The position numbers were made by a program, and so were the translations under genes. The notes under the pieces are model-generated. The model had not been told where the DNA came from, ran no database searches, and worked only from the letters and a program-made list of their open reading frames with translations. Shown here in pieces: positions 1 to 64,000 of a stretch of DNA of 64,000 bases; positions within the stretch are counted from its first letter, which is position 1; each line of letters opens with the position of its first letter. Source of the stretch: Bordetella parapertussis (GTDB taxonomy: Bacteria > Pseudomonadota > Gammaproteobacteria > Burkholderiales > Burkholderiaceae_C); NCBI GenBank assembly GCA_945878355.1, contig CAMCTC010000003.1, positions 1 to 64,000 on the forward strand. The letters are read 5' to 3'.

Positions 1-445
1 CGTCCAGCCCCGACATGTCGTCGACGCTGAACACCCGCACTTGGTGTTGCCGGCGCTCGGCCCACAGGATCACGAAGCCGCCCAGAATAAAGGTGGTGGC
101 CACTGTCGGGGCGTTGAACAAGTGCGATTTCAGAAACTTGCCGAACAGCAGCCCCAGCACGGCCAGCGGCAGAAAAGCCACCCCGACATTGAGCAGCAAG
201 CGCCGCGCCTTGACATCAGTGCTCAGGCCACCCAGCACGCCGGCGATGCGGGCCCGGAATTCCCAGACCACGGCCAGGATCGCTGCCGACTGGATCACGA
301 TCTCGAACAGCTTGCCGCGCTCGTCGTTGAATTTCAGCAATGCACCGGCCAGGATCAGGTGCCCGGTGGACGACACCGGCAGGAACTCGGTCAGCCCCTC
401 GACCACGCCCATGATCGCGGCCTTGCCCAGCAACATCAAATCCAC
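1..445 (-). CDS. uppP: Undecaprenyl-diphosphatase, N-terminal part (runs off the window)
   Basis: Membrane enzyme that dephosphorylates undecaprenyl diphosphate so the lipid carrier can be reused for peptidoglycan and other envelope polymers; loss of activity gives bacitracin sensitivity. The 148 visible residues hold the family's first signature, [14 protein letters not shown] at about residues 16-29, with the conserved Glu residues, followed by hydrophobic segments. The second signature (PGxSRS) would lie beyond the window edge. I chose the GTG at 445, which has a GGGAG Shine-Dalgarno five bases upstream; an in-frame ATG three codons in (436) is the alternative. The gene is cut by the window start, so the C-terminal half is missing. 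Confidence 0.93.
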
Positions 446-479
446 ATGCGCTCCCGGCCCAAAATCTGCGGATGATAGC

Positions 480-497
480 GGCCGGCTTCGGCCGGCC
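480..497 (-). terminator. GC-rich hairpin with TTCG/CGAA loop, probable terminator of the lipoprotein gene
   Basis: A perfect 7-bp stem (GGCCGGC/GCCGGCC) closes a four-base loop, TTCG on the plus strand and CGAA on the minus strand. It sits just past the stop codon of the minus-strand lipoprotein gene (507) and before the uppP start (445), where a terminator separating the two would be expected. There is no U-tract, so its efficiency as an intrinsic terminator is uncertain. Confidence 0.5.
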
Positions 498-506
498 TTG
501 GGGCGC

Positions 507-1085
507 TCAGTAACCGGCGCGGGCCAGCGTGATTTCCAGCCCGCGCGCCGTCACCGTCACCGCGCCGGGCTGCAGGCCGAGTTGTCGCAACGTGGCCTGA
601 CGCTCGGCAGGAACGCGGTAGATAACGAGGTCTTCGAGTGCACGCTCGGCCAATGCCTGGCCTATCCGAGCCACATTGCCGGCCTCGGCGGAGGGCTTGG
701 TCGCGGCTGCGGCGCCGGCCTCGAAACTCAGTCGATCAATCCTGACCTGGATCAGGCGGACCGAAGCATCGCGGGCGTCATAACGCAGCGTGCTGTCAAA
801 CCCGAGATGCCCGCTGCCGACCTTGCCGGACAAGCGCTCACGGCTTGACAAGTTCAGCGTCAGCGCCAAGCGGTTTTGCGCCGGCAGCAGGCGCAGCATC
901 GGCGCTGTGAGCTCCAGGTCCAAAAGCTCCAGCACCCGTCGCTGGATCGGGAACACGCCTGCGAGCAGCAGCCTGAGCTCGGTTTCGCTCAGCGTGATCA
1001 CCGTCGGCACGCCAAGTCCGGCGCAGCCTGCAAGTCCTGCGGCTGCGGCGGCCGACATCGCAGCCATCAGATTTCGTCGGTTCAT
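507..1085 (-). CDS. DUF1439/YceB-type outer membrane lipoprotein
   Basis: A 192-residue lipoprotein. The N-terminus has basic residues (MNRR), a short Ala-rich hydrophobic stretch and a lipobox LAGC with the lipidated Cys at about residue 21, so it should be processed by signal peptidase II. The mature part follows the DUF1439 (YceB-like) pattern: an ITLSETEL start, alternating beta-strand segments and a C-terminal helix plus strand. This family resembles lipid-binding folds but has no assigned reaction. It lies 61 bp upstream of uppP on the same strand, separated by a hairpin, and diverges from the efflux regulator. Family assignment is from pattern memory and moderately secure. Confidence 0.75.
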
Positions 1086-1177
1086 GGCATCTCTTGGGCG
1101 GCGGCGCAGTGTAGGGCCAGGCCACTCAACGGTGGCGGGCCAGCGGCAGCTTGACCCATCGAAGGCCTGCGGCTACA

Positions 1178-1199
1178 TTACTGACCCATTAGTCAATAA
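1178..1199. promoter_or_regulatory. Inverted repeat abutting the TetR start codon, candidate auto-operator
   Basis: Two 8-base arms, TTACTGAC (1178-1185) and GTCAATAA (1192-1199), pair with one mismatch around a 6-base spacer. The core TGAC-N6-GTCA resembles operators of TetR repressors next to RND pumps. The palindrome ends one base before the ATG at 1201, so bound repressor would block the promoter or the start region. It leaves no room for a Shine-Dalgarno sequence, so the regulator may be translated from a leaderless transcript. Confidence 0.55.
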
Positions 1200-1200
1200 A

Positions 1201-1878
1201 ATGCCAAGCACCGAACCCAGCCATCGCCGCCGCAAGCAAGCCCGCCCACAGGAACTGCTAGACGCAGCACTCGAGCTTTTTGTCGAGAAAGGCTTTGCGG
1301 CGACCCGGGCTGAAGAGGTGGCCTTGCATGCGGGTGTCTCCAAAGGCACGCTGTACCGCTACTACCCGAGCAAGGAAGACCTGCTCAAGGCGGTGATCAG
1401 CCACAACCTGTCGGCCCGAATCGCTGAAGGCGCCGACATGGCAGCCCGGTTTGAAGGCAGCGCGGGGGCATTGCTGCGCGGCATGCTGATCGACTGGTGG
1501 ACCCAGCTCTACGACAGCCCGGCCGCGGGCGTGTTCAAGCTGGTGATCACCGAGGTGCGAAATTTCCCGGAGATCGCGCAGCACTATGCCAGCGCAGTGG
1601 TCGAGCCGGCCCACCAGTTGCTCGGCAGCATCGTTCGCCGAGGCATCGCACAAGGTGAATTCCGAAGCGTCGATATCGGCCACGCGGTCCACTCGTTGGT
1701 GCTGCCGCTGGTGATGATCTGCCTGCACCGCCATTCGCTGGGCGCCTGCGCGCTGGACTGGCACCTCGATGGCCCGGCCTTCATCGCCCAGCATGTGAAC
1801 CTGGTGCTCGACGGGCTGTGCGCCCAGCCAGCCGGTCAGCCCAAAGCTGGCCTGCCAACCCCATCACTGTCTCGCTGA
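1201..1878 (+). CDS. TetR/AcrR-family transcriptional repressor of the RND efflux operon
   Basis: A 225-residue regulator. Residues about 15-60 form the TetR DNA-binding domain: LLDAALELFVEKGFAAT, then the recognition helix AGVSKGTLYRYYPSKEDLL. The C-terminal ligand-binding half is variable, as usual. Start at 1201 gives the standard short basic N-terminus; no ribosome-binding site precedes it because an inverted repeat fills that space. It is followed 6 bp downstream by the adaptor gene, making a regulator-adaptor-pump operon that is probably self-repressed through the palindrome. The inducer cannot be predicted. Confidence 0.9.
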   Translation: MPSTEPSHRRRKQARPQELLDAALELFVEKGFAATRAEEVALHAGVSKGTLYRYYPSKEDLLKAVISHNLSARIAEGADMAARFEGSAGALLRGMLIDWWTQLYDSPAAGVFKLVITEVRNFPEIAQHYASAVVEPAHQLLGSIVRRGIAQGEFRSVDIGHAVHSLVLPLVMICLHRHSLGACALDWHLDGPAFIAQHVNLVLDGLCAQPAGQPKAGLPTPSLSR

Positions 1879-1884
1879 TCCTTC

Positions 1885-3054
1885 ATGAAAACCTGGCTCC
1901 GTTGGTTGCTGCTGTCGATTGTGTTGTTGGTCTTGATCGTGTTTGGGGTGCGCTCGCTCAGGCAGCGCACACCCGCCGTGGCGCCGCCCGCCGCGGCGGC
2001 CAGCGCCGCGATCAACGCGCTGGAGTTGGGTGCGCAAGACGTGACCCTGGTGATGCGCCTGCCGCTGACCAGAGTTCTGGACGTCTCAGGCAGCCTGAGG
2101 GCGGTCAACAGCGCTTTCGTCAAGGCCCGCGTGGCCGCTGAAATCCAGCGACTCGACGTTCGAGAAGGGGACGCCGTGCGCGCCGGCCAACAGCTCGGTC
2201 AGCTCGACGCGACCGAGTTTGATTGGCGCTTGCGCCAAGCCGAGCAGCAGGCCGCTGCGGCGCGCGCGCAGTTGGAGATCGCCCAGCGACAGTTCACCAA
2301 CAACAAGGCCTTGGTGGCCCAGGGCTTCATTTCGCCCACCGCGCTGGACAGCTCGGCATCGAGCGAAGCAGGTGCCCATGCCACGCTGCAAGCCGCGCTG
2401 GCCGCCGTGGAACTGGCCCGCAAGTCGCGCGCCGACGCGGTGCTCGTTGCACCGATCGCGGGCCTGGTCGCACAGCGCCTGGCCCAGCCCGGCGAGCGGG
2501 TCGCGGTCGACGCCAAGATTCTGGAGATCGTCGACCTGTCGCGGATCGAGCTCGAGGCTGCGATCGCACCGCAAGACCTGGCCACGCTGAGGGTCGGCGC
2601 GCAAGCCCGGTTGTCGGTCGACGGCATCACTGACACCATGGCTGCCAGCGTGGTGCGGATCAACCCCAGCGCCCAGGCCGGCTCACGCACCGTGACCGCC
2701 TACTTGGCCGTGACACCGCACCCCAGCCTGCGCAATGGTTTGTTTGCACGTGGCTGGATCTCGCTCGACAAACGCAACGCGCTGGTGCTGCCGCTGTCGG
2801 CGGTGCGCAGCGACCAGGCCAAGCCCTATGCAATTCGCATCAACCAGGGCCGCGCCGAACAGCGCATGCTGAGCCTGGGCACACGCGGCCAGTCCGACGG
2901 CGTCGATGTGGTCGAAATCCTGGCCGGCCTGGCCGAAGGCGACCAGGTGCTTGCAGCCAGCGCCGGAGCAGTGCCTGCAGGCGTGCTGCTGAAAGCGCCG
3001 CCCCTGGTCGCAGCATCGGCCTCGGCCTCGGCCTCGGCCAGCGCGAGCCGCTGA
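1885..3054 (+). CDS. RND efflux periplasmic adaptor (membrane fusion protein)
   Basis: A 389-residue AcrA/MexA-like adaptor linking the inner-membrane pump to the outer-membrane channel. It opens with an N-terminal membrane anchor (hydrophobic stretch at residues 6-24). It then has the lipoyl-like half-motif VRAGQQLGQLDATEFDWRL, a coiled-coil hairpin rich in Ala, Gln and Arg, the second lipoyl half VLVAPIAGLVAQR, and beta-barrel and membrane-proximal domains. The C-terminus ends in an alternating Ala-Ser tail encoded by a hexanucleotide repeat. It is 6 bp from both the regulator upstream and the pump downstream, so the three are surely co-transcribed. Confidence 0.92.
   Translation: MKTWLRWLLLSIVLLVLIVFGVRSLRQRTPAVAPPAAAASAAINALELGAQDVTLVMRLPLTRVLDVSGSLRAVNSAFVKARVAAEIQRLDVREGDAVRAGQQLGQLDATEFDWRLRQAEQQAAAARAQLEIAQRQFTNNKALVAQGFISPTALDSSASSEAGAHATLQAALAAVELARKSRADAVLVAPIAGLVAQRLAQPGERVAVDAKILEIVDLSRIELEAAIAPQDLATLRVGAQARLSVDGITDTMAASVVRINPSAQAGSRTVTAYLAVTPHPSLRNGLFARGWISLDKRNALVLPLSAVRSDQAKPYAIRINQGRAEQRMLSLGTRGQSDGVDVVEILAGLAEGDQVLAASAGAVPAGVLLKAPPLVAASASASASASASR
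3016..3039 (+). repeat. Hexanucleotide tandem repeat (TCGGCC x4)
   Basis: Four perfect copies of TCGGCC encode the Ala-Ser tail of the adaptor just before its stop codon. The unit is two codons long, so gain or loss of copies would change tail length without a frameshift. Confidence 0.85.
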
Positions 3055-3060
3055 ACCGCC

Positions 3061-6000
3061 ATGTGGTTCACTCGCCTGTCGATCGGCAACCCGGTGATGG
3101 CCGTGATGGTCATGCTGGCCTTCGTCGTGCTGGGTTTGTTTTCGTACCAGCGACTGAAGGTCGACCAGTTTCCAGAGATTGATTTCCCGACCGTCGTCGT
3201 GCAGACCGATTACCCGGGTGCAGCGCCCGAGGTCGTCGAGTCCGAGGTCACCCGCAAGATCGAGGAAGCCGTCAACACGATCGCCGGCATCAACCAGCTG
3301 TTCTCGCGCAGCTACGAGAGCAGCTCGGTCGTGATCGTTCAGTTCAACCTCGATGTCAACGGCCGCCGCGCCGCCGACGACGTGCGCGAAAAGCTCGCCA
3401 TCATCAAGGCCAGCTTCCGCGATGAGGTCAAGGAGCCGCGGGTCTCCCGGTTCGATCCAGCGAGCACGCCTATTTTTTCGATCGCCGTGACCTCGCCAGA
3501 CGCGAGCAAGAGCGTTCAGGAGCTCACCACCTACGCCGACCAGGTGCTGACCAAGCGGCTGGAGAACGTCCGGGGTGTGGGGTCGATTGCGTTGGTGGGT
3601 GGCGTCAAGCGCGAGATCAACGTCTACCTCAAGCCGCAGGCGATGGAGGCCTTTGGCGTTGGGGTCGAGGCGGTGATGGCAGCGGTGCGAACCGAGAACC
3701 AGGACTTGCCCGCCGGCAGCCTGCGCTCGCGCGACGCCGAGCGCAGCGTCCAGATCCTCGGCCGGGTCAAACGCCCTGAGGATCTCAACGGGCTGATCGT
3801 CGCGCGGCGAGGCGGCGCAGGCGGCCAACCAGTGCGGCTGTCGCAGGTGGCCGATGTGGTCGATGGCCCCGAAGAGCTGGAGAACCTCGCGCTCTACAAC
3901 GGGCAGCGAATGCTCGCCCTCGAGGTCAAGAAGAGCCAAGGCGAAAACACCATCGACGTCGTCGACGGCCTGCTGTCGACGATCGCATTGCTCAAACCGC
4001 AGTTGCCGCCAGGCATGTCGTTGGAAGTGATACGCGACGGCTCACGCTCGATCCGGGTCTCGGTCGCGAACGTCAAGCGCACGCTTTTCGAAGGCGCGCT
4101 GCTGACGATTGCGATCGTTTTCCTGTTCCTCAACTCGTGGCGCTCGACCGTGATCACCGGGCTGACGCTGCCGATTGCGCTGATCGGCACTTTCGCGTTC
4201 ATGGACATGTTCGGCTTCACGATCAACATGATCACGCTGATGGCGATGAGCTTGTGCGTCGGCCTGCTGATCGACGACGCGATCGTCGTGCGCGAGAACA
4301 TCGTGCGCCATGTGCAGATGGGCAAGAGTGCACGTGAGGCCGCGTTGGCGGGCACCAACGAGATCGGGCTGGCGGTGCTGGCGACGACGCTGTCGATCGT
4401 CGCGGTATTTCTGCCGATCGGTTTCATGAGCGGCATCATCGGCAAGTTCTTCCACGAATTCGGGTTGACGATCGTCGCAGCGGTGATGATCTCGATGTTC
4501 GTCAGCTTCACGCTCGACCCGATGCTGAGCTCGGTCTGGCACGACCCGGCGATAGACCGCGAGCACAAGCGCGGCGAGCGCTTCAAGCCGGTCGGCCTGT
4601 ACGACCACACGCTGGGCCGCTTGACCCATGCGGTGGACCAAGCCGCTCACCGACTGGGTGACGCCTATGTCGCGACGCTGGCCTGGTCGCTGCGCCACAA
4701 AGGCGTGACGGTGTCGATCGCGCTGTCGACCCTGGTCGGCGCGATCGCGCTGCTGCCGATGCTGGGCACCGAGTTCGTGCCCAAGGCCGATTACTCCGAG
4801 ACCAACCTGAGCTACTACACGCCAGTGGGCTCGTCGCTGGCGAGCACCGAGGCCAGAGCACGCCAGGTCGATGCGATCCTGCGCGAGATGCCCGAGGTGA
4901 AGTACACGCTGTCGACCATCAACACCGGGCAGGCCGCTGGGCGCAACTACGTGTCGGTGTTCATCCGGCTGGTCGACCGAAAAGACCGCAAGCGCAGCGT
5001 CGACGAGATGTCGGTGCCGCTGCGCGCCAGGCTCAACGCGCTGGCCGGCATCACCGTCACCCACGTCGGGCTGGTCGATTCGGTAGGCGGTGGCAAACCC
5101 ATCTCGCTGTCGATCCAAGGCACCGACCTGGTCGAACTGCAGCGCCTGACGACGACCTTGATGGCCAAGCTGGCAAAAATCCCGGGTCTGGTCGACCCCG
5201 ACACCAGCATGAAGCCGCCTAAGCCGACCGTCGCGATCGAGGTGCGACGCGACGCTGCCAATGACCTGGGCCTGTCGGTGGGCAGCATCACCAACAGTTT
5301 GCGGGCCATGGTGGCTGGACAGACCGTGGGCGATTGGCGCGCCGCCAACGACCAGACCTACGACATCAAGGTCAGGCTGGCGCCAGCCTCGCGCGACAAC
5401 CCGCAGGACCTGGGCCGCATCAGCCTGGTGTTGGGCAGCAACCCCGACGGCTCATCGCGCAGCGTTCGACTGTCCCAGGTGGCCGACATCCGCGCCGGCT
5501 TTGGCGCAACCCAGGTCAACCGGCGCGACCTCAACCGCGAAAGCGAACTCAGTGCCAACACCGACGGCCGCTCGGTGGGCGAAGTCTCGACCGACGTCCG
5601 CAAACTGATCGCAGCCACACCGCTGCCACCAGGCTACAGCTACCGCTTTGGCGGCTCGACCAAGGACATGCAAGAGAGTTTTGGCTATGCCTTGTCGGCG
5701 TTGGCGCTGGGCGTGGTCTTCATCTACATGATCTTGGCCTCGCAGTTCCGCAGTTTCCTGCAGCCGCTGGCGCTGATGAGTTCGCTGCCGCTCACGTTGA
5801 TCGGCGTGGTCGGCGCGCTGCTGGTCTGGCGCAGCACGCTCAACATGTTCTCTGTCATCGGCGTGATCATGCTGATGGGCTTGGTGACCAAGAACGCAAT
5901 CCTGCTGGTCGACTTTGCGATCCGGGCTCGTGCGACCACGACCGACGACCAAGGCCTGGAAACACCAGGTCTGCCGCGCAACGAAGCCTTGTTGCTGGCC

Positions 6001-6270
6001 GCCAAGGTGCGGCTGCGGCCGATCTTGATGACGACGCTGGCGATGATCTTCGGCATGCTGCCGCTGGCGCTGGCGCTGACCGAAGGGTCGGAGCAACGCG
6101 CCCCCATGGGCCAAGCGGTGATCGGAGGCGTCATCACCTCATCGCTGCTGACGCTGGTGGTCGTGCCGGTGATCTACTGTTGGCTCGATGACATGGGGTC
6201 ATGGATCCAGCGCAAACTCACGCGCGCTGCTTCAGCCGAACAGCCTATCGCAGCGGCTGCGCCGAAATAG
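3061..6270 (+). CDS. RND-family multidrug efflux pump (AcrB/MexB-like, HAE1 group)
   Basis: A 1069-residue inner-membrane proton/drug antiporter of standard family length. The first transmembrane helix begins at residue 10 (NPVMAVMVMLAFVVLG). A large periplasmic loop with porter and docking segments follows, then a cluster of helices carrying the proton-relay pair D405-D406 in LLIDDAIVVREN. The second half repeats this arrangement, with a conserved Lys in VTKNAILLVDFA and the final helices near 1000-1050. The short KVDQFPEIDFPTV start and overall pattern match MdtB/MdtC/CzcA-like to HAE1 pumps; substrates could be drugs, detergents or solvents rather than metals. It starts 6 bp after the adaptor stop. 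Confidence 0.94.
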   Translation: MWFTRLSIGNPVMAVMVMLAFVVLGLFSYQRLKVDQFPEIDFPTVVVQTDYPGAAPEVVESEVTRKIEEAVNTIAGINQLFSRSYESSSVVIVQFNLDVNGRRAADDVREKLAIIKASFRDEVKEPRVSRFDPASTPIFSIAVTSPDASKSVQELTTYADQVLTKRLENVRGVGSIALVGGVKREINVYLKPQAMEAFGVGVEAVMAAVRTENQDLPAGSLRSRDAERSVQILGRVKRPEDLNGLIVARRGGAGGQPVRLSQVADVVDGPEELENLALYNGQRMLALEVKKSQGENTIDVVDGLLSTIALLKPQLPPGMSLEVIRDGSRSIRVSVANVKRTLFEGALLTIAIVFLFLNSWRSTVITGLTLPIALIGTFAFMDMFGFTINMITLMAMSLCVGLLIDDAIVVRENIVRHVQMGKSAREAALAGTNEIGLAVLATTLSIVAVFLPIGFMSGIIGKFFHEFGLTIVAAVMISMFVSFTLDPMLSSVWHDPAIDREHKRGERFKPVGLYDHTLGRLTHAVDQAAHRLGDAYVATLAWSLRHKGVTVSIALSTLVGAIALLPMLGTEFVPKADYSETNLSYYTPVGSSLASTEARARQVDAILREMPEVKYTLSTINTGQAAGRNYVSVFIRLVDRKDRKRSVDEMSVPLRARLNALAGITVTHVGLVDSVGGGKPISLSIQGTDLVELQRLTTTLMAKLAKIPGLVDPDTSMKPPKPTVAIEVRRDAANDLGLSVGSITNSLRAMVAGQTVGDWRAANDQTYDIKVRLAPASRDNPQDLGRISLVLGSNPDGSSRSVRLSQVADIRAGFGATQVNRRDLNRESELSANTDGRSVGEVSTDVRKLIAATPLPPGYSYRFGGSTKDMQESFGYALSALALGVVFIYMILASQFRSFLQPLALMSSLPLTLIGVVGALLVWRSTLNMFSVIGVIMLMGLVTKNAILLVDFAIRARATTTDDQGLETPGLPRNEALLLAAKVRLRPILMTTLAMIFGMLPLALALTEGSEQRAPMGQAVIGGVITSSLLTLVVVPVIYCWLDDMGSWIQRKLTRAASAEQPIAAAAPK

Positions 6271-6331
6271 AATCCGCAGTGATCCACCCGACAGCGCCCG
6301 CCCCCTTTCCAAGACCGCCAGGACTAGCACG

Positions 6332-6997
6332 ATGAACATCGAACAGGCCCGCTTCAACATGATCGAGCAGCAGATCCGCCCCTGGGACGTGCTCGATCAC
6401 GGCGTGTTGTCCTTGCTGGCCATGGTGCGGCGCGAGGATTTCGTGCCGCCAGCCTACAAAGCGCTGGCTTTTGTCGATACCGAGGTGCCGCTGGCGCCCG
6501 GCGGCCGCGACGGCCAGTGCATGTTGGCGCCGCGCGTAGAGGCCAGGTTGCTGCAAGAGTCGCATGTCCAACGTCACGAGCGGGTGCTCGAGATCGGTGC
6601 AGGCTCCGGCTTCATGGCGGCGCTGCTGGCGCACCGGTCGCAATCGGTGATCACGCTTGAGCGCGTGCCCGCGCTCGCCGAAATGGCCGCAGCCAACCTG
6701 CGCCGCGCCGGCGTGCTCAATGCCAGCGTGCGCGAGGCCGACGGCGCACTAGGCCTGTCCAGCGAGGCGCCCTTCGACCTGATCATGCTGTCGGGCTCGG
6801 TGGCGGAACTGCCGCAAGTGTTGCTCGATCAGATCAAGATCGGTGGCCGCTTGCTGGCCATCGTCGGTCAGGAGCCCGTGATGCGCGCGGTGCGGATCAC
6901 CCGGCTGTCGGCCACCGCGCTGAAGTCGGAGGACCTGTTCGACACCGTCGCGCCACGCCTGATCGGCATCGCCGAACCGAGCCGCTTCGCGTTCTGA
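6332..6997 (+). CDS. pcm: Protein-L-isoaspartate O-methyltransferase family protein
   Basis: A 221-residue SAM-dependent methyltransferase of the Pcm group, which methylates isoaspartyl residues in damaged proteins. Visible motifs are the N-terminal IEQQIRPWDVLD and the RREDFVPPAYKALAFVD segment, and the SAM-binding loop VLEIGAGSGFMAALLA near residues 85-100. In Burkholderiales a gene of this type regularly precedes tolC, and here it lies between the RND pump and the TolC-like gene. Start ATG at 6332 gives the family N-terminus (MNIEQARFNMIEQQIRPW). The family includes members whose repair activity is untested, so the exact role is inferred. Confidence 0.85.
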   Translation: MNIEQARFNMIEQQIRPWDVLDHGVLSLLAMVRREDFVPPAYKALAFVDTEVPLAPGGRDGQCMLAPRVEARLLQESHVQRHERVLEIGAGSGFMAALLAHRSQSVITLERVPALAEMAAANLRRAGVLNASVREADGALGLSSEAPFDLIMLSGSVAELPQVLLDQIKIGGRLLAIVGQEPVMRAVRITRLSATALKSEDLFDTVAPRLIGIAEPSRFAF

Positions 6998-7084
6998 GTT
7001 GCGACGCACGATGCCTTGATGCGGTGAATCCGTCGACCGCAATTCCACCCGATTTTCGATCAGCCCACCAAGAGGATTCAGTTC

Positions 7085-8455
7085 ATGCACAGCCAGAAAT
7101 CAGGTCTACTGCCCCGGCTCGCCCGTCCGAGCCTGCTGGTGCTGGCGCTGGGGACAGCGCTGGCCAGCAACGCTCAAGCGCAGCGCTTGTTGGAGATGTA
7201 TGACGCTGCCCGCGCCTATGACGCCAGCTACCAGTCGGCGCGATCGCAGGCCGAATCAACCGTCTTCAAGGCCGAACAGAGCCGAGCCCTGAACCGCGCC
7301 ACCGTCAACGCCACAGGCTCGCTCGGGCTGGTCCGGGCCGACACACCGACCTCCCCCACGACCACCTCGACCAACACGCTCCAGCAATCGCTTGGATTGA
7401 CGGCGCAGCAGTCCTTGTTCAACCGAGGCAACGACGCGACGATCTCACAGGCCGAGCGCGGCATCGAGCTGGCGCGAGCGCAGCTGCTGGCCGTCGAGCA
7501 AGACCTGATCGTTAGGGTTGCCCAAGCCTATTTCGACGTGCTGACATCCACCGACGCGCTCGGAACGGTACAGACTGGGAAAAAGGCGATCGCCGAGCAG
7601 CTCGCATCGGCCAAGCGCAATTTCGAGGTCGGCACCGCCACCATCACTGACACGCGCGAGGCGCAGGCCCGTTTCGACCTCGCCACAGCGCAAGAACTCG
7701 CGGCCGAGAACGATCTCAACGTCAAGCGCCTGGCGCTCGAGAGCGTCGTCGGCCGCAACGGCCTGAACCCGAAGCCGATGGCCGTGCCGGTGCTGCTGCC
7801 CACGCTGCTGCCGGCCAATGTCGAGGAGTGGGTGACACAGGCCGACAGCGTCAGCCCGCAGCTGCAGCAACTGCGCATCGCGCGAGAAGTGGCCAAGCTC
7901 GAAACCGCGAAGGCACGTACCGGCAACCTGCCAACCGTGGGGCTGAGCGCGTCGATGACCGAGGCCCACACGCGCCTGAGCTACCAGACCAAGACTGGTA
8001 CACCGCCGAGTCTTTCCGGCACAGGCTTCACCACCAGCATCGCGCTGCAGTTCAACATGCCGCTGTACACCGGCGATTCGGTGCAGAACCGCATCAAGGA
8101 GACCCTGGTGCTCGAAGACAAGGCGCAGAGCGACCTCGAGGCCGCCCGGCGCAGCGTGGCCCAGGGCACGCGCAGCGCCTTCTTCGGTGTGCGATCGCTG
8201 CGGGCTCAGGTCACGGCACTGGAAGCGGCCGAGTCGTCGAGCCAGCTTGCGCTGGAGGCAACCCAACTCGGCTACAAGGTCGGCGTTCGCGTCAACCTCG
8301 ATGTGCTGAACTCACAAACCCAGCTGTTCCAGGCCCAGCGCGACCTGGCGAAGGCACGCTACGACGTCGTCGTCAACAGCCTGAAGCTGCGCCAGGCCTC
8401 GGGCCAACTGCAGCCCCAGGATGTGAACGCGGTCGACGCCTTGCTGGCGCGCTGA
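7085..8455 (+). CDS. TolC-family outer membrane efflux channel
   Basis: A 456-residue outer-membrane factor. An N-terminal Sec signal peptide (ends near ASNAQA, residue 32) is followed by RLLEMYDAARAYDASYQSARSQ, typical of TolC itself rather than OprM lipoproteins. Two tandem outer-membrane efflux repeats follow: long amphipathic helices such as DLIVRVAQAYFDVLTSTDAL and the second-repeat counterpart near the C-terminus (GYKVGVRVNLDVLNSQTQLFQAQRD pattern). It can complete a tripartite pump with the adaptor and RND protein upstream, or serve several exporters as TolC does. It converges with waaA, 45 bp away. Confidence 0.92.
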   Translation: MHSQKSGLLPRLARPSLLVLALGTALASNAQAQRLLEMYDAARAYDASYQSARSQAESTVFKAEQSRALNRATVNATGSLGLVRADTPTSPTTTSTNTLQQSLGLTAQQSLFNRGNDATISQAERGIELARAQLLAVEQDLIVRVAQAYFDVLTSTDALGTVQTGKKAIAEQLASAKRNFEVGTATITDTREAQARFDLATAQELAAENDLNVKRLALESVVGRNGLNPKPMAVPVLLPTLLPANVEEWVTQADSVSPQLQQLRIAREVAKLETAKARTGNLPTVGLSASMTEAHTRLSYQTKTGTPPSLSGTGFTTSIALQFNMPLYTGDSVQNRIKETLVLEDKAQSDLEAARRSVAQGTRSAFFGVRSLRAQVTALEAAESSSQLALEATQLGYKVGVRVNLDVLNSQTQLFQAQRDLAKARYDVVVNSLKLRQASGQLQPQDVNAVDALLAR

Positions 8456-8500
8456 GCGCTGGGCATCTGGCAACAGCCGGGCTCTCGCCAGTCGCCCCGG

Positions 8501-9796
8501 TCAGCCAGGAAGAGCGGGCCGGATGTGCAGGAGCACCTGCTGCGTGACCAAGGCTGCAGCACCCCGATGGGCGCCGGCAAAGCTTAGCGCTCGCCGGACC
8601 CAGGCGCCTCGATCCGGGCTTCGCGCCAGACCCACGCCGACCGCCACGGCATCCTTGATGCTAGCGACCCGGATCGCAGCGCGCACGGCCAGCGCTTGTT
8701 TGGCGGCCTGGGCGAAATTGAAGGTGTGCGGCCCCATCACGACCGGGCAGCCGCAGGCTGCAGCCTCGATCAGGTTTTGACCGCCGAGTGGCGCGAAGCT
8801 GCCACCAAGCAACGCAACATCGGCGCATGAGTAATAGGCCGGCATCTCGCCGATCGAGTTGCCGAGCCAGACATCGGCATCGCCGGCCGACGCCGGCGGC
8901 AACTCGGCCCAGTCGCTGCGACAGCACAGCGTCAAGCCCTGGGCCCGGATCATCGCAGCGACCTGCTCGAAACGCTGCGGATGGCGCGGCACCAGCAGCA
9001 GCAACGGACGCGGCGCCGGTTGCGCCAACCAGGCTGCGAGCAGCGGAGCCTCCTCGCCCTCGCGGGTGCTGGCGGCGAGCACGACCGCTCGGTCCAGCGT
9101 GCCGCGCCAGCGCTGACCCAGCGCCATCAACTCGGGCGCCGGTGTCGAATCGAACTTGAGGTTGCCGCTGACCGTGATCAGCGGCACGCCAGCCTCGGCC
9201 AAGCGCTTGGCATCGTCCTCGGTCTGCGCCAAGGCCACTGTCAAGCGGCGCGCCGCGGGGTAGAGCAGCGCGCGCAAGCGCCGGCCCTTGCGCGCACTGC
9301 GCTCGCTCAATCGGGCATTGGCCAGCACCATCGTCAAACCGCTGCGCTCGGCCTCGCGCATCAGGTTGGGCCACAGCTCGGTCTCCATCAGCACGCCGAC
9401 AGAGGGCTGAAAGCGACGCAGAAAACGCCGCACTGCACCTGGCGTGTCATACGGCAGCCAGACCTGGAGGTCGCCTGGGCCCAGCAGTTCGCGACCAGCA
9501 CTGCGGCCGGTCGCTGTGCCATGCGTGAGCAACAAGCGCAGGCCGGGCCGGGCCGCGCGCAAGGCCTGCAGCAAAGGCATCGCGGCACGGGTTTCGCCGA
9601 GCGAGACCGCATGCAACCACAGCGCGCCCGGCGCCGGCAGCGGCCCGCGGTACCAGGCCAGGCGTTCGCCAATCGCCTCGCGGTAGCCGGGCTCGACCGA
9701 ACCGCGCCGCCACAGCCGCAGAAGATAGAGCGGTGTGGCCAGTCGCAGCAGCACGCCGTAGATGGCGGCTGCGGCCGACTCGAACAGCGGCTTCAT
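8501..9796 (-). CDS. waaA: 3-deoxy-D-manno-octulosonic acid (Kdo) transferase
   Basis: A 431-residue GT30 enzyme that adds Kdo from CMP-Kdo to lipid A precursor at the cytoplasmic face of the inner membrane, starting the lipopolysaccharide core. The N-terminus has a membrane-associated helix (AIYGVLLRLATPLYLLRLW), then LWLHAVSLGETRAA, where the conserved Glu is catalytic, and LWPNLMREAERSGLTMVLANARLSERS. The C-terminal domain contains GGSFAPLGGQNLIEAAACG with the donor-binding residues and VVMGPHTFNF. Start ATG 9796 (MKPLFES) fits the family; an upstream in-frame ATG at 9820 would add eight residues. It lies 30 bp downstream of the phosphohexomutase gene, probably in one operon. Confidence 0.93.
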   Translation of the reverse strand: MKPLFESAAAAIYGVLLRLATPLYLLRLWRRGSVEPGYREAIGERLAWYRGPLPAPGALWLHAVSLGETRAAMPLLQALRAARPGLRLLLTHGTATGRSAGRELLGPGDLQVWLPYDTPGAVRRFLRRFQPSVGVLMETELWPNLMREAERSGLTMVLANARLSERSARKGRRLRALLYPAARRLTVALAQTEDDAKRLAEAGVPLITVSGNLKFDSTPAPELMALGQRWRGTLDRAVVLAASTREGEEAPLLAAWLAQPAPRPLLLLVPRHPQRFEQVAAMIRAQGLTLCCRSDWAELPPASAGDADVWLGNSIGEMPAYYSCADVALLGGSFAPLGGQNLIEAAACGCPVVMGPHTFNFAQAAKQALAVRAAIRVASIKDAVAVGVGLARSPDRGAWVRRALSFAGAHRGAAALVTQQVLLHIRPALPG

Positions 9797-9826
9797 ACCC
9801 CCCACCGATTCAAAGCACAAACCGGA

Positions 9827-11215
9827 TCAATGCGCCGCCTTGACAACCTGGGCATCGGGCTTGACGGCGTGCAAAGCCGCCATGAAATCGGTCTCGATCC
9901 GGTGCAAGGCATCGGCCGTGTGGCCCTCGAATCGAAGCACGAGCACCGGCGTTGTGTTGGACGCGCGGACCAGACCGAAGCCATCGGTGTAATCGGCCCG
10001 CAGACCGTCGATCGTCGTGATCACCGCACCCGGGAATTGCGCACTGGCCTGCAGCGCAGCGACGACGCGCGGCGGCTCGCCTTCGGCACATTCAACGTTG
10101 AGCTCAGGCGTCGAAAACGAGGTCGGCAGCGCGTCGAGGACAGCGCTAGGGTCCTTGCTTCGTGACAGGATCTCGAGCATCCGCGCTGCCGTGTAGGTCG
10201 CGTCGTCAAAGCCATACCAGCGCTCACCGAAAAATATGTGGCCGCTCATTTCACCCGATATCGGCGCTCCGATTTCACCCATCTTGGCCTTGATCAGCGA
10301 GTGGCCGGTCTTGTACATCATCGGTATGCCACCCGCCTTCTTGATCACCGGCGCAAGGCGTTGCGAGCACTTGACATCGAAGATCACCGTCGCGCCCTTG
10401 TTGCGCGACAGCACATCGCGCGCGAGCAGCATCAACTGGCGATCCGGGTAGATGATGTGGCCGGCCTTCGTGACGACGCCAAGCCGGTCGCCATCACCAT
10501 CGAATGCGAGCCCCAGCTCGGCGCCGGTCGCATGAACAACCTTGATCAGATCGGCCAGGTTCTCGGGCTTGCTCGGATCGGGATGGTGGTTCGGAAAATC
10601 GCCGTCGACATGGCTGTACAAGTCGATCACATCGCAGCCGAGCGCACGCAAGATGGCCGGCGCACTGGCACCCGGGATGCCGTTGCCGCAATCGACAACG
10701 ATTTTCATCGGCCTGGCAAGCCTCGCATCGCCAACGATGCGGGCCGTGTATTCGGGCACGATGTTCATCGCCGCTTTGCGGCCGCGCTTTTTCGTGTATG
10801 TCTCGGACACCATGCGCTCGCGCAGTTTCTGGATGTCGTCGCCATAGATCGCGCGGCCCGCGAGAACCATCTTGAAGCCGTTGTAGTCCTTCGGGTTGTG
10901 GCTGCCCGTGACCTGGATGCCCGATCGGCAGCCATGAGCGCCTCGCGTCGCGGCAACGTAGTACAGCATCGGGGTCGTGACAGCACCGATGTCGACGACA
11001 TCGAGCCCCGTTGAGACGAGACCGCGGATCAGCCCGGCAACAAGCCCGGGCCCCGACAAACGGCCATCGCGGCCGACAGCGACAGCCCGCTCGCCAGCAG
11101 CGATCGCCTCGGAGCCGAATGCGCGACCAAGATGCTCGGCAAAGATCTCGTCGATCCCTGCGCCGACGATGCCACGGATGTCATACGCTTTGAAAGCAGA
11201 GGCTTGGACATGCAT
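9827..11215 (-). CDS. algC: Phosphomannomutase/phosphoglucomutase
   Basis: A 462-residue phosphohexomutase of the AlgC/ManB type interconverting mannose-6-P/mannose-1-P and glucose-6-P/glucose-1-P for nucleotide sugar synthesis. Domain 1 carries the phosphoserine loop TGSHNP with Ser105, domain 2 the metal-binding loop DGDGD (Asp239, 241, 243), domain 3 the sugar-binding GEMSGHIFF, and domain 4 the phosphate-binding loop RASNTTPVLVLRFEG. The N-terminal AFKAYDIRGIVG is typical. The gene is divergent from the Ada/AlkA fusion across 131 bp and heads a two-gene envelope unit with waaA. The symbol follows the Pseudomonas name. Confidence 0.92.
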   Translation of the reverse strand: MHVQASAFKAYDIRGIVGAGIDEIFAEHLGRAFGSEAIAAGERAVAVGRDGRLSGPGLVAGLIRGLVSTGLDVVDIGAVTTPMLYYVAATRGAHGCRSGIQVTGSHNPKDYNGFKMVLAGRAIYGDDIQKLRERMVSETYTKKRGRKAAMNIVPEYTARIVGDARLARPMKIVVDCGNGIPGASAPAILRALGCDVIDLYSHVDGDFPNHHPDPSKPENLADLIKVVHATGAELGLAFDGDGDRLGVVTKAGHIIYPDRQLMLLARDVLSRNKGATVIFDVKCSQRLAPVIKKAGGIPMMYKTGHSLIKAKMGEIGAPISGEMSGHIFFGERWYGFDDATYTAARMLEILSRSKDPSAVLDALPTSFSTPELNVECAEGEPPRVVAALQASAQFPGAVITTIDGLRADYTDGFGLVRASNTTPVLVLRFEGHTADALHRIETDFMAALHAVKPDAQVVKAAH

Positions 11216-11346
11216 GGCTATTTATTTCCCGTTTCTGATGGCTGTTGCTCCATTTTACGAAGCTCTCGCAAGCGATTTTTCGCCCTGCCAGAGCCACAGG
11301 TCCGAAAACGGCGAGTCGCCAGCCTTGACTTGCCTATCATCGCGCC

Positions 11347-12846
11347 ATGCCAAGAACCCCGGCCCTGAGCCTGCTCGACGATGACGCTGCTTACCTGGCG
11401 CTTCAGACCCGCGACGCGCGATTTGACGGCAGATTTTTTGTCGGCGTCACGTCGACCCGCATCTATTGCCGGCCTGTTTGCAAGGTCAGGCCGCCGATGC
11501 GCAAGAACTGCCGCTTTTTCGCCAATGCCGCGCTCGCCGAGCAACATGGTTTCAGGCCATGCCTGCGCTGCCGCCCCGAACAAGCGCCCGGTTTGTCGCT
11601 GATGGACTCGTCGCATGCGCTCGCATGCCGGGCGGCGACGATGCTCGGCCAGGCCGCCCATGAAGGCCTGGACCCTGTGCTGCCTGCGCTCGCGATGCGC
11701 CTGGGCGTGACCGACAGGCATCTGAGGCGCATCTTCAACCATGTCCATGGCGTTTCGCCCTTGGCATACCTCAGAACACAGCGCCTGCTGTTGGCCAAGC
11801 AGTTGTTGACCGACACGGCGATCCCCGTCACCGATGTCGCGCTCGCAACAGGCTATGCGAGCCTGCGCCGCTTCAACGCATCGTTCGTCGAGCATTACCG
11901 GATGAGCCCGAGCGCGCTTCGCAAGGCCGGCGCGGCAACGGATGGGGGCGATGCATCGCGCGAACAGATGCTGGGTCTGGCATGGCGCCCGCCATACGAT
12001 GTGGACGCGGTTCTCGGATTCTTTGCCCGCCGCGCTGTGCCGGGCGTCGAAGCAGTCGATGGCATGACGTTGCGACGAACGCTCGCTGTTGCGCATCGCG
12101 GCGGGTCGCTGGCCGGCTGGCTGACGCTGCGTTTCAGACCCGATAGACATGAACTCGCGCTCAGCGTCTCACCGTCGCTGATGCCGGCGCTTGGCATGCT
12201 GCTGGACCGGGTTCGCCAGGCCTTCGATCTAGACGCCGACCCGGCGCAGATCGACCCGGTGCTCGCCGACATCGGCAGTGGATCCAAGGCCGGCCTGCCC
12301 GGCATGCGTCTGCTCGGCGGACTGGACGGCTTTGAGATCGCAGCCCGAGTGATCCTGGGCCAGCAAGTCACGGTCGCGGCGGCTCGAACATTGACGCTGC
12401 GACTGGTCGAGCGCTTCGGCGAGGCGATCGCCACACCGTATGCCGACCTGGGCCGGTTGTTCCCGTCGGCGCGAACGATCGCCGACGCATCGGCCGAGTC
12501 GATCGGCACGCTGGGCATCGTGCGCCAGCGGGTCGCGGCACTGCAGGCGCTGGCAGCGGAGGTCGCAGCCGGTCGCATCGAACTACACCGGTCGGCCCCG
12601 CTGCAAGCGACGCTCGATGCGCTTCGCGCGCTGCCTGGCATCGGCGACTGGAGCGCCCAACTGATCGCAATGCGTGCGCTGGCCTGGCCCGACGCGTGGC
12701 CGGCAACCGACATCGGTGTTCTCAACGCGCTGCGCGAGCACACGGGCGGTGAGCGCAATGCCAAGCTCGCCGAAGCCCATGCCGAACGCTGGCGCCCATG
12801 GCGTGCATACGCCGTGATGAAACTGTGGCTGAGCCTGGAAGAATGA
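11347..12846 (+). CDS. Ada-like/AraC-HTH/AlkA fusion: DNA-3-methyladenine glycosylase 2
   Basis: A 499-residue fusion protein for alkylation damage. The N-terminal Ada zinc domain has the cysteine set YCRPVCKVRPP and FRPCLRCRPE (residues about 38-78); one of these Cys accepts methyl groups from phosphotriesters in Ada. Residues about 90-200 are an AraC-type double helix-turn-helix (ALAMRLGVTDRHLRRIF, VTDVALATGYASLRRFN). The C-terminal half is AlkA, with the helix-hairpin-helix and catalytic-Asp region LPGIGDWSAQLIAMRAL...ATDIGV. It can therefore both excise alkylated bases and act as a methylation-responsive regulator, probably of itself and of the methyltransferase gene 80 bp downstream. Confidence 0.93.
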   Translation: MPRTPALSLLDDDAAYLALQTRDARFDGRFFVGVTSTRIYCRPVCKVRPPMRKNCRFFANAALAEQHGFRPCLRCRPEQAPGLSLMDSSHALACRAATMLGQAAHEGLDPVLPALAMRLGVTDRHLRRIFNHVHGVSPLAYLRTQRLLLAKQLLTDTAIPVTDVALATGYASLRRFNASFVEHYRMSPSALRKAGAATDGGDASREQMLGLAWRPPYDVDAVLGFFARRAVPGVEAVDGMTLRRTLAVAHRGGSLAGWLTLRFRPDRHELALSVSPSLMPALGMLLDRVRQAFDLDADPAQIDPVLADIGSGSKAGLPGMRLLGGLDGFEIAARVILGQQVTVAAARTLTLRLVERFGEAIATPYADLGRLFPSARTIADASAESIGTLGIVRQRVAALQALAAEVAAGRIELHRSAPLQATLDALRALPGIGDWSAQLIAMRALAWPDAWPATDIGVLNALREHTGGERNAKLAEAHAERWRPWRAYAVMKLWLSLEE

Positions 12847-12905
12847 CAGCCCACTGCGGGATGTCATTCTCCGGGCGAAGCGGTCCGGCATGCAAAGCCG
12901 GACCG
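12841..12905 (+). promoter_or_regulatory. Two successive hairpins between the glycosylase and ogt genes
   Basis: The first hairpin has perfect 8-base arms (GAATGACA at 12841-12848, TGTCATTC at 12862-12869), extended inward by CCC/GGG pairing, and overlaps the stop codon. The second has perfect 9-base arms (CGGTCCGGC at 12881-12889, GCCGGACCG at 12897-12905) around a 7-base loop. Neither is followed by a T-run. They may attenuate or stabilise the intercistronic mRNA. Confidence 0.5.
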
Positions 12906-12926
12906 TGGAAGAAAACTGGAGACCTG

Positions 12927-13481
12927 ATGACCAAATCCTCTCACCGCCTGACTGCGCAATCGCGCATCGCCACCCCGCTGGGGCCTCTCACGGCCGCGGC
13001 CACCGACCAGGGCCTGGCCGGCCTGTGGTTCGACGGCCAGGCCCACCACCCGGGGCCGCTCGACGCGCCGGTGGCACCGGACCACCCGATGCTCAAAGCA
13101 GGCGAACGAGCGCTGGCGGCCTATTTCGACGGCGCAACCCAGCCGCTGCACGGCCTCGCGCTCGACATGCACGGCACCGCGTTCCAACAAGCCGTTTGGC
13201 TTGCCCTTCAAGCGCTGGCGCGCGGCCAGACCGCCAGCTATGGCCAGATCGCCATCGCGGTGGGGTCGCCAGCAGCGGTGCGGGCGGCCGGGGCGGCGAT
13301 CGGCCGCAACCCGGTGTCTGTCCTCGTGCCATGCCACAGGGTGCTGGGCCGGGATGGCTCGCTGACAGGCTATGCCGGCGGCCTGGACCGCAAGCAAGCG
13401 CTGTTGCGGCTGGAAGGTGCCATATGGAAACCCGGGAAGGAAGCCCGGGAAGACCTGACACGACGCCCGCCCATGCGATGA
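12927..13481 (+). CDS. ogt: Methylated-DNA--[protein]-cysteine S-methyltransferase (Ogt type)
   Basis: A 184-residue suicide repair protein that moves methyl groups from O6-alkylguanine or O4-alkylthymine onto its own cysteine. The acceptor is Cys136 in the VPCHRV motif. The flanking helix-turn-helix that flips the base is visible as TASYGQIAIAVGSPAAVRAAGAAIGRNP, and the C-terminal LTGYAGGLDRKQALLRLEG is typical. Start ATG at 12927 follows GGAGACCTG. The gene lies 80 bp after the Ada/AlkA fusion with two hairpins between, so the pair is probably an alkylation-repair operon. Confidence 0.93.
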   Translation: MTKSSHRLTAQSRIATPLGPLTAAATDQGLAGLWFDGQAHHPGPLDAPVAPDHPMLKAGERALAAYFDGATQPLHGLALDMHGTAFQQAVWLALQALARGQTASYGQIAIAVGSPAAVRAAGAAIGRNPVSVLVPCHRVLGRDGSLTGYAGGLDRKQALLRLEGAIWKPGKEAREDLTRRPPMR

Positions 13482-13534
13482 CCGCAACCGAGACGGTGCC
13501 GAGCCCGCGGTCGCAGGCGATGGCCGCCGCCTAA

Positions 13535-14920
<1,386 letters not shown>

Positions 14921-14926
14921 TTCGCA

Positions 14927-14950
14927 GCCTGATCCGCGGCTGGATCAGGC
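14927..14950. terminator. Bidirectional terminator-like hairpin between argG and the MetC-like gene
   Basis: Perfect 9-base arms GCCTGATCC (14927-14935) and GGATCAGGC (14942-14950) flank a 6-base loop. The hairpin starts six bases after the argG stop and overlaps the last codons of the convergent lyase gene, so it can serve both transcripts. No T-tract follows on either strand. Confidence 0.6.
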
Positions 14951-16099
14951 CAACCTGCGCAGCGCCTGCGCCAAGTCGGCCTGAAGGTCGGCGACCGCTT
15001 CGAGGCCGATCGAGAATCGCACCAGGTGGCCAGGCATCGCCGAGCGGTCGTCACGCATCGTGCCCAGGTCGTAGGGAACGACGAGGCTGACCGGGCCGCC
15101 CCAGGAATAGCCGATCTTGAACAACTGCAGCGCGTCGATGAAAGCATCGACCTGGGCTGGCGACAGCGCAGCGTCGAGCATCACCGAGAACAAGCCGGCC
15201 GCTGCGCTACAGCTTGCCGCCCAATGCGCGTGGCCAGGCGAGCCCGGCAGCGCCGGATGCAGCACCTGGGTGACGGCCGGCTGCGAGCCCAGCCAGGCCG
15301 CCAGCTGTCGCGCCGCCGCATCGTGGGCGTGGTAGCGCAACGCCATCGTCGGCAGCGAGCGCAGGATGAATTCGGCGTCATTGGCGGCCACGCCCAGCCC
15401 AAGCTGGCCGTGCACCTTCAGCATGCGCAAGTGCAGCGACTCGTCACGGGTGACGACCGACCCCATCAGCACGTCGGCGCCACCCGAGGGGTATTTGGTC
15501 AACGCGTGCATCACGATGTCGGCGCCTTGGTCGAAACCGCGCATGGCCAGGCCCGCGCCCCAGGTGTTGTCCAGCGCCACCAGTACGCCGCGAGCTCGCG
15601 CTGCGGCCACGAGCCCGGCCAGGTCAGGAAACTCCATCGTCACCGAGCCCGGCGCTTCGATCCAGACCAGCTTGGTCCGCTCGGTGATTTTTGCGGCCAG
15701 GTCGGCAGCGTTCATCGGGTCATAGAACTGGTGCGCGATGCCCCAGCGCGACAGCACGCTCGCGGCCATGTCGCTGGACGGGAAGTAAACGTTGTTCGGC
15801 AACAGCAACTCGTCGCCCTGCGCCAGCAGCGCCAGGTTGACGTTCATGATCGCTGCCAGCCCGCTCGGCGACAGGATGCAGAAGCGCCCGCCTTCCAATG
15901 TCGCGAGCCGCTCTTCGAGCAGATAGGTCGTCGGCGTGCCGCGCAGGCCGTAGGTGTAGCCGGTCTTGGCGGTGTAGACCCGAGCCCGCAGCGCCGCGAC
16001 GTCCGGAAAGATCACCGTCGAGGCCTTGAACACGCCCGGCGGTACCGCGTCCCAGGTGTCAGGCGGCTGGTAAGGGTGGTGGATCAGGCCGGTCGTCAT
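14945..16099 (-). CDS. metC: Cystathionine beta-lyase (MetC-like PLP enzyme)
   Basis: A 384-residue fold-type I PLP enzyme of the Cys/Met metabolism family; MetC converts cystathionine to homocysteine, pyruvate and ammonia. Visible are KTGYTYGLRGTPTTYLLEERLA near the N-terminus, the cofactor region LVALDNTWGAG (Asp contacting the pyridine nitrogen), the Schiff-base Lys in HALTKYPSGGADV, and SYSWGG-type substrate loop IGYSWGGPVSLV. I chose ATG 16099, preceded by GAGGGG six bases away and giving the normal N-terminus. A second start at 16204, also with a plausible ribosome-binding site, would add 35 unusual residues encoded by a palindromic element. Gamma-lyase activity cannot be excluded. Confidence 0.88.
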   Translation of the reverse strand: MTTGLIHHPYQPPDTWDAVPPGVFKASTVIFPDVAALRARVYTAKTGYTYGLRGTPTTYLLEERLATLEGGRFCILSPSGLAAIMNVNLALLAQGDELLLPNNVYFPSSDMAASVLSRWGIAHQFYDPMNAADLAAKITERTKLVWIEAPGSVTMEFPDLAGLVAAARARGVLVALDNTWGAGLAMRGFDQGADIVMHALTKYPSGGADVLMGSVVTRDESLHLRMLKVHGQLGLGVAANDAEFILRSLPTMALRYHAHDAAARQLAAWLGSQPAVTQVLHPALPGSPGHAHWAASCSAAAGLFSVMLDAALSPAQVDAFIDALQLFKIGYSWGGPVSLVVPYDLGTMRDDRSAMPGHLVRFSIGLEAVADLQADLAQALRRLA

Positions 16100-16109
16100 G
16101 TCAGCCCCT

Positions 16110-16169
16110 CGCCCGACGGGTACGTCGGGCGATCCCCCCAGGGGATGCGGGCCGGCTTGGGAGCGGCCC
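16110..16169. repeat. REP-like triple-palindrome element at the 5' end of the MetC-like gene
   Basis: Three palindromes occur in a row: CGCCCGAC/GTCGGGCG (16110-16131, 6-base loop), ATCCCC/GGGGAT (16132-16146, 3-base loop) and GGGCCG/CGGCCC (16149-16169). The plan, two hairpins flanking a C-run/G-run ending in GGGGAT, is shared with the two 66-bp elements at 28841 and 43158 although the outer hairpins differ. It lies between two possible start codons of the lyase. Confidence 0.6.
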
Positions 16170-16215
16170 GGCGCTAGACCCGCTTTGTCGTTGTCGTTCG
16201 TCATCTCATTTCCTT

Positions 16216-17655
16216 TCAGATCGGTTGGCCGATCAGGTCATGCCCTTCACAGCCAACGATGCGGGCGCGCGTGAACTCGCCCACTTTCAAGGTCTTGCTG
16301 GCTTTCTCGGGCGGCAGCAGCCGCACCGTGCCGTCGATCTCGGGCGCGTCGGCATAGCTGCGGCCAACGCCGCCCTTGCGGCCCAACGCCGGCGCACGGT
16401 CGATCAGCACCTGCATGGTCGCGCCGATGCGGCGCTGCAAGCGGGCAATCGACACCTCCTCGGCGACCGCCATGAAGCGGGCACGGCGCTCCTCGCGCAG
16501 CTCGGTCGGCAGCGCACCGGCCAGCGCATTGGCGGCAGCACCCTGGACCGGCGAGTAGGCAAAACAGCCGGCGCGGTCAATCTGCGCCTCGCGGACGAAA
16601 TCGAGCAGGTGCTGGAATTCGGCTTCGGTCTCGCCGGGGAATCCGGCGATGAAGGTCGAGCGGATCACCAGTTCTGGGCAGGCGGCGCGCCACTGCAGCA
16701 GCCGGTCGAGGTTGCGTTCACCGCTGGCCGGGCGCTTCATCCGACGCAGCACGTCGGGGTGCGAATGCTGGAACGGCACGTCGAGGTAAGGCAGGATCCG
16801 GCCGGCGGCCATCAGCGGCAGCAACTCATCGACATGCGGGTAGGGGTAGACATAGTGCAGCCGGACCCATGCGCCATGGGTCGCAGCCAGTTCGGCGAGC
16901 TGCTCGCACAGCTCGGTCATCCGGGTCTTGACCGGCCGGCCGTCGAAAAAGCCAGTGCGGTACTTCACGTCGACGCCGTAAGCGCTGGTGTCCTGGCTGA
17001 CGACGAGAAGTTCCTTGACGCCGTTCTCGAACAGCGCCCTCGCCTCGCCCAGCACATCGCCGACCGGGCGCGACACCAGGTCGCCGCGCATGCTGGGGAT
17101 GATGCAGAAGGTGCAGCGGTGGTTGCAGCCTTCGCTGATCTTCAGGTAAGCGTAGTGGCGGGGCGTGAGCTTGATACCGGCCTCGCCCCGGAACTGGGCG
17201 CGCTGCTCAGGCACCAGGTCGACAAACGGGTCGTGCGGTTTGGGCACATGCAGGTGGACCGCGTCCATCACCTCCTGCGTCGCATGCGGTCCGGTGACGG
17301 CCAGCACGCTGGGGTGCATCTCGCGCACCAGGTTGCCGCCGCCGTCACCGGTTCGGGCACCGAGGCAACCGGTGACGATGACTTTGCCGTTGGCAGCCAG
17401 CGCCTCGCCGATGGTGTCGAGGCTCTCGCGAACCGCGTCATCGATGAAGCCGCAGGTGTTGACGATCACCAGGTCGGCGCCGGCGAAGGTCTTGCTGGTC
17501 TGGTAGCCCTCGGCGCTGAGCTGGGTCAGGATCAGTTCGGAGTCGGTCAATGCCTTGGGGCAGCCAAGCGAGACAAAGCCGATCCTGGGCGCAGGCTGGG
17601 ATGCGGCTGGCTGGATCAGCGGGGCGGCCATGTGGGCAGAAGTAGACGAATGCAT
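16216..17655 (-). CDS. rimO: Ribosomal protein uS12 methylthiotransferase RimO
   Basis: A radical-SAM enzyme of about 479 residues that adds a methylthio group to an aspartate of ribosomal protein S12. Order of domains: N-terminal UPF0004 with [14 protein letters not shown] and further cluster-binding Cys ([15 protein letters not shown]); radical SAM core with the CxxxCxxC signature in [18 protein letters not shown]-terminal TRAM domain ending near the stop. [14 protein letters not shown] distinguishes RimO from MiaB. I favour ATG 17655; ATG 17631 is an alternative eight codons in. The gene lies 11-116 bp upstream of the lyase gene depending on which lyase start is used, and could be co-transcribed with it. 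Confidence 0.94.
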
Positions 17656-17811
17656 AGCTCGATTGTCGGCGACAAGCGTGCTGGACAGCGCAAAAGGTCT
17701 GCCAGGCCGGTCCGAACATCCGATCACACCGCTTGTCGCTCCCGGCCCGCGTTGCTCACAGCTTCAGCCGCTGCCATTCGCTGCAAGCCGCTGGGCTCGG
17801 GGCAACCCGGT

Positions 17812-18756
17812 TCAGCGCGCGACCTCACCCATCAGCGGCTCACCAGCCTGCAAGCGCCGAATGTTGTCACTCAAGCGGTCCAGCACGCGGCGCGCGGTGT
17901 CGGGCGAGCTCCATGACAGGTGAGGCGTCACCCGGGCGCGCGGGTGGCCGATCAGCCAATGGCCGTCGGGCAGCGGTTCTGGCTCGGTGACATCGATCGA
18001 GGCCCAGAGCCGGTCGCGGTCGAACTCGGCCTTCAAGGCTTCGCCGTCGATGATCGCGCCACGCGCAACGTTGACGATGTGCGCGTCGGCTTTCATCGCG
18101 GCCAGGAACTCGGCGCCGACCAAACCGCGGGTCGTCGCATCGATAGGCGCGGCGAGGACGAGGTGGTCAGACTGCGCCGCCAGTTCCTGCAGCGACACCA
18201 GGCGGACATTGGCATCGGGCGACGGCTTGCCGGAGGCCCGGGTCGCGATGATCTTCATGTCGAAGGCCGCCGCAAAGCGTGCCACATGTTGCGCGATCTG
18301 CCCGAGCCCGAGCAGGCCGAGCGTGCGCTGCTCCAGCGTGCCGAGCGGCCGGTCGAGCAGCGACTCGCGCAGGGGCCAGCTCTGACCCATTTTCAAGGTG
18401 GTCGCCGCCAGCCGCTTGGCATGGGCCAGGATCACCGACATCACATGCTCGGCGATCGGCCGCGCTGTCGTGCCCGAAGCACAGGCCAGCCGCGGCGCTT
18501 CGAACAACCAATCCGGGTAGTCGTCGAGCCCGGCGCTGGCGATCTGCACCAGCCGGGTCGCGCCTGGCCAGCCGGCAGGACGCGGCACCCCGGCAACCGA
18601 TTTGAATTTACCTTCGCCCTGGACGACGAACAACACGTCGGCATCGACGGGCAGGTGCCAGCGGTCTCCAGGCGGCATGTGCTCGACGCTGGTGACACCC
18701 GGCAGGCTGGCGATCAACGCCGACATCGGCGGGGCGAACTGGTGGACGACGCGCAT
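17812..18756 (-). CDS. D-2-hydroxyacid dehydrogenase (NAD(P)-dependent; GhrA-like)
   Basis: A 314-residue oxidoreductase of the D-isomer-specific 2-hydroxyacid dehydrogenase family, likely reducing glyoxylate, hydroxypyruvate or a related 2-oxoacid. The nucleotide-binding loop is LGLLGLGQIAQHVA (GxGxxG at about residues 152-157). The substrate Arg lies in VNVARGAIID, the Glu in TEPEPLPDGHWL and the catalytic His in VTPHLSW. It starts 5 bp after the stop of phaR and is probably co-transcribed with it, an unusual partner; whether that means a link with PHA metabolism (3-hydroxyacids) or chance is open. Confidence 0.85.
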   Translation of the reverse strand: MRVVHQFAPPMSALIASLPGVTSVEHMPPGDRWHLPVDADVLFVVQGEGKFKSVAGVPRPAGWPGATRLVQIASAGLDDYPDWLFEAPRLACASGTTARPIAEHVMSVILAHAKRLAATTLKMGQSWPLRESLLDRPLGTLEQRTLGLLGLGQIAQHVARFAAAFDMKIIATRASGKPSPDANVRLVSLQELAAQSDHLVLAAPIDATTRGLVGAEFLAAMKADAHIVNVARGAIIDGEALKAEFDRDRLWASIDVTEPEPLPDGHWLIGHPRARVTPHLSWSSPDTARRVLDRLSDNIRRLQAGEPLMGEVAR

Positions 18757-18761
18757 GGCGA

Positions 18762-19340
18762 TCAGCGCTTGGGGGTCAGACCTGGCATGCCGGGGAACAG
18801 CACGCCAGCTTGCATCTGCTCTTGCATCTGCGCGAACAAGCTCTTGCTCTGCTCGAGGTAGTTGCCCATCAAGCCCTGCATCATCGGCGCCTGGCCGCTG
18901 ATGAACTGAGCCCAGGTCTCGGGCGTCAAGGTCTTGGGGTCGTAAAGGCCTTTGCTCTGCTCGGCTAGGCGGGTCTGCATGTCGACAAAGGACTGCAGAT
19001 TGGTCTCCAGGTACGAGCCCATCAGGCCTTGCATCGCATGGCCGTAGAAGCGGATCACCTGCCCCAGCATCTGGGTCGTGAACATCGGCATGCCGCCGGT
19101 CTCTTCTTCAAGAATGATCTGCAACAGGATGCTGCGGGTGATCTCGTCGCCGGTTTTGGCGTCCCGCACCTCGAAGGTTTCGCCGTCGAGCACCATCTGC
19201 TTGACATCGGACAGCGTGATGTAGCTGCTGGTCTGGGTGTCGTAGAGACGGCGGTTGGGGTATTTCTTGAGGACTCGGATGCTGCCCTCGGCGGCGTCCG
19301 GCGCGCTCGGTTTGGCTGCGCTGCGGCGGGTGGATGGCAT
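18762..19340 (-). CDS. phaR: Polyhydroxyalkanoate synthesis repressor PhaR
   Basis: A 192-residue regulator that in beta- and alphaproteobacteria binds both PHA granules and the phasin promoter, coupling phasin expression to polymer content. The conserved N-terminal PHB/PHA accumulation regulator DNA-binding domain is RVLKKYPNRRLYDTQTSSYITL (residues about 21-42). The second PHB domain follows with TRSILLQIILEEE and MFTTQMLGQVIRFYGHAMQ. A Gln/Met-rich C-terminus (FAQMQEQMQ) is typical of granule association. I chose ATG 19340; an upstream in-frame start at 19370 would add ten residues. It implies that the host makes PHA, although the pha synthesis genes are not here. Confidence 0.92.
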   Translation of the reverse strand: MPSTRRSAAKPSAPDAAEGSIRVLKKYPNRRLYDTQTSSYITLSDVKQMVLDGETFEVRDAKTGDEITRSILLQIILEEETGGMPMFTTQMLGQVIRFYGHAMQGLMGSYLETNLQSFVDMQTRLAEQSKGLYDPKTLTPETWAQFISGQAPMMQGLMGNYLEQSKSLFAQMQEQMQAGVLFPGMPGLTPKR

Positions 19341-19418
19341 GGCGAAGACTCCTTGAACGGGCCGGCGCATTCTAAGGACGCACGCGTCGGCTGACGGGCA
19401 GGACTTTCCCGCTGGGGT

Positions 19419-21785
19419 TCAACCCTCGGGTGGGGTCGGCTCCAAGACCAGCAATTCACCTGGCGACGGCAACTCGAGACCGAGGCGGCGGATCGACTGC
19501 CGCTCGATCTTCCACCAGCTCGGTAGCAAACGCAGCACATCTTGCCGCGCAAAGCGGTCGTCGATCAAGTAAACGCTACCCTGGTCCGACACCGTCCTGA
19601 TCACCCGGCCCGCGGCCTGCACCACTTTGCGGATGCCCGGAAACAGATAGGTGTAGTCGTAGCCTGCGCCGAAGTCGGCGTCCAGGCGCTGACGCAGCGC
19701 CTCGTTGACAGGGTTGAACTGCGGCAGGCCCAGCGTCGCGATGAAGGCGCCGATCAAGCGGGTGCCGGCCAGGTCGACGGCCTCGGCGAACGAGCCACCG
19801 AGCACGGCGAAGCCGATGCCGCAGCCCTCAGGCTCGAAGCGCGCCAGAAAAGTTTGCCGAGCGGCATCGTCCATGCGCCGGCCCTGCTGCCAAGTCGGAA
19901 CCGCAGGATGGCGGGCCGAGAAGGCCGCAGCGGCCTGCTCCAGGTAGTCGAAGCTGCTGAAGAACGCGAGGTAGTTGCCGGGCCGTCGCGCATACTGGGT
20001 AGCGATCAGTTCGGCGATCGGCGCCAGCGATTGGCCACGGTGCGCGAAGCGGGTCGACAGGTCGCGGACGATGTGCACTGACAACTGCTCGGACTTGAAA
20101 GGCGATTCGACGTCTATCCAGGCCAGGTTCTCGGGCAGACCCAGGGTGTCAGCGTAAAAATGTTGCGGCGTGAGCGTCGCCGAGAACAACACCGCCGAAT
20201 GCGCTGCGGCAAAGCGTGGCCGCAGGAACGGCGCAGGCACGACGTTGCGAACACACAGCGTCGGGCTGGGCTGGCGGCCCAAAGCCGCCAGACCCGGCAG
20301 CGTCGCGTCGAAGATCGAGTGGCGGTCTAAGGATTCGAGCAGCCGGCCGAACTGCAGCGCTTCGAAGAAAAAGCGCTGCACATCCGGGTCCGCGTCGACC
20401 GGGTGCGCGGCGAGGTGTTCGGCCATTGCTGCGGTGGCATCCTTGAGCGCTGCGGCCAAAGCTGCCGGCGGCTCTTCGTGGGCCTGGTAGAGCTCGGTCT
20501 GGGACTTGCCCAGTCGACGCCAACTGCGGTGCAGCCGGTCTAGCGGTTTTTTCAGCGCCGGCGCTGCGCTGGCGCGGGCCGCTTGCAGCTGGGCCGGGTC
20601 GAGCTCGGCGCTGTACATCGCACGGGCGCGGTCGATCAGGTTGTGCGCTTCGTCGACCAGCAAGCCCACACGCCATGCATTGGCCAGCGTCAGGCTGTGC
20701 AGCAGCGCGCTGGCGTCGAAAAAGTGGTTGTAGTCGCCGACCACCACATCGCACCAACGCACCAGTTCCTGGCCGAGGTAGTAAGGGCAGACCTGGTGCG
20801 CGAGCGCGACGCTGCGCAAGGTCTCGCGGTCTAGCGCGGCGCCCGCAGACGCCAGGTCGATCGCGGCGCTGCGCGCTGCCGGCAATCGGTCGTAAAAACC
20901 CTTGGCCAGCGGGCAGGACTCGCCGTGGCAGGCTTTGTCGGGATGCTCGCAGGCCTTGTCGCGCGCCACCAGCGTGATCACGCGCAAGGCCGGCGCAGGC
21001 GCGGCACGGGTGATCGTCGCCAGCGCGTCCAGCGCGAGCGCCTGGCCTGAACCCTTGGCGCTGAGGAAGAACACTTTGTCGATCGCATGCGCCGGGCAAG
21101 CCTTGAGCAGCGGGAACAAGGTGGCGATCGTCTTGCCCAAGCCGGTGGGCGCCTGGGCCAGCAGACAGCGGCCGGCACGCGCGACCTTGAACACCGCTTC
21201 AGCCAGCGCGCGCTGGCCTGTTCGGAACGCTGGGTGCGGGAATCGCAACGCCAGCAGCCCGGCGTCGCGCCGGCTGCGGTGCGCGATTTCGCGGTCGGCC
21301 CAGGCCAGGAAACGCTCGCACAAGGCCTCGAAGAATTCACGCAGCGACTGCGCGCTGCAAACCTGGTGCAGCGGCGCCGCCTCCTGCTGCGAGCCGACGT
21401 CGAAGTAGACCAGCGCGACGGTCAGCGACGGCAGGTCGAGCTGCTGGCACAGCAAGTGGCCGTAGACCTTGGCCTGGGCCCAGTGCAGCTGGCGGTGGTT
21501 GTCTGGCACCCGGTCGATGTCGCCGCGGTAGGTCTTGATCTCTTCGAGCAGCAGCTGCTCAGGGTCATAGCCGTCGGCACGACCCCGAACGCTGAGCTGG
21601 CGGTATTCGCCGCTCAGCGGCAACTCGGCGCGGTACGCAGGCCCGCGGCGAGCGGCGACGGCCTGATGGCCTGCGATGCCTTGTTGCGAAGTCGGCGATG
21701 GCGTGAAGCGCAGGTCGAGGTCGCCTTGTTTGGCAGCGAACTCGCACAGCGTTCGCACCGCGACGCGGTAGCAGGGGTCGCTCAT
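19419..21785 (-). CDS. Rad3/DinG-group DNA helicase with N-terminal PD-(D/E)XK nuclease-like domain
   Basis: A 788-residue superfamily 2 helicase. Residues about 50-160 resemble a RecB/Cas4-type nuclease: Asp in VRGRADGYDP, the E-x-K pair in LLEEIKTYRG, and QLHWAQAKVYGHLL. The helicase core has Walker A APTGLGKT, an iron-sulfur cysteine cluster (CEHPDKACHGESC plus a later VCPYYLG), the DEAH box LLVDEAHNLID and the C-terminal motif GFAVLGGSFAEAVDL with QAAGRVIRT. Such proteins occur widely in Pseudomonas and Burkholderiales and are only loosely described; a role in processing damaged or branched DNA is inferred. Start ATG 21785 gives the family N-terminus (YRVAVRTLCEFAAKQGDLD). Confidence 0.88.
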   Translation of the reverse strand: MSDPCYRVAVRTLCEFAAKQGDLDLRFTPSPTSQQGIAGHQAVAARRGPAYRAELPLSGEYRQLSVRGRADGYDPEQLLLEEIKTYRGDIDRVPDNHRQLHWAQAKVYGHLLCQQLDLPSLTVALVYFDVGSQQEAAPLHQVCSAQSLREFFEALCERFLAWADREIAHRSRRDAGLLALRFPHPAFRTGQRALAEAVFKVARAGRCLLAQAPTGLGKTIATLFPLLKACPAHAIDKVFFLSAKGSGQALALDALATITRAAPAPALRVITLVARDKACEHPDKACHGESCPLAKGFYDRLPAARSAAIDLASAGAALDRETLRSVALAHQVCPYYLGQELVRWCDVVVGDYNHFFDASALLHSLTLANAWRVGLLVDEAHNLIDRARAMYSAELDPAQLQAARASAAPALKKPLDRLHRSWRRLGKSQTELYQAHEEPPAALAAALKDATAAMAEHLAAHPVDADPDVQRFFFEALQFGRLLESLDRHSIFDATLPGLAALGRQPSPTLCVRNVVPAPFLRPRFAAAHSAVLFSATLTPQHFYADTLGLPENLAWIDVESPFKSEQLSVHIVRDLSTRFAHRGQSLAPIAELIATQYARRPGNYLAFFSSFDYLEQAAAAFSARHPAVPTWQQGRRMDDAARQTFLARFEPEGCGIGFAVLGGSFAEAVDLAGTRLIGAFIATLGLPQFNPVNEALRQRLDADFGAGYDYTYLFPGIRKVVQAAGRVIRTVSDQGSVYLIDDRFARQDVLRLLPSWWKIERQSIRRLGLELPSPGELLVLEPTPPEG

Positions 21786-21835
21786 CGCCGGACAGGCCAC
21801 GCCGCCATCAAGCATTCACTGTCAAGCTACCACCT

Positions 21836-22192
21836 TCATCCGCCCGCCCGCTTGACCTGCCAACCCTCGGCCTTCAAGCTGACGATCACCCGCTCGCAGT
21901 GGTCACCCTGCAGCTCGACCACCCCGTCCTTGACGGTGCCGCCCGAGCCACAAGCCGTCCTCAGCCGCTTGCCCAGCGCCGACAGCGCTTCGGCGTCCAG
22001 CGGCAAACCGCGCACCAGCGTCACCGCCTTGCCGCCGCGGCCCTTGGTCTGCAGGCTGACCCGCACCACGCCGTCACCGACTGGCGCTGCTGCGGCCTTG
22101 CAGGCGCAGCGCAGCTGAGGCTGGCGGCAGACCGGGCACATCCGGCCGCTGTCGGTGGAATAGACAAGCCCGCCGGCGGCAGGTTTTTTCAT
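21836..22192 (-). CDS. YciH/SUI1-family translation factor
   Basis: A 118-residue protein related to eukaryotic eIF1 (SUI1). The N-terminus bears a small Cys-rich motif, MCPVCRQPQLRCAC. The SUI1 core is TKGRGGKAVTLVRGLP followed by LGKRLRTACGSGGTVKDGVVELQGDH. In E. coli YciH influences fidelity of start selection in vitro; its physiological role in bacteria is unclear. It sits between the helicase gene and xseB on the same strand with short gaps, so shared transcription is possible. Confidence 0.9.
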   Translation of the reverse strand: MKKPAAGGLVYSTDSGRMCPVCRQPQLRCACKAAAAPVGDGVVRVSLQTKGRGGKAVTLVRGLPLDAEALSALGKRLRTACGSGGTVKDGVVELQGDHCERVIVSLKAEGWQVKRAGG

Positions 22193-22292
22193 GTTGGTTT
22201 CAGCCCATCTGCGATCGATTTTTCGATCAGCGCTGCGAAATTCGAGACGATGCGTTCAAGGCGGCAAGTGCCAGGCATTGAGTGCCAGGCCA

Positions 22293-22568
22293 TCAAAACG
22301 GTGGATCGTCGTCATCCGCAGCGTCTGGCCCGGCCGCCGCGTGCACGGCATCGTCCGGTATCGCGGCAGGCCCGGCATCGGCAGTGCCCAAGGCCTGTTC
22401 GAGCGCTTGCTCGACCGCCTCGATCCGGGCCTGGCAATGCTTGTAGGCACTGACCGACTCGGTGACGATCTTGAGCAGGTCGTCGATATTGGGTTCGGAC
22501 TGGTTGCGCAGCGTCTCGGCATGGCGCTGCAGAACGCCGTAAGCGCTGCGGAAAGTCGGTGTGCTCAT
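22293..22568 (-). CDS. xseB: Exodeoxyribonuclease VII small subunit
   Basis: A 91-residue helical subunit that assembles with XseA into exonuclease VII, which degrades single-stranded DNA from both ends. The N-terminal half is the XseB helix pair (SAYGVLQRHAETLRNQ, IDDLLKIVTESVSAYKHCQARIEAVEQALEQAL). The C-terminus is an acidic, Ala/Pro-rich tail. The start codon overlaps the xseA stop by four bases, indicating translational coupling. The sequence is more divergent than in enterobacteria, but position and length fit well. Confidence 0.85.
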   Translation of the reverse strand: MSTPTFRSAYGVLQRHAETLRNQSEPNIDDLLKIVTESVSAYKHCQARIEAVEQALEQALGTADAGPAAIPDDAVHAAAGPDAADDDDPPF

Positions 22569-24241
22569 GATTCTTGGTTTCCGGTTGCGTCACGGGTTCG
22601 GGCAGCCACAGAGCCGTCCCTGAACGTGATCTCTATCGTCTGCTGCGGCCCGGCCTGTGCCGCGCGGGTGATTGTCCGACCATCGGCGTCGCGCACCAGT
22701 GCAAAGCCGCGCGCCAGCGTCTTCTCGGGTCCTTGGCCAGCGATCTCTCGCAGCAGCGCTTGCGACCGGGTTCGGGCTTCGACCAGCGCGCGCCGGGCGC
22801 CTGCGGCCACATCGCTGCGCTGCCGGTCGACCAAGGCGCCGGCCTGGCGGGCGTCGAGCGCAGCGCGCTCGAGCACAGCCGCCAGCGCGACCTGCGAGCC
22901 GGCGCGCGCAGCGCGCAGCGACTGTCTGGCCTCGGCGCGGACTTCGACGCTGAGCGCGCGCGACGCATCAGACGCATGCTGTATCGCCTGCCAGGATCCG
23001 GCGCGCAGCGCGGCGATGCGATCGGCAACGCGCTGGCGCGCCAGCGCGAGCTGGCGCTGGGCACCGCTTCGAACCCCAGCGTCGGCCTGTTCGACCGCGC
23101 GACGGGCCGATTGCAGTCTCGCGCGGCTTGACATGGCGATCTGGTGGAAATGCGCTTTGGCCTCGGCAGCGCGCTTGGCGATCAGCTGCTCGATGCCGAG
23201 CACCACCTTGGACGGCGTGTCGAAACACTGGTTGGCGACCTCGTCAAGCACGGTGCTGTCGCGCTCATGGCCTATGCCTGTGAGCACCGGAATCGCCAAC
23301 TCGCACAGGCAGCGCGCCAGCGCATAGTCGTTGAGCCAGGCCAGGTCGTTGACCGCACCGCCCCCGCGGATGATCACGACCGCATCAAACGCTGTCGCGG
23401 CAGCGCCCTGCCCCAGCGCATCGAGCAGCGCCTGGCGGATCTCGGCCGCAGCGCCCTCGCCCTGGAAACGGCTGAAGGCATAACGGAAGCGGCACAGGCC
23501 GAAGCGTTCAAGCCGCTGCGCCTCGGCGCGGAAGTCGCCCAGACCGGCAGCGCCCTGCGGTGCGAGCACCAGCACCTGGTTGAAGTCCCAGGGCGGCGGC
23601 AGCAAGCGGTTGGCGTCGAACAACTGCTCCTGGCGCAGTCGGTTGCGGATCTCGCGTTTCCTGGCCTCGAGGTCACCGAGCGTGTAGTCGGGGTCGATCG
23701 CGTCGATCTCTAGGCTGAAACCGTACTGCGGTTTGAACACCGGCCGGGCCCGCACCAGCAGCTTGATGCCCGGCCCGAGCTTGGCGCCGGTGGCGCGCTC
23801 GAACTCGGGCAGGATGCGGCCTGCGGTGCTGGCCCAGATCACCGCGCCGGCCTTGGCCAGCACCGTGCCAGCGGCGTCGCGCTCAGAGACCTCGACATAG
23901 ACATGGCCGCCTCGCAGCCTGGCGTCGAGCACCTCGACCAAGGTCCAAACCCCCGCGGTGAACGCTTGCGAGACCGCCTGCGAGACCCCGCCCAGCAACT
24001 GCGACAGGCTGATGCCACGGCCAGGCACCGCGAGATCGGTGGCAACGCGGCCCGGCACCAGTCGGGTCGGCAATGCCGGCGGCAACGAGGCAGTTTCGGC
24101 CGCAGGCAACCAGGCCGTGAAAGCCTGCAAGTCTGTGCCCGAGGGCACGTACCACTTGCGCAGGGCCGGGTCCCAACGGGCGCCAAGCGCCTTGACCTTG
24201 TCCTTGTCCTTGAATGGGGTGTCTAAGAAGATGTTGTCCAT
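22565..24241 (-). CDS. xseA: Exodeoxyribonuclease VII large subunit with N-terminal DUF5710-like extension
   Basis: A 558-residue catalytic subunit, about 100 longer than the E. coli protein. Residues 1-45 (FLDTPFKDKDKVKALGARWD...RKWYVPSG) match the small DUF5710 domain, elsewhere found in plasmid primases and other DNA-processing proteins. Next comes the OB-fold, starting at the ISLSQLL segment and including VWTLVEVLDARLRGGHVYVEV. The catalytic core has VVIIRGGGAVNDLAWLNDYALARCL and PVLTGIGHERDSTVLDEVA. A long Ala/Arg-rich coiled coil (about residues 350-500) follows, ending with the C-terminal segment TLARGFALVRD. Start ATG 24241 includes the extension; no internal start gives a better family N-terminus. 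Coupled to xseB downstream by an ATGA overlap. Confidence 0.92.
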   Translation of the reverse strand: MDNIFLDTPFKDKDKVKALGARWDPALRKWYVPSGTDLQAFTAWLPAAETASLPPALPTRLVPGRVATDLAVPGRGISLSQLLGGVSQAVSQAFTAGVWTLVEVLDARLRGGHVYVEVSERDAAGTVLAKAGAVIWASTAGRILPEFERATGAKLGPGIKLLVRARPVFKPQYGFSLEIDAIDPDYTLGDLEARKREIRNRLRQEQLFDANRLLPPPWDFNQVLVLAPQGAAGLGDFRAEAQRLERFGLCRFRYAFSRFQGEGAAAEIRQALLDALGQGAAATAFDAVVIIRGGGAVNDLAWLNDYALARCLCELAIPVLTGIGHERDSTVLDEVANQCFDTPSKVVLGIEQLIAKRAAEAKAHFHQIAMSSRARLQSARRAVEQADAGVRSGAQRQLALARQRVADRIAALRAGSWQAIQHASDASRALSVEVRAEARQSLRAARAGSQVALAAVLERAALDARQAGALVDRQRSDVAAGARRALVEARTRSQALLREIAGQGPEKTLARGFALVRDADGRTITRAAQAGPQQTIEITFRDGSVAARTRDATGNQES

Positions 24242-24392
24242 CGAAGGGGGATTTTCAGGCATCTCGACGAACGCCGCCCAGTTGACCGACCTGCTGCTGT
24301 GCCGGCCCCAGGTCAGTAGACGAATTGCACTATGCTGCGCAACAGTCGAGAAGACTTGACGACACAGCCCCAACACCGAGGAGACAACAACG

Positions 24393-26084
24393 ATGAGCGA
24401 TTGGCGACAACGGGCGGCGACGCCTTTCGAGAACGAGAAGCGGCCCGCCACCGGCAGCCGAGGCATGGTCGTGACCAACCACCCGCTGGCGTCGGCCGCG
24501 GGCGCCGAGATGCTGGCAGCCGGCGGCAACGCCGTCGATGCGGCGATCGCAGCGCTTTTCACGCTGACCGTGGTCGAGCCGATGATGGTCGGCATCTTCG
24601 GCGGCGGTTTCGCCAACCTGCGGCTGGCTGACGGGCAGCAGACGATCCTCGAGGGCCAAGGCCGTTGCCCGATGGCGGTGGGCGAGTCGAGCTTCACGCC
24701 CGACCCCGATGCGGCGCCCGGGATGCTGGACGCGGTCGGGCGGCGCAACAGCGTCGGGCGTGCCGCCGTCGCAACGCCGGGCAACCTGATGGCTTGGTGC
24801 GAGATGTTGTCGCGCCACGGCAGCCTGTCGCTCGCCGATGTCACCGAGCCCGCGATCCGCCATGCCTCGCGCGGCTTTGCCGCCACCCATTACCTGGCCG
24901 ACTGCGTCAAGGACTGCGCCGCAGACCTGGCGCTGGACCCCGAAATCAGCCGCATCTTCATGCCCGGCGGCAGGCCGCTGACGCGGGGCACGCGGGTTGT
25001 CAACGGGGCTTACGCCGACACGCTGCGCCTGGTCGCGCGCGAAGGCCCCGCAGCGCTGTACGGCGGCGCGCTGGGCAATGCTGTGGCCCAGGACATGCAG
25101 CGCCACGGCGGCTACCTCACGCTGGCCGATCTGCAGCAATACCGCACCAACGAGTTGGAGGTCTTGCGCAGCAACTACCGAGGCTTCGAGATCACCGGGC
25201 CGCCGCCGCCCTGTGCCGGCCCGCTGCACATCGGCCAGATGCTCAACATCCTCGAAGGTTTCGACCTGGCTGCGGGCGGCTTCGGCAGCGCCGACAACGT
25301 GCATTTGCTCGCCGAAGTGCTCAAGATCGCCTTCGCCGACCGAGCAGCCTGCACCGCCGACCCGGATTTCGTCCCGGTGCCCGTGGACAGGCTGCTGTCG
25401 CCGGCCTACGCCGCGCAACGCCGCGCGGAGATCGACCCGGCGCGGGCACAGGACTGGCAGTCGGGGATCGCGCCGACAGAGAGCGCCAACACCACCCACT
25501 TGACGGTGGCCGATGCCGATGGACGGATCGTCTGCGCGACCCAGACCATCAACTCGCTGTTCGGCGCGCGCTACATGGTGCCTGGCACCGGCATGATCCC
25601 GAACAACTACCTCTACGTCTTCAACCCGAGGCCCGGGCTGGCCAACTCCTTGGCACCGGGCAAACGGGTGACCTCGTCGATGTCGCCGCTGATCGTTCTG
25701 AAGGACGGCAAGCCGCAATTCGCGCTCGGCCTGCCAGGCGGATTGAGGATCTTCCCGTCGGCGCTGCAGGCGGTGATCAACCTGCTGGACCACGGCATGA
25801 GCTTGCAAGAAGCGGTCGAAGCGCCGCGCGTCTGGACCCAGGGCTTCGGCCTAGAGCTCGAGCCACAGTTCCCGGACGCCGTGGCCGATTCGCTTCGATC
25901 GCGCGGCCACCAGATCCAGCGCGTGCCCAATGTCGGCGGCGGCATGGGTGCGATCCGCTTCCACGCCAACGGCGACCTGGAGGGTGCGTCCTGCTGGCGC
26001 GCCGACGGCACGCCTATCGGTGTCAGCGGCGGCTTTGCTCGCAGCGGCGTTCGTTTCCTGCCCGAAGCGCAGCCCGCAACTTGA
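24393..26084 (+). CDS. Gamma-glutamyltransferase family protein
   Basis: A 563-residue Ntn-hydrolase of the GGT family, which cleaves gamma-glutamyl bonds or acyl groups (some members are cephalosporin acylases). The N-terminal GMVVTNHPLASAAGAEMLAAGGNAVDAAIA is diagnostic. The autoprocessing nucleophile is in ANTTHLTVADADG (Thr at about residues 367-368), which splits the chain into large and small subunits. The Gly-rich oxyanion loop is APGKRVTSSMSPLIV. No signal peptide is visible, so unlike E. coli Ggt it appears cytoplasmic. The start (MSDWRQRAATPFENEKRPATG) is typical of a cytoplasmic subgroup often named GGT without proven substrate. The gene is divergent from xseA. Confidence 0.87.
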   Translation: MSDWRQRAATPFENEKRPATGSRGMVVTNHPLASAAGAEMLAAGGNAVDAAIAALFTLTVVEPMMVGIFGGGFANLRLADGQQTILEGQGRCPMAVGESSFTPDPDAAPGMLDAVGRRNSVGRAAVATPGNLMAWCEMLSRHGSLSLADVTEPAIRHASRGFAATHYLADCVKDCAADLALDPEISRIFMPGGRPLTRGTRVVNGAYADTLRLVAREGPAALYGGALGNAVAQDMQRHGGYLTLADLQQYRTNELEVLRSNYRGFEITGPPPPCAGPLHIGQMLNILEGFDLAAGGFGSADNVHLLAEVLKIAFADRAACTADPDFVPVPVDRLLSPAYAAQRRAEIDPARAQDWQSGIAPTESANTTHLTVADADGRIVCATQTINSLFGARYMVPGTGMIPNNYLYVFNPRPGLANSLAPGKRVTSSMSPLIVLKDGKPQFALGLPGGLRIFPSALQAVINLLDHGMSLQEAVEAPRVWTQGFGLELEPQFPDAVADSLRSRGHQIQRVPNVGGGMGAIRFHANGDLEGASCWRADGTPIGVSGGFARSGVRFLPEAQPAT

Positions 26085-26097
26085 CGCGATGGCCCGG

Positions 26098-27051
26098 TCA
26101 GGCGGCGGCTGGCGCTGGCGCCCGCCCCCTGACAGTCGACTGCTCGGTGACCTGCAGCAATCCGCCGATCAGCAAGCTTCCGTCTGCCAGCAAGGACGTG
26201 GCGCCAGCGTAAGCCCGTTGAAAAGGCCACAGCTGCGCTGTCCCCTGGTCGAGCTGAAGGCCGGCCGATGAATGCCAATCGTCCTCCAGGCATGACTGCA
26301 CCACGACAGCGATGTCATGGGCCAGACGATGCTCGGTCGCCAGGCCGCCCCAGCAATCCTCGGCCTGCAAGCCAGCTTCAGAGCTAGTCGATGAAGGCAA
26401 AGCCGCAGGCGCCCAATGCGCCAGCGCCAGCATGGCGCCCAACTCGCCTCGCAACACTGTGACAGGCCGCCCGGATGCGTCGCGCCTGACGAAGCGCGAG
26501 GCGAGCTGAGCGGGCGCCAACAAACCAGCGTCGCCGATCAGCGCCTGGCCGTCCACGGACAAACCGGCCTGCCCGAACGGGTTCAGCACCAAGTCACCGC
26601 CGACCCAATGACCAGCCGCTAGTAGCAGCGCATGGCGCCGGCCCAGCAGCGCTGGCGCTGCGCCCGGACCACCTGCGGCCAACGCCCGGTTGAGCTGGTC
26701 GATCTCGCCTGCGATCTGCCTGAAGGCTTCGATGCCGGCATCGAGTGAGCGCCGCTGGTCTTGCCGCGCGGCGGCGATCGGCATGCCGTCGGCCAAGACC
26801 GCAAAGCCTTTGGCCATCGCGCCGTGAAATGCGACCACTCCGGCCTGGCGCACCAGCTGCTGCAGCAGCAAGCCCCGCCACTGGGCGTTGAAGTCATCCA
26901 CCCTGTCCACGGGTTCAGCCTCCACCGCCTCACGCCGCAGCGACGGGCTGCGGCCGCGCTGACGCGACCTGTCGCGCCACGTCAAGCCGGCACCGGCTTG
27001 GGCCGCAAGCACTTCGGCAAAGACAGGCGTGATCGTGATCGATGGGCTCAT
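26098..27051 (-). CDS. Hypothetical protein, 317 residues
   Basis: I do not recognise this gene. It is a soluble, Ala-, Arg- and Leu-rich protein without a signal peptide or membrane segment. The central part (RVDDFNAQWRGLLLQQLVRQAGVV) looks helical, and a Gly-rich stretch (GDLVLNPFGQAGLSVDGQALIGDAGLL) looks like beta-strands and turns. The gene fills the space exactly between the gamma-glutamyltransferase gene (convergent, 13 bp) and the monooxygenase gene (divergent, 132 bp), which supports it being real. No function is proposed. Confidence 0.6.
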   Translation of the reverse strand: MSPSITITPVFAEVLAAQAGAGLTWRDRSRQRGRSPSLRREAVEAEPVDRVDDFNAQWRGLLLQQLVRQAGVVAFHGAMAKGFAVLADGMPIAAARQDQRRSLDAGIEAFRQIAGEIDQLNRALAAGGPGAAPALLGRRHALLLAAGHWVGGDLVLNPFGQAGLSVDGQALIGDAGLLAPAQLASRFVRRDASGRPVTVLRGELGAMLALAHWAPAALPSSTSSEAGLQAEDCWGGLATEHRLAHDIAVVVQSCLEDDWHSSAGLQLDQGTAQLWPFQRAYAGATSLLADGSLLIGGLLQVTEQSTVRGRAPAPAAA

Positions 27052-27183
27052 GGCGCGGTACTCCTTGCTGGTTTGACGGTCGGCGCGCTGGCGGGCGTTA
27101 GTTGCGGCGGCAGTAGCCTGCGCGTCACCGGCCCAGGCGCTGGCACGCTATGCTTTGAGGGCGACCACTCTCCGGGGCATTCC

Positions 27184-28830
27184 ATGCACAACTCGCCAGA
27201 ACCAGGCCTGAAGGCTTCCATCAACAAGGCCCAGGCCGATCCGCCTGTCGACCTGGTCATCGTCGGCGCTGGCTTCGCCGGCCTGTACATGCTGCACCGC
27301 GCGCGCAGCCTGGGCCTGAGGGCCGTCGTCTATGAGGCCGGCGACGGCGTCGGCGGAACCTGGTACTGGAATCGCTACCCCGGTGCACGCTGCGACGTCG
27401 AGAGCCTGGAGTATTCCTACCAGTTTTCCGACGAACTGCAACAGCAGTGGCATTGGACCGAGCGCTTCGCGCCCCAGTCCGAGATCCTGCGCTACGCCAA
27501 CCATGTGGCCGACCGATTCGATCTGCGGCGCGACATCCACTTCGAGACCCGGGTGCTCAGCGCGCATTTCGATGAAGCGAGTGCCCGCTGGCAGGTCAGT
27601 ACCGACCGCGGCGATGCGATCAGCAGCCAGTTTGTGGTGATGGCCACTGGTTGCTTGTCGTCGACCAACATGCCCGATTTCAAGGGTCTGGACAGCTTCA
27701 AAGGCGAGCGATTCCACACCGGCGCCTGGCCGCATGAGCCGGTCGATTTCAGCGGCAAGCGCGTGGCGGTGATCGGCACGGGTTCGTCAGCGATCCAGTC
27801 GATTCCTATCATCGCCAAGCAGGCTGCCGAACTGACGGTGTTTCAGCGCACCGCGAATTTCTCGATTCCAGCCCGCAACGCAGCGCTCGATCCCGCACAA
27901 GAGGCTGCCATCAAGGCCGAGTACCCGGCTTTCCGGGCACGCAACAGCCTGATGATGGGGGCCTTCGGCGCCAGCACGCCGCGCAACGAGGCACCGGCGC
28001 TGGCCGCCAGCCCCGAGGAGCGCCAGCGACGCTTTGAAGAGCGCTGGACCCGCGGCGGCCTGGGTTTCACGGGCGCATTCAACGATCTGATGATCGACGC
28101 CCAGGCCAACGAACTGGCGGCCGAATATGTTCGCGACAGGATTCGCACCGTCGTCAACGACCCCGTGACCGCCGAACTGTTGGCGCCGCGCCAGGTCATA
28201 GGTTGCAAGCGCATCTGCGTCGACACCGGTTACTACGAGACCTTCAACCAAGCGCATGTCAAGCTCGTGGACATCAGCGCCGGCGGCATCGAAGAGATCA
28301 CAGCCCAAGGCGTGAAGGCCGGTGGACGCGAGTTCGCGGTCGACTGCATCGTGTTCGCGACCGGCTTTGACGCGATGACAGGCTCGCTGCTGAAGATCGA
28401 CATCCGCGGCCGCAACGGACTGGCACTGCGCGAAGCCTGGCGCGCCGGACCACGCACCTACCTCGGGCTGAATGTCGCCGGGTTTCCGAACCTGTTCACC
28501 GTCTCGGGGCCTGGCAGCCCGAGTGTGCTGACCAACATGATCGTCTCGATCGAGCAGCATGTGAACTGGATCGCCGACTGCATCGTCTGGCTGCGCGCCG
28601 GCGGCCAGCGCATGATCGAAGCCGAGCCTCAAGCCCAGGACGCCTGGGTCGGCCATGTCAATGCCGTTGCCGGCACGACCTTGTATCCGACCTGCAACTC
28701 CTGGTACCTTGGCGCCAACGTGCCCGGCAAGACCCGGGTTTTCATGCCCTTGCTAGGCTACCCAGCGTATGTGCAGCGTTGCGAGGAAGTGGTCGCCCGT
28801 GGCTACGAGGGATTCAAGGTCAGCGCCTGA
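27184..28830 (+). CDS. Baeyer-Villiger-type flavin monooxygenase
   Basis: A 548-residue class B flavoprotein monooxygenase that inserts one oxygen atom next to a carbonyl (ketone to ester or lactone) using NADPH and FAD. It has the FAD loop VIVGAGFAGLYMLHRAR (residues about 24-40), the segment GVGGTWYWNRYPGARCDVES typical of cyclohexanone monooxygenase relatives, the fingerprint FxGxxxHxxxWP as FKGERFHTGAWP (residues about 171-182), and the NADP loop VAVIGTGSSAIQ. The ATG at 27184 gives the usual short lead before the FAD loop. It is the first plus-strand gene of a probable catabolic island; the ketone it attacks is unknown. Confidence 0.92.
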   Translation: MHNSPEPGLKASINKAQADPPVDLVIVGAGFAGLYMLHRARSLGLRAVVYEAGDGVGGTWYWNRYPGARCDVESLEYSYQFSDELQQQWHWTERFAPQSEILRYANHVADRFDLRRDIHFETRVLSAHFDEASARWQVSTDRGDAISSQFVVMATGCLSSTNMPDFKGLDSFKGERFHTGAWPHEPVDFSGKRVAVIGTGSSAIQSIPIIAKQAAELTVFQRTANFSIPARNAALDPAQEAAIKAEYPAFRARNSLMMGAFGASTPRNEAPALAASPEERQRRFEERWTRGGLGFTGAFNDLMIDAQANELAAEYVRDRIRTVVNDPVTAELLAPRQVIGCKRICVDTGYYETFNQAHVKLVDISAGGIEEITAQGVKAGGREFAVDCIVFATGFDAMTGSLLKIDIRGRNGLALREAWRAGPRTYLGLNVAGFPNLFTVSGPGSPSVLTNMIVSIEQHVNWIADCIVWLRAGGQRMIEAEPQAQDAWVGHVNAVAGTTLYPTCNSWYLGANVPGKTRVFMPLLGYPAYVQRCEEVVARGYEGFKVSA

Positions 28831-28840
28831 GCGACCCAAG

Positions 28841-28906
28841 GCCGGCCGACGCCGGCCGCCCCCCGTGGGGATCAAGCAAAGTGGCAAAGCCACATTTGCT
28901 TGAGAG
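28841..28906. repeat. 66-bp triple-palindrome intergenic element, copy 1
   Basis: Identical over 66 bases to 43158-43223. It consists of a GCCGGCC-type palindrome, a central CCCCCCGTGGGG block, and a hairpin with arms TCAAGCAAA/TTTGCTTGA extended by GTGGC/GCCAC around an AAA loop, with one bulged A. It starts ten bases after the stop codon of the monooxygenase, like copy 2, which follows another plus-strand stop by ten bases. It may act in termination or mRNA 3'-end stability, or be a REP-type mobile element. Confidence 0.9.
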
Positions 28907-29009
28907 ACTGCGCAGCACCTCGTTTCGTCTGCCACTCGATTGGGATGACCGTATAGTGAGTGGCAGTCGAGACAGCCGATCAACGGCGAAATTTTCCAAG
29001 GAAGAGACC

Positions 29010-30281
29010 ATGAATTCAAAGAACACAACGAAGACGAGCACCGGCCCCGATACCGACAAGGCTTTTTCCGGAGACCGTCGACTGCTGCTGAGCGGCGCGG
29101 CGGCGGCAGCGGGCGCGTTGCTCGCGCCCGGCCTGGCCAACGCGCAGGCAACACCGGGTGTCACAGCCAGCGAAATCAAGATCGGCACGACCACCTCGCT
29201 GAGTGGTCCGGTCTCGGCGCTGGGCACGATCAACCGTGCGCAAGGTGCTTACTTCAAGATGCTCAACGAGCAAGGCGGCATTGCCGGTCGCAAGATCAAC
29301 TACATCATCCTCGATGACGGCTTCGCGCCACCCAAGACACTGGAACAGACGCGGCGCCTGGTAGAACAAGACGAGGTCGCTTTCCTGTTCTCGCAGCTCG
29401 GCACCGGACCCAACTCGGCGATTGTCAAGTACGTCAACGGCCTGGGCATTCCTCATCTGTTTCTGTCGGTCAATGGCGACAAATGGGGTGACTACAAGAG
29501 CTACCCCTGGACCATCCCATTCGCGCCCAGCGCGCGAATCGAGAGCCAGATCTTCGTCAAGTACGCGCTGCAACAGAACCCGAAGTCGAAGTTCGCGATC
29601 CTGTACCAGAACGACGATCTGGGCCGAGACTTCCTGGCCGGCGCAAAAGAAGTGCTGGGCGCGCAGTTCGACAGCATGGCCACCGCGCTGTCCTATGAAG
29701 TCACCGACCCGACCATAGACTCCCAACTGATCACGCTCAAAGCCACCGGCGCTGACGTGCTGATCTCGGGCGTGACCGGCAAGTTCGGCGCGATGGCGAT
29801 CCGGCGTGTCAGCGAAATCGGCTGGAAAGTGATGCACCTGGTCCCGAGCGGTGTGGCGTCGGTCACCTCGACCATTGTGCCGGCCGGCGTTGAAAGGTCT
29901 ATCGGTGTGATCAGTTCGGTCTACACCAAAGACCCCAGCGATCCGGGCTGGGCAGACGACGCCGCGATCAAGACCTACAAGGCTTTCATGGCCAAGTACT
30001 ACCCGGAAGGCAATCCGAACGAGTCGTACAACGCCTATGGCTACATGGTCGCGCAGGTGATGCAGCGAGTGCTCGAACAATGCAACGGCAACTTCACCCG
30101 CGCCAACATCATGGCCCAGGTCAACAACCTGCGCAATCTGGAAAATCAGATGCTGCTGCCGGGCATCAAGGTCAACACCAGCCCGACCAACCACCACCCA
30201 CTGACCCAGATGCAGCTGATGCGCTGGGACGGCAAGCTGTGGCAGCGTTTCGGCAACATCATCGCGGGCTCGAACATCTGA
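29010..30281 (+). CDS. ABC transporter substrate-binding protein (branched-chain amino acid/LivK type)
   Basis: A 423-residue periplasmic binding protein of the Peripla_BP_6 class. The N-terminus carries twin arginines before a hydrophobic Ala-rich stretch (SGDRRLLLSGAAAAAGALLA) and an ANAQA cleavage region, suggesting Tat or Sec export. The mature start ITASEIKIG-like VTASEIKIGTTTSLSGPVSALG is family-typical, as are GGIAGRKINYIILDDGF and PKTLEQTRRLVEQDEV. No permease or ATPase accompanies it on this strand; it may deliver substrate to the Liv-type permease encoded in the same island on the other strand. Such proteins bind many carboxylates and aromatics, so the ligand is open. Confidence 0.9.
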   Translation: MNSKNTTKTSTGPDTDKAFSGDRRLLLSGAAAAAGALLAPGLANAQATPGVTASEIKIGTTTSLSGPVSALGTINRAQGAYFKMLNEQGGIAGRKINYIILDDGFAPPKTLEQTRRLVEQDEVAFLFSQLGTGPNSAIVKYVNGLGIPHLFLSVNGDKWGDYKSYPWTIPFAPSARIESQIFVKYALQQNPKSKFAILYQNDDLGRDFLAGAKEVLGAQFDSMATALSYEVTDPTIDSQLITLKATGADVLISGVTGKFGAMAIRRVSEIGWKVMHLVPSGVASVTSTIVPAGVERSIGVISSVYTKDPSDPGWADDAAIKTYKAFMAKYYPEGNPNESYNAYGYMVAQVMQRVLEQCNGNFTRANIMAQVNNLRNLENQMLLPGIKVNTSPTNHHPLTQMQLMRWDGKLWQRFGNIIAGSNI

Positions 30282-30370
30282 GCCAGATCCGCGGGCCGCG
30301 TGCCAAGCGCGCGGCATGTCCTTGAGCGTGGCGGCCCGTCACGCCCTCCCCTCAGCTCGCCCATCGCACC

Positions 30371-31639
30371 ATGACCACAACCACTTCGCCCGATCCGTCG
30401 CCATCGATGGCCAATGCCTGGGACAGCGACCCCAAGCGACTCGGTTGGATGGTGGGCTCACCGCCGCCGGCCGAAAAACTCGTGTGCTTTGCCGACGGCA
30501 GCATGCGGAAATTTCCGCAAAGCCGGTGGGCTTACAGCAATATGCGGGCCCTGGTGCCGACCAAGACTGTTGCGCGCGGCGCCGCAGCGCTGGCGCTGCC
30601 TCGCGCGGATCGCGACGACCTGGACGCTGTCAGCTTCAGGCCCATCGGCAACCAAGTGCCGATGACCTGGGCGCAATCGATGGACGCCAACCACACCGAT
30701 GGCATCTTGGTGCTGCACCAAGGCCGTGTCGTCGATGAGCGCTACTTTGGCGTGCTAGACGCAGACCGACCGCACATTGCGTTTTCAGTCACCAAATCAT
30801 TCATCGGTACCATCGCCGCGTGCTTGGTGCACGAAGGTCTGCTGGACGACCGCGCACCGGTTTCGCAATACGTCCCGGAACTCGGCCCCAGCGCTTTCGG
30901 TCAAGCCACGGTGCGTCAGTTGATGGACATGACGACAGGGTTGCAGTACAGCGAGGTCTACACCGACCCAAAAGCCGAAATCTGGGACTATGTGCGCGCC
31001 GGCCACATCATGCCAAGGCCTGCGGCTTATCAGGGCCCGCAAAGCTTTTACGAGTACTTGGCGACCGTGAAGCGTCAAGGCAGCCATGGTGAGCAGTTTG
31101 CCTACAAGACCGTCAACACTGACGCGCTGGGCTGGATCATCCAGCGCGTGACCGGGATGTCGCTGGCCGAGAATCTCTCGCAACGGATTTGGCGCCACCT
31201 CGGCGCTGAGCATGACGCTTACATCAGCGTCGACACCACGGGCACCGAGTTTGCTGGCGGCGGGCTCAACACGACCTTGCGCGACCTGGCCCGCTTCGGC
31301 GAGATGATGCGCAACAACGGCCAGGCCGATGGCCGACAACTGATCCCGAAGGCTGTGGTTGATGACATCCGAGCTGGCGCAGACCCTGCCAAATTCAAGC
31401 CTGCGGGCTACCTGACCTTGCCAGGCTGGAGCTACCGCAACATGTGGTGGGTATCGCACAACGCCCACGGCGCTTTCATGGCGCGCGGCGTCCACGGCCA
31501 GGCGCTGTACATCGACCCGACCGCCGAGATGGTCATCGCCCGTTACGCATCGCACCATGTCGCGGGCAACATGGGCATCGATCCACACTCACTGCCGGCC
31601 TACCATGCGATGGCCTTGCACTTGATGCGCCATCGCTGA
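30371..31639 (+). CDS. Serine hydrolase, class C beta-lactamase/6-aminohexanoate-dimer hydrolase-like
   Basis: A 422-residue hydrolase with the beta-lactamase fold. The nucleophile motif S-x-x-K is FSVTKSF (Ser139, Lys142). A Tyr-centred second motif lies in QFAYKTVNTDALGWIIQ, and a FAGGGLNTTLRDLARFG segment follows as in NylB-type hydrolases and EstB esterases. No signal peptide is visible, so it should act in the cytoplasm on an ester, lactone or amide. It follows the binding-protein gene by 89 bp and the monooxygenase upstream, fitting hydrolysis of the ester product. It converges with the citryl-CoA-lyase-like gene, 13 bp away. Confidence 0.87.
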   Translation: MTTTTSPDPSPSMANAWDSDPKRLGWMVGSPPPAEKLVCFADGSMRKFPQSRWAYSNMRALVPTKTVARGAAALALPRADRDDLDAVSFRPIGNQVPMTWAQSMDANHTDGILVLHQGRVVDERYFGVLDADRPHIAFSVTKSFIGTIAACLVHEGLLDDRAPVSQYVPELGPSAFGQATVRQLMDMTTGLQYSEVYTDPKAEIWDYVRAGHIMPRPAAYQGPQSFYEYLATVKRQGSHGEQFAYKTVNTDALGWIIQRVTGMSLAENLSQRIWRHLGAEHDAYISVDTTGTEFAGGGLNTTLRDLARFGEMMRNNGQADGRQLIPKAVVDDIRAGADPAKFKPAGYLTLPGWSYRNMWWVSHNAHGAFMARGVHGQALYIDPTAEMVIARYASHHVAGNMGIDPHSLPAYHAMALHLMRHR

Positions 31640-31652
31640 CGCGCTGCCAGGC

Positions 31653-32450
31653 TCATTCGCCCTGTACTGGCGGCTCATGGAAGTGAGCCGTGGCGCGCGC
31701 CTCGATCGAGTGCCAGATCTCGGCGGCCATCGGCCGGCGTGACTCCTCGAGGATGTGGCCCACCAGGCCGACCGCGCGCGCCATCACGCCCAGGCCCCGG
31801 CAGATCTTCCAATCAAAACCCATCTCGCAGCACAGCGCACCGATGGCTCCTGTCGCATTCATCGGCAAGGGCTTGCCGCTGCGCAGCGTCGCTTCGGTCG
31901 AGATCGCCGTCATCAAGGCCAGATAAGGTCCGTCGAACCCTGTCTCCTTGGCGATCTCCTGCAGGCGCGGTGTGCGCGGATCGATCGGTTTGTGGAAAGG
32001 ATGACCGATACCGGGAACGATGCGTTTTTGGGCTTGAAACGACGACACAATCGGCCCCGCCAAAGCCGCCAGATCAGCATCGGCGAGCGCTGTGGGCATC
32101 GCCTCGGACAGCATCTTGGCAGCCCCCTCGATGCTGCCGACAAAGACGGTCCCCAAGCCATTCAGACCCGCTGCCACCGCGCCCTGCATCGACTCGGGTG
32201 CACCCAGATAAGTCATTCGTGCGACCAAGGCACTCGGCGTGATGCCGTGCTCGACCAGCGTGACGACCATCGCGTTGAACATGCGCGATTCCTGGGCATT
32301 GGGGACACGCCCGGTGAGTTCCATGAATCCCATGTCACCCAAATTGAGGTGACCGAGGATCTCGCTGGGAAAGTCCTTGCCGAAGATCGTGATGCTGCTG
32401 GCGTCGCTCCAGCCGATGTCGGTTCGAATCGGTTTGTCTTGTCTCGTCAT
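31653..32450 (-). CDS. Citryl-CoA lyase-like protein (citrate synthase superfamily)
   Basis: A 265-residue protein of the citrate synthase fold, matching the short proteins annotated as citryl-CoA lyase. It begins TDIGWSDASSITIFGKDFPSEILGHLNLGDMGFMELTGRVP, contains the histidine region PGIGHPFHKPIDPR, and ends with the citrate-synthase-like helix block MGFDWKICRGLGVMARAVGLVGHILEE. At the position of the catalytic Asp in citrate synthase (NVDFYSG) it has NATGAIG, so the usual acid/base is missing. A C-C lyase acting on a CoA thioester is possible, but real citryl-CoA cleavage is unproven. Last gene of a four-gene minus-strand operon. Start ATG 32450. Confidence 0.82.
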   Translation of the reverse strand: MTRQDKPIRTDIGWSDASSITIFGKDFPSEILGHLNLGDMGFMELTGRVPNAQESRMFNAMVVTLVEHGITPSALVARMTYLGAPESMQGAVAAGLNGLGTVFVGSIEGAAKMLSEAMPTALADADLAALAGPIVSSFQAQKRIVPGIGHPFHKPIDPRTPRLQEIAKETGFDGPYLALMTAISTEATLRSGKPLPMNATGAIGALCCEMGFDWKICRGLGVMARAVGLVGHILEESRRPMAAEIWHSIEARATAHFHEPPVQGE

Positions 32451-32506
32451 GGGGTTTGGTGCTTGAAACGAATGGTGCAATCGATGAATCGATGGACGGC
32501 GCTGGT

Positions 32507-32899
32507 TCAGCGAACCGGCCCGAACACCGGCGCATGCCGGCCTTCCGGTGTGGCCCGCATCTGCACCTGCACAGGCATGTCGACATGCACCGCATCGAAC
32601 TCGCAATCGACGATGTTGCTCATCAACAGCAAGCCCTCTTCGATCTCGACATAGGCCAGCACATAAGGTGATTTCGGATGGCGAACGACCGAATACGAGT
32701 AGACCTTGCCGCGCCCTGATGCGGCGATCCACTCCAGGTCGGTGTCATGGCAGAACGGGCAGAAGGCACGCGGATGCCAATGCACTTTGGTGCAGCGCTT
32801 GCAGCGCGGCAGCATGAACACGCCGTTCGCTGCCGCCGCCCAGAACGGCAGCGTCTCCGGGAAAGCAGCGACGTAGGGGTCTTTGTCGAGGTCGCTCAT
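32507..32899 (-). CDS. DUF35 OB-fold/rubredoxin-like zinc-ribbon protein (thiolase partner)
   Basis: A 130-residue protein with an N-terminal helix, a zinc ribbon (CKRCTKVHWHPRAFCPFC, four Cys, residues about 33-50) and a C-terminal OB-fold (VYSYSVVRHP...YVLAYVEIEEGLLLMSNIV). DUF35 proteins bind CoA thioesters or acyl chains and form complexes with thiolases or SCPx-type aldolases, as in steroid side-chain breakdown and archaeal mevalonate synthesis. Its start codon overlaps the thiolase stop (TGATG), a strong sign that the two act as a complex. Start ATG 32899; a GTG directly upstream is also possible. Confidence 0.92.
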   Translation of the reverse strand: MSDLDKDPYVAAFPETLPFWAAAANGVFMLPRCKRCTKVHWHPRAFCPFCHDTDLEWIAASGRGKVYSYSVVRHPKSPYVLAYVEIEEGLLLMSNIVDCEFDAVHVDMPVQVQMRATPEGRHAPVFGPVR

Positions 32900-34068
32900 C
32901 ACATTCTCTCCAACACGACGGTAGCGTGCGCATGACCGATGCCCAGCACCATGCCGGGGCCGCTGGCAATGGCGACGCCGCAGTCCTTGACCTGGACCGC
33001 AGGGTGGGCCTCGCCGCGCAACTGGCGCACGGCTTCAATGACTTTGGTGATGCCACCGCGGTTCTGCGGATGGTTGTTGCACAGGCCGCCGCCGTCGGTA
33101 TTCCACGGCAATTTGCCCACGCCAGAGATCAGGTTGCCTTCTTCGACGAAGCGCCCGCTCTGGCCCTTGGCGCAAAAGCCCAGATCTTCGAGTTGCATCA
33201 GCACCATGATGCTGAAGTTGTCGTAGATCGACGCATAGTGCACGTCAGCAGGTTTCAGGCCTGCCTGCCCGAATGCCCTGGCACCCGAGACCGCGGCGCC
33301 GGTCTCGAGCATGTCGCAGCGGCCGGCCTCGTTGGTTCTGACCGTCTCCCCGAATCCTCTGACACGCACCAGCGGGCGCTTCAAAGTCCGGGCCACTGCG
33401 GCACTGACGAGGACGAGCGCGCCGCCACCGTCGGTGATCACACAGCAGTCCAGGCGACGCAATGGATCGGCCACCAGTGGAGACGCGAGCACGTCCTCGA
33501 CCGTGTAAACCTTGCGCAGCAGCGCGTTCGGGTTGTGCTGCGCGTGCCGCGAGGCCGAGACCTTGACCCAGGCCATTTGCTCGGGCGTCGTGCCGTACGC
33601 GTGCATGTGGCGGCGTGCGTAGTTGGCGTACAGACCCGCGACGGTCCAGCCATAGGGCGCCTCCCAGGCCGAGGCGGGACGATCGGTCGGCAGTACGCGG
33701 ATCTCGGTCCCGGTGGCCTGGCCGCTGCTGCGCGGCTTGCCGGCCAAGGTGATCAGCGCCACCGAGCACCGGCCGTCGGCGATGGCCTGCGCAGCTTTGC
33801 CAACATGGCTGATGTACGAGCAGCCGCCCGACTCGGTGCCGTCGACCTGTTTGACCTTCAGGTTCATGTAGTCGACCATCAAGGCCGGAATGCCGCCGGG
33901 CGCATCGGCGGCACAGAAATAACCATCGACGTCGGCAAAGCTCAGCCCGGCGTCGTCCAGCGCGCCGCGGGCGCACTCTGCGTGCAGTTGCGCGATCGAC
34001 TTGTCGGGCGCATAACGTAGCGGATGCTCGTAAGCGCCGGCGATGCAGGCGGTGGTGTCAGGGTTCAT
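32899..34068 (-). CDS. SCPx/lipid-transfer-type thiolase domain protein
   Basis: A 389-residue thiolase-fold protein of the acetyl-CoA acetyltransferase/SCPx group. The N-terminal nucleophile position is Cys83 in ESGGCSYISH; the His region is NNHPQNRGGITK. The C-terminus ends IGHAHATVVL without the CxG motif of classical thiolases, as in lipid-transfer-protein types such as Ltp2, some of which work as retro-aldolases with a DUF35 partner. With the overlapping DUF35 gene it likely forms such a two-component enzyme, cleaving or forming a C-C bond in a CoA thioester. Thiolysis is the alternative. Second gene of the minus-strand operon. Confidence 0.88.
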   Translation of the reverse strand: MNPDTTACIAGAYEHPLRYAPDKSIAQLHAECARGALDDAGLSFADVDGYFCAADAPGGIPALMVDYMNLKVKQVDGTESGGCSYISHVGKAAQAIADGRCSVALITLAGKPRSSGQATGTEIRVLPTDRPASAWEAPYGWTVAGLYANYARRHMHAYGTTPEQMAWVKVSASRHAQHNPNALLRKVYTVEDVLASPLVADPLRRLDCCVITDGGGALVLVSAAVARTLKRPLVRVRGFGETVRTNEAGRCDMLETGAAVSGARAFGQAGLKPADVHYASIYDNFSIMVLMQLEDLGFCAKGQSGRFVEEGNLISGVGKLPWNTDGGGLCNNHPQNRGGITKVIEAVRQLRGEAHPAVQVKDCGVAIASGPGMVLGIGHAHATVVLERM

Positions 34069-34105
34069 GGGCGTCTTTGCTGAGGTTGAGGGGCTCTGTA
34101 CGCCA

Positions 34106-35341
34106 TCATGCCTTGGAATCGATCACGGCAGCACTGACCATCGTTCGCAATTCGCGACGGATAGGGTACAGGCTGGAGGGTCTGAACTGGGTCAGCAAGA
34201 CGACGCAGAGGTCCTCGACCGGATCGATCCAGAAAGCCGTCGACGCCGCACCGCCCCACCAGTATTCGCCCAGCGAGCCCGAGATGCCGGTGCGGGCGAC
34301 ATCGGTGGTCATCGCAAAACCCAGGCCGAAACCCACTCCCCGGTAGGTCGCTTCGGAGAACATCGACACCGACATATCGGCCAGGTCGCGTCCGCCCGGC
34401 AGGTGGTTCGACCGCATCAACGCCAGCGTCTTGGGCCCGAGCAGCCGCACCGCGTTGGGCCCGGTCCCCGATACACCGCCCAGGCGCAGCGCTTCGCAAA
34501 AACGCATGTAGTCGGCCGCCGTGCTGACCAGACCGCCACCGCCCGAGGGCGCTGACGGCGGTTCACGGAAGCTGGGGCCCACGACCTGCGGCGTCAGCCG
34601 GCCTTCGGCCGCTTGGACATAGCACTGCGCGAAACGAGCGGCCTTGTCATCGGTCACATGAAAAGCGGTGTCGACCATGCCGAGCGGCCCGAGGATTCGC
34701 TGCTGCAGAAAATCCTGAAACGGCATGCCAGATATCTTGCCGACCAGATAGCCCAGCACGTCGGTGGCCACCGAGTAGTTCCAGGCGCTGCCCGGCGAGA
34801 ACTCCAGCGGCATCTTGCCCAGCGCTGAGATGAAGTCGCCCAGCCCGCCGGTCTGCTCGGACGGCTCGCAACGACTCTTGCGGTACGCTGAATCGACATT
34901 GGTGCGGTTCTGGAAGCCGTAGGTCAGGCCCGATGTGTGGCGCAGCAAATCGATCATTCGCATCGGCGAATCAGTGGGCCGGGTCTGGAAGGCACCGGGC
35001 AGACCTGCGACGTACACACCCAGATCAAGCCACTCGGGGATGAACCGGGTCACCGGATCTTCCAGCGCCACCAAGCCCTCCTCGACCAACATCATGAATG
35101 CCACGCTGGTGATCGGCTTGGTCATCGAGTAGATGCGGACGATGCTGTCCTCGGTCATCGGCGCGCCGGTCTCGAGCGAGGCCTTGCCGAGCACCGACTG
35201 GTGAACGAGCTGACCTTGACGCGTGATCTGCAATTGCGCGCAAGGCAGCTTGCCCGATTCGATGTACTTGTCGGCGATAAAGCGGTCGATGCGCGCCAGG
35301 CGCTGCGAGCACATGCCCAGGGATTCGGGTTTGACGGTCAT
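34106..35341 (-). CDS. Serine hydrolase, class C beta-lactamase/EstB-like esterase
   Basis: A 411-residue hydrolase with S-x-x-K motif YSMTKPITS (Ser72, Lys75), the Tyr motif NYSVATDVLGYL and a Gly-rich GGGGLVSTAADYMRFCEAL. This pattern is closer to EstB/lovastatin-type esterases than to true beta-lactamases. No export signal is visible. It leads the minus-strand operon hydrolase-thiolase-DUF35-lyase and belongs to a different subfamily from the plus-strand hydrolase at 30371, so the island carries two distinct enzymes of this fold. ATG 35341 gives the usual start (MTVKPESLGMCSQRLARID); an in-frame start 19 codons upstream is less likely. Confidence 0.9.
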   Translation of the reverse strand: MTVKPESLGMCSQRLARIDRFIADKYIESGKLPCAQLQITRQGQLVHQSVLGKASLETGAPMTEDSIVRIYSMTKPITSVAFMMLVEEGLVALEDPVTRFIPEWLDLGVYVAGLPGAFQTRPTDSPMRMIDLLRHTSGLTYGFQNRTNVDSAYRKSRCEPSEQTGGLGDFISALGKMPLEFSPGSAWNYSVATDVLGYLVGKISGMPFQDFLQQRILGPLGMVDTAFHVTDDKAARFAQCYVQAAEGRLTPQVVGPSFREPPSAPSGGGGLVSTAADYMRFCEALRLGGVSGTGPNAVRLLGPKTLALMRSNHLPGGRDLADMSVSMFSEATYRGVGFGLGFAMTTDVARTGISGSLGEYWWGGAASTAFWIDPVEDLCVVLLTQFRPSSLYPIRRELRTMVSAAVIDSKA

Positions 35342-35675
35342 TGAAGGTCCTCGAAATGTGAGCGCGGCCACAGGCCGCAAGCGGGCCGCGCCAGCCAAGC
35401 CTATGGCGATGCTCGGCGATCCACCGAGTCAACGTCGGTCACCCGGGCGACATGAAATGCGCGCGGTTTGACCGCCTTCGCGGTGCTGCCAGGCGATGCA
35501 GTAGACATGATGGCTGCAGCCCAAGAAACGCAGAGATCGCGTGGGATTTCGCGTCAAACTGGTCAGCGAGATCGCGCCCGCCAACACCCGTCAACACCCG
35601 GTTTGGCGCCAGCTTGCCCGAAAATGCTTGCAGCAGCGCCAGCTCGCACGCTGGCCAAACCAGGCTTGCCGCGCG
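35342..35675. other. 334-bp intergenic region upstream of the hydrolase operon
   Basis: No convincing gene. Short hairpins are visible near 35363-35389 (GCGGCC/GGCCGC) and near 35420-35436 (CTCGG/CCGAG). It must hold the promoter of the minus-strand hydrolase operon and the end of the liv operon, but I could not identify clear -35/-10 hexamers. It is the longest non-coding stretch inside the catabolic island and would be the natural site for operators. Confidence 0.5.
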
Positions 35676-36638
35676 TCAGCGACCGCGCCGCAGCAAGCGC
35701 TGCAGCGGCGGCAACAGCCCCATCAAACCTTGCGGGAAGAAACCCAGGATCACGATCAGCACGGCGCCGAGAATGATCTTGTCGACATTGCCGCCGAGCG
35801 AGAAGAACTTCTCCTGCACCAGCACCATCGCGGTCGCAATCAAGGGCCCGAGCAGCTGGCGCCGGCCGATCAACACCACGGCGGTCAGCATCAGGATCAG
35901 GAAGTAGTTCTCGAGCACATCGGCGCTGACATAAGCGCGTTGGTAAGCGTAGAGCCAGCCCGCCGCGGCACTGATAGGCGCCGAGAACAGGAAGACCTGC
36001 AGCCGCACGCGCGCAGGGTCGGTGCCCGCCATTGTCGCCAGACGCGGGTTCAGGTGGACCATGATCGCCGCTGCGCCGAGCAGCGAGCGGCGGAATCGGT
36101 CGATCAGGTAGACCGTGGCCGCCAGCAACGCGAAGGCATAGGGCCAGAGCTCGCGGTCGTTGCGCGCGGTGAGTTGCAGGCCGCCGACCGACAGGTCGAG
36201 CAAGGGGATGCCGCGGATGCCATCCGAGCCGCCGAGAAAAGCCCAGTTCGACGCGACCGTGATCGCGACCACACCGACCGCGTAAGTGACCAGCGAGAAG
36301 ACGAATTCACGCAAACGCAAGGTCACCAGACCGATCGCGGCGGCGAACAACAGCGCAATGACGATCGTCGCCGCCAGCGTGACCCAGGAGCCCAGGCCGG
36401 CGCGGGTCGACAGCCAGGCGGTGGTGTAACTGCCGACGGCGAAGAACACCGTGTGCGCGAGGCTGACCTCGCCGAGATCGGAGACGATCACGTCCAGCCC
36501 GTAGGCCATCACCGCGAAGATCGCGATCAGCACGGCAGCGCTGTAGACCGCGCCACTGCCGCCCAGCAGCGTGGGCGCTGCGAACACCAGCAGGCCGAAC
36601 AGCGGCAGCGTCAGTCGCTTGAGCCAGTGGCGCTGCAT
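35676..36638 (-). CDS. livM: Branched-chain-type ABC transporter permease (LivM)
   Basis: A 320-residue inner-membrane permease of the BPD_transp_2 family with about nine or ten hydrophobic segments. The LivM signature is ALAHTVFFAVG-like VSLAHTVFFAVGSYTTAWL (residues about 60-80), and the EAA-like loop DRFRRSLLGAAAIMVHLNPRLATMAGTDPARVRL precedes the last helices. Its ATG overlaps the livH stop by one base (ATGA), so translation is coupled. It is the last gene of the five-gene importer operon. Typical ligands are branched amino acids, but in catabolic islands such importers often take aromatic or alicyclic acids. Confidence 0.92.
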   Translation of the reverse strand: MQRHWLKRLTLPLFGLLVFAAPTLLGGSGAVYSAAVLIAIFAVMAYGLDVIVSDLGEVSLAHTVFFAVGSYTTAWLSTRAGLGSWVTLAATIVIALLFAAAIGLVTLRLREFVFSLVTYAVGVVAITVASNWAFLGGSDGIRGIPLLDLSVGGLQLTARNDRELWPYAFALLAATVYLIDRFRRSLLGAAAIMVHLNPRLATMAGTDPARVRLQVFLFSAPISAAAGWLYAYQRAYVSADVLENYFLILMLTAVVLIGRRQLLGPLIATAMVLVQEKFFSLGGNVDKIILGAVLIVILGFFPQGLMGLLPPLQRLLRRGR

Positions 36639-37510
36639 CAGTGCACACCCGATGTCGACCCGGCGCTCAGGCCGCCGGGTCGCAGCACCAGCACCGCGAT
36701 CAGCACCAGAAAGCAAGCTGCCGTGGTGTAGGCCGGCGAGACCAGCGCCCCGAACAAGGCCGTGAACAGGCCCAGCGCGACGCCAGCGACATAACTGCCT
36801 GTGACGCTGCCGATGCCGCCGAGCACAACGACGACGAAGGTCATGATGACCTCCTCGAAGCCCATCGAGGTCAGGATCGGTGTGCGCGGCGCGACCATGC
36901 CGGCAGCGAAAGCCACTGCCGCACCCTCGAAAGCGAAAACGCCGTAATAGACCCGACGCACGTTCACGCCAGCCAACTGCGCGAGCTTGGGGTCTTCGGC
37001 AACCATGCGAACCAGCCTGCCGATGCGCGTGCCGTCGAGCAGCCATTTCAGGCCGATAAAGACCGCGATCGCCACCAGCACGATGGCCAGGTCTTGTTGC
37101 GTCAACCACAGCTCGCCGAGCTTGATCTCGCTGCGAGACAGCGCGGTGTCGAGGATCTGGCCGGTCGAGCCGAAGACCAGCGCCGCACCGCCTTGCAGCA
37201 CATAGCCGAAGCCCAGCGTCATGATCATGATCGAGACCAGGTTCTGCTCGAAAGTGGCCTTGAGCATCACGCGCTGCATCAGCAAGCCGAACAGCGCACC
37301 GATGCCCATCGCGATCGGCACTGCCAGCGCATAAGGCACGCCAGCCTTGACCACCGCCCACCATGTGACGAAAGCGCCCAGCATGTACATCTGGCCGTGG
37401 CCGAAATTGACCAGCCTGGCCACCCCCAGCAGCAACGTCCAGCCTATCGCTACCAGCGCGTAGGCGTGGCCGAGCACCAGGCCGTTGATCAGTTGTTGGG
37501 TCAGGTTCAT
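36638..37510 (-). CDS. livH: Branched-chain-type ABC transporter permease (LivH)
   Basis: A 290-residue permease partner of LivM. The start MNLTQQLINGLVLGHAYALVAIGWTLLLGVARLVNFGHG is the classical LivH N-terminus, here with H-A-Y in place of the more common G-S-Y/M. The loop TRIGRLVRMVAEDPKLAQLAGVNVRRV contacts the ATPase. About eight transmembrane segments are visible. The start overlaps livF by four bases and the end overlaps livM by one, making a tight operon. Confidence 0.93.
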   Translation of the reverse strand: MNLTQQLINGLVLGHAYALVAIGWTLLLGVARLVNFGHGQMYMLGAFVTWWAVVKAGVPYALAVPIAMGIGALFGLLMQRVMLKATFEQNLVSIMIMTLGFGYVLQGGAALVFGSTGQILDTALSRSEIKLGELWLTQQDLAIVLVAIAVFIGLKWLLDGTRIGRLVRMVAEDPKLAQLAGVNVRRVYYGVFAFEGAAVAFAAGMVAPRTPILTSMGFEEVIMTFVVVVLGGIGSVTGSYVAGVALGLFTALFGALVSPAYTTAACFLVLIAVLVLRPGGLSAGSTSGVH

Positions 37511-38238
37511 GCGTGGGCTCCGAGATAGGCCTGGGCGATGCGTGGGTCGCTGCCCATCTGCGCCGCAGGCCCTTCGAGCACGACGCGGCCGCGCTCGAGC
37601 AGCACCAGCCGGTCGACCACCTCCAGCGCCGCGCGGACGTTTTGCTCCACAAGCAGGATCGCCAGGCCCGACGCCGCCAGCTTGCGCAGCGTCTGCAGCA
37701 CTTGCGACACCAACATCGGCGCCAAGCCGATCGACGGCTCGTCGAGCAGCAACAACTGCGGACCCATCATCAGCGCGCGGCCTATGCCCAGCATCTGGCG
37801 TTCGCCGCCAGACAGTTGCGATCCCAGGTGTTGACGACGCTCGAGCAGCCGTGGGAAGAGTTCGAAGATGTCGTCTCGCGAATAAACCCGCTGACCGGCC
37901 GTAGCCCGCGGCATGAAAGTCGTCGTCAGGTTGTCCTCAACCGTCATGCGGCCGAACACCAGCCTGCCCTCGGGCACCAAGGCCAGGCCGGCGCGCACCC
38001 GCTCGTGCGCTGACCAGTCAGCGATGCGCTGGCCGGAAAGCTCGACCTCGCCGCGCACGACGGGGTCGCCACGCGACCAGCCGATCAGCGCGTTGACCAG
38101 CGTCGACTTGCCGGCACCGTTGGCGCCGACCACGCCGACCATCTCACCACGCGACACGCTCAGCGTGTGCACGTCGACCGCGCGGTTGCCGGCGTAATCG
38201 ACCTGCAGGTCGCGAACTTGGAGCAGCGCGTCGCTCAT
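37507..38238 (-). CDS. livF: Branched-chain-type ABC transporter ATP-binding protein (LivF)
   Basis: A 243-residue ATPase of the LivF type. Walker A is GANGAGKST (residues about 35-43), the signature motif LSGGERQMLGIGRAL, Walker B LLLLDEPSIGLAP, and the switch His is in the LLVEQNVRAAL region as Gln-Asn typical of LivF. It overlaps livG by four bases upstream and livH by four bases downstream. All catalytic motifs are intact. Confidence 0.94.
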   Translation of the reverse strand: MSDALLQVRDLQVDYAGNRAVDVHTLSVSRGEMVGVVGANGAGKSTLVNALIGWSRGDPVVRGEVELSGQRIADWSAHERVRAGLALVPEGRLVFGRMTVEDNLTTTFMPRATAGQRVYSRDDIFELFPRLLERRQHLGSQLSGGERQMLGIGRALMMGPQLLLLDEPSIGLAPMLVSQVLQTLRKLAASGLAILLVEQNVRAALEVVDRLVLLERGRVVLEGPAAQMGSDPRIAQAYLGAHA

Positions 38239-39017
38239 GCCGCTTTGCCCAGGTAGGCTTCGAGCACGCGCGGGTCTTGCTGTACCTGCTGCGGCGTGCC
38301 GTAAGCGAGTTGGCGGCCCAGGTCGAGCACGCAGATGCGGTCGGCCACGGCCATGATCAGGTCCATGTGGTGTTCGATCACGACCAGCGCGATGCCTTCA
38401 CGCTTGAGGCTGAGCAGCAGGTCGACCAGCCGCGCCATGTCGTCGCCACCCAGCCCGGCCGCCGGCTCGTCGAGCAGCAAGACCTGGGCGCCGTCGCCAT
38501 AGGCCAGCGCGATCGACAACATGCGCTGAACGCCATAAGGAATCTCCTTGGGGCTGAGCCCGTGATAGGCCACCGGCACGCCAAAGCGCAACAACTGTTG
38601 CGCCGCGTAGTCGCAAGCCGCCGCACGCTTGCGCGCCGCACCCGCCGGGTTCAGCACGCTGCCGAGCAAGCCTGGGTGAGCGCGCTTGCCGAGCACGGCC
38701 ACCAGGTTGTCGAGCACGCTGAGGTCGTCGAAGAATGCGTTTTGCTGGAAAGCACGCTTGAGCCCGAGCTCGGCCAGGCCGTGGGCTCGAACCTGGCTGA
38801 CATCACGACCCTGCAGCCAGACGCTGCCCAGGCGAGACACCAGCGCCGTCACCGCGTCGTAGCAAGAGCTCTTGCCTGCGCCGTTCGGGCCGATGATGCC
38901 GAGCAACTCGCCAGGGTGGACCTCCCAGCCCACGTCGTCGAGCGCCACCAGCGCGCCGTAGCGAACACCTAGGCCTTGGACGCGAAGCGCTGGCTGGGCT
39001 TGGGCTGGCGAGGACAT
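38235..39017 (-). CDS. livG: Branched-chain-type ABC transporter ATP-binding protein (LivG)
   Basis: A 260-residue ATPase of the LivG type. Walker A is GPNGAGKSS, with Ser in place of the second Thr/Ser position and C-Y following. Walker B is LLLDEPAAGLGGDD and the switch His is in VIEHHMDLIM. The signature motif is degenerate: PYGVQRMLSIALAYG where LivG usually has PYGQQRRLEIARAL. ATG 39017 fits the family length; upstream codons overlap the binding-protein gene and are unlikely. It begins 13 bp after the binding-protein stop. Confidence 0.91.
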   Translation of the reverse strand: MSSPAQAQPALRVQGLGVRYGALVALDDVGWEVHPGELLGIIGPNGAGKSSCYDAVTALVSRLGSVWLQGRDVSQVRAHGLAELGLKRAFQQNAFFDDLSVLDNLVAVLGKRAHPGLLGSVLNPAGAARKRAAACDYAAQQLLRFGVPVAYHGLSPKEIPYGVQRMLSIALAYGDGAQVLLLDEPAAGLGGDDMARLVDLLLSLKREGIALVVIEHHMDLIMAVADRICVLDLGRQLAYGTPQQVQQDPRVLEAYLGKAA

Positions 39018-39030
39018 CGATGCGCCCTGC

Positions 39031-40167
39031 TTACTTCTGCACCACGATCTTGCCGGCCTGCACCGTGAACAGATAGTGCTTGGACCCCAGCTGGCCGTTC
39101 GGCTCGAAGGCGACGTCACCCATCAGCGTGCCCTTGAACTTGCCGCCGCGGATGCGCTTGGCGATCGCCTCGCGGTCCAGCGTCTTGAGCTCGTTGGCTG
39201 CCATCGCCCAGATCTGCAGCGCCGCCGCACCCAGCGCCATGAACTTGTCCGGCGTGTACTTAAACATCTCCAGGCTCTTGGCAACAAATCGCTGGTTCGC
39301 CGGGTTGGACGAAAAAGGCTCGATCTGCGGGAAATAGATGTCGGCGCCGACCAAGCCGTTGGCGGCGTCACCAGCGACCTCGATCACGCTGGGCGCGACC
39401 GTGCCCACGGCAGCGACCAGCACGCCCGGCAACCTGGCTTGGCGCGCCTGGCGGATGGTGGCCGGCATGCCCAGGCCTTCGTTGGCGTTGATCGCGACCG
39501 TGAGATCGGGCTTGGCGGCTTGCACATTGGTCAGCGCAACGCGGAAGTCGGCCTGCGCGAACGGGAACTTCTCCTCGGCCACCTTCTCGTAGACGTGGTT
39601 CAAGCGCTTGAGTTCGGCCTCGATAGAGGCTTGCGCGCCATTGCCGTAGGCGTCGTTCTGGGTCAGGAAAGCGACCCGCTTGGCCTTGGCGATGTTGGCG
39701 ATGTAGTTGGCGATCACCGCGCCGTCCTGCGAGTTCGAGCTGTTGAGCCGAATGGCCAAGGGGTTGCCCTCGCCCGACAGGATCGGGTCGGCCTTGGAGA
39801 TCGCGGTGATGTCGAGCACACCGCCGCGCGCGATCACCGGCTGCATCGCCAGCGTGACCGGGCTGTTCCAGCCTTCGATGATCACTGACACGCCCAGGCT
39901 CATCAACTCGGTGGCGCGCGAGACGCCGACGGCCGGTGTCGACTCGTCGTCGCGCGAGACGATCTCGATCTTGCGGCCGAGCACGCCACCGCTCTCGTTG
40001 ATCAGCGCGGCCATGGTCTGGATCGCGTTCGTCACATGCTGGCCCTGCGGCCCGGCGCCGCCCGACAGCGGCAGGATCGTGCCAACCTTGATCGTCTGGG
40101 CCTGGACCAGCGCGGGCGCGCCCAGTCCCAAGGCCAGGGTGGCGGCGAGGGTGCGTATCAGTTTCAT
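39031..40167 (-). CDS. ABC transporter substrate-binding protein (LivK-like) of the liv operon
   Basis: A 378-residue periplasmic binding protein. A clear Sec signal peptide (MKLIRTLAATLALGLGAPALVQAQ, cleavage near residue 23) precedes the mature start TIKVGTILPLSGGAGPQGQHVTNAIQ. The two lobes show INESGGVLGRKIEIVSRDDESTP and KRVAFLTQNDAYGNGAQASIE. It is the first gene of the importer operon (binding protein, LivG, LivF, LivH, LivM) and has a good ribosome-binding site (GGAGA eight bases before ATG 40167). It is not closely similar to the other binding protein at 29010, so the island has at least two distinct ones. Confidence 0.92.
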   Translation of the reverse strand: MKLIRTLAATLALGLGAPALVQAQTIKVGTILPLSGGAGPQGQHVTNAIQTMAALINESGGVLGRKIEIVSRDDESTPAVGVSRATELMSLGVSVIIEGWNSPVTLAMQPVIARGGVLDITAISKADPILSGEGNPLAIRLNSSNSQDGAVIANYIANIAKAKRVAFLTQNDAYGNGAQASIEAELKRLNHVYEKVAEEKFPFAQADFRVALTNVQAAKPDLTVAINANEGLGMPATIRQARQARLPGVLVAAVGTVAPSVIEVAGDAANGLVGADIYFPQIEPFSSNPANQRFVAKSLEMFKYTPDKFMALGAAALQIWAMAANELKTLDREAIAKRIRGGKFKGTLMGDVAFEPNGQLGSKHYLFTVQAGKIVVQK

Positions 40168-40433
40168 AGAAGTCTCCAGATGGGAAGAGGCGAGCGATTC
40201 GGGACGGGCAGCCGACCACGCGCTGTGAGGTCAGGCGCGCAGTCGAGGCTAACTTTTAAAAAGAGCGACCTTATCTGCTGCCCGCCATACCATACCGCAT
40301 GCTGCGCCGACAGCGGCAGACTCTAGAGCCGAAGAGATCCTCTGCTCATCAGGGTAAACACCCGAAAACCACAGCTGTCAACAGGCCTGCAGCGCGCCGA
40401 CCGCGGCCCGAGCCTTCGTCACGGCGCACAGCC
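40168..40433. promoter_or_regulatory. 266-bp leader region of the liv operon with a candidate -35 element
   Basis: Reading on the minus strand, a perfect TTGACA (positions 40381 to 40376) is followed after 17 bases by TTTACC, a poor -10 match, giving a possible promoter with a leader of about 190 bases. A short run of A/T (near 40254-40262) stands out from the GC-rich surroundings. No gene is seen here. Confidence 0.3.
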
Positions 40434-41414
40434 TCATTCGGCCTTGAGGTCGAGCCGTTTGATCAGGTCGCCCCACATCTTGCTCTGTTGCTGGGTGAAG
40501 GCCAGCAGATCGGCCGGCGTCGCGCTGGTCTTGCTCTCGTTGCCCAGCTTGCGCATCGCCTCGCCAAAGCTGGCAGATGTCGTGATCCTGTGGATCGCTG
40601 CGGCAAGCTTGTCGACGATGGGCTTGGGTGTGCCGACCGGCGCAAACACGCCATACCAGGTCTCGCCAAGCACTGAGGGGTATCCCAACTCGCGGAAGGT
40701 CGGCACGGTGGGCATCAAGGCCTGGCGCTCGGCGCTGAGCACGGCCAGTGCGCGGTACTGCCCGGCGTTGACATTGGGCACGGCGCTGGTCAGCGCCTCG
40801 ACATTGCTGTCGATCACGCCGGCGATCATGTCCATCGTCGCAGGCGCAGCGCCCTTGTAGTGGACCTCGGTGAACTTGATGTCCAGACCGTTGGCGATCA
40901 TCTCGCCCAGCAGGTGCACCATGCTGCCCTGGCCGTTGGTAGCGTTGTTGATCTTGCCTGGGTTGGCCTTGGCGTAGCTGACGTACTCGCGCAGTGTCTT
41001 GGCCGGAAAATCCTTCTTGACCACGAAAGCGAATGGCACGGTGCACAAGGCGGCGACAGGCGCGAAGTCTTCCGACTTTTACGACAGCTTGTCGTTGAGG
41101 TGCGGGTTGGTCGTGAAGGTGGTGCCTGCCGACAGCAGCAAGGTGTAGCCGTCCTTGGGCGTGCGGGCAACGAAGGACGCGCCGATCGCCGTGGCGGCGC
41201 CGGCACGGTTGTCGATGACAAAGACGGTGCCGAGTTCCTCACGCAGGCGCTGCGCGAGTTGGCGCCCCACCACGTCGCTGGTGCCGCCCGGCGGATACGG
41301 CACGACCAGCGTCACCGGCTTGGTCGGCCAGACTGCCGGGTCTGCGGTCTGCGCTTGGGCGCCCAGCGCCAAAAGCGCGCAGGCCGCGGCCATCAGTCTC
41401 AATCGATTTCGCAT
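40434..41414 (-). pseudogene. Bug/TctC-type tricarboxylate-transporter binding protein, interrupted by a stop codon
   Basis: Read through one stop, this is a 326-residue tripartite-tricarboxylate-transporter substrate-binding protein with signal peptide (MRNRLRLMAAACALLALGAQAQ), the Bug N-terminus WPTKPVTLVVPYPPGGTSDVVGRQLAQRL, IDNRAGAATAIGASFVA and an intact C-terminal lobe with NSNVEALTSAVPNV-type segments. Codon 112 is TAA (41081-41079) in HLNDKLS-stop-KSEDFAPVAA. The reading frame continues without a shift, and homologues have Tyr there (TAC or TAT), so one base change explains it. The downstream part could only be made by re-initiation and would lack a signal peptide. A base-calling error is the alternative. 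Confidence 0.88.
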
Positions 41415-41449
41415 GACTTTCTCCTTGAATGAATTGCTGTGCGCAAGCC

Positions 41450-41971
41450 TCAGCGCTGCGGTATGAAGCTACGGTAGGCCGCTTCCCAGTCCGAGAAGAT
41501 GGCATCCCTGGCCTGGTCGAGCGCGAGCGTGCCGTTGCAGACCATTCTCTGCATCGCGCGCTCGAGCCTGTCTTTCTTTTTGGCGCCACGTTCGCCCTCC
41601 CAGGGCTGGAGCATCAGGTTGGCCAACGCGCGCGGGTGTCCGCCGAGCGCCAGCGGAATCCGGTGGTCGAGTTCGTAGTCAGAGGCATCAGCCCTGGGAA
41701 TCGATTGCGCCTGCATCAGCTTGAACTTCACGCCCCGGGTGTAACTGGACGAAGGCCGGATCGACGCGGTGTAGCCCGCCACACAGATCGTGCTGGAAAT
41801 CGTGTCTTGACGGACATCGGCGTTCAGCACGTCTGATCGCTGCGCAACCGCGTCTGGCGGGTCGGCTGCTGCCGCATCGATCGACGCCGCAGCTACACCG
41901 CTGGCTGCGCCAAATGCCAAGGCCACAAGGGCCACTAATCTGGTCAAACCGCTTGTCGAGAACGATGTCAA
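41450..41971 (-). CDS. Secreted HNH-like small protein, function unknown
   Basis: A 173-residue protein with an N-terminal signal peptide (LVALVALAFGAASGVAAA) and a conserved core TICVAGYTASIRPSSSYT followed by DYELDHRIPLALGGHPRALANLMLQPWEG and AKKKDRLE. The D-H...N spacing and the trailing Lys/Glu segment resemble HNH nuclease folds, but the pattern is short and the protein is exported, which is unusual for such nucleases. Two or three Cys may form a disulfide. It lies 35 bp upstream of the Bug pseudogene on the same strand. No function is assigned. Confidence 0.7.
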   Translation of the reverse strand: MTSFSTSGLTRLVALVALAFGAASGVAAASIDAAAADPPDAVAQRSDVLNADVRQDTISSTICVAGYTASIRPSSSYTRGVKFKLMQAQSIPRADASDYELDHRIPLALGGHPRALANLMLQPWEGERGAKKKDRLERAMQRMVCNGTLALDQARDAIFSDWEAAYRSFIPQR

Positions 41972-42106
41972 AGGTTTGCGTAGCGTGAGCGCATCACAAC
42001 ATTTTCACAGCTATTTCGGCAGCGGTGCTGGCACATACCGAATTCCACCGATCACGACACGCGCAAAATGCACATTGATCCAGCTTGGCCATCGGCCGAT
42101 AACCCC

Positions 42107-43147
42107 ATGAGCGTTCACCTCAGCCCCAGCATCCCAACAGCCGAGGGCTTGTTCGAAGCGGGCGCCGTGGCGCTGCAATCTGGCCGGACCTTCCGCAACA
42201 TGCGGCTGGCCTACAAGACCTTCGGCACGCTCAACGCCGACAAGTCGAACGTGATCCTGTACCCGACGTCCTACAGCGCCCAACACCAGGACATCGAGTT
42301 CATGGTCAGCGTGGGTGGCGCGCTAGACCCATCGCGCTACTTCATCGTGATCGCCAACCTGTTCGGCAACGGCTTGTCGAGTTCACCGTCGAACACGCCC
42401 TGGCCCGATGTGGGCACACGCTACCCCGACGTCACCTGCTTCGATGCGGTCCATGTGCAGCGCCGGATGCTCGCCGAGCTGTGGGGCATCAAGCGATTGG
42501 CACTGGTCTATGGCTGGTCGATGGGCGCGATGCAGGCCTACCACTGGGCGGCCCTGTTTCCCGACGCGGTCGAGCGCATCGCGGTGGTGTGTGGCGCGGC
42601 GCGCTGCGCGCCGCACAACCAGGTGTTCATCGAAGGCGCGAAGAGCGCGCTGATGGCCGACCCGGCATTCCGCGACGGCGCTTTCACTGAAAAACCGGTG
42701 CGCGGTCTTCGTGCAATGGGCCGGGTCTACGCCGGCTGGGCGATGTCGCAGACTTTTTACCGCGAAGAGCTGTGGCGCGGCTCGGGCGCGACCTCGCTAG
42801 AGGACTACCTCGTCACCTTCTGGGAGACCAACTTCGCCAGGCGCGACCCTTCGGACCTGCTGGCGCAGTTCTGGACTTGGCAGCAAGCCGACATCAGCGC
42901 CAACCCGCTGTACCAGCGCGACCTGCCGCGGGCGCTGGCTGCAATCAGCGCGCGCACGCTGCTGATGCCGGGCGACCACGACCTGTATTTCCAGGTCGAG
43001 GACAACCGGCTCGAACTCCAGCACTTGCGCGACGCCAAGCTCGCACCGATCCCGTCGGTGTGGGGACACCGCGCAGGCAACCCGGTGAGCCAGCCTGAGG
43101 ACCGGGCTTTTATCGAGCACCATGTCAAGGCGCTGCTGTCCACCTGA
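42107..43147 (+). CDS. Alpha/beta-hydrolase of the homoserine O-acetyltransferase (MetX)-like family
   Basis: A 346-residue alpha/beta-hydrolase. It shows the MetX-like start ALQSGRTFRNMRLAYKTFGTLNADKSNVILYPT, the nucleophile elbow GWSMGAMQAYHWA (Ser at about residue 148), the Asp region LLMPGDHDLYF and a final His in VWGHRAGNP. MetX has GHDAFL at that place, so this is a side branch of the family and probably not the methionine-pathway acyltransferase; a hydrolase or acyltransferase on another substrate is possible. ATG 42107 matches homologue starts; ATG 42068 in the same frame would add 13 residues. Neither has a strong ribosome-binding site. It is divergent from the HNH-like gene. Confidence 0.8.
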   Translation: MSVHLSPSIPTAEGLFEAGAVALQSGRTFRNMRLAYKTFGTLNADKSNVILYPTSYSAQHQDIEFMVSVGGALDPSRYFIVIANLFGNGLSSSPSNTPWPDVGTRYPDVTCFDAVHVQRRMLAELWGIKRLALVYGWSMGAMQAYHWAALFPDAVERIAVVCGAARCAPHNQVFIEGAKSALMADPAFRDGAFTEKPVRGLRAMGRVYAGWAMSQTFYREELWRGSGATSLEDYLVTFWETNFARRDPSDLLAQFWTWQQADISANPLYQRDLPRALAAISARTLLMPGDHDLYFQVEDNRLELQHLRDAKLAPIPSVWGHRAGNPVSQPEDRAFIEHHVKALLST

Positions 43148-43157
43148 GCGCCCCAAC

Positions 43158-43223
43158 GCCGGCCGACGCCGGCCGCCCCCCGTGGGGATCAAGCAAAGTG
43201 GCAAAGCCACATTTGCTTGAGAG
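43158..43223. repeat. 66-bp triple-palindrome intergenic element, copy 2
   Basis: Identical over 66 bases to 28841-28906 and in the same orientation. It starts ten bases after the stop of the MetX-like hydrolase, the same distance as copy 1 after its upstream gene, and lies about 90 bp before serB. Its 3' hairpin (TCAAGCAAA/TTTGCTTGA arms) could end or protect the upstream transcript. Confidence 0.9.
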
Positions 43224-43310
43224 TTGCCGCGAGTCTCATTCAGCGCCCGCTCGTAGCGTCGGCGAGCGACGGCCGGCTTGGGTCAGCACCAGATAAGATC
43301 CTGCGCATCC

Positions 43311-44024
43311 ATGTCTGCACAAGAGTTCGCCCCCGGCCTGTTCATCCGAGGCTTCCAGCCACCACTGCCGCTGTCGCAATACCGGCTGGTGGCATTCGAC
43401 ATGGACTCGACGCTGATCAACATCGAGTGCGTCGACGAGATCGCTGCGCTCGCCGGGCTTGGCACCGAAGTCGCCGCGATCACCGAAGCGGCAATGCGCG
43501 GCGAGATCAGCGACTACAAGGACAGCCTGCGCCGGCGCCTGGCCTTGCTGCAAGGCGTCAGCGAGACCGTGCTGGCGCAGGTCTATGAGACCAAGCTGCG
43601 ACTCAACCCCGGCGTCGAGTGTTTCGTCGCCGCCTGCCAGGCAGCAGGCCTGAAAACCTTGCTGGTCTCGGGCGGCTTCACCTATTTTTCAGAGCGCATC
43701 CGCCACCGCCTCGGGCTGGACTTTGCCCGCGCCAACGTGCTGGAGGTCGTTGACGGCAAGCTCACCGGCGAGCTGGTCGAGCGGCCCTGGGGCGACATCT
43801 GCGACGGCCTCGAGAAGCGCCGGGTGGTGATGGAGGTCTGCGAGCTGATGGGCATCGAGACCTCGCGCGCGATCGCAGTCGGCGACGGCGCCAACGACTT
43901 GCCGATGATGAACCTGGCCGGACTGTCGATCTGCTTTCACGGCAAGCCGGCGGTGCGCGAGCAGGCGATGATCTCGATCGAAGCCGGCGGCATGGACCGT
44001 GCACTGGAACTGCTCAGCGCCTGA
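43311..44024 (+). CDS. serB: Phosphoserine phosphatase
   Basis: A 237-residue HAD-family phosphatase completing serine biosynthesis from 3-phosphoserine. HAD motif I is FDMDSTLI (nucleophile Asp30, acid Asp32), preceded by a short N-terminal segment and lacking the ACT-like domain of E. coli SerB. Next come NIECVDEIA, motif II LLVSGGFTYF, the conserved Lys in GLEKRRVVMEV and motif IV AVGDGANDLPMM. ATG 43311 gives the usual start. The gene follows the second palindromic element and precedes the TrpB2 gene by 115 bp. Confidence 0.95.
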   Translation: MSAQEFAPGLFIRGFQPPLPLSQYRLVAFDMDSTLINIECVDEIAALAGLGTEVAAITEAAMRGEISDYKDSLRRRLALLQGVSETVLAQVYETKLRLNPGVECFVAACQAAGLKTLLVSGGFTYFSERIRHRLGLDFARANVLEVVDGKLTGELVERPWGDICDGLEKRRVVMEVCELMGIETSRAIAVGDGANDLPMMNLAGLSICFHGKPAVREQAMISIEAGGMDRALELLSA

Positions 44025-44139
44025 GACAGTGCTGCGCTGAGCAGCCAGCGCCCGGATGCCCGCAGGGCAAGCTTGTTGCGTCGGCCACGGCCCGTTAAAC
44101 CGCCTAACATGGCGTGTTCTCTACCACCCGAGGAAAGCC

Positions 44140-45501
44140 ATGAGCCAGACCCAATACCTGCTTGAAGCCAGCCGGATGCCCAAGTATTGGTACAACATCG
44201 CCGCCGACCTGCCATCGCCCGCGCCTGCTGTGCTGCACCCAGGCACGCTGCAACCGATAGGCCCGGACGACCTGGCGCCGCTGTTCCCGATGGAACTGAT
44301 CATGCAGGAGGTCTCGACCGAGCGCGAGGTCGCGATCCCCGAGCCGGTGCGCGAGGTCTTCAAACTGTGGCGTCCGGCGCCGCTGTTCCGCGCCCATAGG
44401 CTGGAAAAAGCGCTGGGCACACCGGCCAAGATCTATTACAAGTACGAAGGTGTGTCGCCCGCCGGCAGCCACAAACCCAACACCGCTGTGCCGCAAGCCT
44501 GGTTCAACGCCCAGGCCGGCATCAAGAAACTGACCACCGAGACCGGCGCCGGCCAATGGGGCTCGTCGCTGGCATTTGCCGGCAACCTGTTCGGCCTGGA
44601 TGTCACAGTGTTCCAGGTGCGCGTCAGCTACGACCAGAAACCCTACCGCCGTGCGCTGATGGAGACGTACGGCGCGCGCTGCATCGCCAGCCCGTCAAAC
44701 GAGACCCAGTACGGCCGCAGTGTGCTCGCCACGCGCCCGGACCACCCGGGATCGCTGGGCATTGCGATCAGCGAGGCGGTCGAGATCGCCGCGACCCATG
44801 ACGACACCAAGTACGCGCTGGGCTCGGTGCTCAACCATGTGCTGATGCACCAGACCATCATCGGCCAGGAAGCCATGCTGCAGATGGAGATGGCCGGCGA
44901 CGACCCCGATGTGATCGTCGGCTGCACCGGCGGCGGCAGCAACTTCGCCGGCATCGCCTTCCCGTTCATAGGCCAGCAACTGCGCGGTGGCAAGAAACGC
45001 CGCATCGTCGCGGTCGAACCCGCCGCCTGCCCCAGCCTGACGCGCGGCAAGTACGCCTATGACTTCGGCGACACCGGCCACATGACGCCGCTGACCAAGA
45101 TGCACACGCTGGGCAGCACCTTCACGCCACCGGGATTCCACGCTGGCGGTTTGCGCTACCACGGCATGGCGCCGATGGTCAGCCACCTGCACGAGCTCGG
45201 CTTGCTCGAGGCCACCGCTTACCACCAGGTCGCGTGTTTCGAGGCCGGCGTGCTGTTCGCCCGGACCGAGGGCATCGTGCCCGCACCCGAAGCCAACCAT
45301 GCCGTGAAAGGCGCGATTGTCGAGGCACTGCGCTGCAAGGCCGAAGGCAAGGCCGAGACAATTCTGTTCAACCTGTGCGGACACGGCCATTTCGACATGG
45401 CAGCCTACACCAGCTACTTCGCCGGCAACCTGACCGACCAGACCTACGACGAAGCCGAACTGGCGATGGCGCTGTCAGGGCTGCCTTCGGTGCCGGCCTG
45501 A
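44140..45501 (+). CDS. TrpB2-type tryptophan synthase beta chain-like protein
   Basis: A 453-residue PLP enzyme of the TrpB2 branch (about 50 residues longer than TrpB1). The cofactor Lys is K112 in PAGSHKPNTAVPQAW. TETGAGQWGSSLAFAGNLFG and the phosphate loop GCTGGGSNFAGIAFPF follow; SPSNETQYGRSV is typical of TrpB2. It is not next to trpA, and TrpB2 proteins often act alone, condensing indole with serine or phosphoserine. The serB gene directly upstream, whose substrate is phosphoserine, is an interesting neighbour in that respect. AGGAAAG before ATG 44140 is the ribosome-binding site. Confidence 0.92.
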   Translation: MSQTQYLLEASRMPKYWYNIAADLPSPAPAVLHPGTLQPIGPDDLAPLFPMELIMQEVSTEREVAIPEPVREVFKLWRPAPLFRAHRLEKALGTPAKIYYKYEGVSPAGSHKPNTAVPQAWFNAQAGIKKLTTETGAGQWGSSLAFAGNLFGLDVTVFQVRVSYDQKPYRRALMETYGARCIASPSNETQYGRSVLATRPDHPGSLGIAISEAVEIAATHDDTKYALGSVLNHVLMHQTIIGQEAMLQMEMAGDDPDVIVGCTGGGSNFAGIAFPFIGQQLRGGKKRRIVAVEPAACPSLTRGKYAYDFGDTGHMTPLTKMHTLGSTFTPPGFHAGGLRYHGMAPMVSHLHELGLLEATAYHQVACFEAGVLFARTEGIVPAPEANHAVKGAIVEALRCKAEGKAETILFNLCGHGHFDMAAYTSYFAGNLTDQTYDEAELAMALSGLPSVPA

Positions 45502-45552
45502 TCGCTGGCTGACCGCTGACGGGTCGCTGACTGGTCCGTTTGCCCGGCAGGC

Positions 45553-46539
45553 TCAAGCCGGCCGGACTTCAGGCCGCGCCGCGCTGCGCGAGCGCTGCCA
45601 CTGCATGTACAGCACGCCAACGAGCACCACCGCGCCGCCGATCATCTGCTCGGCCAGCGGTTGAACGTCGAAGAACAGCAGCGAGATCAGCACCGCGAAC
45701 ACCGGCACCGTGTTCTGCCACATGCCGCCGGTCTGTATGCCCAAGCGGCTGACGCCGGTGTTCCAGGCCACGGTGGCCAGTGCGGTGCAACACACCGCTG
45801 CCACCAGCAACTGGATCACCGTCAGCGACGACGGATGCAGGTTCGGCTGAGCTGCCAAGCCAGTGGCTCGCGCGATGATCCAGAACAGCAGCAACCAAGG
45901 CAGGGCCCCGATGGTCGTGAGGTATGTGCGCCGCAGCTGCGTCGTGTCCGCCGTGAACCAGCGCTGGGCCAGGATCGAGTAAGTGGTCCAGCTGCAGATG
46001 CCCAACACCACCAGCAGCTCACCCCCTTGCAGGCTGAGCGCCGCGCCCAGCGAGGCGCCGCCGGCCTGGGCCCTGCCCTGGATCGCGATGCCTGCGCCGA
46101 TCAGCGTGAGCAAGGTCGCGCCCCAGAAGCCGCGCTCAAGCCGGGCGCCGGTCATCACGCGCGACACCACGGCGACATAGACCGGCGTGCCTGCCGACAG
46201 CGCGGCCACCGTCATCGGGTGGGTGAGGTACAGCCCGAGGTTGTAGAAGGTCAGGAAACCGGTCACGCACAGGCTCAGCACCGCGACCCGCCACAGCGGG
46301 ATCGGCGATCGCAGCTGCCGCGGGCCCAGCGACAACACCAGCATCAGGCCCAGCAGCGCGCTAGCCACCACGTAGCGTAGCGGTGAGACAAAGAAAGGGT
46401 CGAAGTGTATGAGCAGCGCAGATGACAGCGGCAGGTTCATGCCCCACATCAAGCTGGAGGTCAGGTAAGCCGCAGTGCCGAGCAGCGCCGACCGCTGCAC
46501 CGTGGCGACAGCCCCGTCAGTCGGGGCTGACGAGCTCAC
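45553..46539 (-). CDS. EamA-family (DMT superfamily) transporter
   Basis: A 328-residue inner-membrane protein with about ten transmembrane helices in two EamA repeats (LTSSLMWGMNLPLSSALL near the start; GICSWTTYSILAQRWF starting the second half). Members export amino acids, metabolites or drugs. Its start overlaps the stop of the Old Yellow Enzyme-like gene by four bases, so the two are translationally coupled, suggesting export of a product or toxic substrate of that enzyme. It converges with the TrpB2 gene. Confidence 0.9.
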   Translation of the reverse strand: MSSSAPTDGAVATVQRSALLGTAAYLTSSLMWGMNLPLSSALLIHFDPFFVSPLRYVVASALLGLMLVLSLGPRQLRSPIPLWRVAVLSLCVTGFLTFYNLGLYLTHPMTVAALSAGTPVYVAVVSRVMTGARLERGFWGATLLTLIGAGIAIQGRAQAGGASLGAALSLQGGELLVVLGICSWTTYSILAQRWFTADTTQLRRTYLTTIGALPWLLLFWIIARATGLAAQPNLHPSSLTVIQLLVAAVCCTALATVAWNTGVSRLGIQTGGMWQNTVPVFAVLISLLFFDVQPLAEQMIGGAVVLVGVLYMQWQRSRSAARPEVRPA

Positions 46540-47627
46540 TCGTCGGCCACGAAACGCGGCCAGGTGCTGCTGACATATTGCAAGAAAGCCGGGCCCAGGC
46601 CCTCGGCCTGCAGGTGGGCGCGACTCACCGGTCGTTCGATGCAGCAGAAAGCCGGATCGGCCAGCGCACGGCGTGCGAAATCATGGTGCAGCATCGCGCC
46701 GCGGCCGATCATCACGAAGTCGACGCCGCTGTCCAGGCAACGGTTCGCGGTGACCGTGTCCATGATCTTGCCGGCCACGCCCAGCCGGGTCGCGCCGCGG
46801 TCGAGCGCCGCAAAGTGCGAAATCAGCGGCTTGCCCGTATACGCCGGGTCGAGCGGCGCCTTGAAGCAGTCCCACAACGACATGTCCAAGTAGTCAAGCC
46901 GGCCGTCGTCCAGCACCAGCTGGGCCAGCGCCAGCGACTCGGGCATCGTGATACCGAAGCGCTCTGGCGACAGCCGCAGACCGAGCTGAAAGTCGGGCTG
47001 GGTCGCCGCGCGGATGCCGGCGATCAGTTCAAACAGGATACGGTAACGGTTCTCGAAGCTGCCACCATAGCGGTCGCTGCGCCGATTGTTTTCACCGTCG
47101 AGAAACTGGGCCAGCAGGTAGCCGTGCGCGCCGTGCAACTCCACACCGTGAAACCCGGCTTGCTCGGCGCGGCGCGCAGAAGCGATGAAGTCCTGCACCA
47201 GTTGCTCGACCTCGGCGGTGGTCAGCTCGCGAGCGCCGGTCTCGGCATCATCCCAGGGCGCGACGGCAGGCTGGCCGGTGAGCGCTTTGTCGGCACGTCG
47301 GCCCGAATGCTGCAGCTGCAGGCTAGAGACGCCGCCGCCGGCATGGATGCCCTGGGCCAGCCGGGTGAGCCCGGGCAGGTGCGCGTCAGACCAGGCACCC
47401 AGTTGCCCCGGGAAGCCCTGGCCCGATGCCTGCACATGCGCGGCACAGGTCATCGTCATGCTGAAGCCGCCCTGGGCTCGCATCGTCAGCCAGCGGTATT
47501 CGTCATCGCCCAGTGTGCCGTCAGCATGGCTTTGCCAATTGGTCAGCGGCGCCAGCGTGATGCGGTTGGACCAGATCGGCCCACGGGTCAAGGTCAACGG
47601 ATCAGACAGCGCAGGAGTATTGGGCAT
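46536..47627 (-). CDS. NADH:flavin oxidoreductase of the Old Yellow Enzyme family
   Basis: A 363-residue FMN-dependent (beta-alpha)8 barrel enzyme, typically reducing activated C=C bonds or demethylating. Recognisable parts are LTRGPIWSNRITLAPLTNW, the active-site segment FHGVELHGAHGYLLAQFLDG with the ENNRRSDRYGGSFENRYR block, and the FMN phosphate region DFVMIGRGAMLHHDFARRA. It is about the length of single-domain members and lacks the iron-sulfur C-terminal domain of 2,4-dienoyl-CoA reductase. It is coupled to the EamA exporter and divergent from the flavin monooxygenase-like gene; the substrate is unknown. Confidence 0.92.
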   Translation of the reverse strand: MPNTPALSDPLTLTRGPIWSNRITLAPLTNWQSHADGTLGDDEYRWLTMRAQGGFSMTMTCAAHVQASGQGFPGQLGAWSDAHLPGLTRLAQGIHAGGGVSSLQLQHSGRRADKALTGQPAVAPWDDAETGARELTTAEVEQLVQDFIASARRAEQAGFHGVELHGAHGYLLAQFLDGENNRRSDRYGGSFENRYRILFELIAGIRAATQPDFQLGLRLSPERFGITMPESLALAQLVLDDGRLDYLDMSLWDCFKAPLDPAYTGKPLISHFAALDRGATRLGVAGKIMDTVTANRCLDSGVDFVMIGRGAMLHHDFARRALADPAFCCIERPVSRAHLQAEGLGPAFLQYVSSTWPRFVADE

Positions 47628-47735
47628 GGTGTCGATTCAAATCGTCAGTGTCGGGCAGCAGCGGGTCGGCTGGCTACCACCTGGGCGACAAGCACTGCGA
47701 TCCGCATCGCCGCAGTCTAACGTTGGCCGCCGCCG

Positions 47736-47762
47736 CAGCCCATCAGCCCATCAGCCCATCAG
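47736..47762. repeat. 8-bp tandem repeat in a divergent promoter region
   Basis: Three perfect copies of CAGCCCAT plus a partial fourth (CAG) lie between the Old Yellow Enzyme-like gene (start 47627) and the flavoprotein gene (start 47833). The unit is not a multiple of three and is non-coding, so copy-number change would alter promoter or operator spacing. Confidence 0.85.
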
Positions 47763-47832
47763 CGCGCCAGCATCGATAATTTGCGATGACTATGCAGCGA
47801 TGGCCGGGTTTGAACGCCTGGAAGATGAGACG

Positions 47833-49350
47833 ATGACCAATGCCTTGCCTCAGAGCACAGCTTGCGCCAAACAACAACTGCACGAGAGCGCGATGATGGC
47901 TGCGACGCCGACCGGCCTGGCCGCGCTCGAAGCCCGTCTGCAACAGGACTTCGAGATCCTGGGTCTGCCGGCGCAAGCTTGGGTGCCTTCGCGCAGCGAG
48001 GCCGGTGTCGAGGTGCTTGACACGGCCATCATCGGTGGCGGGATGGCGGGCCTGACGCTGTCAGCCGCCTTGACGCAACTCGGCGTGAAGACCCGAATTT
48101 TTGACCGCGCACCGGCCGGCTTCGAAGGCCCCTGGGCGACCACGGCGCGCATGGAGACGCTGCGCTCGCCCAAGGAGTTGACAGGGCCTGCGCTGGGATT
48201 CGCCGCACTGACCTTCCGTGCCTGGTTCGAAGCACAGTTCGGCTCGGCCGCCTGGCAAGCGCTCGACAAAATACCCAGGATGCAATGGGCCGACTACCTG
48301 CGCTGGTACCGCCGCGTGCTGGGCATCGAACTGTGCAATCAACAGCTGCTGCTGTCGGTGCAGCCTCGCGCCGACGGACTGGTGCAGCTGCAATTGGCCG
48401 ACGGGCTGATCGGTGGTACCCGCTACCAGGTGCTGGCCCGCCACGTGGTGCTGGCCACCGGCCGCGATGGCCTGGGTGGCCCCTGGGTGCCTGATTGGGC
48501 CCGGGCGCTGCCGCGCGAGCGTTGGGCCCATTCGGCCGATGCCTGGCGCGGCGAGGACTTGCGCGGGCTGCGTGTGGCCGTTGTCGGCGGCGGTGCGTCG
48601 GCGATGGACGCTGCAGCGACAGCGCTCGAGAGCGGCGCGGCGCGCGTCGACCTGCTGATACGGCGACCCGACCTGCCTCGCGTCAACAAGGGCAAGGGTG
48701 TCGGTCATCCCGGCATGGTCCAAGGCTTCGGCGCGCTGCCAGATGAATGGAAGTGGCGTTTCCGCCATCACATCAACGAGCAACAGGTGCCGCCACCACA
48801 AGCCAGCACCTTGCGGGTGTCGCGCCATGCGAATGCCTATTTCCATCTCGGCGCGCCAGTGCGGGCGGCGACGCTGCGGGCCGATGGCGCGCTGCGCATA
48901 GACACCGCCAAAGGGCCGATGGCGGCCGACTTCCTGATCTTGTGCACCGGTTTTTCCAGCGACTGGGCACAGCGACCGGAGTTCTCCGCCATCGCACCGC
49001 AGGTGCGGCTGTGGCAGCATCGATTCACGGCACCGGCGGGCGAGGCAGACGCTGAGCTGTCCGGTTCACCCGATCTGGGTCCGAGCTACGAGTTCCAGGA
49101 ACTCAGGCCTGGCGCCTGTCCCGGCCTGAACCGCGTGCACTGCTTCAACTACGCGGCGGCGCTCTCGCTGGGCGCGAGTGCCGGCGACATCCCGCAGATC
49201 AGCGAGGGCGCCCAGCGCCTGGCACGCGCTCTGGCGGCCCAGTTGCTGGCCGAAGACGTGGCGCAGCACTTCGACGCACTCCAACGCTATGCCGAGCCCG
49301 AACTGCGGGGCGACGAATGGGCGCCGGCGGACTTCCCCAGCTACGAGTGA
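47833..49350 (+). CDS. FAD/NAD(P)-binding flavin monooxygenase-like protein
   Basis: A 505-residue two-dinucleotide-binding-domain flavoprotein. The FAD loop is TAIIGGGMAGLTLSAALTQLG (residues about 62-82), ARMETLRSPKELTGPAL is conserved in this subgroup, and the NAD(P) loop is VAVVGGGASAMDAAATALE. A fingerprint-like LPRERWAHSADAW replaces the strict Baeyer-Villiger motif, and DFLILCTGFSSDW matches the ATG motif region. It is thus a relative of N-hydroxylating or flavin-containing monooxygenases with unknown substrate. Start ATG 47833 is preceded by GGAAGATGAG; an in-frame ATG at 47800 is the alternative. Confidence 0.86.
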   Translation: MTNALPQSTACAKQQLHESAMMAATPTGLAALEARLQQDFEILGLPAQAWVPSRSEAGVEVLDTAIIGGGMAGLTLSAALTQLGVKTRIFDRAPAGFEGPWATTARMETLRSPKELTGPALGFAALTFRAWFEAQFGSAAWQALDKIPRMQWADYLRWYRRVLGIELCNQQLLLSVQPRADGLVQLQLADGLIGGTRYQVLARHVVLATGRDGLGGPWVPDWARALPRERWAHSADAWRGEDLRGLRVAVVGGGASAMDAAATALESGAARVDLLIRRPDLPRVNKGKGVGHPGMVQGFGALPDEWKWRFRHHINEQQVPPPQASTLRVSRHANAYFHLGAPVRAATLRADGALRIDTAKGPMAADFLILCTGFSSDWAQRPEFSAIAPQVRLWQHRFTAPAGEADAELSGSPDLGPSYEFQELRPGACPGLNRVHCFNYAAALSLGASAGDIPQISEGAQRLARALAAQLLAEDVAQHFDALQRYAEPELRGDEWAPADFPSYE

Positions 49351-49384
49351 GCCGGCCCGGCTTGCCTGGCTTGCGCCGGCAGGG

Positions 49385-50110
49385 CTAAAGACTCCGCCCT
49401 TGCCCAGCCTCTTCGAAGGTCTGGCCATCGCGGATCTGGTAGATCCGCTTGAAGGTCGGGATGATCTTCTCGTCGTGGGTCACGACGATGATCGCTGTGT
49501 GGTACTGCGTGGCCATCCGGTCGAGGATACGCATCACCGCCAGCGCCCGCTCGCTGTCCAGTGGCGCGGTCGGCTCATCGGCCAGGATCACCGGCGGGCG
49601 GTTGGCCAGCGCGCGCGCAATCGACACTCTTTGCTGCTCGCCGCCCGACAGCTCCGAAGGTTGGGCACGGGCGCGGTGGCCGACATCCAGCGCCTGCAGC
49701 AGTTCCAGCGCCCGGGCCCGGGCCTCGCCGTTGGGCCGGCCAGCCAGCATCGGCAGCAGCGCGACGTTGTCGGTGACGTCGAGAAAGGGGATCAGGTAAG
49801 GCGCCTGAAACACAAAGCCTATGCTGTCGCGCCGCAGCGCGCGCAGGTCGGACATCTTCCAGCCGTCGTCGTAGAGGGTCTTGCCGCCCAGGATCATGCG
49901 GCCCGCGGTCGGCGTTATCACCGCGCCCAGGCACTTCAGCAAGGTGCTTTTGCCCGAGCCCGACGGGCCGATCAAGCCCACCACCTCGCCGGGTGCGACG
50001 ACCATGTTGACATCCTTCAGCGCATCGACCGCGGTGTCGCCCTGGCCGTAGCGTTTGCGCAGGCCCTCGATGCGGATGCCCAGCCCAGCTGCCTCAGCCG
50101 GTTCAGCCAC
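49385..50110 (-). CDS. ABC exporter ATP-binding protein (DevA/MacB/LolD-like)
   Basis: A 241-residue ATPase with Walker A GPSGSGKSTLL, signature LSGGEQQRVSIARAL, Walker B VILADEPTAPLD and switch region IIVVTHDEKI. DEPTAPLDSERALAVM is the form seen in DevA-type exporters, where LolD and MacB have DEPTGNLD. It is the last gene of the operon adaptor-permease-ATPase and overlaps the permease stop by eight bases. It should energise the FtsX-like permease in exporting a lipid, peptide or other envelope molecule. Confidence 0.92.
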   Translation of the reverse strand: MAEPAEAAGLGIRIEGLRKRYGQGDTAVDALKDVNMVVAPGEVVGLIGPSGSGKSTLLKCLGAVITPTAGRMILGGKTLYDDGWKMSDLRALRRDSIGFVFQAPYLIPFLDVTDNVALLPMLAGRPNGEARARALELLQALDVGHRARAQPSELSGGEQQRVSIARALANRPPVILADEPTAPLDSERALAVMRILDRMATQYHTAIIVVTHDEKIIPTFKRIYQIRDGQTFEEAGQGRSL

Positions 50111-51296
50111 CGATGGCCTCGGCAGGGTCGACCTTCAGCGCCGCGCGGATCGCCAGCGTGCTGGCCAACGCGCAGATCAGCATCACCGCCGCCAGGCCGC
50201 GCACCGCGTCGGCGGGTTCGAGCAGCACGTATTTCGGGAACACCGGCGCCCAGACGGTGGCCGCGACCTTGCCGACGATGAATCCGATCAAGCCCAGCCC
50301 CAGCGCTTGTTGCAGGATCATGCCGGCGATGGTGCGGTTGCGCGTGCCGATCAGCTTGAGCACCGCGATCTCGCGGATCTTGCCCAGCGTCATCGTGTAG
50401 ATGATGAAGGCCACGATGGCCGCGCTGACCACGGCCAGGATCGCCAGGAACATCGCGATCTGCTTGGCCGAGGTAGCGATCAGTTTGGCGACCAGGATCT
50501 CCTCCATCTGCGCCCGGGTGAAGGCTTCGAGGTGCTTCCAGCGGCGGATCGGCTCGGCCACGCCCTCGGCTGACGCACCGGGTCGGACCTGCACCAGCAC
50601 GGCGTTGACGCTGTGGTTGCTGGCCTGCGCGGCCTGGACCGCCTCGAGCAGGCCGGGCACGCCGGGACGGTTCAGGCCGGGGTTGGCGGCATTGCGCGCG
50701 CGATCGTTCAGGATGGCATCGTTGTCCTTGAGGAACTGCGCCTCCTGCCCGTCCTTGAGCGCGATGAAGACCATCGGGTCGCCGCCCGACGACACCATTC
50801 GCTGGGTCAATCCCACCACGGTGTAGTCGTGGCGCCGGATGCGGATGCGGTCGCCCAGACCGAATCCGGTTCGCAGATCGGCCACCGCCTCGTAGTGGCT
50901 GCGCGTGATGTGGCGGCCGGCCAGCAGATACGCCGGCTCACCGGGCTGGCCGGGCTCGAAACCGACGACCATCGCGCGCACGTCGCTGCTTTGATGTCGC
51001 ACTTGCATCGTCAGGTAGGTGACGTTGGCCGCGCGCGCCACGCCCGGCAGTGCAAGCAGGCTGCGCACCGCGTCGTCGCGCAGGCTGGACGCCTCGGCGT
51101 ACGGGCCTTGGGTGTCCTGCTGCACCACCCACAGGTCGGCGCCGCTGTTGTTGAGCAAGGCCCGGGCGTCGTCGACCATGCCGCGGTAGACGCCGGCCAT
51201 CGTCAGCGTGACGCCAATCAGCAGGCCCAGGCCAAATCCTGTGAGCACGAACTTGCCCCAGGAATGGAGGATGTCGCGCCCCGCCAAGCTGATCAC
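50103..51296 (-). CDS. ABC exporter permease, FtsX/MacB/DevC-like
   Basis: A 397-residue permease with one N-terminal transmembrane helix (KFVLTGFGLGLLIGVTLTMAGVY), a large periplasmic MacB-type core domain (residues about 50-270) and three C-terminal helices (AIMFLAILAVVSAAIVAFIIY-like, LGLGLIGFIVG, AAVMLICALASTLAI). This four-helix FtsX layout works by mechanotransmission instead of through a central channel. Overlaps of four bases with the adaptor gene and eight with the ATPase gene show a coupled operon. The layout and gene order match DevBCA exporters. Confidence 0.91.
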   Translation of the reverse strand: MISLAGRDILHSWGKFVLTGFGLGLLIGVTLTMAGVYRGMVDDARALLNNSGADLWVVQQDTQGPYAEASSLRDDAVRSLLALPGVARAANVTYLTMQVRHQSSDVRAMVVGFEPGQPGEPAYLLAGRHITRSHYEAVADLRTGFGLGDRIRIRRHDYTVVGLTQRMVSSGGDPMVFIALKDGQEAQFLKDNDAILNDRARNAANPGLNRPGVPGLLEAVQAAQASNHSVNAVLVQVRPGASAEGVAEPIRRWKHLEAFTRAQMEEILVAKLIATSAKQIAMFLAILAVVSAAIVAFIIYTMTLGKIREIAVLKLIGTRNRTIAGMILQQALGLGLIGFIVGKVAATVWAPVFPKYVLLEPADAVRGLAAVMLICALASTLAIRAALKVDPAEAIGG

Positions 51297-52537
51297 GGGG
51301 TATGCGCCAGCAGCGAATCGACAACCTTGATGCGGCTGCCGGCCGTCAGTTCCTTCTCGCTGAAAACCACGACCCGGTCGCCGGCCTGCAGCCCTTCGAG
51401 GATCTGGACCTGTCCGTTCAGGCTGGACAGCCCCAGCCGCACTGGCGCGAAACGCAGTGCATCGCCGTCAATGCGCCACACGCCGGTGCCGTGGCCGCCG
51501 CCGCCACCAATGACGGGCTGGTCGGGCGCCAGTTCGGCGCGCCGCTTGATGCTCGCGTTAGGCAGCAGCAGCGCGGGGGCCGTGGCCGCGAGCGTCAGCG
51601 TCACTTCGGCCAGTTCGCCCACCGAGATTCCAGCTGGCAGCGGGTCGAAGGCGACCTGGGCGATACGCTCCTCGGTAACGCTGTCGCTGACGGCTTCGAG
51701 CCGCGCCACCCGGCCGGTCAGCGGCCTGCCCGGGTTCGAGCGCAACACGATCTCAGCCTTCAGTCCCGCTACCAGACCGGTCGAGCGGCCTTGGTCGAAA
51801 CGCACCTTGACCCACAGCGACGAGGGTTCGATCAGCCTGATCACCGCCTGGCCCGCGACGGCGGTGGAACCGGCTTCGGCCTCGCGGCTGATCACCACGC
51901 CGTCGCTGGGCGCCAGCAGGCGCAGGTTGGCGCGCTGCTGCACCAGGCCGGCACGCTCGGCCGCCAAGCGCTTGACGTCCTGCCGTGCAGCGCTGAGGTT
52001 GGCGTCAGCGCCGATCAGCACGGCGTCGGCCGAGACCTGCTCTTGCAGCTTGCTTTCCACCACGCCGGCACTGATGAAGTTCTTCTCCCCCAGGTCCAGA
52101 TAGCGGCGGGCATTCAGCGCCGCCAGGTCCTTCCTGGCGACGGCGTCCTGGCGCTGGGCTTGCGCACCTGCCGTTGCACTCCCGGCGCGGTCTATCGATG
52201 CAGCTAGCGCGGCCAGTCGCTCGTCGAGGTCGACCGGGTCCATCTCGGCCAGCAACTGTCCGGCCTTGACGCTGTCGCCGACATCGACCAAGACCCGACG
52301 AACCCGGCCTGCTGCAATGGGACCGACCAGGTAGGCACGGCGCGCCTCGACCGTGCCGATGCCGAACAGCGACGGCGTCAACCGGCCTTCGCCGGCCTGC
52401 AAGACCGTGACCCGGATCGGCGCCAACGGGCCCGACCGCATCACGACGAAGGCCAAGGCACCCAGCAACAAAGCGCCCAACAGGCTCAGGCCGAGCCGAC
52501 GCGACGCCAGGGCGGTCAGCTTCACAGCAACTTGCAA
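51293..52537 (-). CDS. Periplasmic adaptor (HlyD/DevB-like membrane fusion protein)
   Basis: A 414-residue adaptor with an N-terminal membrane anchor (LGLSLLGALLLGALAFVVM), lipoyl half GDSVKAGQLLAEMDPVDLDERL, a coiled-coil hairpin rich in Ala, Arg and Gln, second lipoyl half LRLLAPSDGVVISREAEAGSTAVAG and beta-barrel domain. It would connect the FtsX-like permease to an outer-membrane channel such as the TolC homologue at 7085. First gene of the exporter operon. Confidence 0.9.
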   Translation of the reverse strand: MQVAVKLTALASRRLGLSLLGALLLGALAFVVMRSGPLAPIRVTVLQAGEGRLTPSLFGIGTVEARRAYLVGPIAAGRVRRVLVDVGDSVKAGQLLAEMDPVDLDERLAALAASIDRAGSATAGAQAQRQDAVARKDLAALNARRYLDLGEKNFISAGVVESKLQEQVSADAVLIGADANLSAARQDVKRLAAERAGLVQQRANLRLLAPSDGVVISREAEAGSTAVAGQAVIRLIEPSSLWVKVRFDQGRSTGLVAGLKAEIVLRSNPGRPLTGRVARLEAVSDSVTEERIAQVAFDPLPAGISVGELAEVTLTLAATAPALLLPNASIKRRAELAPDQPVIGGGGGHGTGVWRIDGDALRFAPVRLGLSSLNGQVQILEGLQAGDRVVVFSEKELTAGSRIKVVDSLLAHTP

Positions 52538-52864
52538 ATCGCAAAAACAAGGATGGCGCTGTTGTCACTGGCCTGCAACAGCAGCGCCATGGCGACCGGC
52601 AAGACCGTCAGCATCTGGTGGTGGCGCGCCAACCCGCGCGCTGAATTCGCATGTGATCTCATGCCTGTACTTATAGAGCAGTTGCGCAAGCTGCGCCACC
52701 GCGCTGCGCAACAATGGCGTGACAAGGCCCATCCCAGCGACCGAAAGACCGATCGCGACGATCGATGCGCGCTGCGGGCTGAGGTCATCAAGCGCCAACC
52801 GCTGCAGCCTGCCGACGGATCGATCAGGCTGTGCCGGCACCACCGCATCGAAATTCAGCCGCCC
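52538..52864. other. 327-bp region between the exporter operon and the Stealth gene, no convincing gene
   Basis: Open frames exist on both strands but none has a recognisable protein pattern or good start context, and different frames look equally plausible, so I do not call a gene. Because both flanking genes are on the minus strand, the region should contain the exporter operon promoter. A decayed small regulator gene cannot be ruled out. Confidence 0.45.
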
Positions 52865-53977
52865 TCATTTCACGACGGCGGTTTCGCTGAAGAGGTGGCT
52901 TGGGGACGCATCGCCGTCCGATGCAAATGGCCGGTCAAGCCAGGCGCTGAGCTTGACAGCGCGGTCTCGCTCGAAGGCCGAAGCCTCCGGGAACAAGGCC
53001 TGCAGTGCCTCGCGAACCTGGGCCAGGCGCGGGTCATGCCAGTGGGCGTTGTCGGTGGTGTCGTTGACACAGAAGAAGTTGACTGCGCCGCAGAGCGAGC
53101 CCAGCAGGTCGAGCTGGTAGCCGACATCGGCATCACCGGTCGAGACATACAGGTGGGTGTAGTCGCGCATCCTGGCCAAGCCATGGGCCAGGGCCCAACG
53201 GATCACGAAATCAGAGACGATGGTCGGCTTGTCCCAGGTCCGAAACACCGTCGATCGCACGCCGTCGAACAACTCGGGCGCGATGCGTTCGAGTTCGAAC
53301 AACACCGATCGCAACATCGGCCTGGGGGAATGCGCGAAAGTGCAGAACCGGTGCACATAGGCTTGACGTTGGCGAGTCCGAGACTCCTCGCCGACCCCGG
53401 GCCTGGTGCCCGCCGCTTGAGCGCTGAGCCAATGGTTTGACAGCCTGCAGGCGTTTTCCATCGAGTTGGCATCCTGGCGCAACGGGCCGTCGCTGACCGC
53501 AGGATCGTCCGACCAGGCGGCATAGACCCCGCCGTCCCAGAACCAATCGTCGAGTTCGACGGGTGCGCCGAAGAAGACATCGTCATTGAGGTAGAAATAA
53601 CGCTCAGAAAGACCAGGAATCCGATGAATGTAGGACTCGATGTTGCTCGAGTCAAAGGTCGGCAGCGCGCTGGCCGGGATCAGCTTGCGGTGGTCGACGA
53701 TCGTCAAGCGACTCGAGGACTTCAGCCAGGCCGGCGTCTGGTCGTCGGTGACGATGTAGACATGGCCGTGGTCCGGAAAGAAGCGCTCGAGCGCACGCAG
53801 GCTGAAACGAAGCTCGTCGTTGTCGCGGAACCGGCCCTCGACATTGCCGTGCAGGCCGATCGCGTCGCGATGGGCGGCGCTGAGTTCGTCGGCTGCGCGC
53901 TGGCGCTTCAGTCGCCAGGCGGGGTCGTTGCCATCGACCCAAAGGTAGACGATGTCGACGGGTGAATCTCTTCTCAT
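52865..53977 (-). CDS. Stealth-family sugar-phosphate transferase
   Basis: A 370-residue Stealth protein, a family that transfers sugar phosphates in capsule or other surface polysaccharide synthesis (for example GlcNAc-1-phosphotransferases of Neisseria capsules). Conserved region 1 is VDIVYLWVDGNDPAW at residues 7-21. Region 2 starts with GRFRDNDELRFSLRALERFFP and continues through HVYIVTDDQTPAWL to IESYIHRIPGLSERYFYLNDDVF. Region 3 (AYVHRFCTFAHSPRPMLRSVL) and a weak region 4 follow. It is a single gene with no other polysaccharide genes nearby, which is unusual for the family. Confidence 0.9.
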   Translation of the reverse strand: MRRDSPVDIVYLWVDGNDPAWRLKRQRAADELSAAHRDAIGLHGNVEGRFRDNDELRFSLRALERFFPDHGHVYIVTDDQTPAWLKSSSRLTIVDHRKLIPASALPTFDSSNIESYIHRIPGLSERYFYLNDDVFFGAPVELDDWFWDGGVYAAWSDDPAVSDGPLRQDANSMENACRLSNHWLSAQAAGTRPGVGEESRTRQRQAYVHRFCTFAHSPRPMLRSVLFELERIAPELFDGVRSTVFRTWDKPTIVSDFVIRWALAHGLARMRDYTHLYVSTGDADVGYQLDLLGSLCGAVNFFCVNDTTDNAHWHDPRLAQVREALQALFPEASAFERDRAVKLSAWLDRPFASDGDASPSHLFSETAVVK

Positions 53978-54049
53978 GACACACAGACAGGAAACGCCCG
54001 GGCGAACCGAGCTAGGGGCGGCGGCATTCGGCCGCGCGAAATCAGTGAA

Positions 54050-57000
54050 CTAACTCGACAGTTGCTGCCAGGCCTTGTCCAGGCGCTTGACGCTGACGGG
54101 CTGCGGGGTTCGCAGCTCCTGGGCGAAAAAGCTCACCCGCAGCTCTTCGAGCAACCAGCGGTACTCGTCCAGCCTGGCGTCGGCAACGCCTTTTTGCTCG
54201 GCCAAGCGGCGCAGGTAGCGCTGCTCGATCGGCCGCAACTCGGCCAGCCGCTGCGCGTCACGCGCCGGGTCGGCGCGCTGCTTGTCCAGCCGTGCCGTGA
54301 CCGCCTTGAGGTAGCGCGGGTAATGCTGGAGCTGGGTATACGGCGCTTGCTGCAGGAAGCGCTTGGGCATCAGCCGCTGCAGCTGGGCAGCGATGTCGTC
54401 GGACAGCTCTTTGGCGGCGCGGCTGTCCTTGAGCTTGCGCTGCGCGGCGGCGTAATCAGCCAGGATGACGCCAGCCAGTCGCGCCACCTCTTGCGCGATC
54501 AGGTTGAGTCGGCTGCGGCCCGCGATCAGGCGGGCGTTGAAGCTGGCATCGTCGGCGGGCAGCGGGTCGGCCAGGAATGCGCGGTCCAGCGCCAGCTCGA
54601 TGATCTGGCTGCGCAGTTCGTCAGCGCTGCCCAAGGGCATGTAGGCCGTGGCCATCTTGACCAGGTCGGGGATGTTCTTCTCGAGGTATTTCAAGGGCTC
54701 TTTGAGCGCGAGCGCGACCAAGCGGCTCAAGCCGGCGCGGTGTTTGACCGCAGCGCCTTCGGGCTCGTCAAAGACCTCGATTTCGACATGGGTACGCTTG
54801 TCGATCAGCGCCGGAAAACCGATCAACACCTGGCCGGCTTTGTGGATTTCCATCAGCTCCGGCAGCTCGCCGAAAGTCCAGCTGGTGTAGCCCTTGGGCA
54901 CCGCGACTGGCGCAGCAGGCACTGCCGCCTGGCGCACAGCGCCCGTTGTCGTGCTCGGAGTCGCCGCAGCGACGACCGGCGCGGGCACACCGCTGCCCAG
55001 CTTCAGGGTCGCGAGCGCCTGAAAAGCCGATCGCGCCTGGCCGCCAAGCTCGGCCTTGAGCGTGGCCAGATGCCGGCCCATGCCAAGCTGGCGGCCGTGC
55101 TCGTCGACGACCCGGAAGTTCATGAACAGGTGCGGCTGCAGCATGTCGAGCTTGAAGTCATTGCGCTGCACGGCAATCTGCGTGCGCTCGCGAACGGCCT
55201 TGAGCAGCACATCCATCAGCGCGCCCTGCGCGAATAGATGTTCGGCAATGAACGCCTCCACGTAGGCCGGCAAGGGCACAAGCCGCGTGCGTGGGCGCTG
55301 GTGCAGGCTCTTGAGCAGTGCCGTCAACTTGGTGGCCAGCATGCCGGGCACCAGCCATTCGCAGCGCTCCTCGCTGACCTGGTTGAGCGCATAGATAGGC
55401 ACCGTCACCGTCACGCCGTCCTTGACGTCGCCCGGCTCGTGCAGATAGGCCACCGCGCAGTCCACGCCGCCCAAGCGCAGCATCTTCGGGAAAGCGCTGC
55501 CGGTGATGCCAGCCGCCTCGTGGCGCATCAGCTCGTCGCGCGTGAGCTGCAGCAGCTTCGGGTTGCTGCGGCTCTCGTGCTTGACCCAGCGTTCCAGCGT
55601 CGCGCCAGAGCACACATCGGCCGGCAGCAGTTGGTCGTAGAAGGCGTAAATCAGCTCGTCGTCGACCAGCACGTCCTGGCGCCTGCTCTTGTGCTCGAGC
55701 TCCTCGACTTGCGCCAGCAGCCTGCGGTTGTGCGCCAGGAAAGGCAGCTGGCTGTCCCAGTCATCCTCGACCAGCGCGCTGCGGATGAAGATGTCGCGCG
55801 CGGCGCGTGGATCGACATTGCCGAAGTTGACGCGCTTGTTGTTGTAGACCACGACGCCGTAAAGCGTGGCGCGCTGCAGTGCGACCACCTCGGCGGCTTT
55901 TTTTTCCCAATGCGGCTCGAGCAGTTGGATCTTGAGCAGATGACCCGCCACCTGCGGAATCCACTGCGGCTCGATGCCGGCCAAGCCACGGCCGTAGAGC
56001 CTGGTCGTCTCGACCAGCTCGGCAGTGATCATCCAGCGGCCGGGCTTCTTGCTCAGGTGGGCGCCCGGATGGCGCCAGAACTTGATGCCGCGAGCGCCCA
56101 GGTACCAATCCTCGTCATCGCTCTTGCAGCCGATGTTGCCCAGCAGCCCAGCCAGCATCGCCAGGTGGACCTGCTCGTAGGTGGCCGCAGCCCCGTTCAA
56201 ACGCCAGCCGTGCTCGGCCACCACGGTGTGCAGCTGGCTGTGGATGTCGCGCCATTCGCGCACCCGGCGCGGGTTGACGAAGCTCTCGCGCAGGCGCTGG
56301 TCTTGCTGGCGGTGGCTGAGCTTGTGGCTGTCGACGTTCGGCGTCGCGCCGGTCTTGGCCGCCGGATGGCCGTGCACGCCGCGCCCCTCCTCGATCCAGG
56401 ACCAGAGCTTGAGGTAACCCATGAACTCGGACTTCTCGTCGTCGAACTTCTTGTGCTTCTCGTCGGCGGCCTGGGCTGCTTCCATCGGCCGGTCGCGAAC
56501 GTCCTGAACGCTCAGTGCGCTGGCGATGATAAGCACCTCGTTGAGCGCCTGGCGGTCTCGCGCTTCCAGGATCATCCGACCGACGCGGGGGTCCAGCGGT
56601 AGGCGGCTGAGTTCCAGGCCAATCGGCGTCAATTCGTTGTCATCGTCGACCGCATTGAGCTCGCCGAGCAAGTCGTAGCCGTCGGCAATCGCCTTGGCGC
56701 GCGGGGCTTCGAGAAAAGGGAAATCCTCGACCTGGCCCAGGCGCAGGCTCTTCATGCGCAGGATCACGCCGGCCAGCGAAGACCGCAGGATCTCAGGGTC
56801 GGTGAACTTGGGTCGGCCGATGAAATCCTTCTCGTCGTAAAGGCGTATGCAGATGCCGTTGGCGACACGGCCGCAACGCCCGGCGCGCTGGTTGGCAGCG
56901 GCCTGGCTGATCGCCTCGACCTGCAACTGCTCGACCTTGGTGCGGTAGCTGTAGCGCTTGACCCGCGCCAACCCGGTGTCGATCACATAGCGGATGCCGG

Positions 57001-58009
57001 GCACCGTCAAAGAGGTCTCGGCCACGTTGGTTGCCAGCACGATGCGCCGGCCGTTGCCGGGGTTGAACACCGCTTCCTGCTCGGCCTGCGACAGCCGCGC
57101 GAACAACGGCAGGATTTGCGGCTGCGGCCCGCCTCGGTGCTGCTTGGCGAGATGCCGGCGCAGGTGGTCGGTGGCGTCGCGGATCTCGCGCTCGCCGGGC
57201 AAGAAGACCAGGATATCGCCGCTGACCCCGCCCTGCCACAGCTCGTCGACCGCGTCGGCGATGGCCTCGTCGAGGCCGTATTCACGCTTGTCCTCGAACG
57301 GCCGCCAGCGCTGCTCGACCGGGAACAGCCGGCCCGAGACCTGGATCACCGGCGCCGGGCCGCGAATCGACGCAAAGTGATTCGCGAAGCGGTCAGCGTC
57401 TATGGTCGCCGAGGTGACGATGATCTTCAGGTCAGGCCGGCGCGGCAAGAGCTGGCACAGATAGCCGAGCAGGAAGTCGATGTTCAGGCTGCGCTCATGC
57501 GCCTCGTCGATGATCAGCGTGTCGTACTGGCGCAGCTCCGGGTCGCCTTGGGTTTCAGCCAGCAAGATGCCGTCGGTCATCAGCTTGACGCTGGCGCCGG
57601 GCTGGAACCGGTCCTGGAAGCGCACTTTGTAGCCCACCACATCGCCCAGCGGCGATTGCAACTCGTCGGCGATGCGCTTGGCCACGCTGGTGGCCGCGAG
57701 CCTGCGAGGCTGGGTGTGGCCGATCAGCCCGCGCCCGCCAGCACCTATGCCACGGCCGAGTTCGAGCGCAATCTTCGGCAACTGGGTGGTCTTGCCCGAG
57801 CCGGTCTCGCCGCAGACGATCACCACCTGGTGGTCGGCGATCGCGCGGGCAATCTCCTCGCGCCGGGCGGAGACCGGCAGCGATTCTGGGTAGGTGATCT
57901 TAGGGATAGGCGTGGCCACCCGCGGCGGGCGATCTTGCCTTGCCGGACGCTCTGGGCGCGGCGGGCGATCGGGCCGGTGTGGCCCGGCCGGGGGGGCGGG
58001 CAAATTCAC
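54050..58009 (-). CDS. hrpA: ATP-dependent RNA helicase HrpA
   Basis: A 1319-residue DEAH-box helicase, close to E. coli HrpA in length. A Pro/Arg-rich N-terminus is followed by Walker A CGETGSGKTTQLPK, TQPRRLAA, DEAH box LIIDEAHERSLNIDF, SATIDADRF and motif VI NQRAGRCGRV. HA2, OB-fold and the long DUF3418 C-terminal domain complete it. HrpA rescues stalled ribosomes by acting on mRNA. Translation starts at GTG 58009. Codons near 55898-55905 contain a run of eight A (eight T on the plus strand), a slippage-prone tract in a GC-rich gene. Confidence 0.95.
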   Translation of the reverse strand: MNLPAPPAGPHRPDRPPRPERPARQDRPPRVATPIPKITYPESLPVSARREEIARAIADHQVVIVCGETGSGKTTQLPKIALELGRGIGAGGRGLIGHTQPRRLAATSVAKRIADELQSPLGDVVGYKVRFQDRFQPGASVKLMTDGILLAETQGDPELRQYDTLIIDEAHERSLNIDFLLGYLCQLLPRRPDLKIIVTSATIDADRFANHFASIRGPAPVIQVSGRLFPVEQRWRPFEDKREYGLDEAIADAVDELWQGGVSGDILVFLPGEREIRDATDHLRRHLAKQHRGGPQPQILPLFARLSQAEQEAVFNPGNGRRIVLATNVAETSLTVPGIRYVIDTGLARVKRYSYRTKVEQLQVEAISQAAANQRAGRCGRVANGICIRLYDEKDFIGRPKFTDPEILRSSLAGVILRMKSLRLGQVEDFPFLEAPRAKAIADGYDLLGELNAVDDDNELTPIGLELSRLPLDPRVGRMILEARDRQALNEVLIIASALSVQDVRDRPMEAAQAADEKHKKFDDEKSEFMGYLKLWSWIEEGRGVHGHPAAKTGATPNVDSHKLSHRQQDQRLRESFVNPRRVREWRDIHSQLHTVVAEHGWRLNGAAATYEQVHLAMLAGLLGNIGCKSDDEDWYLGARGIKFWRHPGAHLSKKPGRWMITAELVETTRLYGRGLAGIEPQWIPQVAGHLLKIQLLEPHWEKKAAEVVALQRATLYGVVVYNNKRVNFGNVDPRAARDIFIRSALVEDDWDSQLPFLAHNRRLLAQVEELEHKSRRQDVLVDDELIYAFYDQLLPADVCSGATLERWVKHESRSNPKLLQLTRDELMRHEAAGITGSAFPKMLRLGGVDCAVAYLHEPGDVKDGVTVTVPIYALNQVSEERCEWLVPGMLATKLTALLKSLHQRPRTRLVPLPAYVEAFIAEHLFAQGALMDVLLKAVRERTQIAVQRNDFKLDMLQPHLFMNFRVVDEHGRQLGMGRHLATLKAELGGQARSAFQALATLKLGSGVPAPVVAAATPSTTTGAVRQAAVPAAPVAVPKGYTSWTFGELPELMEIHKAGQVLIGFPALIDKRTHVEIEVFDEPEGAAVKHRAGLSRLVALALKEPLKYLEKNIPDLVKMATAYMPLGSADELRSQIIELALDRAFLADPLPADDASFNARLIAGRSRLNLIAQEVARLAGVILADYAAAQRKLKDSRAAKELSDDIAAQLQRLMPKRFLQQAPYTQLQHYPRYLKAVTARLDKQRADPARDAQRLAELRPIEQRYLRRLAEQKGVADARLDEYRWLLEELRVSFFAQELRTPQPVSVKRLDKAWQQLSS

Positions 58010-58065
58010 TTCAGCGCGATTATCCCTGGCCGCAGAATTGGGTTGCCCCTGAACAGGAACCCGCG

Positions 58066-59022
58066 ATGCACACCCTTCACGATTCGACCCATGCCCTGGC
58101 CACGCTGGCCGACACCGGCATCGGCGCGCTACAGGTCATCGGCACCGGCAAGCTGAACATCGTGGGCACGGCGGTGATCGCCGAACTGCGCACCGCGCTG
58201 GCGTAGCTGGCAGGCCGACCCGACCTGCATGTGCTCGTGCTGAGCGGCAGCGGCGACGATGCCTTCATCGGCGGCGCCGACATCGGCGAGATGGCCCGCC
58301 TGAACCCCACCACGGCAACCAGCTTCATCACCCAGCTGGCCGGCCTGTGCGGTGCAGTGGCCGCGATGCCGGTGCCCGTGATCGCACGCATCGCCGGCTG
58401 GTGCCTGCGCGGCGGGCTGGAAGTGGCGCTGGCCTGCGACCTGCGCATCTGCGATGCCGGCGCGATGTTCGGCATGCCCGAGGTGCGCATCGGCATCCCC
58501 TCGGTGATCCACGCCGCCCTGCTGTCGCGGCTGATCGGCCAGGCGCGCGCCAGCGAAATGCTGTTGTGCTGCGACAACTTCGGCGCCGCCCAGGCCGAGG
58601 CCAGGGGCCTGGCGCACGAGTTGTGCCCGTCCGGTGAGCTCGATGCCCACTTGCAGCAGCGCGCCGCCGCGCTGGCGGCCCTGCCACCCCAGGCGCTGCG
58701 CCAGCAGAAGCGCCTGCTGCGCCACTGGCAGACCGTGCCGCTGGCGCAGGCCATCACCGACAGCGTGGGTGAGTTTGCGTTCGCCTACACCACCGGCGAG
58801 CCACAGGCGCTGATGGGCGACTTCATGGCCCGCAAGACCTCGCGGCGTTGGCGGCGGCAGCCTGGGGCCGTTGACTGTGAGGCCGGGCGCCCCAGCCATG
58901 CCGGCCAGATGGCACGATCGACAACCCGGGTAGACGCTCCCCTGCAACGGCGCAGGCCATCACCAGTGCGCGGGCGCCGCACACGGGCGCCGCACACGGG
59001 CGCCGGCCGGCCTGTCCCGTAG
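58066..59022 (+). pseudogene. Enoyl-CoA hydratase/isomerase family gene, interrupted by a stop codon
   Basis: Read through one TAG (58204-58206, codon 47), the frame encodes a crotonase-fold protein: LVLSGSGDDAFIGGADIGEMARLNP (oxyanion-hole region), VIARIAGWCLRGGLEVALACDLRICD (with Gly-Gly-Leu and the usual Glu/Asp region) and FGMPEVRIGIPS. The break is at ELRTALA-stop-LAGRPDLHVLVLSG with no frame change; GAG or CAG to TAG explains it. The C-terminus also runs about 60 Arg/Pro-rich residues past the normal family end (near DFMARK), so the original stop seems lost. The downstream part cannot restore a full N-terminal beta-strand, so it is probably inactive. Confidence 0.85.
58972..59005 (+). 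repeat. 13-bp tandem repeat (about 2.6 copies)
   Basis: The unit GGGCGCCGCACAC occurs at 58972-58984 and 58985-58997, with a partial third copy to 59005. It lies in the extended 3' part of the enoyl-CoA hydratase pseudogene, about 190 bp upstream of the PEP-CTERM gene. Confidence 0.85.
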
Positions 59023-59183
59023 GCGGGTTCAACCCAGCCTCGGGCGTTGCGACAACTCAAACCGCGACAGTCCGGCGGGCATAACGTCTTGCTTGGTAGG
59101 CGCCCATCCGCCAGCGCGGCTCAGTCGGGCCGCCCCGCCGCGTGCCATGCGGTGGCCGTTGCCAATGCGCGATCGACGCAATT

Positions 59184-59190
59184 TAGGAGG
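59184..59190 (+). promoter_or_regulatory. Strong ribosome-binding site (TAGGAGG) of the PEP-CTERM gene
   Basis: TAGGAGG is a near-perfect anti-16S match six bases before ATG 59197, stronger than any other site in the window, and fixes the start. It predicts high translation of the surface protein. Confidence 0.85.
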
Positions 59191-59196
59191 ATTATC

Positions 59197-60144
59197 ATGT
59201 TCTGTTCCCGTTCCCGCTTCAGCAGCCTGTTGATAGTCGGCGCCGCCGGTCTGGCGTGCACATGGCCCATGGCGTCGCTGGCGGCGACGATCGACCTGGG
59301 GCCTGTGTGGGCCGAGGTCGATCCCGGCAGCGCAATCGGCTTTGATACCGGTTGGACTTGGTACACGACCGGGCCCAGCCGTATCGCCTTCGGGCCCGGT
59401 CCCGTGGCGTGGGCCGGCGAGATAGGCGGCTTCGCGACCACTGAATTCGCGCTGAACATCCACTTCACGGCCAAGCCTGGCAAGGTGATCACAGGCTATG
59501 AGGTGACTGGCAGCGGAAGGGCCGGTCAGGGTGTGTGGTCGTCCGCCTGGATGACCGGCAGCTTCGGTGCAGCCAGCGTGCCTTACGCCTTCACGGAGTC
59601 GAATTCCCTGACCGGGCAGCCTGCCGGCGGGGCGCCCGAGATCTGGACGGTGCCCTTGACGTTCGGGGCGGTGCCTTCCCTGAACCTGGCAGGCACGCTG
59701 AACGCAGCGAGCTTCCCGTCCACGAACTGGGAGTTGGTCGGTTCGCACCAGGATGTGGTGGGGTGGGAACCGGTGTACGACAACGTGCAGGTGCAGGTCG
59801 GCGTCGAGCCGGTCTTTGACTTCGTGCGCGTCTGCCGCGAGGGCGTGATAGGTCGCACCGAGAGCGGCGAACTCGTCTACGGCACCGTCTGCGACTCGGT
59901 ATGGCAGCAGGTCGGTGAACAGCCGGTCTACGAATGGCAGCAGGTACAGGTGGGGCAGAACCCGATCTACGGCGAGGTGCCGGACTATGCAGATGTCACC
60001 CGGGGCACGCCTGCCAGCATTTCGCTGGACCGCATCGACATCCAGGTGACCACGGTGCCCGAACCGCAGACCTGGGCAAGCTTCGCTCTGGGCGGCGGCC
60101 TGCTGGCTTGGTGGATGCGCCGCCGCCCGGCGCAGAGGTCCTGA
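59197..60144 (+). CDS. PEP-CTERM sorting domain-containing exported protein with internal repeats
   Basis: A 315-residue secreted protein. Signal peptide: SSLLIVGAAGLACTWPMASLAA (residues 9-30). The C-terminus is a canonical PEP-CTERM tag: VPEPQTW, a transmembrane helix (ASFALGGGLLAWWM) and basic RRRPAQRS, recognised by an exosortase. Residues about 188-265 hold four copies of a V-G-x-x-P-V/I-Y/F unit (GWEPVYDNV, GVEPVFDFV, GEQPVYEWQ, GQNPIYGEV), with two Cys between the second and third. The Gly/Trp-rich middle looks beta-rich. Such proteins associate with exopolysaccharide and flocs; this one has no recognised domain. No exosortase gene is in the window. Confidence 0.92.
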   Translation: MFCSRSRFSSLLIVGAAGLACTWPMASLAATIDLGPVWAEVDPGSAIGFDTGWTWYTTGPSRIAFGPGPVAWAGEIGGFATTEFALNIHFTAKPGKVITGYEVTGSGRAGQGVWSSAWMTGSFGAASVPYAFTESNSLTGQPAGGAPEIWTVPLTFGAVPSLNLAGTLNAASFPSTNWELVGSHQDVVGWEPVYDNVQVQVGVEPVFDFVRVCREGVIGRTESGELVYGTVCDSVWQQVGEQPVYEWQQVQVGQNPIYGEVPDYADVTRGTPASISLDRIDIQVTTVPEPQTWASFALGGGLLAWWMRRRPAQRS

Positions 60145-60150
60145 CGTCGG

Positions 60151-60198
60151 CCGGCGCCCTGCCGGACTGGCCGGCGCCCTGCCGGACTGGCCGGCGCC
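60151..60198. repeat. 20-bp tandem repeat between convergent genes, terminator-like
   Basis: A 20-base unit beginning CCGGCGCCCTG occurs at 60151-60170 and 60171-60190, with a partial third copy to 60198. Each unit carries GGCCGGCGCC-type self-complementary sequence, so the transcript can fold into successive GC-rich stems. It lies between the PEP-CTERM gene (stop 60144) and the YihY gene (stop 60205) and may terminate both. Confidence 0.8.
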
Positions 60199-60204
60199 TG
60201 CGGA

Positions 60205-61437
60205 TCAGGCCAGCAGGTCGGCCACCGTCATCGTCGCCAGCCCGGCCTTGTGGCGGAAGGACTTCGTCACCCGCTGGTCGCGCAACAGCAGTTGGTCCAC
60301 CAGCGGCTGAGCGGGCGTGTGGGCGATGTTGATCAGCAGCACATGGCGCTGGGCGCCCTCCTCGTCCAGCCTGCCACACCAGCCCAGCGCCAGCAGGTCT
60401 TCCAGCACGGGCTGGACCTGCAGAGGGTCTACGCGCAGCGCACCGGCCAGGGCCTCGGCGCTGAGCCCTCGTTGCTCGTTGCTGCGTGCGGCGTACAGTG
60501 CCTGCAGCACCGCGAGCGCCAGCGCAAAGCGCTCACCCGGCCGATCCGGCAGACGCAATACCCGCAGCGCCAGGCTGGGCGCGTATGCCGCGATCACCGC
60601 GCCGAGCAACACGATCACCCAACCCAGGTAGATCCACAGCAACAAGATGGGCACGGTCGCAAAAGCGCCGTAGATCACCGAATAAGTCGGCACCAACCCG
60701 ACATACCAAGCCAGCACGCGCTTGGCGAGCTCGAAACCGACCGCGACGAACAAACCGCCCGCCGCCGCATGCGACCAGCGTACATGGGTATTGGGGACGA
60801 ACCGGAACAGGCTCGCCATGCCGGCAGCGAGCAGCATGAATTCGACCACCCACAGCAGCAATCCCAGGCCGCCCGGTAACTCGCTGACCACGCCACGCGA
60901 CGCCGAGATCGCGTAAGAGGTCATAGACAGACTGGCACCCAGCAGCAGCGGGCCCAGCGTCAGCGCCGTCCAGTACAGCAGCACGCGCTGGGCCAGTGGT
61001 CTGGGTTTGGGCACGCGCCAGATCGCGTTGAGCGTGCGGTCTATCGTGAACATCAAGGCCAGCGCCGTCAGTCCGAGCACGATCAGCCCGACGCTGCCGA
61101 GCTTGCTGGCCTTGCCGGCAAACTGCGTCAGCGCCTGCAACACCGGCCGGGCGATGTTGTCGGGTACCAGGCTTTGCAGCAAATACTGCTGCAGCGCCAT
61201 TTGGAAGCGCGAGAAGATCGGGAATGCGGTGAACAGCGCCAGCGTCACAGTCACCAGCGGCACCAGGCTGATCAAGGTCGTGAAGGTCAGGCTGCTGGCG
61301 GTCAGCGCCAGATGGTCTTCGCGAAACCGCAGCTGCAGCGTTCGCAGCGTCGCATACCAAGGCCAGTGGCGCAGCGACCGGGCCAGTCCGGCGAGCGTGT
61401 CGCGCCAGCGGCCGGGCACTGTGGAGCTTGAAGTCAT
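60205..61437 (-). CDS. YihY/virulence factor BrkB family inner-membrane protein
   Basis: A 410-residue UPF0761-type protein. Six transmembrane segments are visible between about residues 35 and 290, starting with LTASSLTFTTLISLVPLVTVTLALF and including LLYWTALTLGPLLLGASLSM and ILLLWIYLGWVIVLLGAVIAAY. The C-terminal soluble domain (about 120 residues) contains a winged-helix-like segment (LSAEALAGALRVDPLQVQPVLEDLLALGW), as in the longer members. The family was once annotated ribonuclease BN, which is wrong; the function is unknown. ATG 61437 gives the family N-terminus (MTSSSTVPGRWRDTLAGL); an upstream in-frame start is unlikely. Confidence 0.9.
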   Translation of the reverse strand: MTSSSTVPGRWRDTLAGLARSLRHWPWYATLRTLQLRFREDHLALTASSLTFTTLISLVPLVTVTLALFTAFPIFSRFQMALQQYLLQSLVPDNIARPVLQALTQFAGKASKLGSVGLIVLGLTALALMFTIDRTLNAIWRVPKPRPLAQRVLLYWTALTLGPLLLGASLSMTSYAISASRGVVSELPGGLGLLLWVVEFMLLAAGMASLFRFVPNTHVRWSHAAAGGLFVAVGFELAKRVLAWYVGLVPTYSVIYGAFATVPILLLWIYLGWVIVLLGAVIAAYAPSLALRVLRLPDRPGERFALALAVLQALYAARSNEQRGLSAEALAGALRVDPLQVQPVLEDLLALGWCGRLDEEGAQRHVLLINIAHTPAQPLVDQLLLRDQRVTKSFRHKAGLATMTVADLLA

Positions 61438-61778
61438 CCGTCTATGATGCCAGCCGTCATCAAGACCGGCTTGCCTCACCCCAGCTTGGACCTGCCGACG
61501 GCCAGGTCCGACACCCGAAACTCGCTGCACAGCTTCGTGCCGATCACAAATAATCGCGACCGAGTCGAAACCCGAGTTGCCGATTCGACGGGATCCAAAT
61601 CGAAGCCCCGCTCAACTCACCCGCAGGGTGACACTTGGTCAGCCACAATCCTGATTCATTCCTCAATCAGATCAAGGACTTGGCCGAGGCTGCCTGATTT
61701 CGGATCACGGATCCGGGTATTATGTAAACTAACCGGATGAGCGCAAGATCTCGGCTCCGGAACCACTCGGAGACTGCC
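61438..61778. other. 341-bp divergent intergenic region with a candidate promoter
   Basis: No convincing gene. An AT-rich patch near 61718-61733 (TATTATGTAAACTAAC) stands out; TATTAT at 61718-61723 could be a -10 element for the reductase/CoA-transferase pair, giving a leader of about 50 bases, but no good -35 is visible. GGACCTG/CAGGTCC arms near 61489-61510 form a 7-bp hairpin. Confidence 0.4.
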
Positions 61779-62759
61779 ATGACGTCCGACCAAGCTTCCA
61801 CCCCAGCCCTCGATCCGGATGCCGACCTGGGCTTCGCGCCCGAATCCGACAAAGCGACCTCGTACATGCAGCGCACCCGCGACTGGTACCTCGCGCTCGG
61901 CTACGGCAATCCCTACCGTTGGGCTCACTACCTGGACGTGCCGTTCCAGCCGCTGAACAAGCCGCTCGCCGATTCGACGGTCACACTGATCACGACTGCC
62001 GCGCCCTACCAACCCGACAAGGGCAACCAGGGACCAGGCGCCACCTACAACGCTGCGGCCAAGTTCTACGCCCTGTATTCGGGCGATATGGCCCAGGACC
62101 ACGACGTGCGCGTTTCGCATGTCGGTATCGACCGCAAGCACACAAGCATGGAGGACAGCGGCAGCTGGTTCCCACTGCCAGCGATGCGCCGCACGGTTGC
62201 CGCCGGGCGGCTTGGCCGGCTCGCGCACCGCTTCCACGGCGCGCCGACCAACCGCAGCCAGCGCCACACACTGGAGATCGACTGCCCCGAGATCCTGCGA
62301 CGCTGCCAGGAAGACGGGGTTGACGTCGCGCTGCTGGTCCCGAACTGCCCGGTCTGCCACCAGACCCTGAGCCTCGTCGCCCGGTACCTGGAAGCTCACG
62401 GCATCGCGACCGTGGTGATGGCCTGCGCCAAGGACATCATCGAGCACGTCGGCGTGCCGCGCGCCTTGTTCAGCGACTTCCCGCTCGGCAACGCCGCCGG
62501 CAAGCCGCACGACGCGGCCTCGCAGGCCGCCACGCTAGAACTCGCGCTGCGCACGCTCGAGAGCGCCCCGGCCGCACGCACCATGGTGCAGTCACCGCAG
62601 CGCTGGAGCGACGACTGGCACTGGAAGCTCGATTTCTCCAACATCGATCGCGTCAGCCCCGAGGAAGTCACCCGGCTGCGCGCCGAGTCCGACCGCGCCA
62701 AGCAGATCGCCAAGGAGATCCGCGATCAAACGCCTGCGGTGCAAAGGCAGACCGCATGA
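61779..62759 (+). CDS. Glycine/sarcosine/betaine/D-proline reductase selenoprotein B-like family protein
   Basis: A 326-residue protein resembling the GrdB/PrdB family. The N-terminus (YMQRTRDWYLALGYGNPYRWAHYLDVPF) and the segment VGIDRKHTSMEDSGSWFPLPAMRR match proteobacterial members. The catalytic selenocysteine motif of GrdB is replaced by CPVC (Cys190, Cys193) in DVALLVPNCPVCHQT, so any redox chemistry would use a dithiol. True GrdB works in anaerobic amino-acid reduction; these aerobic homologues, usually next to CoA-transferases, have no established reaction. Stop and next start overlap by four bases. ATG 61779 fits homologue starts. Confidence 0.82.
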   Translation: MTSDQASTPALDPDADLGFAPESDKATSYMQRTRDWYLALGYGNPYRWAHYLDVPFQPLNKPLADSTVTLITTAAPYQPDKGNQGPGATYNAAAKFYALYSGDMAQDHDVRVSHVGIDRKHTSMEDSGSWFPLPAMRRTVAAGRLGRLAHRFHGAPTNRSQRHTLEIDCPEILRRCQEDGVDVALLVPNCPVCHQTLSLVARYLEAHGIATVVMACAKDIIEHVGVPRALFSDFPLGNAAGKPHDAASQAATLELALRTLESAPAARTMVQSPQRWSDDWHWKLDFSNIDRVSPEEVTRLRAESDRAKQIAKEIRDQTPAVQRQTA

Positions 62760-64000
62760 GCGCGCCGCAGACCGCCCGGCCAACGACCGGCACGCCGTTC
62801 AGCAACGTTCGCATCCTCGACTTCACGCGCTTCCTCGCCGGCCCGTTCGGCACCCACCAGTTCGCGCTGCAGGGCGCGGACGTGGTGAAGATCGAATCGT
62901 TCGAAGGCGACGACACCCGCACCACCACCATCAGCCGCCAACTCGCGGCCGAGAAGATGTCGCCGGCCTTCATGGCCGTCAACCCGAACAAGCGCAGCAT
63001 GACGCTGGACCTGCGCAAGCCCGAGGCGGTCGCGCTGGTCAAGCGCTTGGTCGCGGATGCCGACATCGTCTGGGAAAACTTCCGCCCCGGCGTGATGGAG
63101 AGGCTAGGCCTCGACTACTCGACCTTGTCCATTCTCAACCCGAGGCTGATCTACTGCTCGGTCTCGGGCTTCGGACATTCCGGCCCCGAGCAGTTCACCG
63201 CCGCCTTCGACGGCAAGATCCAGGCGATGTCCGGGATCATGTCGATCACCGGCGACCCCGCCGGCGGCCCGATGCGCGCCGGCTTCGCGGTCTGCGACCT
63301 GATCGGCGGCATGACCGCCGCGTTCGCGGTCGCGACCGCGCTCTACCAGCGCACCCATACCGGCCAGGGCCAGTTCGTCGACGTGTCGATGCTCGACGCG
63401 ACCCTCAACTTCCTGTCGTCGCAGGTCGCCGAGTACACCGTCACCGACCACAAGCAGCGCCAGTTCGGCAACCTCTCGGTGAGCCGCAAGGTGACGGCCC
63501 ACCGCTTCAAGGCGGGCGGCGGCGACATCGTGCTGGCGGTGCTGACCGAAAAGCAGTTCACCAAGCTGCTGACCACGCTCGGTCGCGCCGATGCGGTCGC
63601 CGACCCGCGCTTCAAGGACTGGTTCAGCCGGACCGAGAACGAGGCGGCGCTGCGCGAGATCATCGAAGGCGGCATGGTCGGGCACACGCCGGCCTACTGG
63701 GTGCAAAGGCTCACCGAGGCCGACGTGCCCTGCGCCACGGTGCTCTCGATCGACGAGATCGTGCACCACCCACAGCTCAAGGCGCGCTCCTTGCTGCAGC
63801 AGGTTGATTCCCCCCACGGCCGCCAGACGCTCGCCACCAGCGGCTTCGAACTCGCCCACGACGCCGGTGGCATCCGCACCCCGGCGCCAGCCCTCGGCCA
63901 GCACACCGACGAGGTGCTGCGCGAAGCCGGCTTTGGCCCCGAGGCGATCGAGGAACTGCGCGCCAACGGCGTGATTGGCGCGCATGCGGGCCAGCCCGCG
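62756..64000 (+). CDS. CaiB/BaiF family III CoA-transferase (runs off the window)
   Basis: 415 residues are visible, open to the last base. It transfers CoA between carboxylic acids. It begins FSNVRILDFTRFLAGPFGTHQFALQGADVVKIE, continues FMAVNPNKRSMTLDLRKPEAVALVKRLV and ENFRPGVMERLGLDY, and has the catalytic Asp at about residue 181 in FAVCDLIGGMTAAFAVATALYQR. The C-terminal GFGPEAIEELRANGVI usually lies near the end of the protein, so only a few residues are missing. The start overlaps the reductase-like gene by four bases, implying a shared pathway that activates a carboxylate. Confidence 0.93.
   Translation, partial: MSAPQTARPTTGTPFSNVRILDFTRFLAGPFGTHQFALQGADVVKIESFEGDDTRTTTISRQLAAEKMSPAFMAVNPNKRSMTLDLRKPEAVALVKRLVADADIVWENFRPGVMERLGLDYSTLSILNPRLIYCSVSGFGHSGPEQFTAAFDGKIQAMSGIMSITGDPAGGPMRAGFAVCDLIGGMTAAFAVATALYQRTHTGQGQFVDVSMLDATLNFLSSQVAEYTVTDHKQRQFGNLSVSRKVTAHRFKAGGGDIVLAVLTEKQFTKLLTTLGRADAVADPRFKDWFSRTENEAALREIIEGGMVGHTPAYWVQRLTEADVPCATVLSIDEIVHHPQLKARSLLQQVDSPHGRQTLATSGFELAHDAGGIRTPAPALGQHTDEVLREAGFGPEAIEELRANGVIGAHAGQPA

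Follow-up and report, generated by a model that had tools for sequence, protein, structure and literature searches.

A probable catabolic island combining a Baeyer–Villiger monooxygenase, a thiolase-like/DUF35 pair, a citrate-synthase-fold lyase and a Liv importer

The biochemistry of alicyclic and branched acid degradation is known, but few of the genes are. Ougham and Trudgill are said to have described, in 1982, a cyclohexaneacetic acid pathway in Arthrobacter CA1 that includes EC 4.1.3.35 and cyclohexanone monooxygenase; to our knowledge, no gene is known for it. Gordonia TY-5 has the AcmAB pathway, consisting of an acetone monooxygenase and a methyl acetate hydrolase, and we know of no CoA enzymes or importer in it. 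In the ibuprofen pathway of Rhizorhabdus wittichii, IpfE is a DUF35 protein. The IpfDE thiolase of that pathway is tied to retro-aldol cleavage yielding propionyl-CoA (PMC9195938). In the thiolase-fold aldolases Ltp2 and Sal, the catalytic base is Tyr294 and Tyr302, respectively (PMC12329534).

The locus described here lies at positions 27184-41414 of the window, by which we mean the whole 64,000-nucleotide stretch of Bordetella parapertussis DNA that was analysed. A plus-strand set (monooxygenase, lone binding protein and hydrolase, in that order) and a minus-strand operon (from Bug and LivKGFHM through an esterase-like hydrolase, a thiolase-like protein and DUF35 to a citrate-synthase-fold lyase) converge across 31640-31652. 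An earlier note on this DNA had named these genes with their strands and overall span and had placed the convergence at the same point; all of this is borne out. The features are:

27184..28830, plus strand: type I Baeyer–Villiger monooxygenase (BVMO), 548 aa, on the phenylacetone/steroid monooxygenase side of the family (PDB phmmer, fingerprint)
29010..30281, plus strand: LivK-like binding protein with a Tat-like signal and without permeases of its own (Peripla_BP_6, E 1.2e-50)
30371..31639, plus strand: beta-lactamase-fold serine hydrolase of 6-aminohexanoate-dimer-hydrolase (NylB) type, 422 aa (PDB 4gb7, 1wyc)
31653..32450, minus strand: citrate-synthase-fold protein of a 'citryl-CoA lyase' family, 265 aa (NF004868, PDB 6hxp)
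32507..32902, minus strand: DUF35/Zn-ribbon OB-fold partner protein, ~131 aa (ChsH2(DUF35) 6ok1_B)
32899..34068, minus strand: thiolase-fold protein of subfamily PRK08142 (NF006010), 389 aa
34106..35341, minus strand: beta-lactamase-fold serine hydrolase, class-VIII-esterase-like, 411 aa (PDB esterase 7pp3, E 1.9e-109)
35676..36638, minus strand: LivM-type permease (BPD_transp_2, E 1e-24)
36638..37510, minus strand: LivH-type permease (BPD_transp_2, E 7.5e-38)
37507..38238, minus strand: LivF-type ATPase (ABC_tran, E 8.2e-26; best NCBIfam match LivF)
38235..39017, minus strand: LivG-type ATPase (ABC_tran, E 5.5e-18, and BCA_ABC_TP_C)
39031..40167, minus strand: LivK-type binding protein (Peripla_BP_6, E 4.4e-61)
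40434..41414, minus strand: Bug (TctC) binding protein gene, interrupted (TctC, E 1.1e-45, downstream piece)

The family matches of the island genes all have E values of 3e-10 or lower, and all 12 genes tested (the island minus Bug) are under purifying selection (dN/dS 0.017-0.113); because of these family matches and dN/dS values, the island is more than a product of chance. It is a new combination of known families and is probably catabolic. The earlier note knew of no named pathway with this exact set, and we likewise found no described pathway with this gene content in the open-licence PMC literature. There is no Pfam match to a CoA ligase, a CoA-transferase or a regulator among 50 of the larger reading frames of the window, some of which are not real genes; this agrees with the earlier report of no regulator or CoA ligase inside the island. 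A CoA-activating enzyme is absent among the island's 13 genes. The suggestion that it is encoded elsewhere fits the gene neighbourhoods of other organisms, in which relatives of the lyase and the thiolase-like protein often lie beside CaiB-type CoA-transferases or AMP-binding ligases; some of these neighbour clusters were built on mechanically chosen ORFs, and counts from them are rough.

The thiolase-like protein scores 672 bits against NF006010 (cut-off 462). In an alignment of 38 rows (37 of the 38 loci, one with <80% coverage being dropped, and the window), placed against solved structures, the nucleophile Cys position of thiolases is Gly82 in all rows, and Gly is also found in Sal. The second Cys of the HDCF-type motif is largely absent: position 284 is Ser in 28 rows, Asn in 8 (Asn in the window) and Cys in 2. 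In the YDxF motif, both Tyr282 and Asp283 are invariant across the 38 rows. Tyr282 aligns to Tyr294 in Ltp2 and, within the YDCY motif of Sal, to Tyr302. The second catalytic residue of Ltp2 and Sal (Tyr344 or Cys304) is not matched, these positions being His333 and Asn284; His333, at the position of Tyr344 in Ltp2 and Gln352 in Sal, is His in 37 of 38 rows (one gap). Foldseek ranks the uncharacterised 4u4e first, followed by the aldolases Sal (9myr, Sal–Shy) and Ltp2 (6ok1, Ltp2–ChsH2). The DUF35 gene (32902-32507) adjoins the thiolase-like gene and overlaps its end; its product is closest to ChsH2(DUF35) (6ok1_B, E 6e-17) and has a C4 zinc motif (C-x2-C-x10-C-x2-C).

The pair resembles Ltp2–ChsH2(DUF35) and Sal–Shy(DUF35) (PMC12329534) in its thiolase fold, DUF35 partner gene, YDxF Tyr and lack of an aligned nucleophile Cys. 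It differs in having Asn284 and His333, compared with His296/Tyr344 in Ltp2 and Cys304/Gln352 in Sal, in having DUF35 as a separate C4-type protein, and in the lack of a steroid marker in three relatives (G001-G003). The thiolase-like protein is predicted to be a DUF35-dependent retro-aldolase. The earlier name 'SCPx-type thiolase' is correct as to fold and database label, but the aligned catalytic residues do not appear to fit it, with Gly at the nucleophile position, beside a nearly invariant Cys83. Compared by description only, IpfD/IpfE are similar in that a thiolase is linked to acyl-CoA side-chain removal by retro-aldol cleavage, but they act after a ring dioxygenase, and the available text of PMC9195938 mentions neither a BVMO nor a Liv importer.

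The citrate-synthase-fold lyase is assigned to NF004868 with 341.6 bits (cut-off 193) and matches PDB 6hxp (E 1.6e-36). It shares fold, family and His150 with citryl-CoA lyase and the citrate-synthase domain of ATP-citrate lyase, but has Thr in place of the NVDG Asp, which we take to be the catalytic residue of citrate synthase. In an alignment of 48 rows (47 of the 48 loci, the partial L047 being dropped, and the window), Thr200 at the Asp position and the catalytic His150 of the PGxGH motif are both invariant; the 7 plasmid relatives that were inspected (53-64% identity) all have Thr as well, and a paralogue in Variovorax WDL1 (26%) retains Asp. Whether D1026 of ACLY is a base or has an allosteric role is disputed (PMC10115795). 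The description 'citryl-CoA-lyase-like' stands for fold and database name, but with Asp replaced by Thr the activity is unsupported.

The BVMO has nearly equal phmmer scores with phenylacetone monooxygenase (PAMO; PDB 1w4x, 627.6 bits) and steroid monooxygenase (4ap1, 622.6), the next family scoring 477.5, and its residues 16-545 align to PAMO (E 1.7e-187). It has the type I fingerprint FxGxxxHxxxW(P/D) (FKGERFHTGAWP at residue 172) and two Rossmann nucleotide-binding motifs (GAGFAG at 28, GTGSSA at 198), with dN/dS of 0.065 and 0.100. Both serine hydrolases have the SxxK catalytic motif: SVTK at residue 139 of the NylB-type protein (4gb7, E 2.7e-72; 1wyc, E 7.4e-65) and SMTK at residue 72 of the esterase-like protein. 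The island, like AcmAB, combines a BVMO with a beta-lactamase-fold ester hydrolase; the best NCBIfam match of the esterase-like protein is AcmB, but the match of 157 bits is under the AcmB cut-off of 550. The lone plus-strand binding protein begins with RRLLLSGAAAAAG, a Tat-like signal.

The Liv (HAAT) importer is complete in one operon (40167-35676), with a binding protein, two permeases and two ATPases; the dN/dS of LivK is 0.032. The Bug gene that the earlier note had included in the minus-strand set is present, but its reading frame is interrupted by an in-frame TAA (41079-41081) after 111 codons; relative G001 (locus L003) has an open Bug frame of 326 aa at the same place.

Gene content, synteny, selection, family membership and residue identities are observed, and from them we infer retro-aldol chemistry, a reaction order, a catabolic direction and a substrate class; what the substrate is, and which steps precede cleavage, are guesses. 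The reading that we favour, tentatively and as something short of an even chance, is that the island serves to break down an alicyclic or branched carboxylic acid in CoA-activated form, with C–C cleavage followed by the BVMO and then the hydrolases. Uptake of the acid would fall to the Liv importer and to the lone binding protein, and enzymes encoded elsewhere would perform CoA activation, dehydrogenation and hydration to a beta-hydroxyacyl-CoA, the beta carbon of which may be tertiary, thereby blocking ordinary beta-oxidation. The thiolase-like protein and DUF35 would catalyse retro-aldol C–C cleavage, with Tyr282 as base, to acetyl- or propionyl-CoA and a ketone, and the lyase might carry out a similar cleavage of the same or a related intermediate. 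Oxygen insertion beside the carbonyl by the BVMO would yield an ester or lactone, and ring opening or cleavage of this product by the two serine hydrolases would give an acid plus an alcohol. The Arthrobacter CA1 pathway reportedly follows this order (hydroxylated acyl-CoA to cyclic ketone, BVMO, lactone hydrolase), the parallel being one of reaction order.

Among 21 genomes of the genus, the joint plus- and minus-strand set is found in G001 and G002 only; the former keeps the entire block in order, and the latter keeps it up to the contig end. The earlier note had tied its proposal to such co-occurrence in related genomes, and since the ordered set does recur in these two, the proposal is not contradicted on this point. 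G003 has only the thiolase–DUF35–lyase cassette, after which come an alpha/beta hydrolase gene and others in place of the BVMO set, and the other 18 of the 21 genomes have no near-identical copy; because of both observations, the halves are separable and their union is lineage-specific. A complete or near-complete set is present in 2 of 48 lyase loci. The joint set is thus very narrow, which weakens the reading of the earlier note.

It is a considerable, if lesser, possibility that the island comprises two separate catabolic units that are neighbours by chance in one lineage, the plus strand converting a ketone via an ester to products and the minus strand handling a CoA-ester, with an importer of its own. 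This would account for the convergent arrangement on opposite strands, for the G003 cassette without the NylB-type hydrolase and BVMO after it, for a second, differently situated BVMO of G002 (86% identical) on a separate contig, and for the rarity of local linkage in other organisms. However, both relatives with sequence across the plus/minus junction retain it, at dS of ~0.2 and ~0.4, and relatives of the thiolase and BVMO occur together in 19 of 399 genomes of the order, compared with 2.97 expected (odds ratio 28), by genome lists compiled by hand. Furthermore, the Pseudosulfitobacter plasmid pSMR1-4 has a lyase relative (62.8%) and a BVMO (44%) in a one-strand run, between which are genes for a CoA-transferase, an acyl-CoA dehydrogenase, MaoC, aldehyde and alcohol dehydrogenases and an alpha/beta hydrolase; this lyase–hydrolase–BVMO run also argues against two units. 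The genome co-occurrence and the plasmid run also speak for the favoured reading, as does another locus (L036), where a thiolase (70%)–DUF35 pair and a BVMO (39%)–enoyl-CoA hydratase pair point away from each other and a lyase (58%) lies ~4 kb away. The same reading is supported by lyase relatives that neighbour CaiB, MaoC, SDR and acyl-CoA dehydrogenase genes.

In the order proposed in the earlier note, the BVMO acts first on an imported ketone, hydrolysis of the resulting ester or lactone follows, and the acid, once activated, is split by a genuine thiolase and an enzyme of citryl-CoA-lyase type. This order fits the same gene set but is distinctly unlikely. It is chemically sensible in pSMR1-4, where the aldehyde and alcohol dehydrogenases between the hydrolase and CoA genes suit conversion of a lactone to a hydroxy acid, oxidation and activation. 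Additionally, Cys83, next to Gly82 and nearly invariant in a 20-row alignment of the closest sequences (19 of 120 listed homologues and the window), may be a displaced thiolase nucleophile, in a region where the structure model is unreliable. Against it are Gly at the thiolase nucleophile position, Thr at the catalytic Asp of the lyase, and an island without an alcohol or aldehyde dehydrogenase. We consider cleavage first and BVMO second the likelier order; the dedicated Liv importer and the conserved, probably catabolic island of the earlier proposal are supported, but its sequence from ketone to ester, hydrolysis and C–C cleavage is not. A module for steroid or bile-acid side chains, akin to Ltp2 or Sal and with a steroid monooxygenase acting after it, agrees with the similarity to Ltp2–ChsH2 and Sal–Shy and with the BVMO scores but is very improbable, as the steroid ring-opening marker KshA_C is found in none of G001, G002 and G003, which may be incomplete genomes (weak matches occur in 3 of 12 genomes searched), a MaoC–DUF35 fusion (Shy) is absent from the island, and the YDxF residues are unlike those of both the Ltp2 and Sal classes.

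Beyond the favoured reading of cleavage followed by Baeyer–Villiger oxidation, a broader proposal can be made, which is rather unlikely to hold in full. The PRK08142 'thiolase' family would add a third catalytic class to the DUF35-dependent retro-aldolases, one that pairs Tyr282 with His333, the PRK06224.1-5 'citryl-CoA lyase' family would be an Asp-less citrate-synthase-fold enzyme cleaving beta-hydroxyacyl-CoAs other than citryl-CoA, and both, with the BVMO, would form an unrecorded route for alicyclic or branched acids by cleavage to a ketone and then Baeyer–Villiger oxidation, with candidate genes for EC 4.1.3.35-type orphan reactions. If no more than the gene content is correct, what remains is an unremarkable catabolic island specific to one lineage. 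If the broader proposal is true, the thiolase-like/lyase pair with the BVMO would provide testable genes for the degradation of alicyclic or branched acids (naphthenic, terpenoid or similar), and two widespread families would be named after the wrong reaction. Protein searches scored at least 7998 relatives of the thiolase-like protein at E <= 0.001 and at least 5437 of the lyase, with other subfamilies among both.

An earlier note proposed a catabolic island here, and its gene content is borne out: thirteen genes are present as described at positions 27184–41414 of the window, in two sets:

3′ end 31639, + strand: Baeyer–Villiger monooxygenase (BVMO), LivK-like binding protein, NylB-type hydrolase
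3′ end 31653, − strand (5′ to 3′): Bug protein, LivK, LivG, LivF, LivH, LivM, esterase-like hydrolase, thiolase-fold protein (thiolase), its Zn-ribbon partner (DUF35), citrate-synthase-fold “citryl-CoA lyase” family protein (lyase)

The Bug gene (41414–40434, −) contains an in-frame TAA at 41079–41081, after 111 codons, that was previously overlooked. Apart from this stop the frame spans 326 aa, and the copy in the relative genome G001 is uninterrupted; the TAA may reflect a pseudogene or a sequence error. Neither a CoA ligase nor a regulator was matched in 50 scanned window frames, nor was a CoA-transferase. Most scanned frames outside the island resemble genes typical of a chromosome (efflux pump, KDO transferase, phosphomannomutase, helicases). 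Just to its left, two genes (26098–27051, −; 22191–23327, +) have no Pfam match and are fast-evolving (dN/dS 0.29–0.37). Stealth conserved regions CR1, CR2, and CR4 occur in the protein encoded at 52868–53977 (−).

Scanning public genomes with a lyase alignment yielded 48 loci, onto which the island proteins were mapped (tblastn, E ≤ 1e-15, coverage ≥ 0.3). The plus- and minus-strand sets occur jointly in two of these (91–99% identity): complete in G001 (L003), and from LivH through the BVMO, where the contig ends, in G002 (L001). A short contig of a third relative, G003 (L002, 2530–5414), encodes thiolase, DUF35, and lyase at 85–97% identity; this cassette is followed by a gene that reads as epoxide-hydrolase-like, not a NylB-type hydrolase. 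Also following it are frames whose translations resemble a dioxygenase of the LigB type and an isomerase of the HpaF type, a different partner set. Among 21 genomes of the genus of G001 (completeness unstated), BVMOs above 63% identity occur only in G001 and G002, and thiolases above 69% only in G001–G003. G002 carries two BVMOs, 97 and 86% identical to that of the window; the second (L214, 6608–8020) adjoins an acyl-CoA-dehydrogenase-like gene and is cut by the contig end. G001 also retains the flanks (gamma-glutamyltranspeptidase through nuclease-like, hydrolase, HAD, and PALP genes), dN/dS is 0.017–0.113 across all 12 island genes tested, and island dS matches that of the flanks. Thus, this small lineage has inherited the island vertically and keeps it functional, rather than having acquired it recently. 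The island is real, and interpreting it as a catabolic unit is reasonable.

The joining of the two halves is not widespread. By the same mapping, BVMO matches occur in 4 of the 45 other lyase loci (L021, L027, L028, L036) and thiolase matches in two (L036, L045). L021 (3701–6692) combines lyase (81%), a LysR gene, and BVMO (48%); its contig, placed in a Sphingomonadaceae bin, is only 6.9 kb long, so this may be a binning error or contamination. In L036, thiolase (70%) and DUF35 (50%) are divergent from BVMO (39%) and enoyl-CoA hydratase, with the lyase (58%) ~4 kb away, past RF3 and Fic-domain protein genes. Thiolase-centred regions contain a BVMO match in 1 of 14 (the L036 contig again) and a lyase match in 2 of 14; none of the six BVMO-centred regions fetched has a thiolase or lyase match. 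Variovorax VAI-C encodes a thiolase (79.5%) with DUF35, an AMP-binding protein, Bug proteins, and dehydrogenases. Neighbouring ORF clusters across the 48 lyase loci, which are rough and named after annotated representatives, include Bug/TctC (30), CaiB (21), LysR (12), SDR (12), and enoyl-CoA hydratase (11). In Cupriavidus necator N-1 pBB2 (L228, 9998–14040), a lyase relative is contiguous with genes for CaiB and isopropylmalate-dehydratase subunits. This arrangement hints that the substrates are tertiary hydroxy acids resembling citramalate.

Of 399 genomes of the order, 37 encode the thiolase (E ≤ 1e-140), 32 the BVMO (E ≤ 1e-170), and 22 the lyase (E ≤ 1e-80). Thiolase and BVMO occur together in 19 genomes (2.97 expected; odds ratio 28; p 2.4e-14), lyase and thiolase in 10 (2.04 expected; p 4e-6), and lyase and BVMO in four (1.76 expected; p 0.089), p values that are too small because relatedness and genome size are uncontrolled. 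LigB (196 genomes), a control for versatile genomes, co-occurs with thiolase in 25 (18.2 expected; odds ratio 2.3), lyase in 15 (10.8; 2.3), and BVMO in 27 (15.7; 6.3); inside LigB-positive genomes the thiolase–BVMO odds ratio is still 20.

The BVMO carries the fingerprint of type I enzymes; its scores against phenylacetone and steroid monooxygenases are much the same and clearly exceed those against cyclohexanone monooxygenases. Both hydrolases contain SxxK. The one encoded at 30371 belongs to the NylB type, and that at 34106 resembles class VIII esterases (best NCBIfam match, sub-threshold, methyl acetate hydrolase AcmB). A retro-aldolase of the thiolase/DUF35 kind would cleave at a hydroxylated ring carbon to give a cyclic ketone, which the BVMO could convert to a lactone, the presumptive hydrolase substrate. 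This order employs every enzyme and requires no external ketone; Ougham and Trudgill reportedly described the same cleavage–ketone–BVMO logic biochemically in 1982 for cyclohexaneacetic acid. The pathway as worded in the earlier note is only partly supported; its order, the reverse of this one (ketone oxidised first, C–C cleavage last), is possible. On Pseudosulfitobacter plasmid pSMR1-4, one strand carries a lyase relative (62.8%), CoA-transferase, acyl-CoA dehydrogenase, MaoC, succinate-semialdehyde and alcohol dehydrogenases, an alpha/beta hydrolase, BVMO (44%), and a glucose-1-dehydrogenase-type dehydrogenase, with 8.4 kb between lyase and BVMO. There, with alcohol and aldehyde dehydrogenases between the hydrolase and CoA genes, the reverse order may even be likelier. 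No BVMO match turned up at six further lyase loci on plasmids, that of pBB2 among them. A steroid substrate is disfavoured because KshA_C has no match in G001–G003 (0/3).

Novelty lies in the gene combination and in altered active sites. The lyase scores above the NF004868 “citryl-CoA lyase” cut-off, with 6hxp as the closest structure. His68 and His150 are kept in all 48 lyase rows, and in all 48 Thr replaces the Asp of NVDG, a motif of 6hxp and ATP-citrate lyase chain 6qcl; Thr is likewise present in seven plasmid relatives (53–64% identity). Loss of this Asp alone is no proof of a different reaction, because its role in ATP-citrate lyase, as base or allosteric, is disputed (PMC10115795). A distant “citryl-CoA lyase” paralogue (26%) on Variovorax WDL1 plasmid 4 (L222, 3275–4060) keeps the NVDG Asp. 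This paralogue adjoins a PRK08142-like thiolase (62%).
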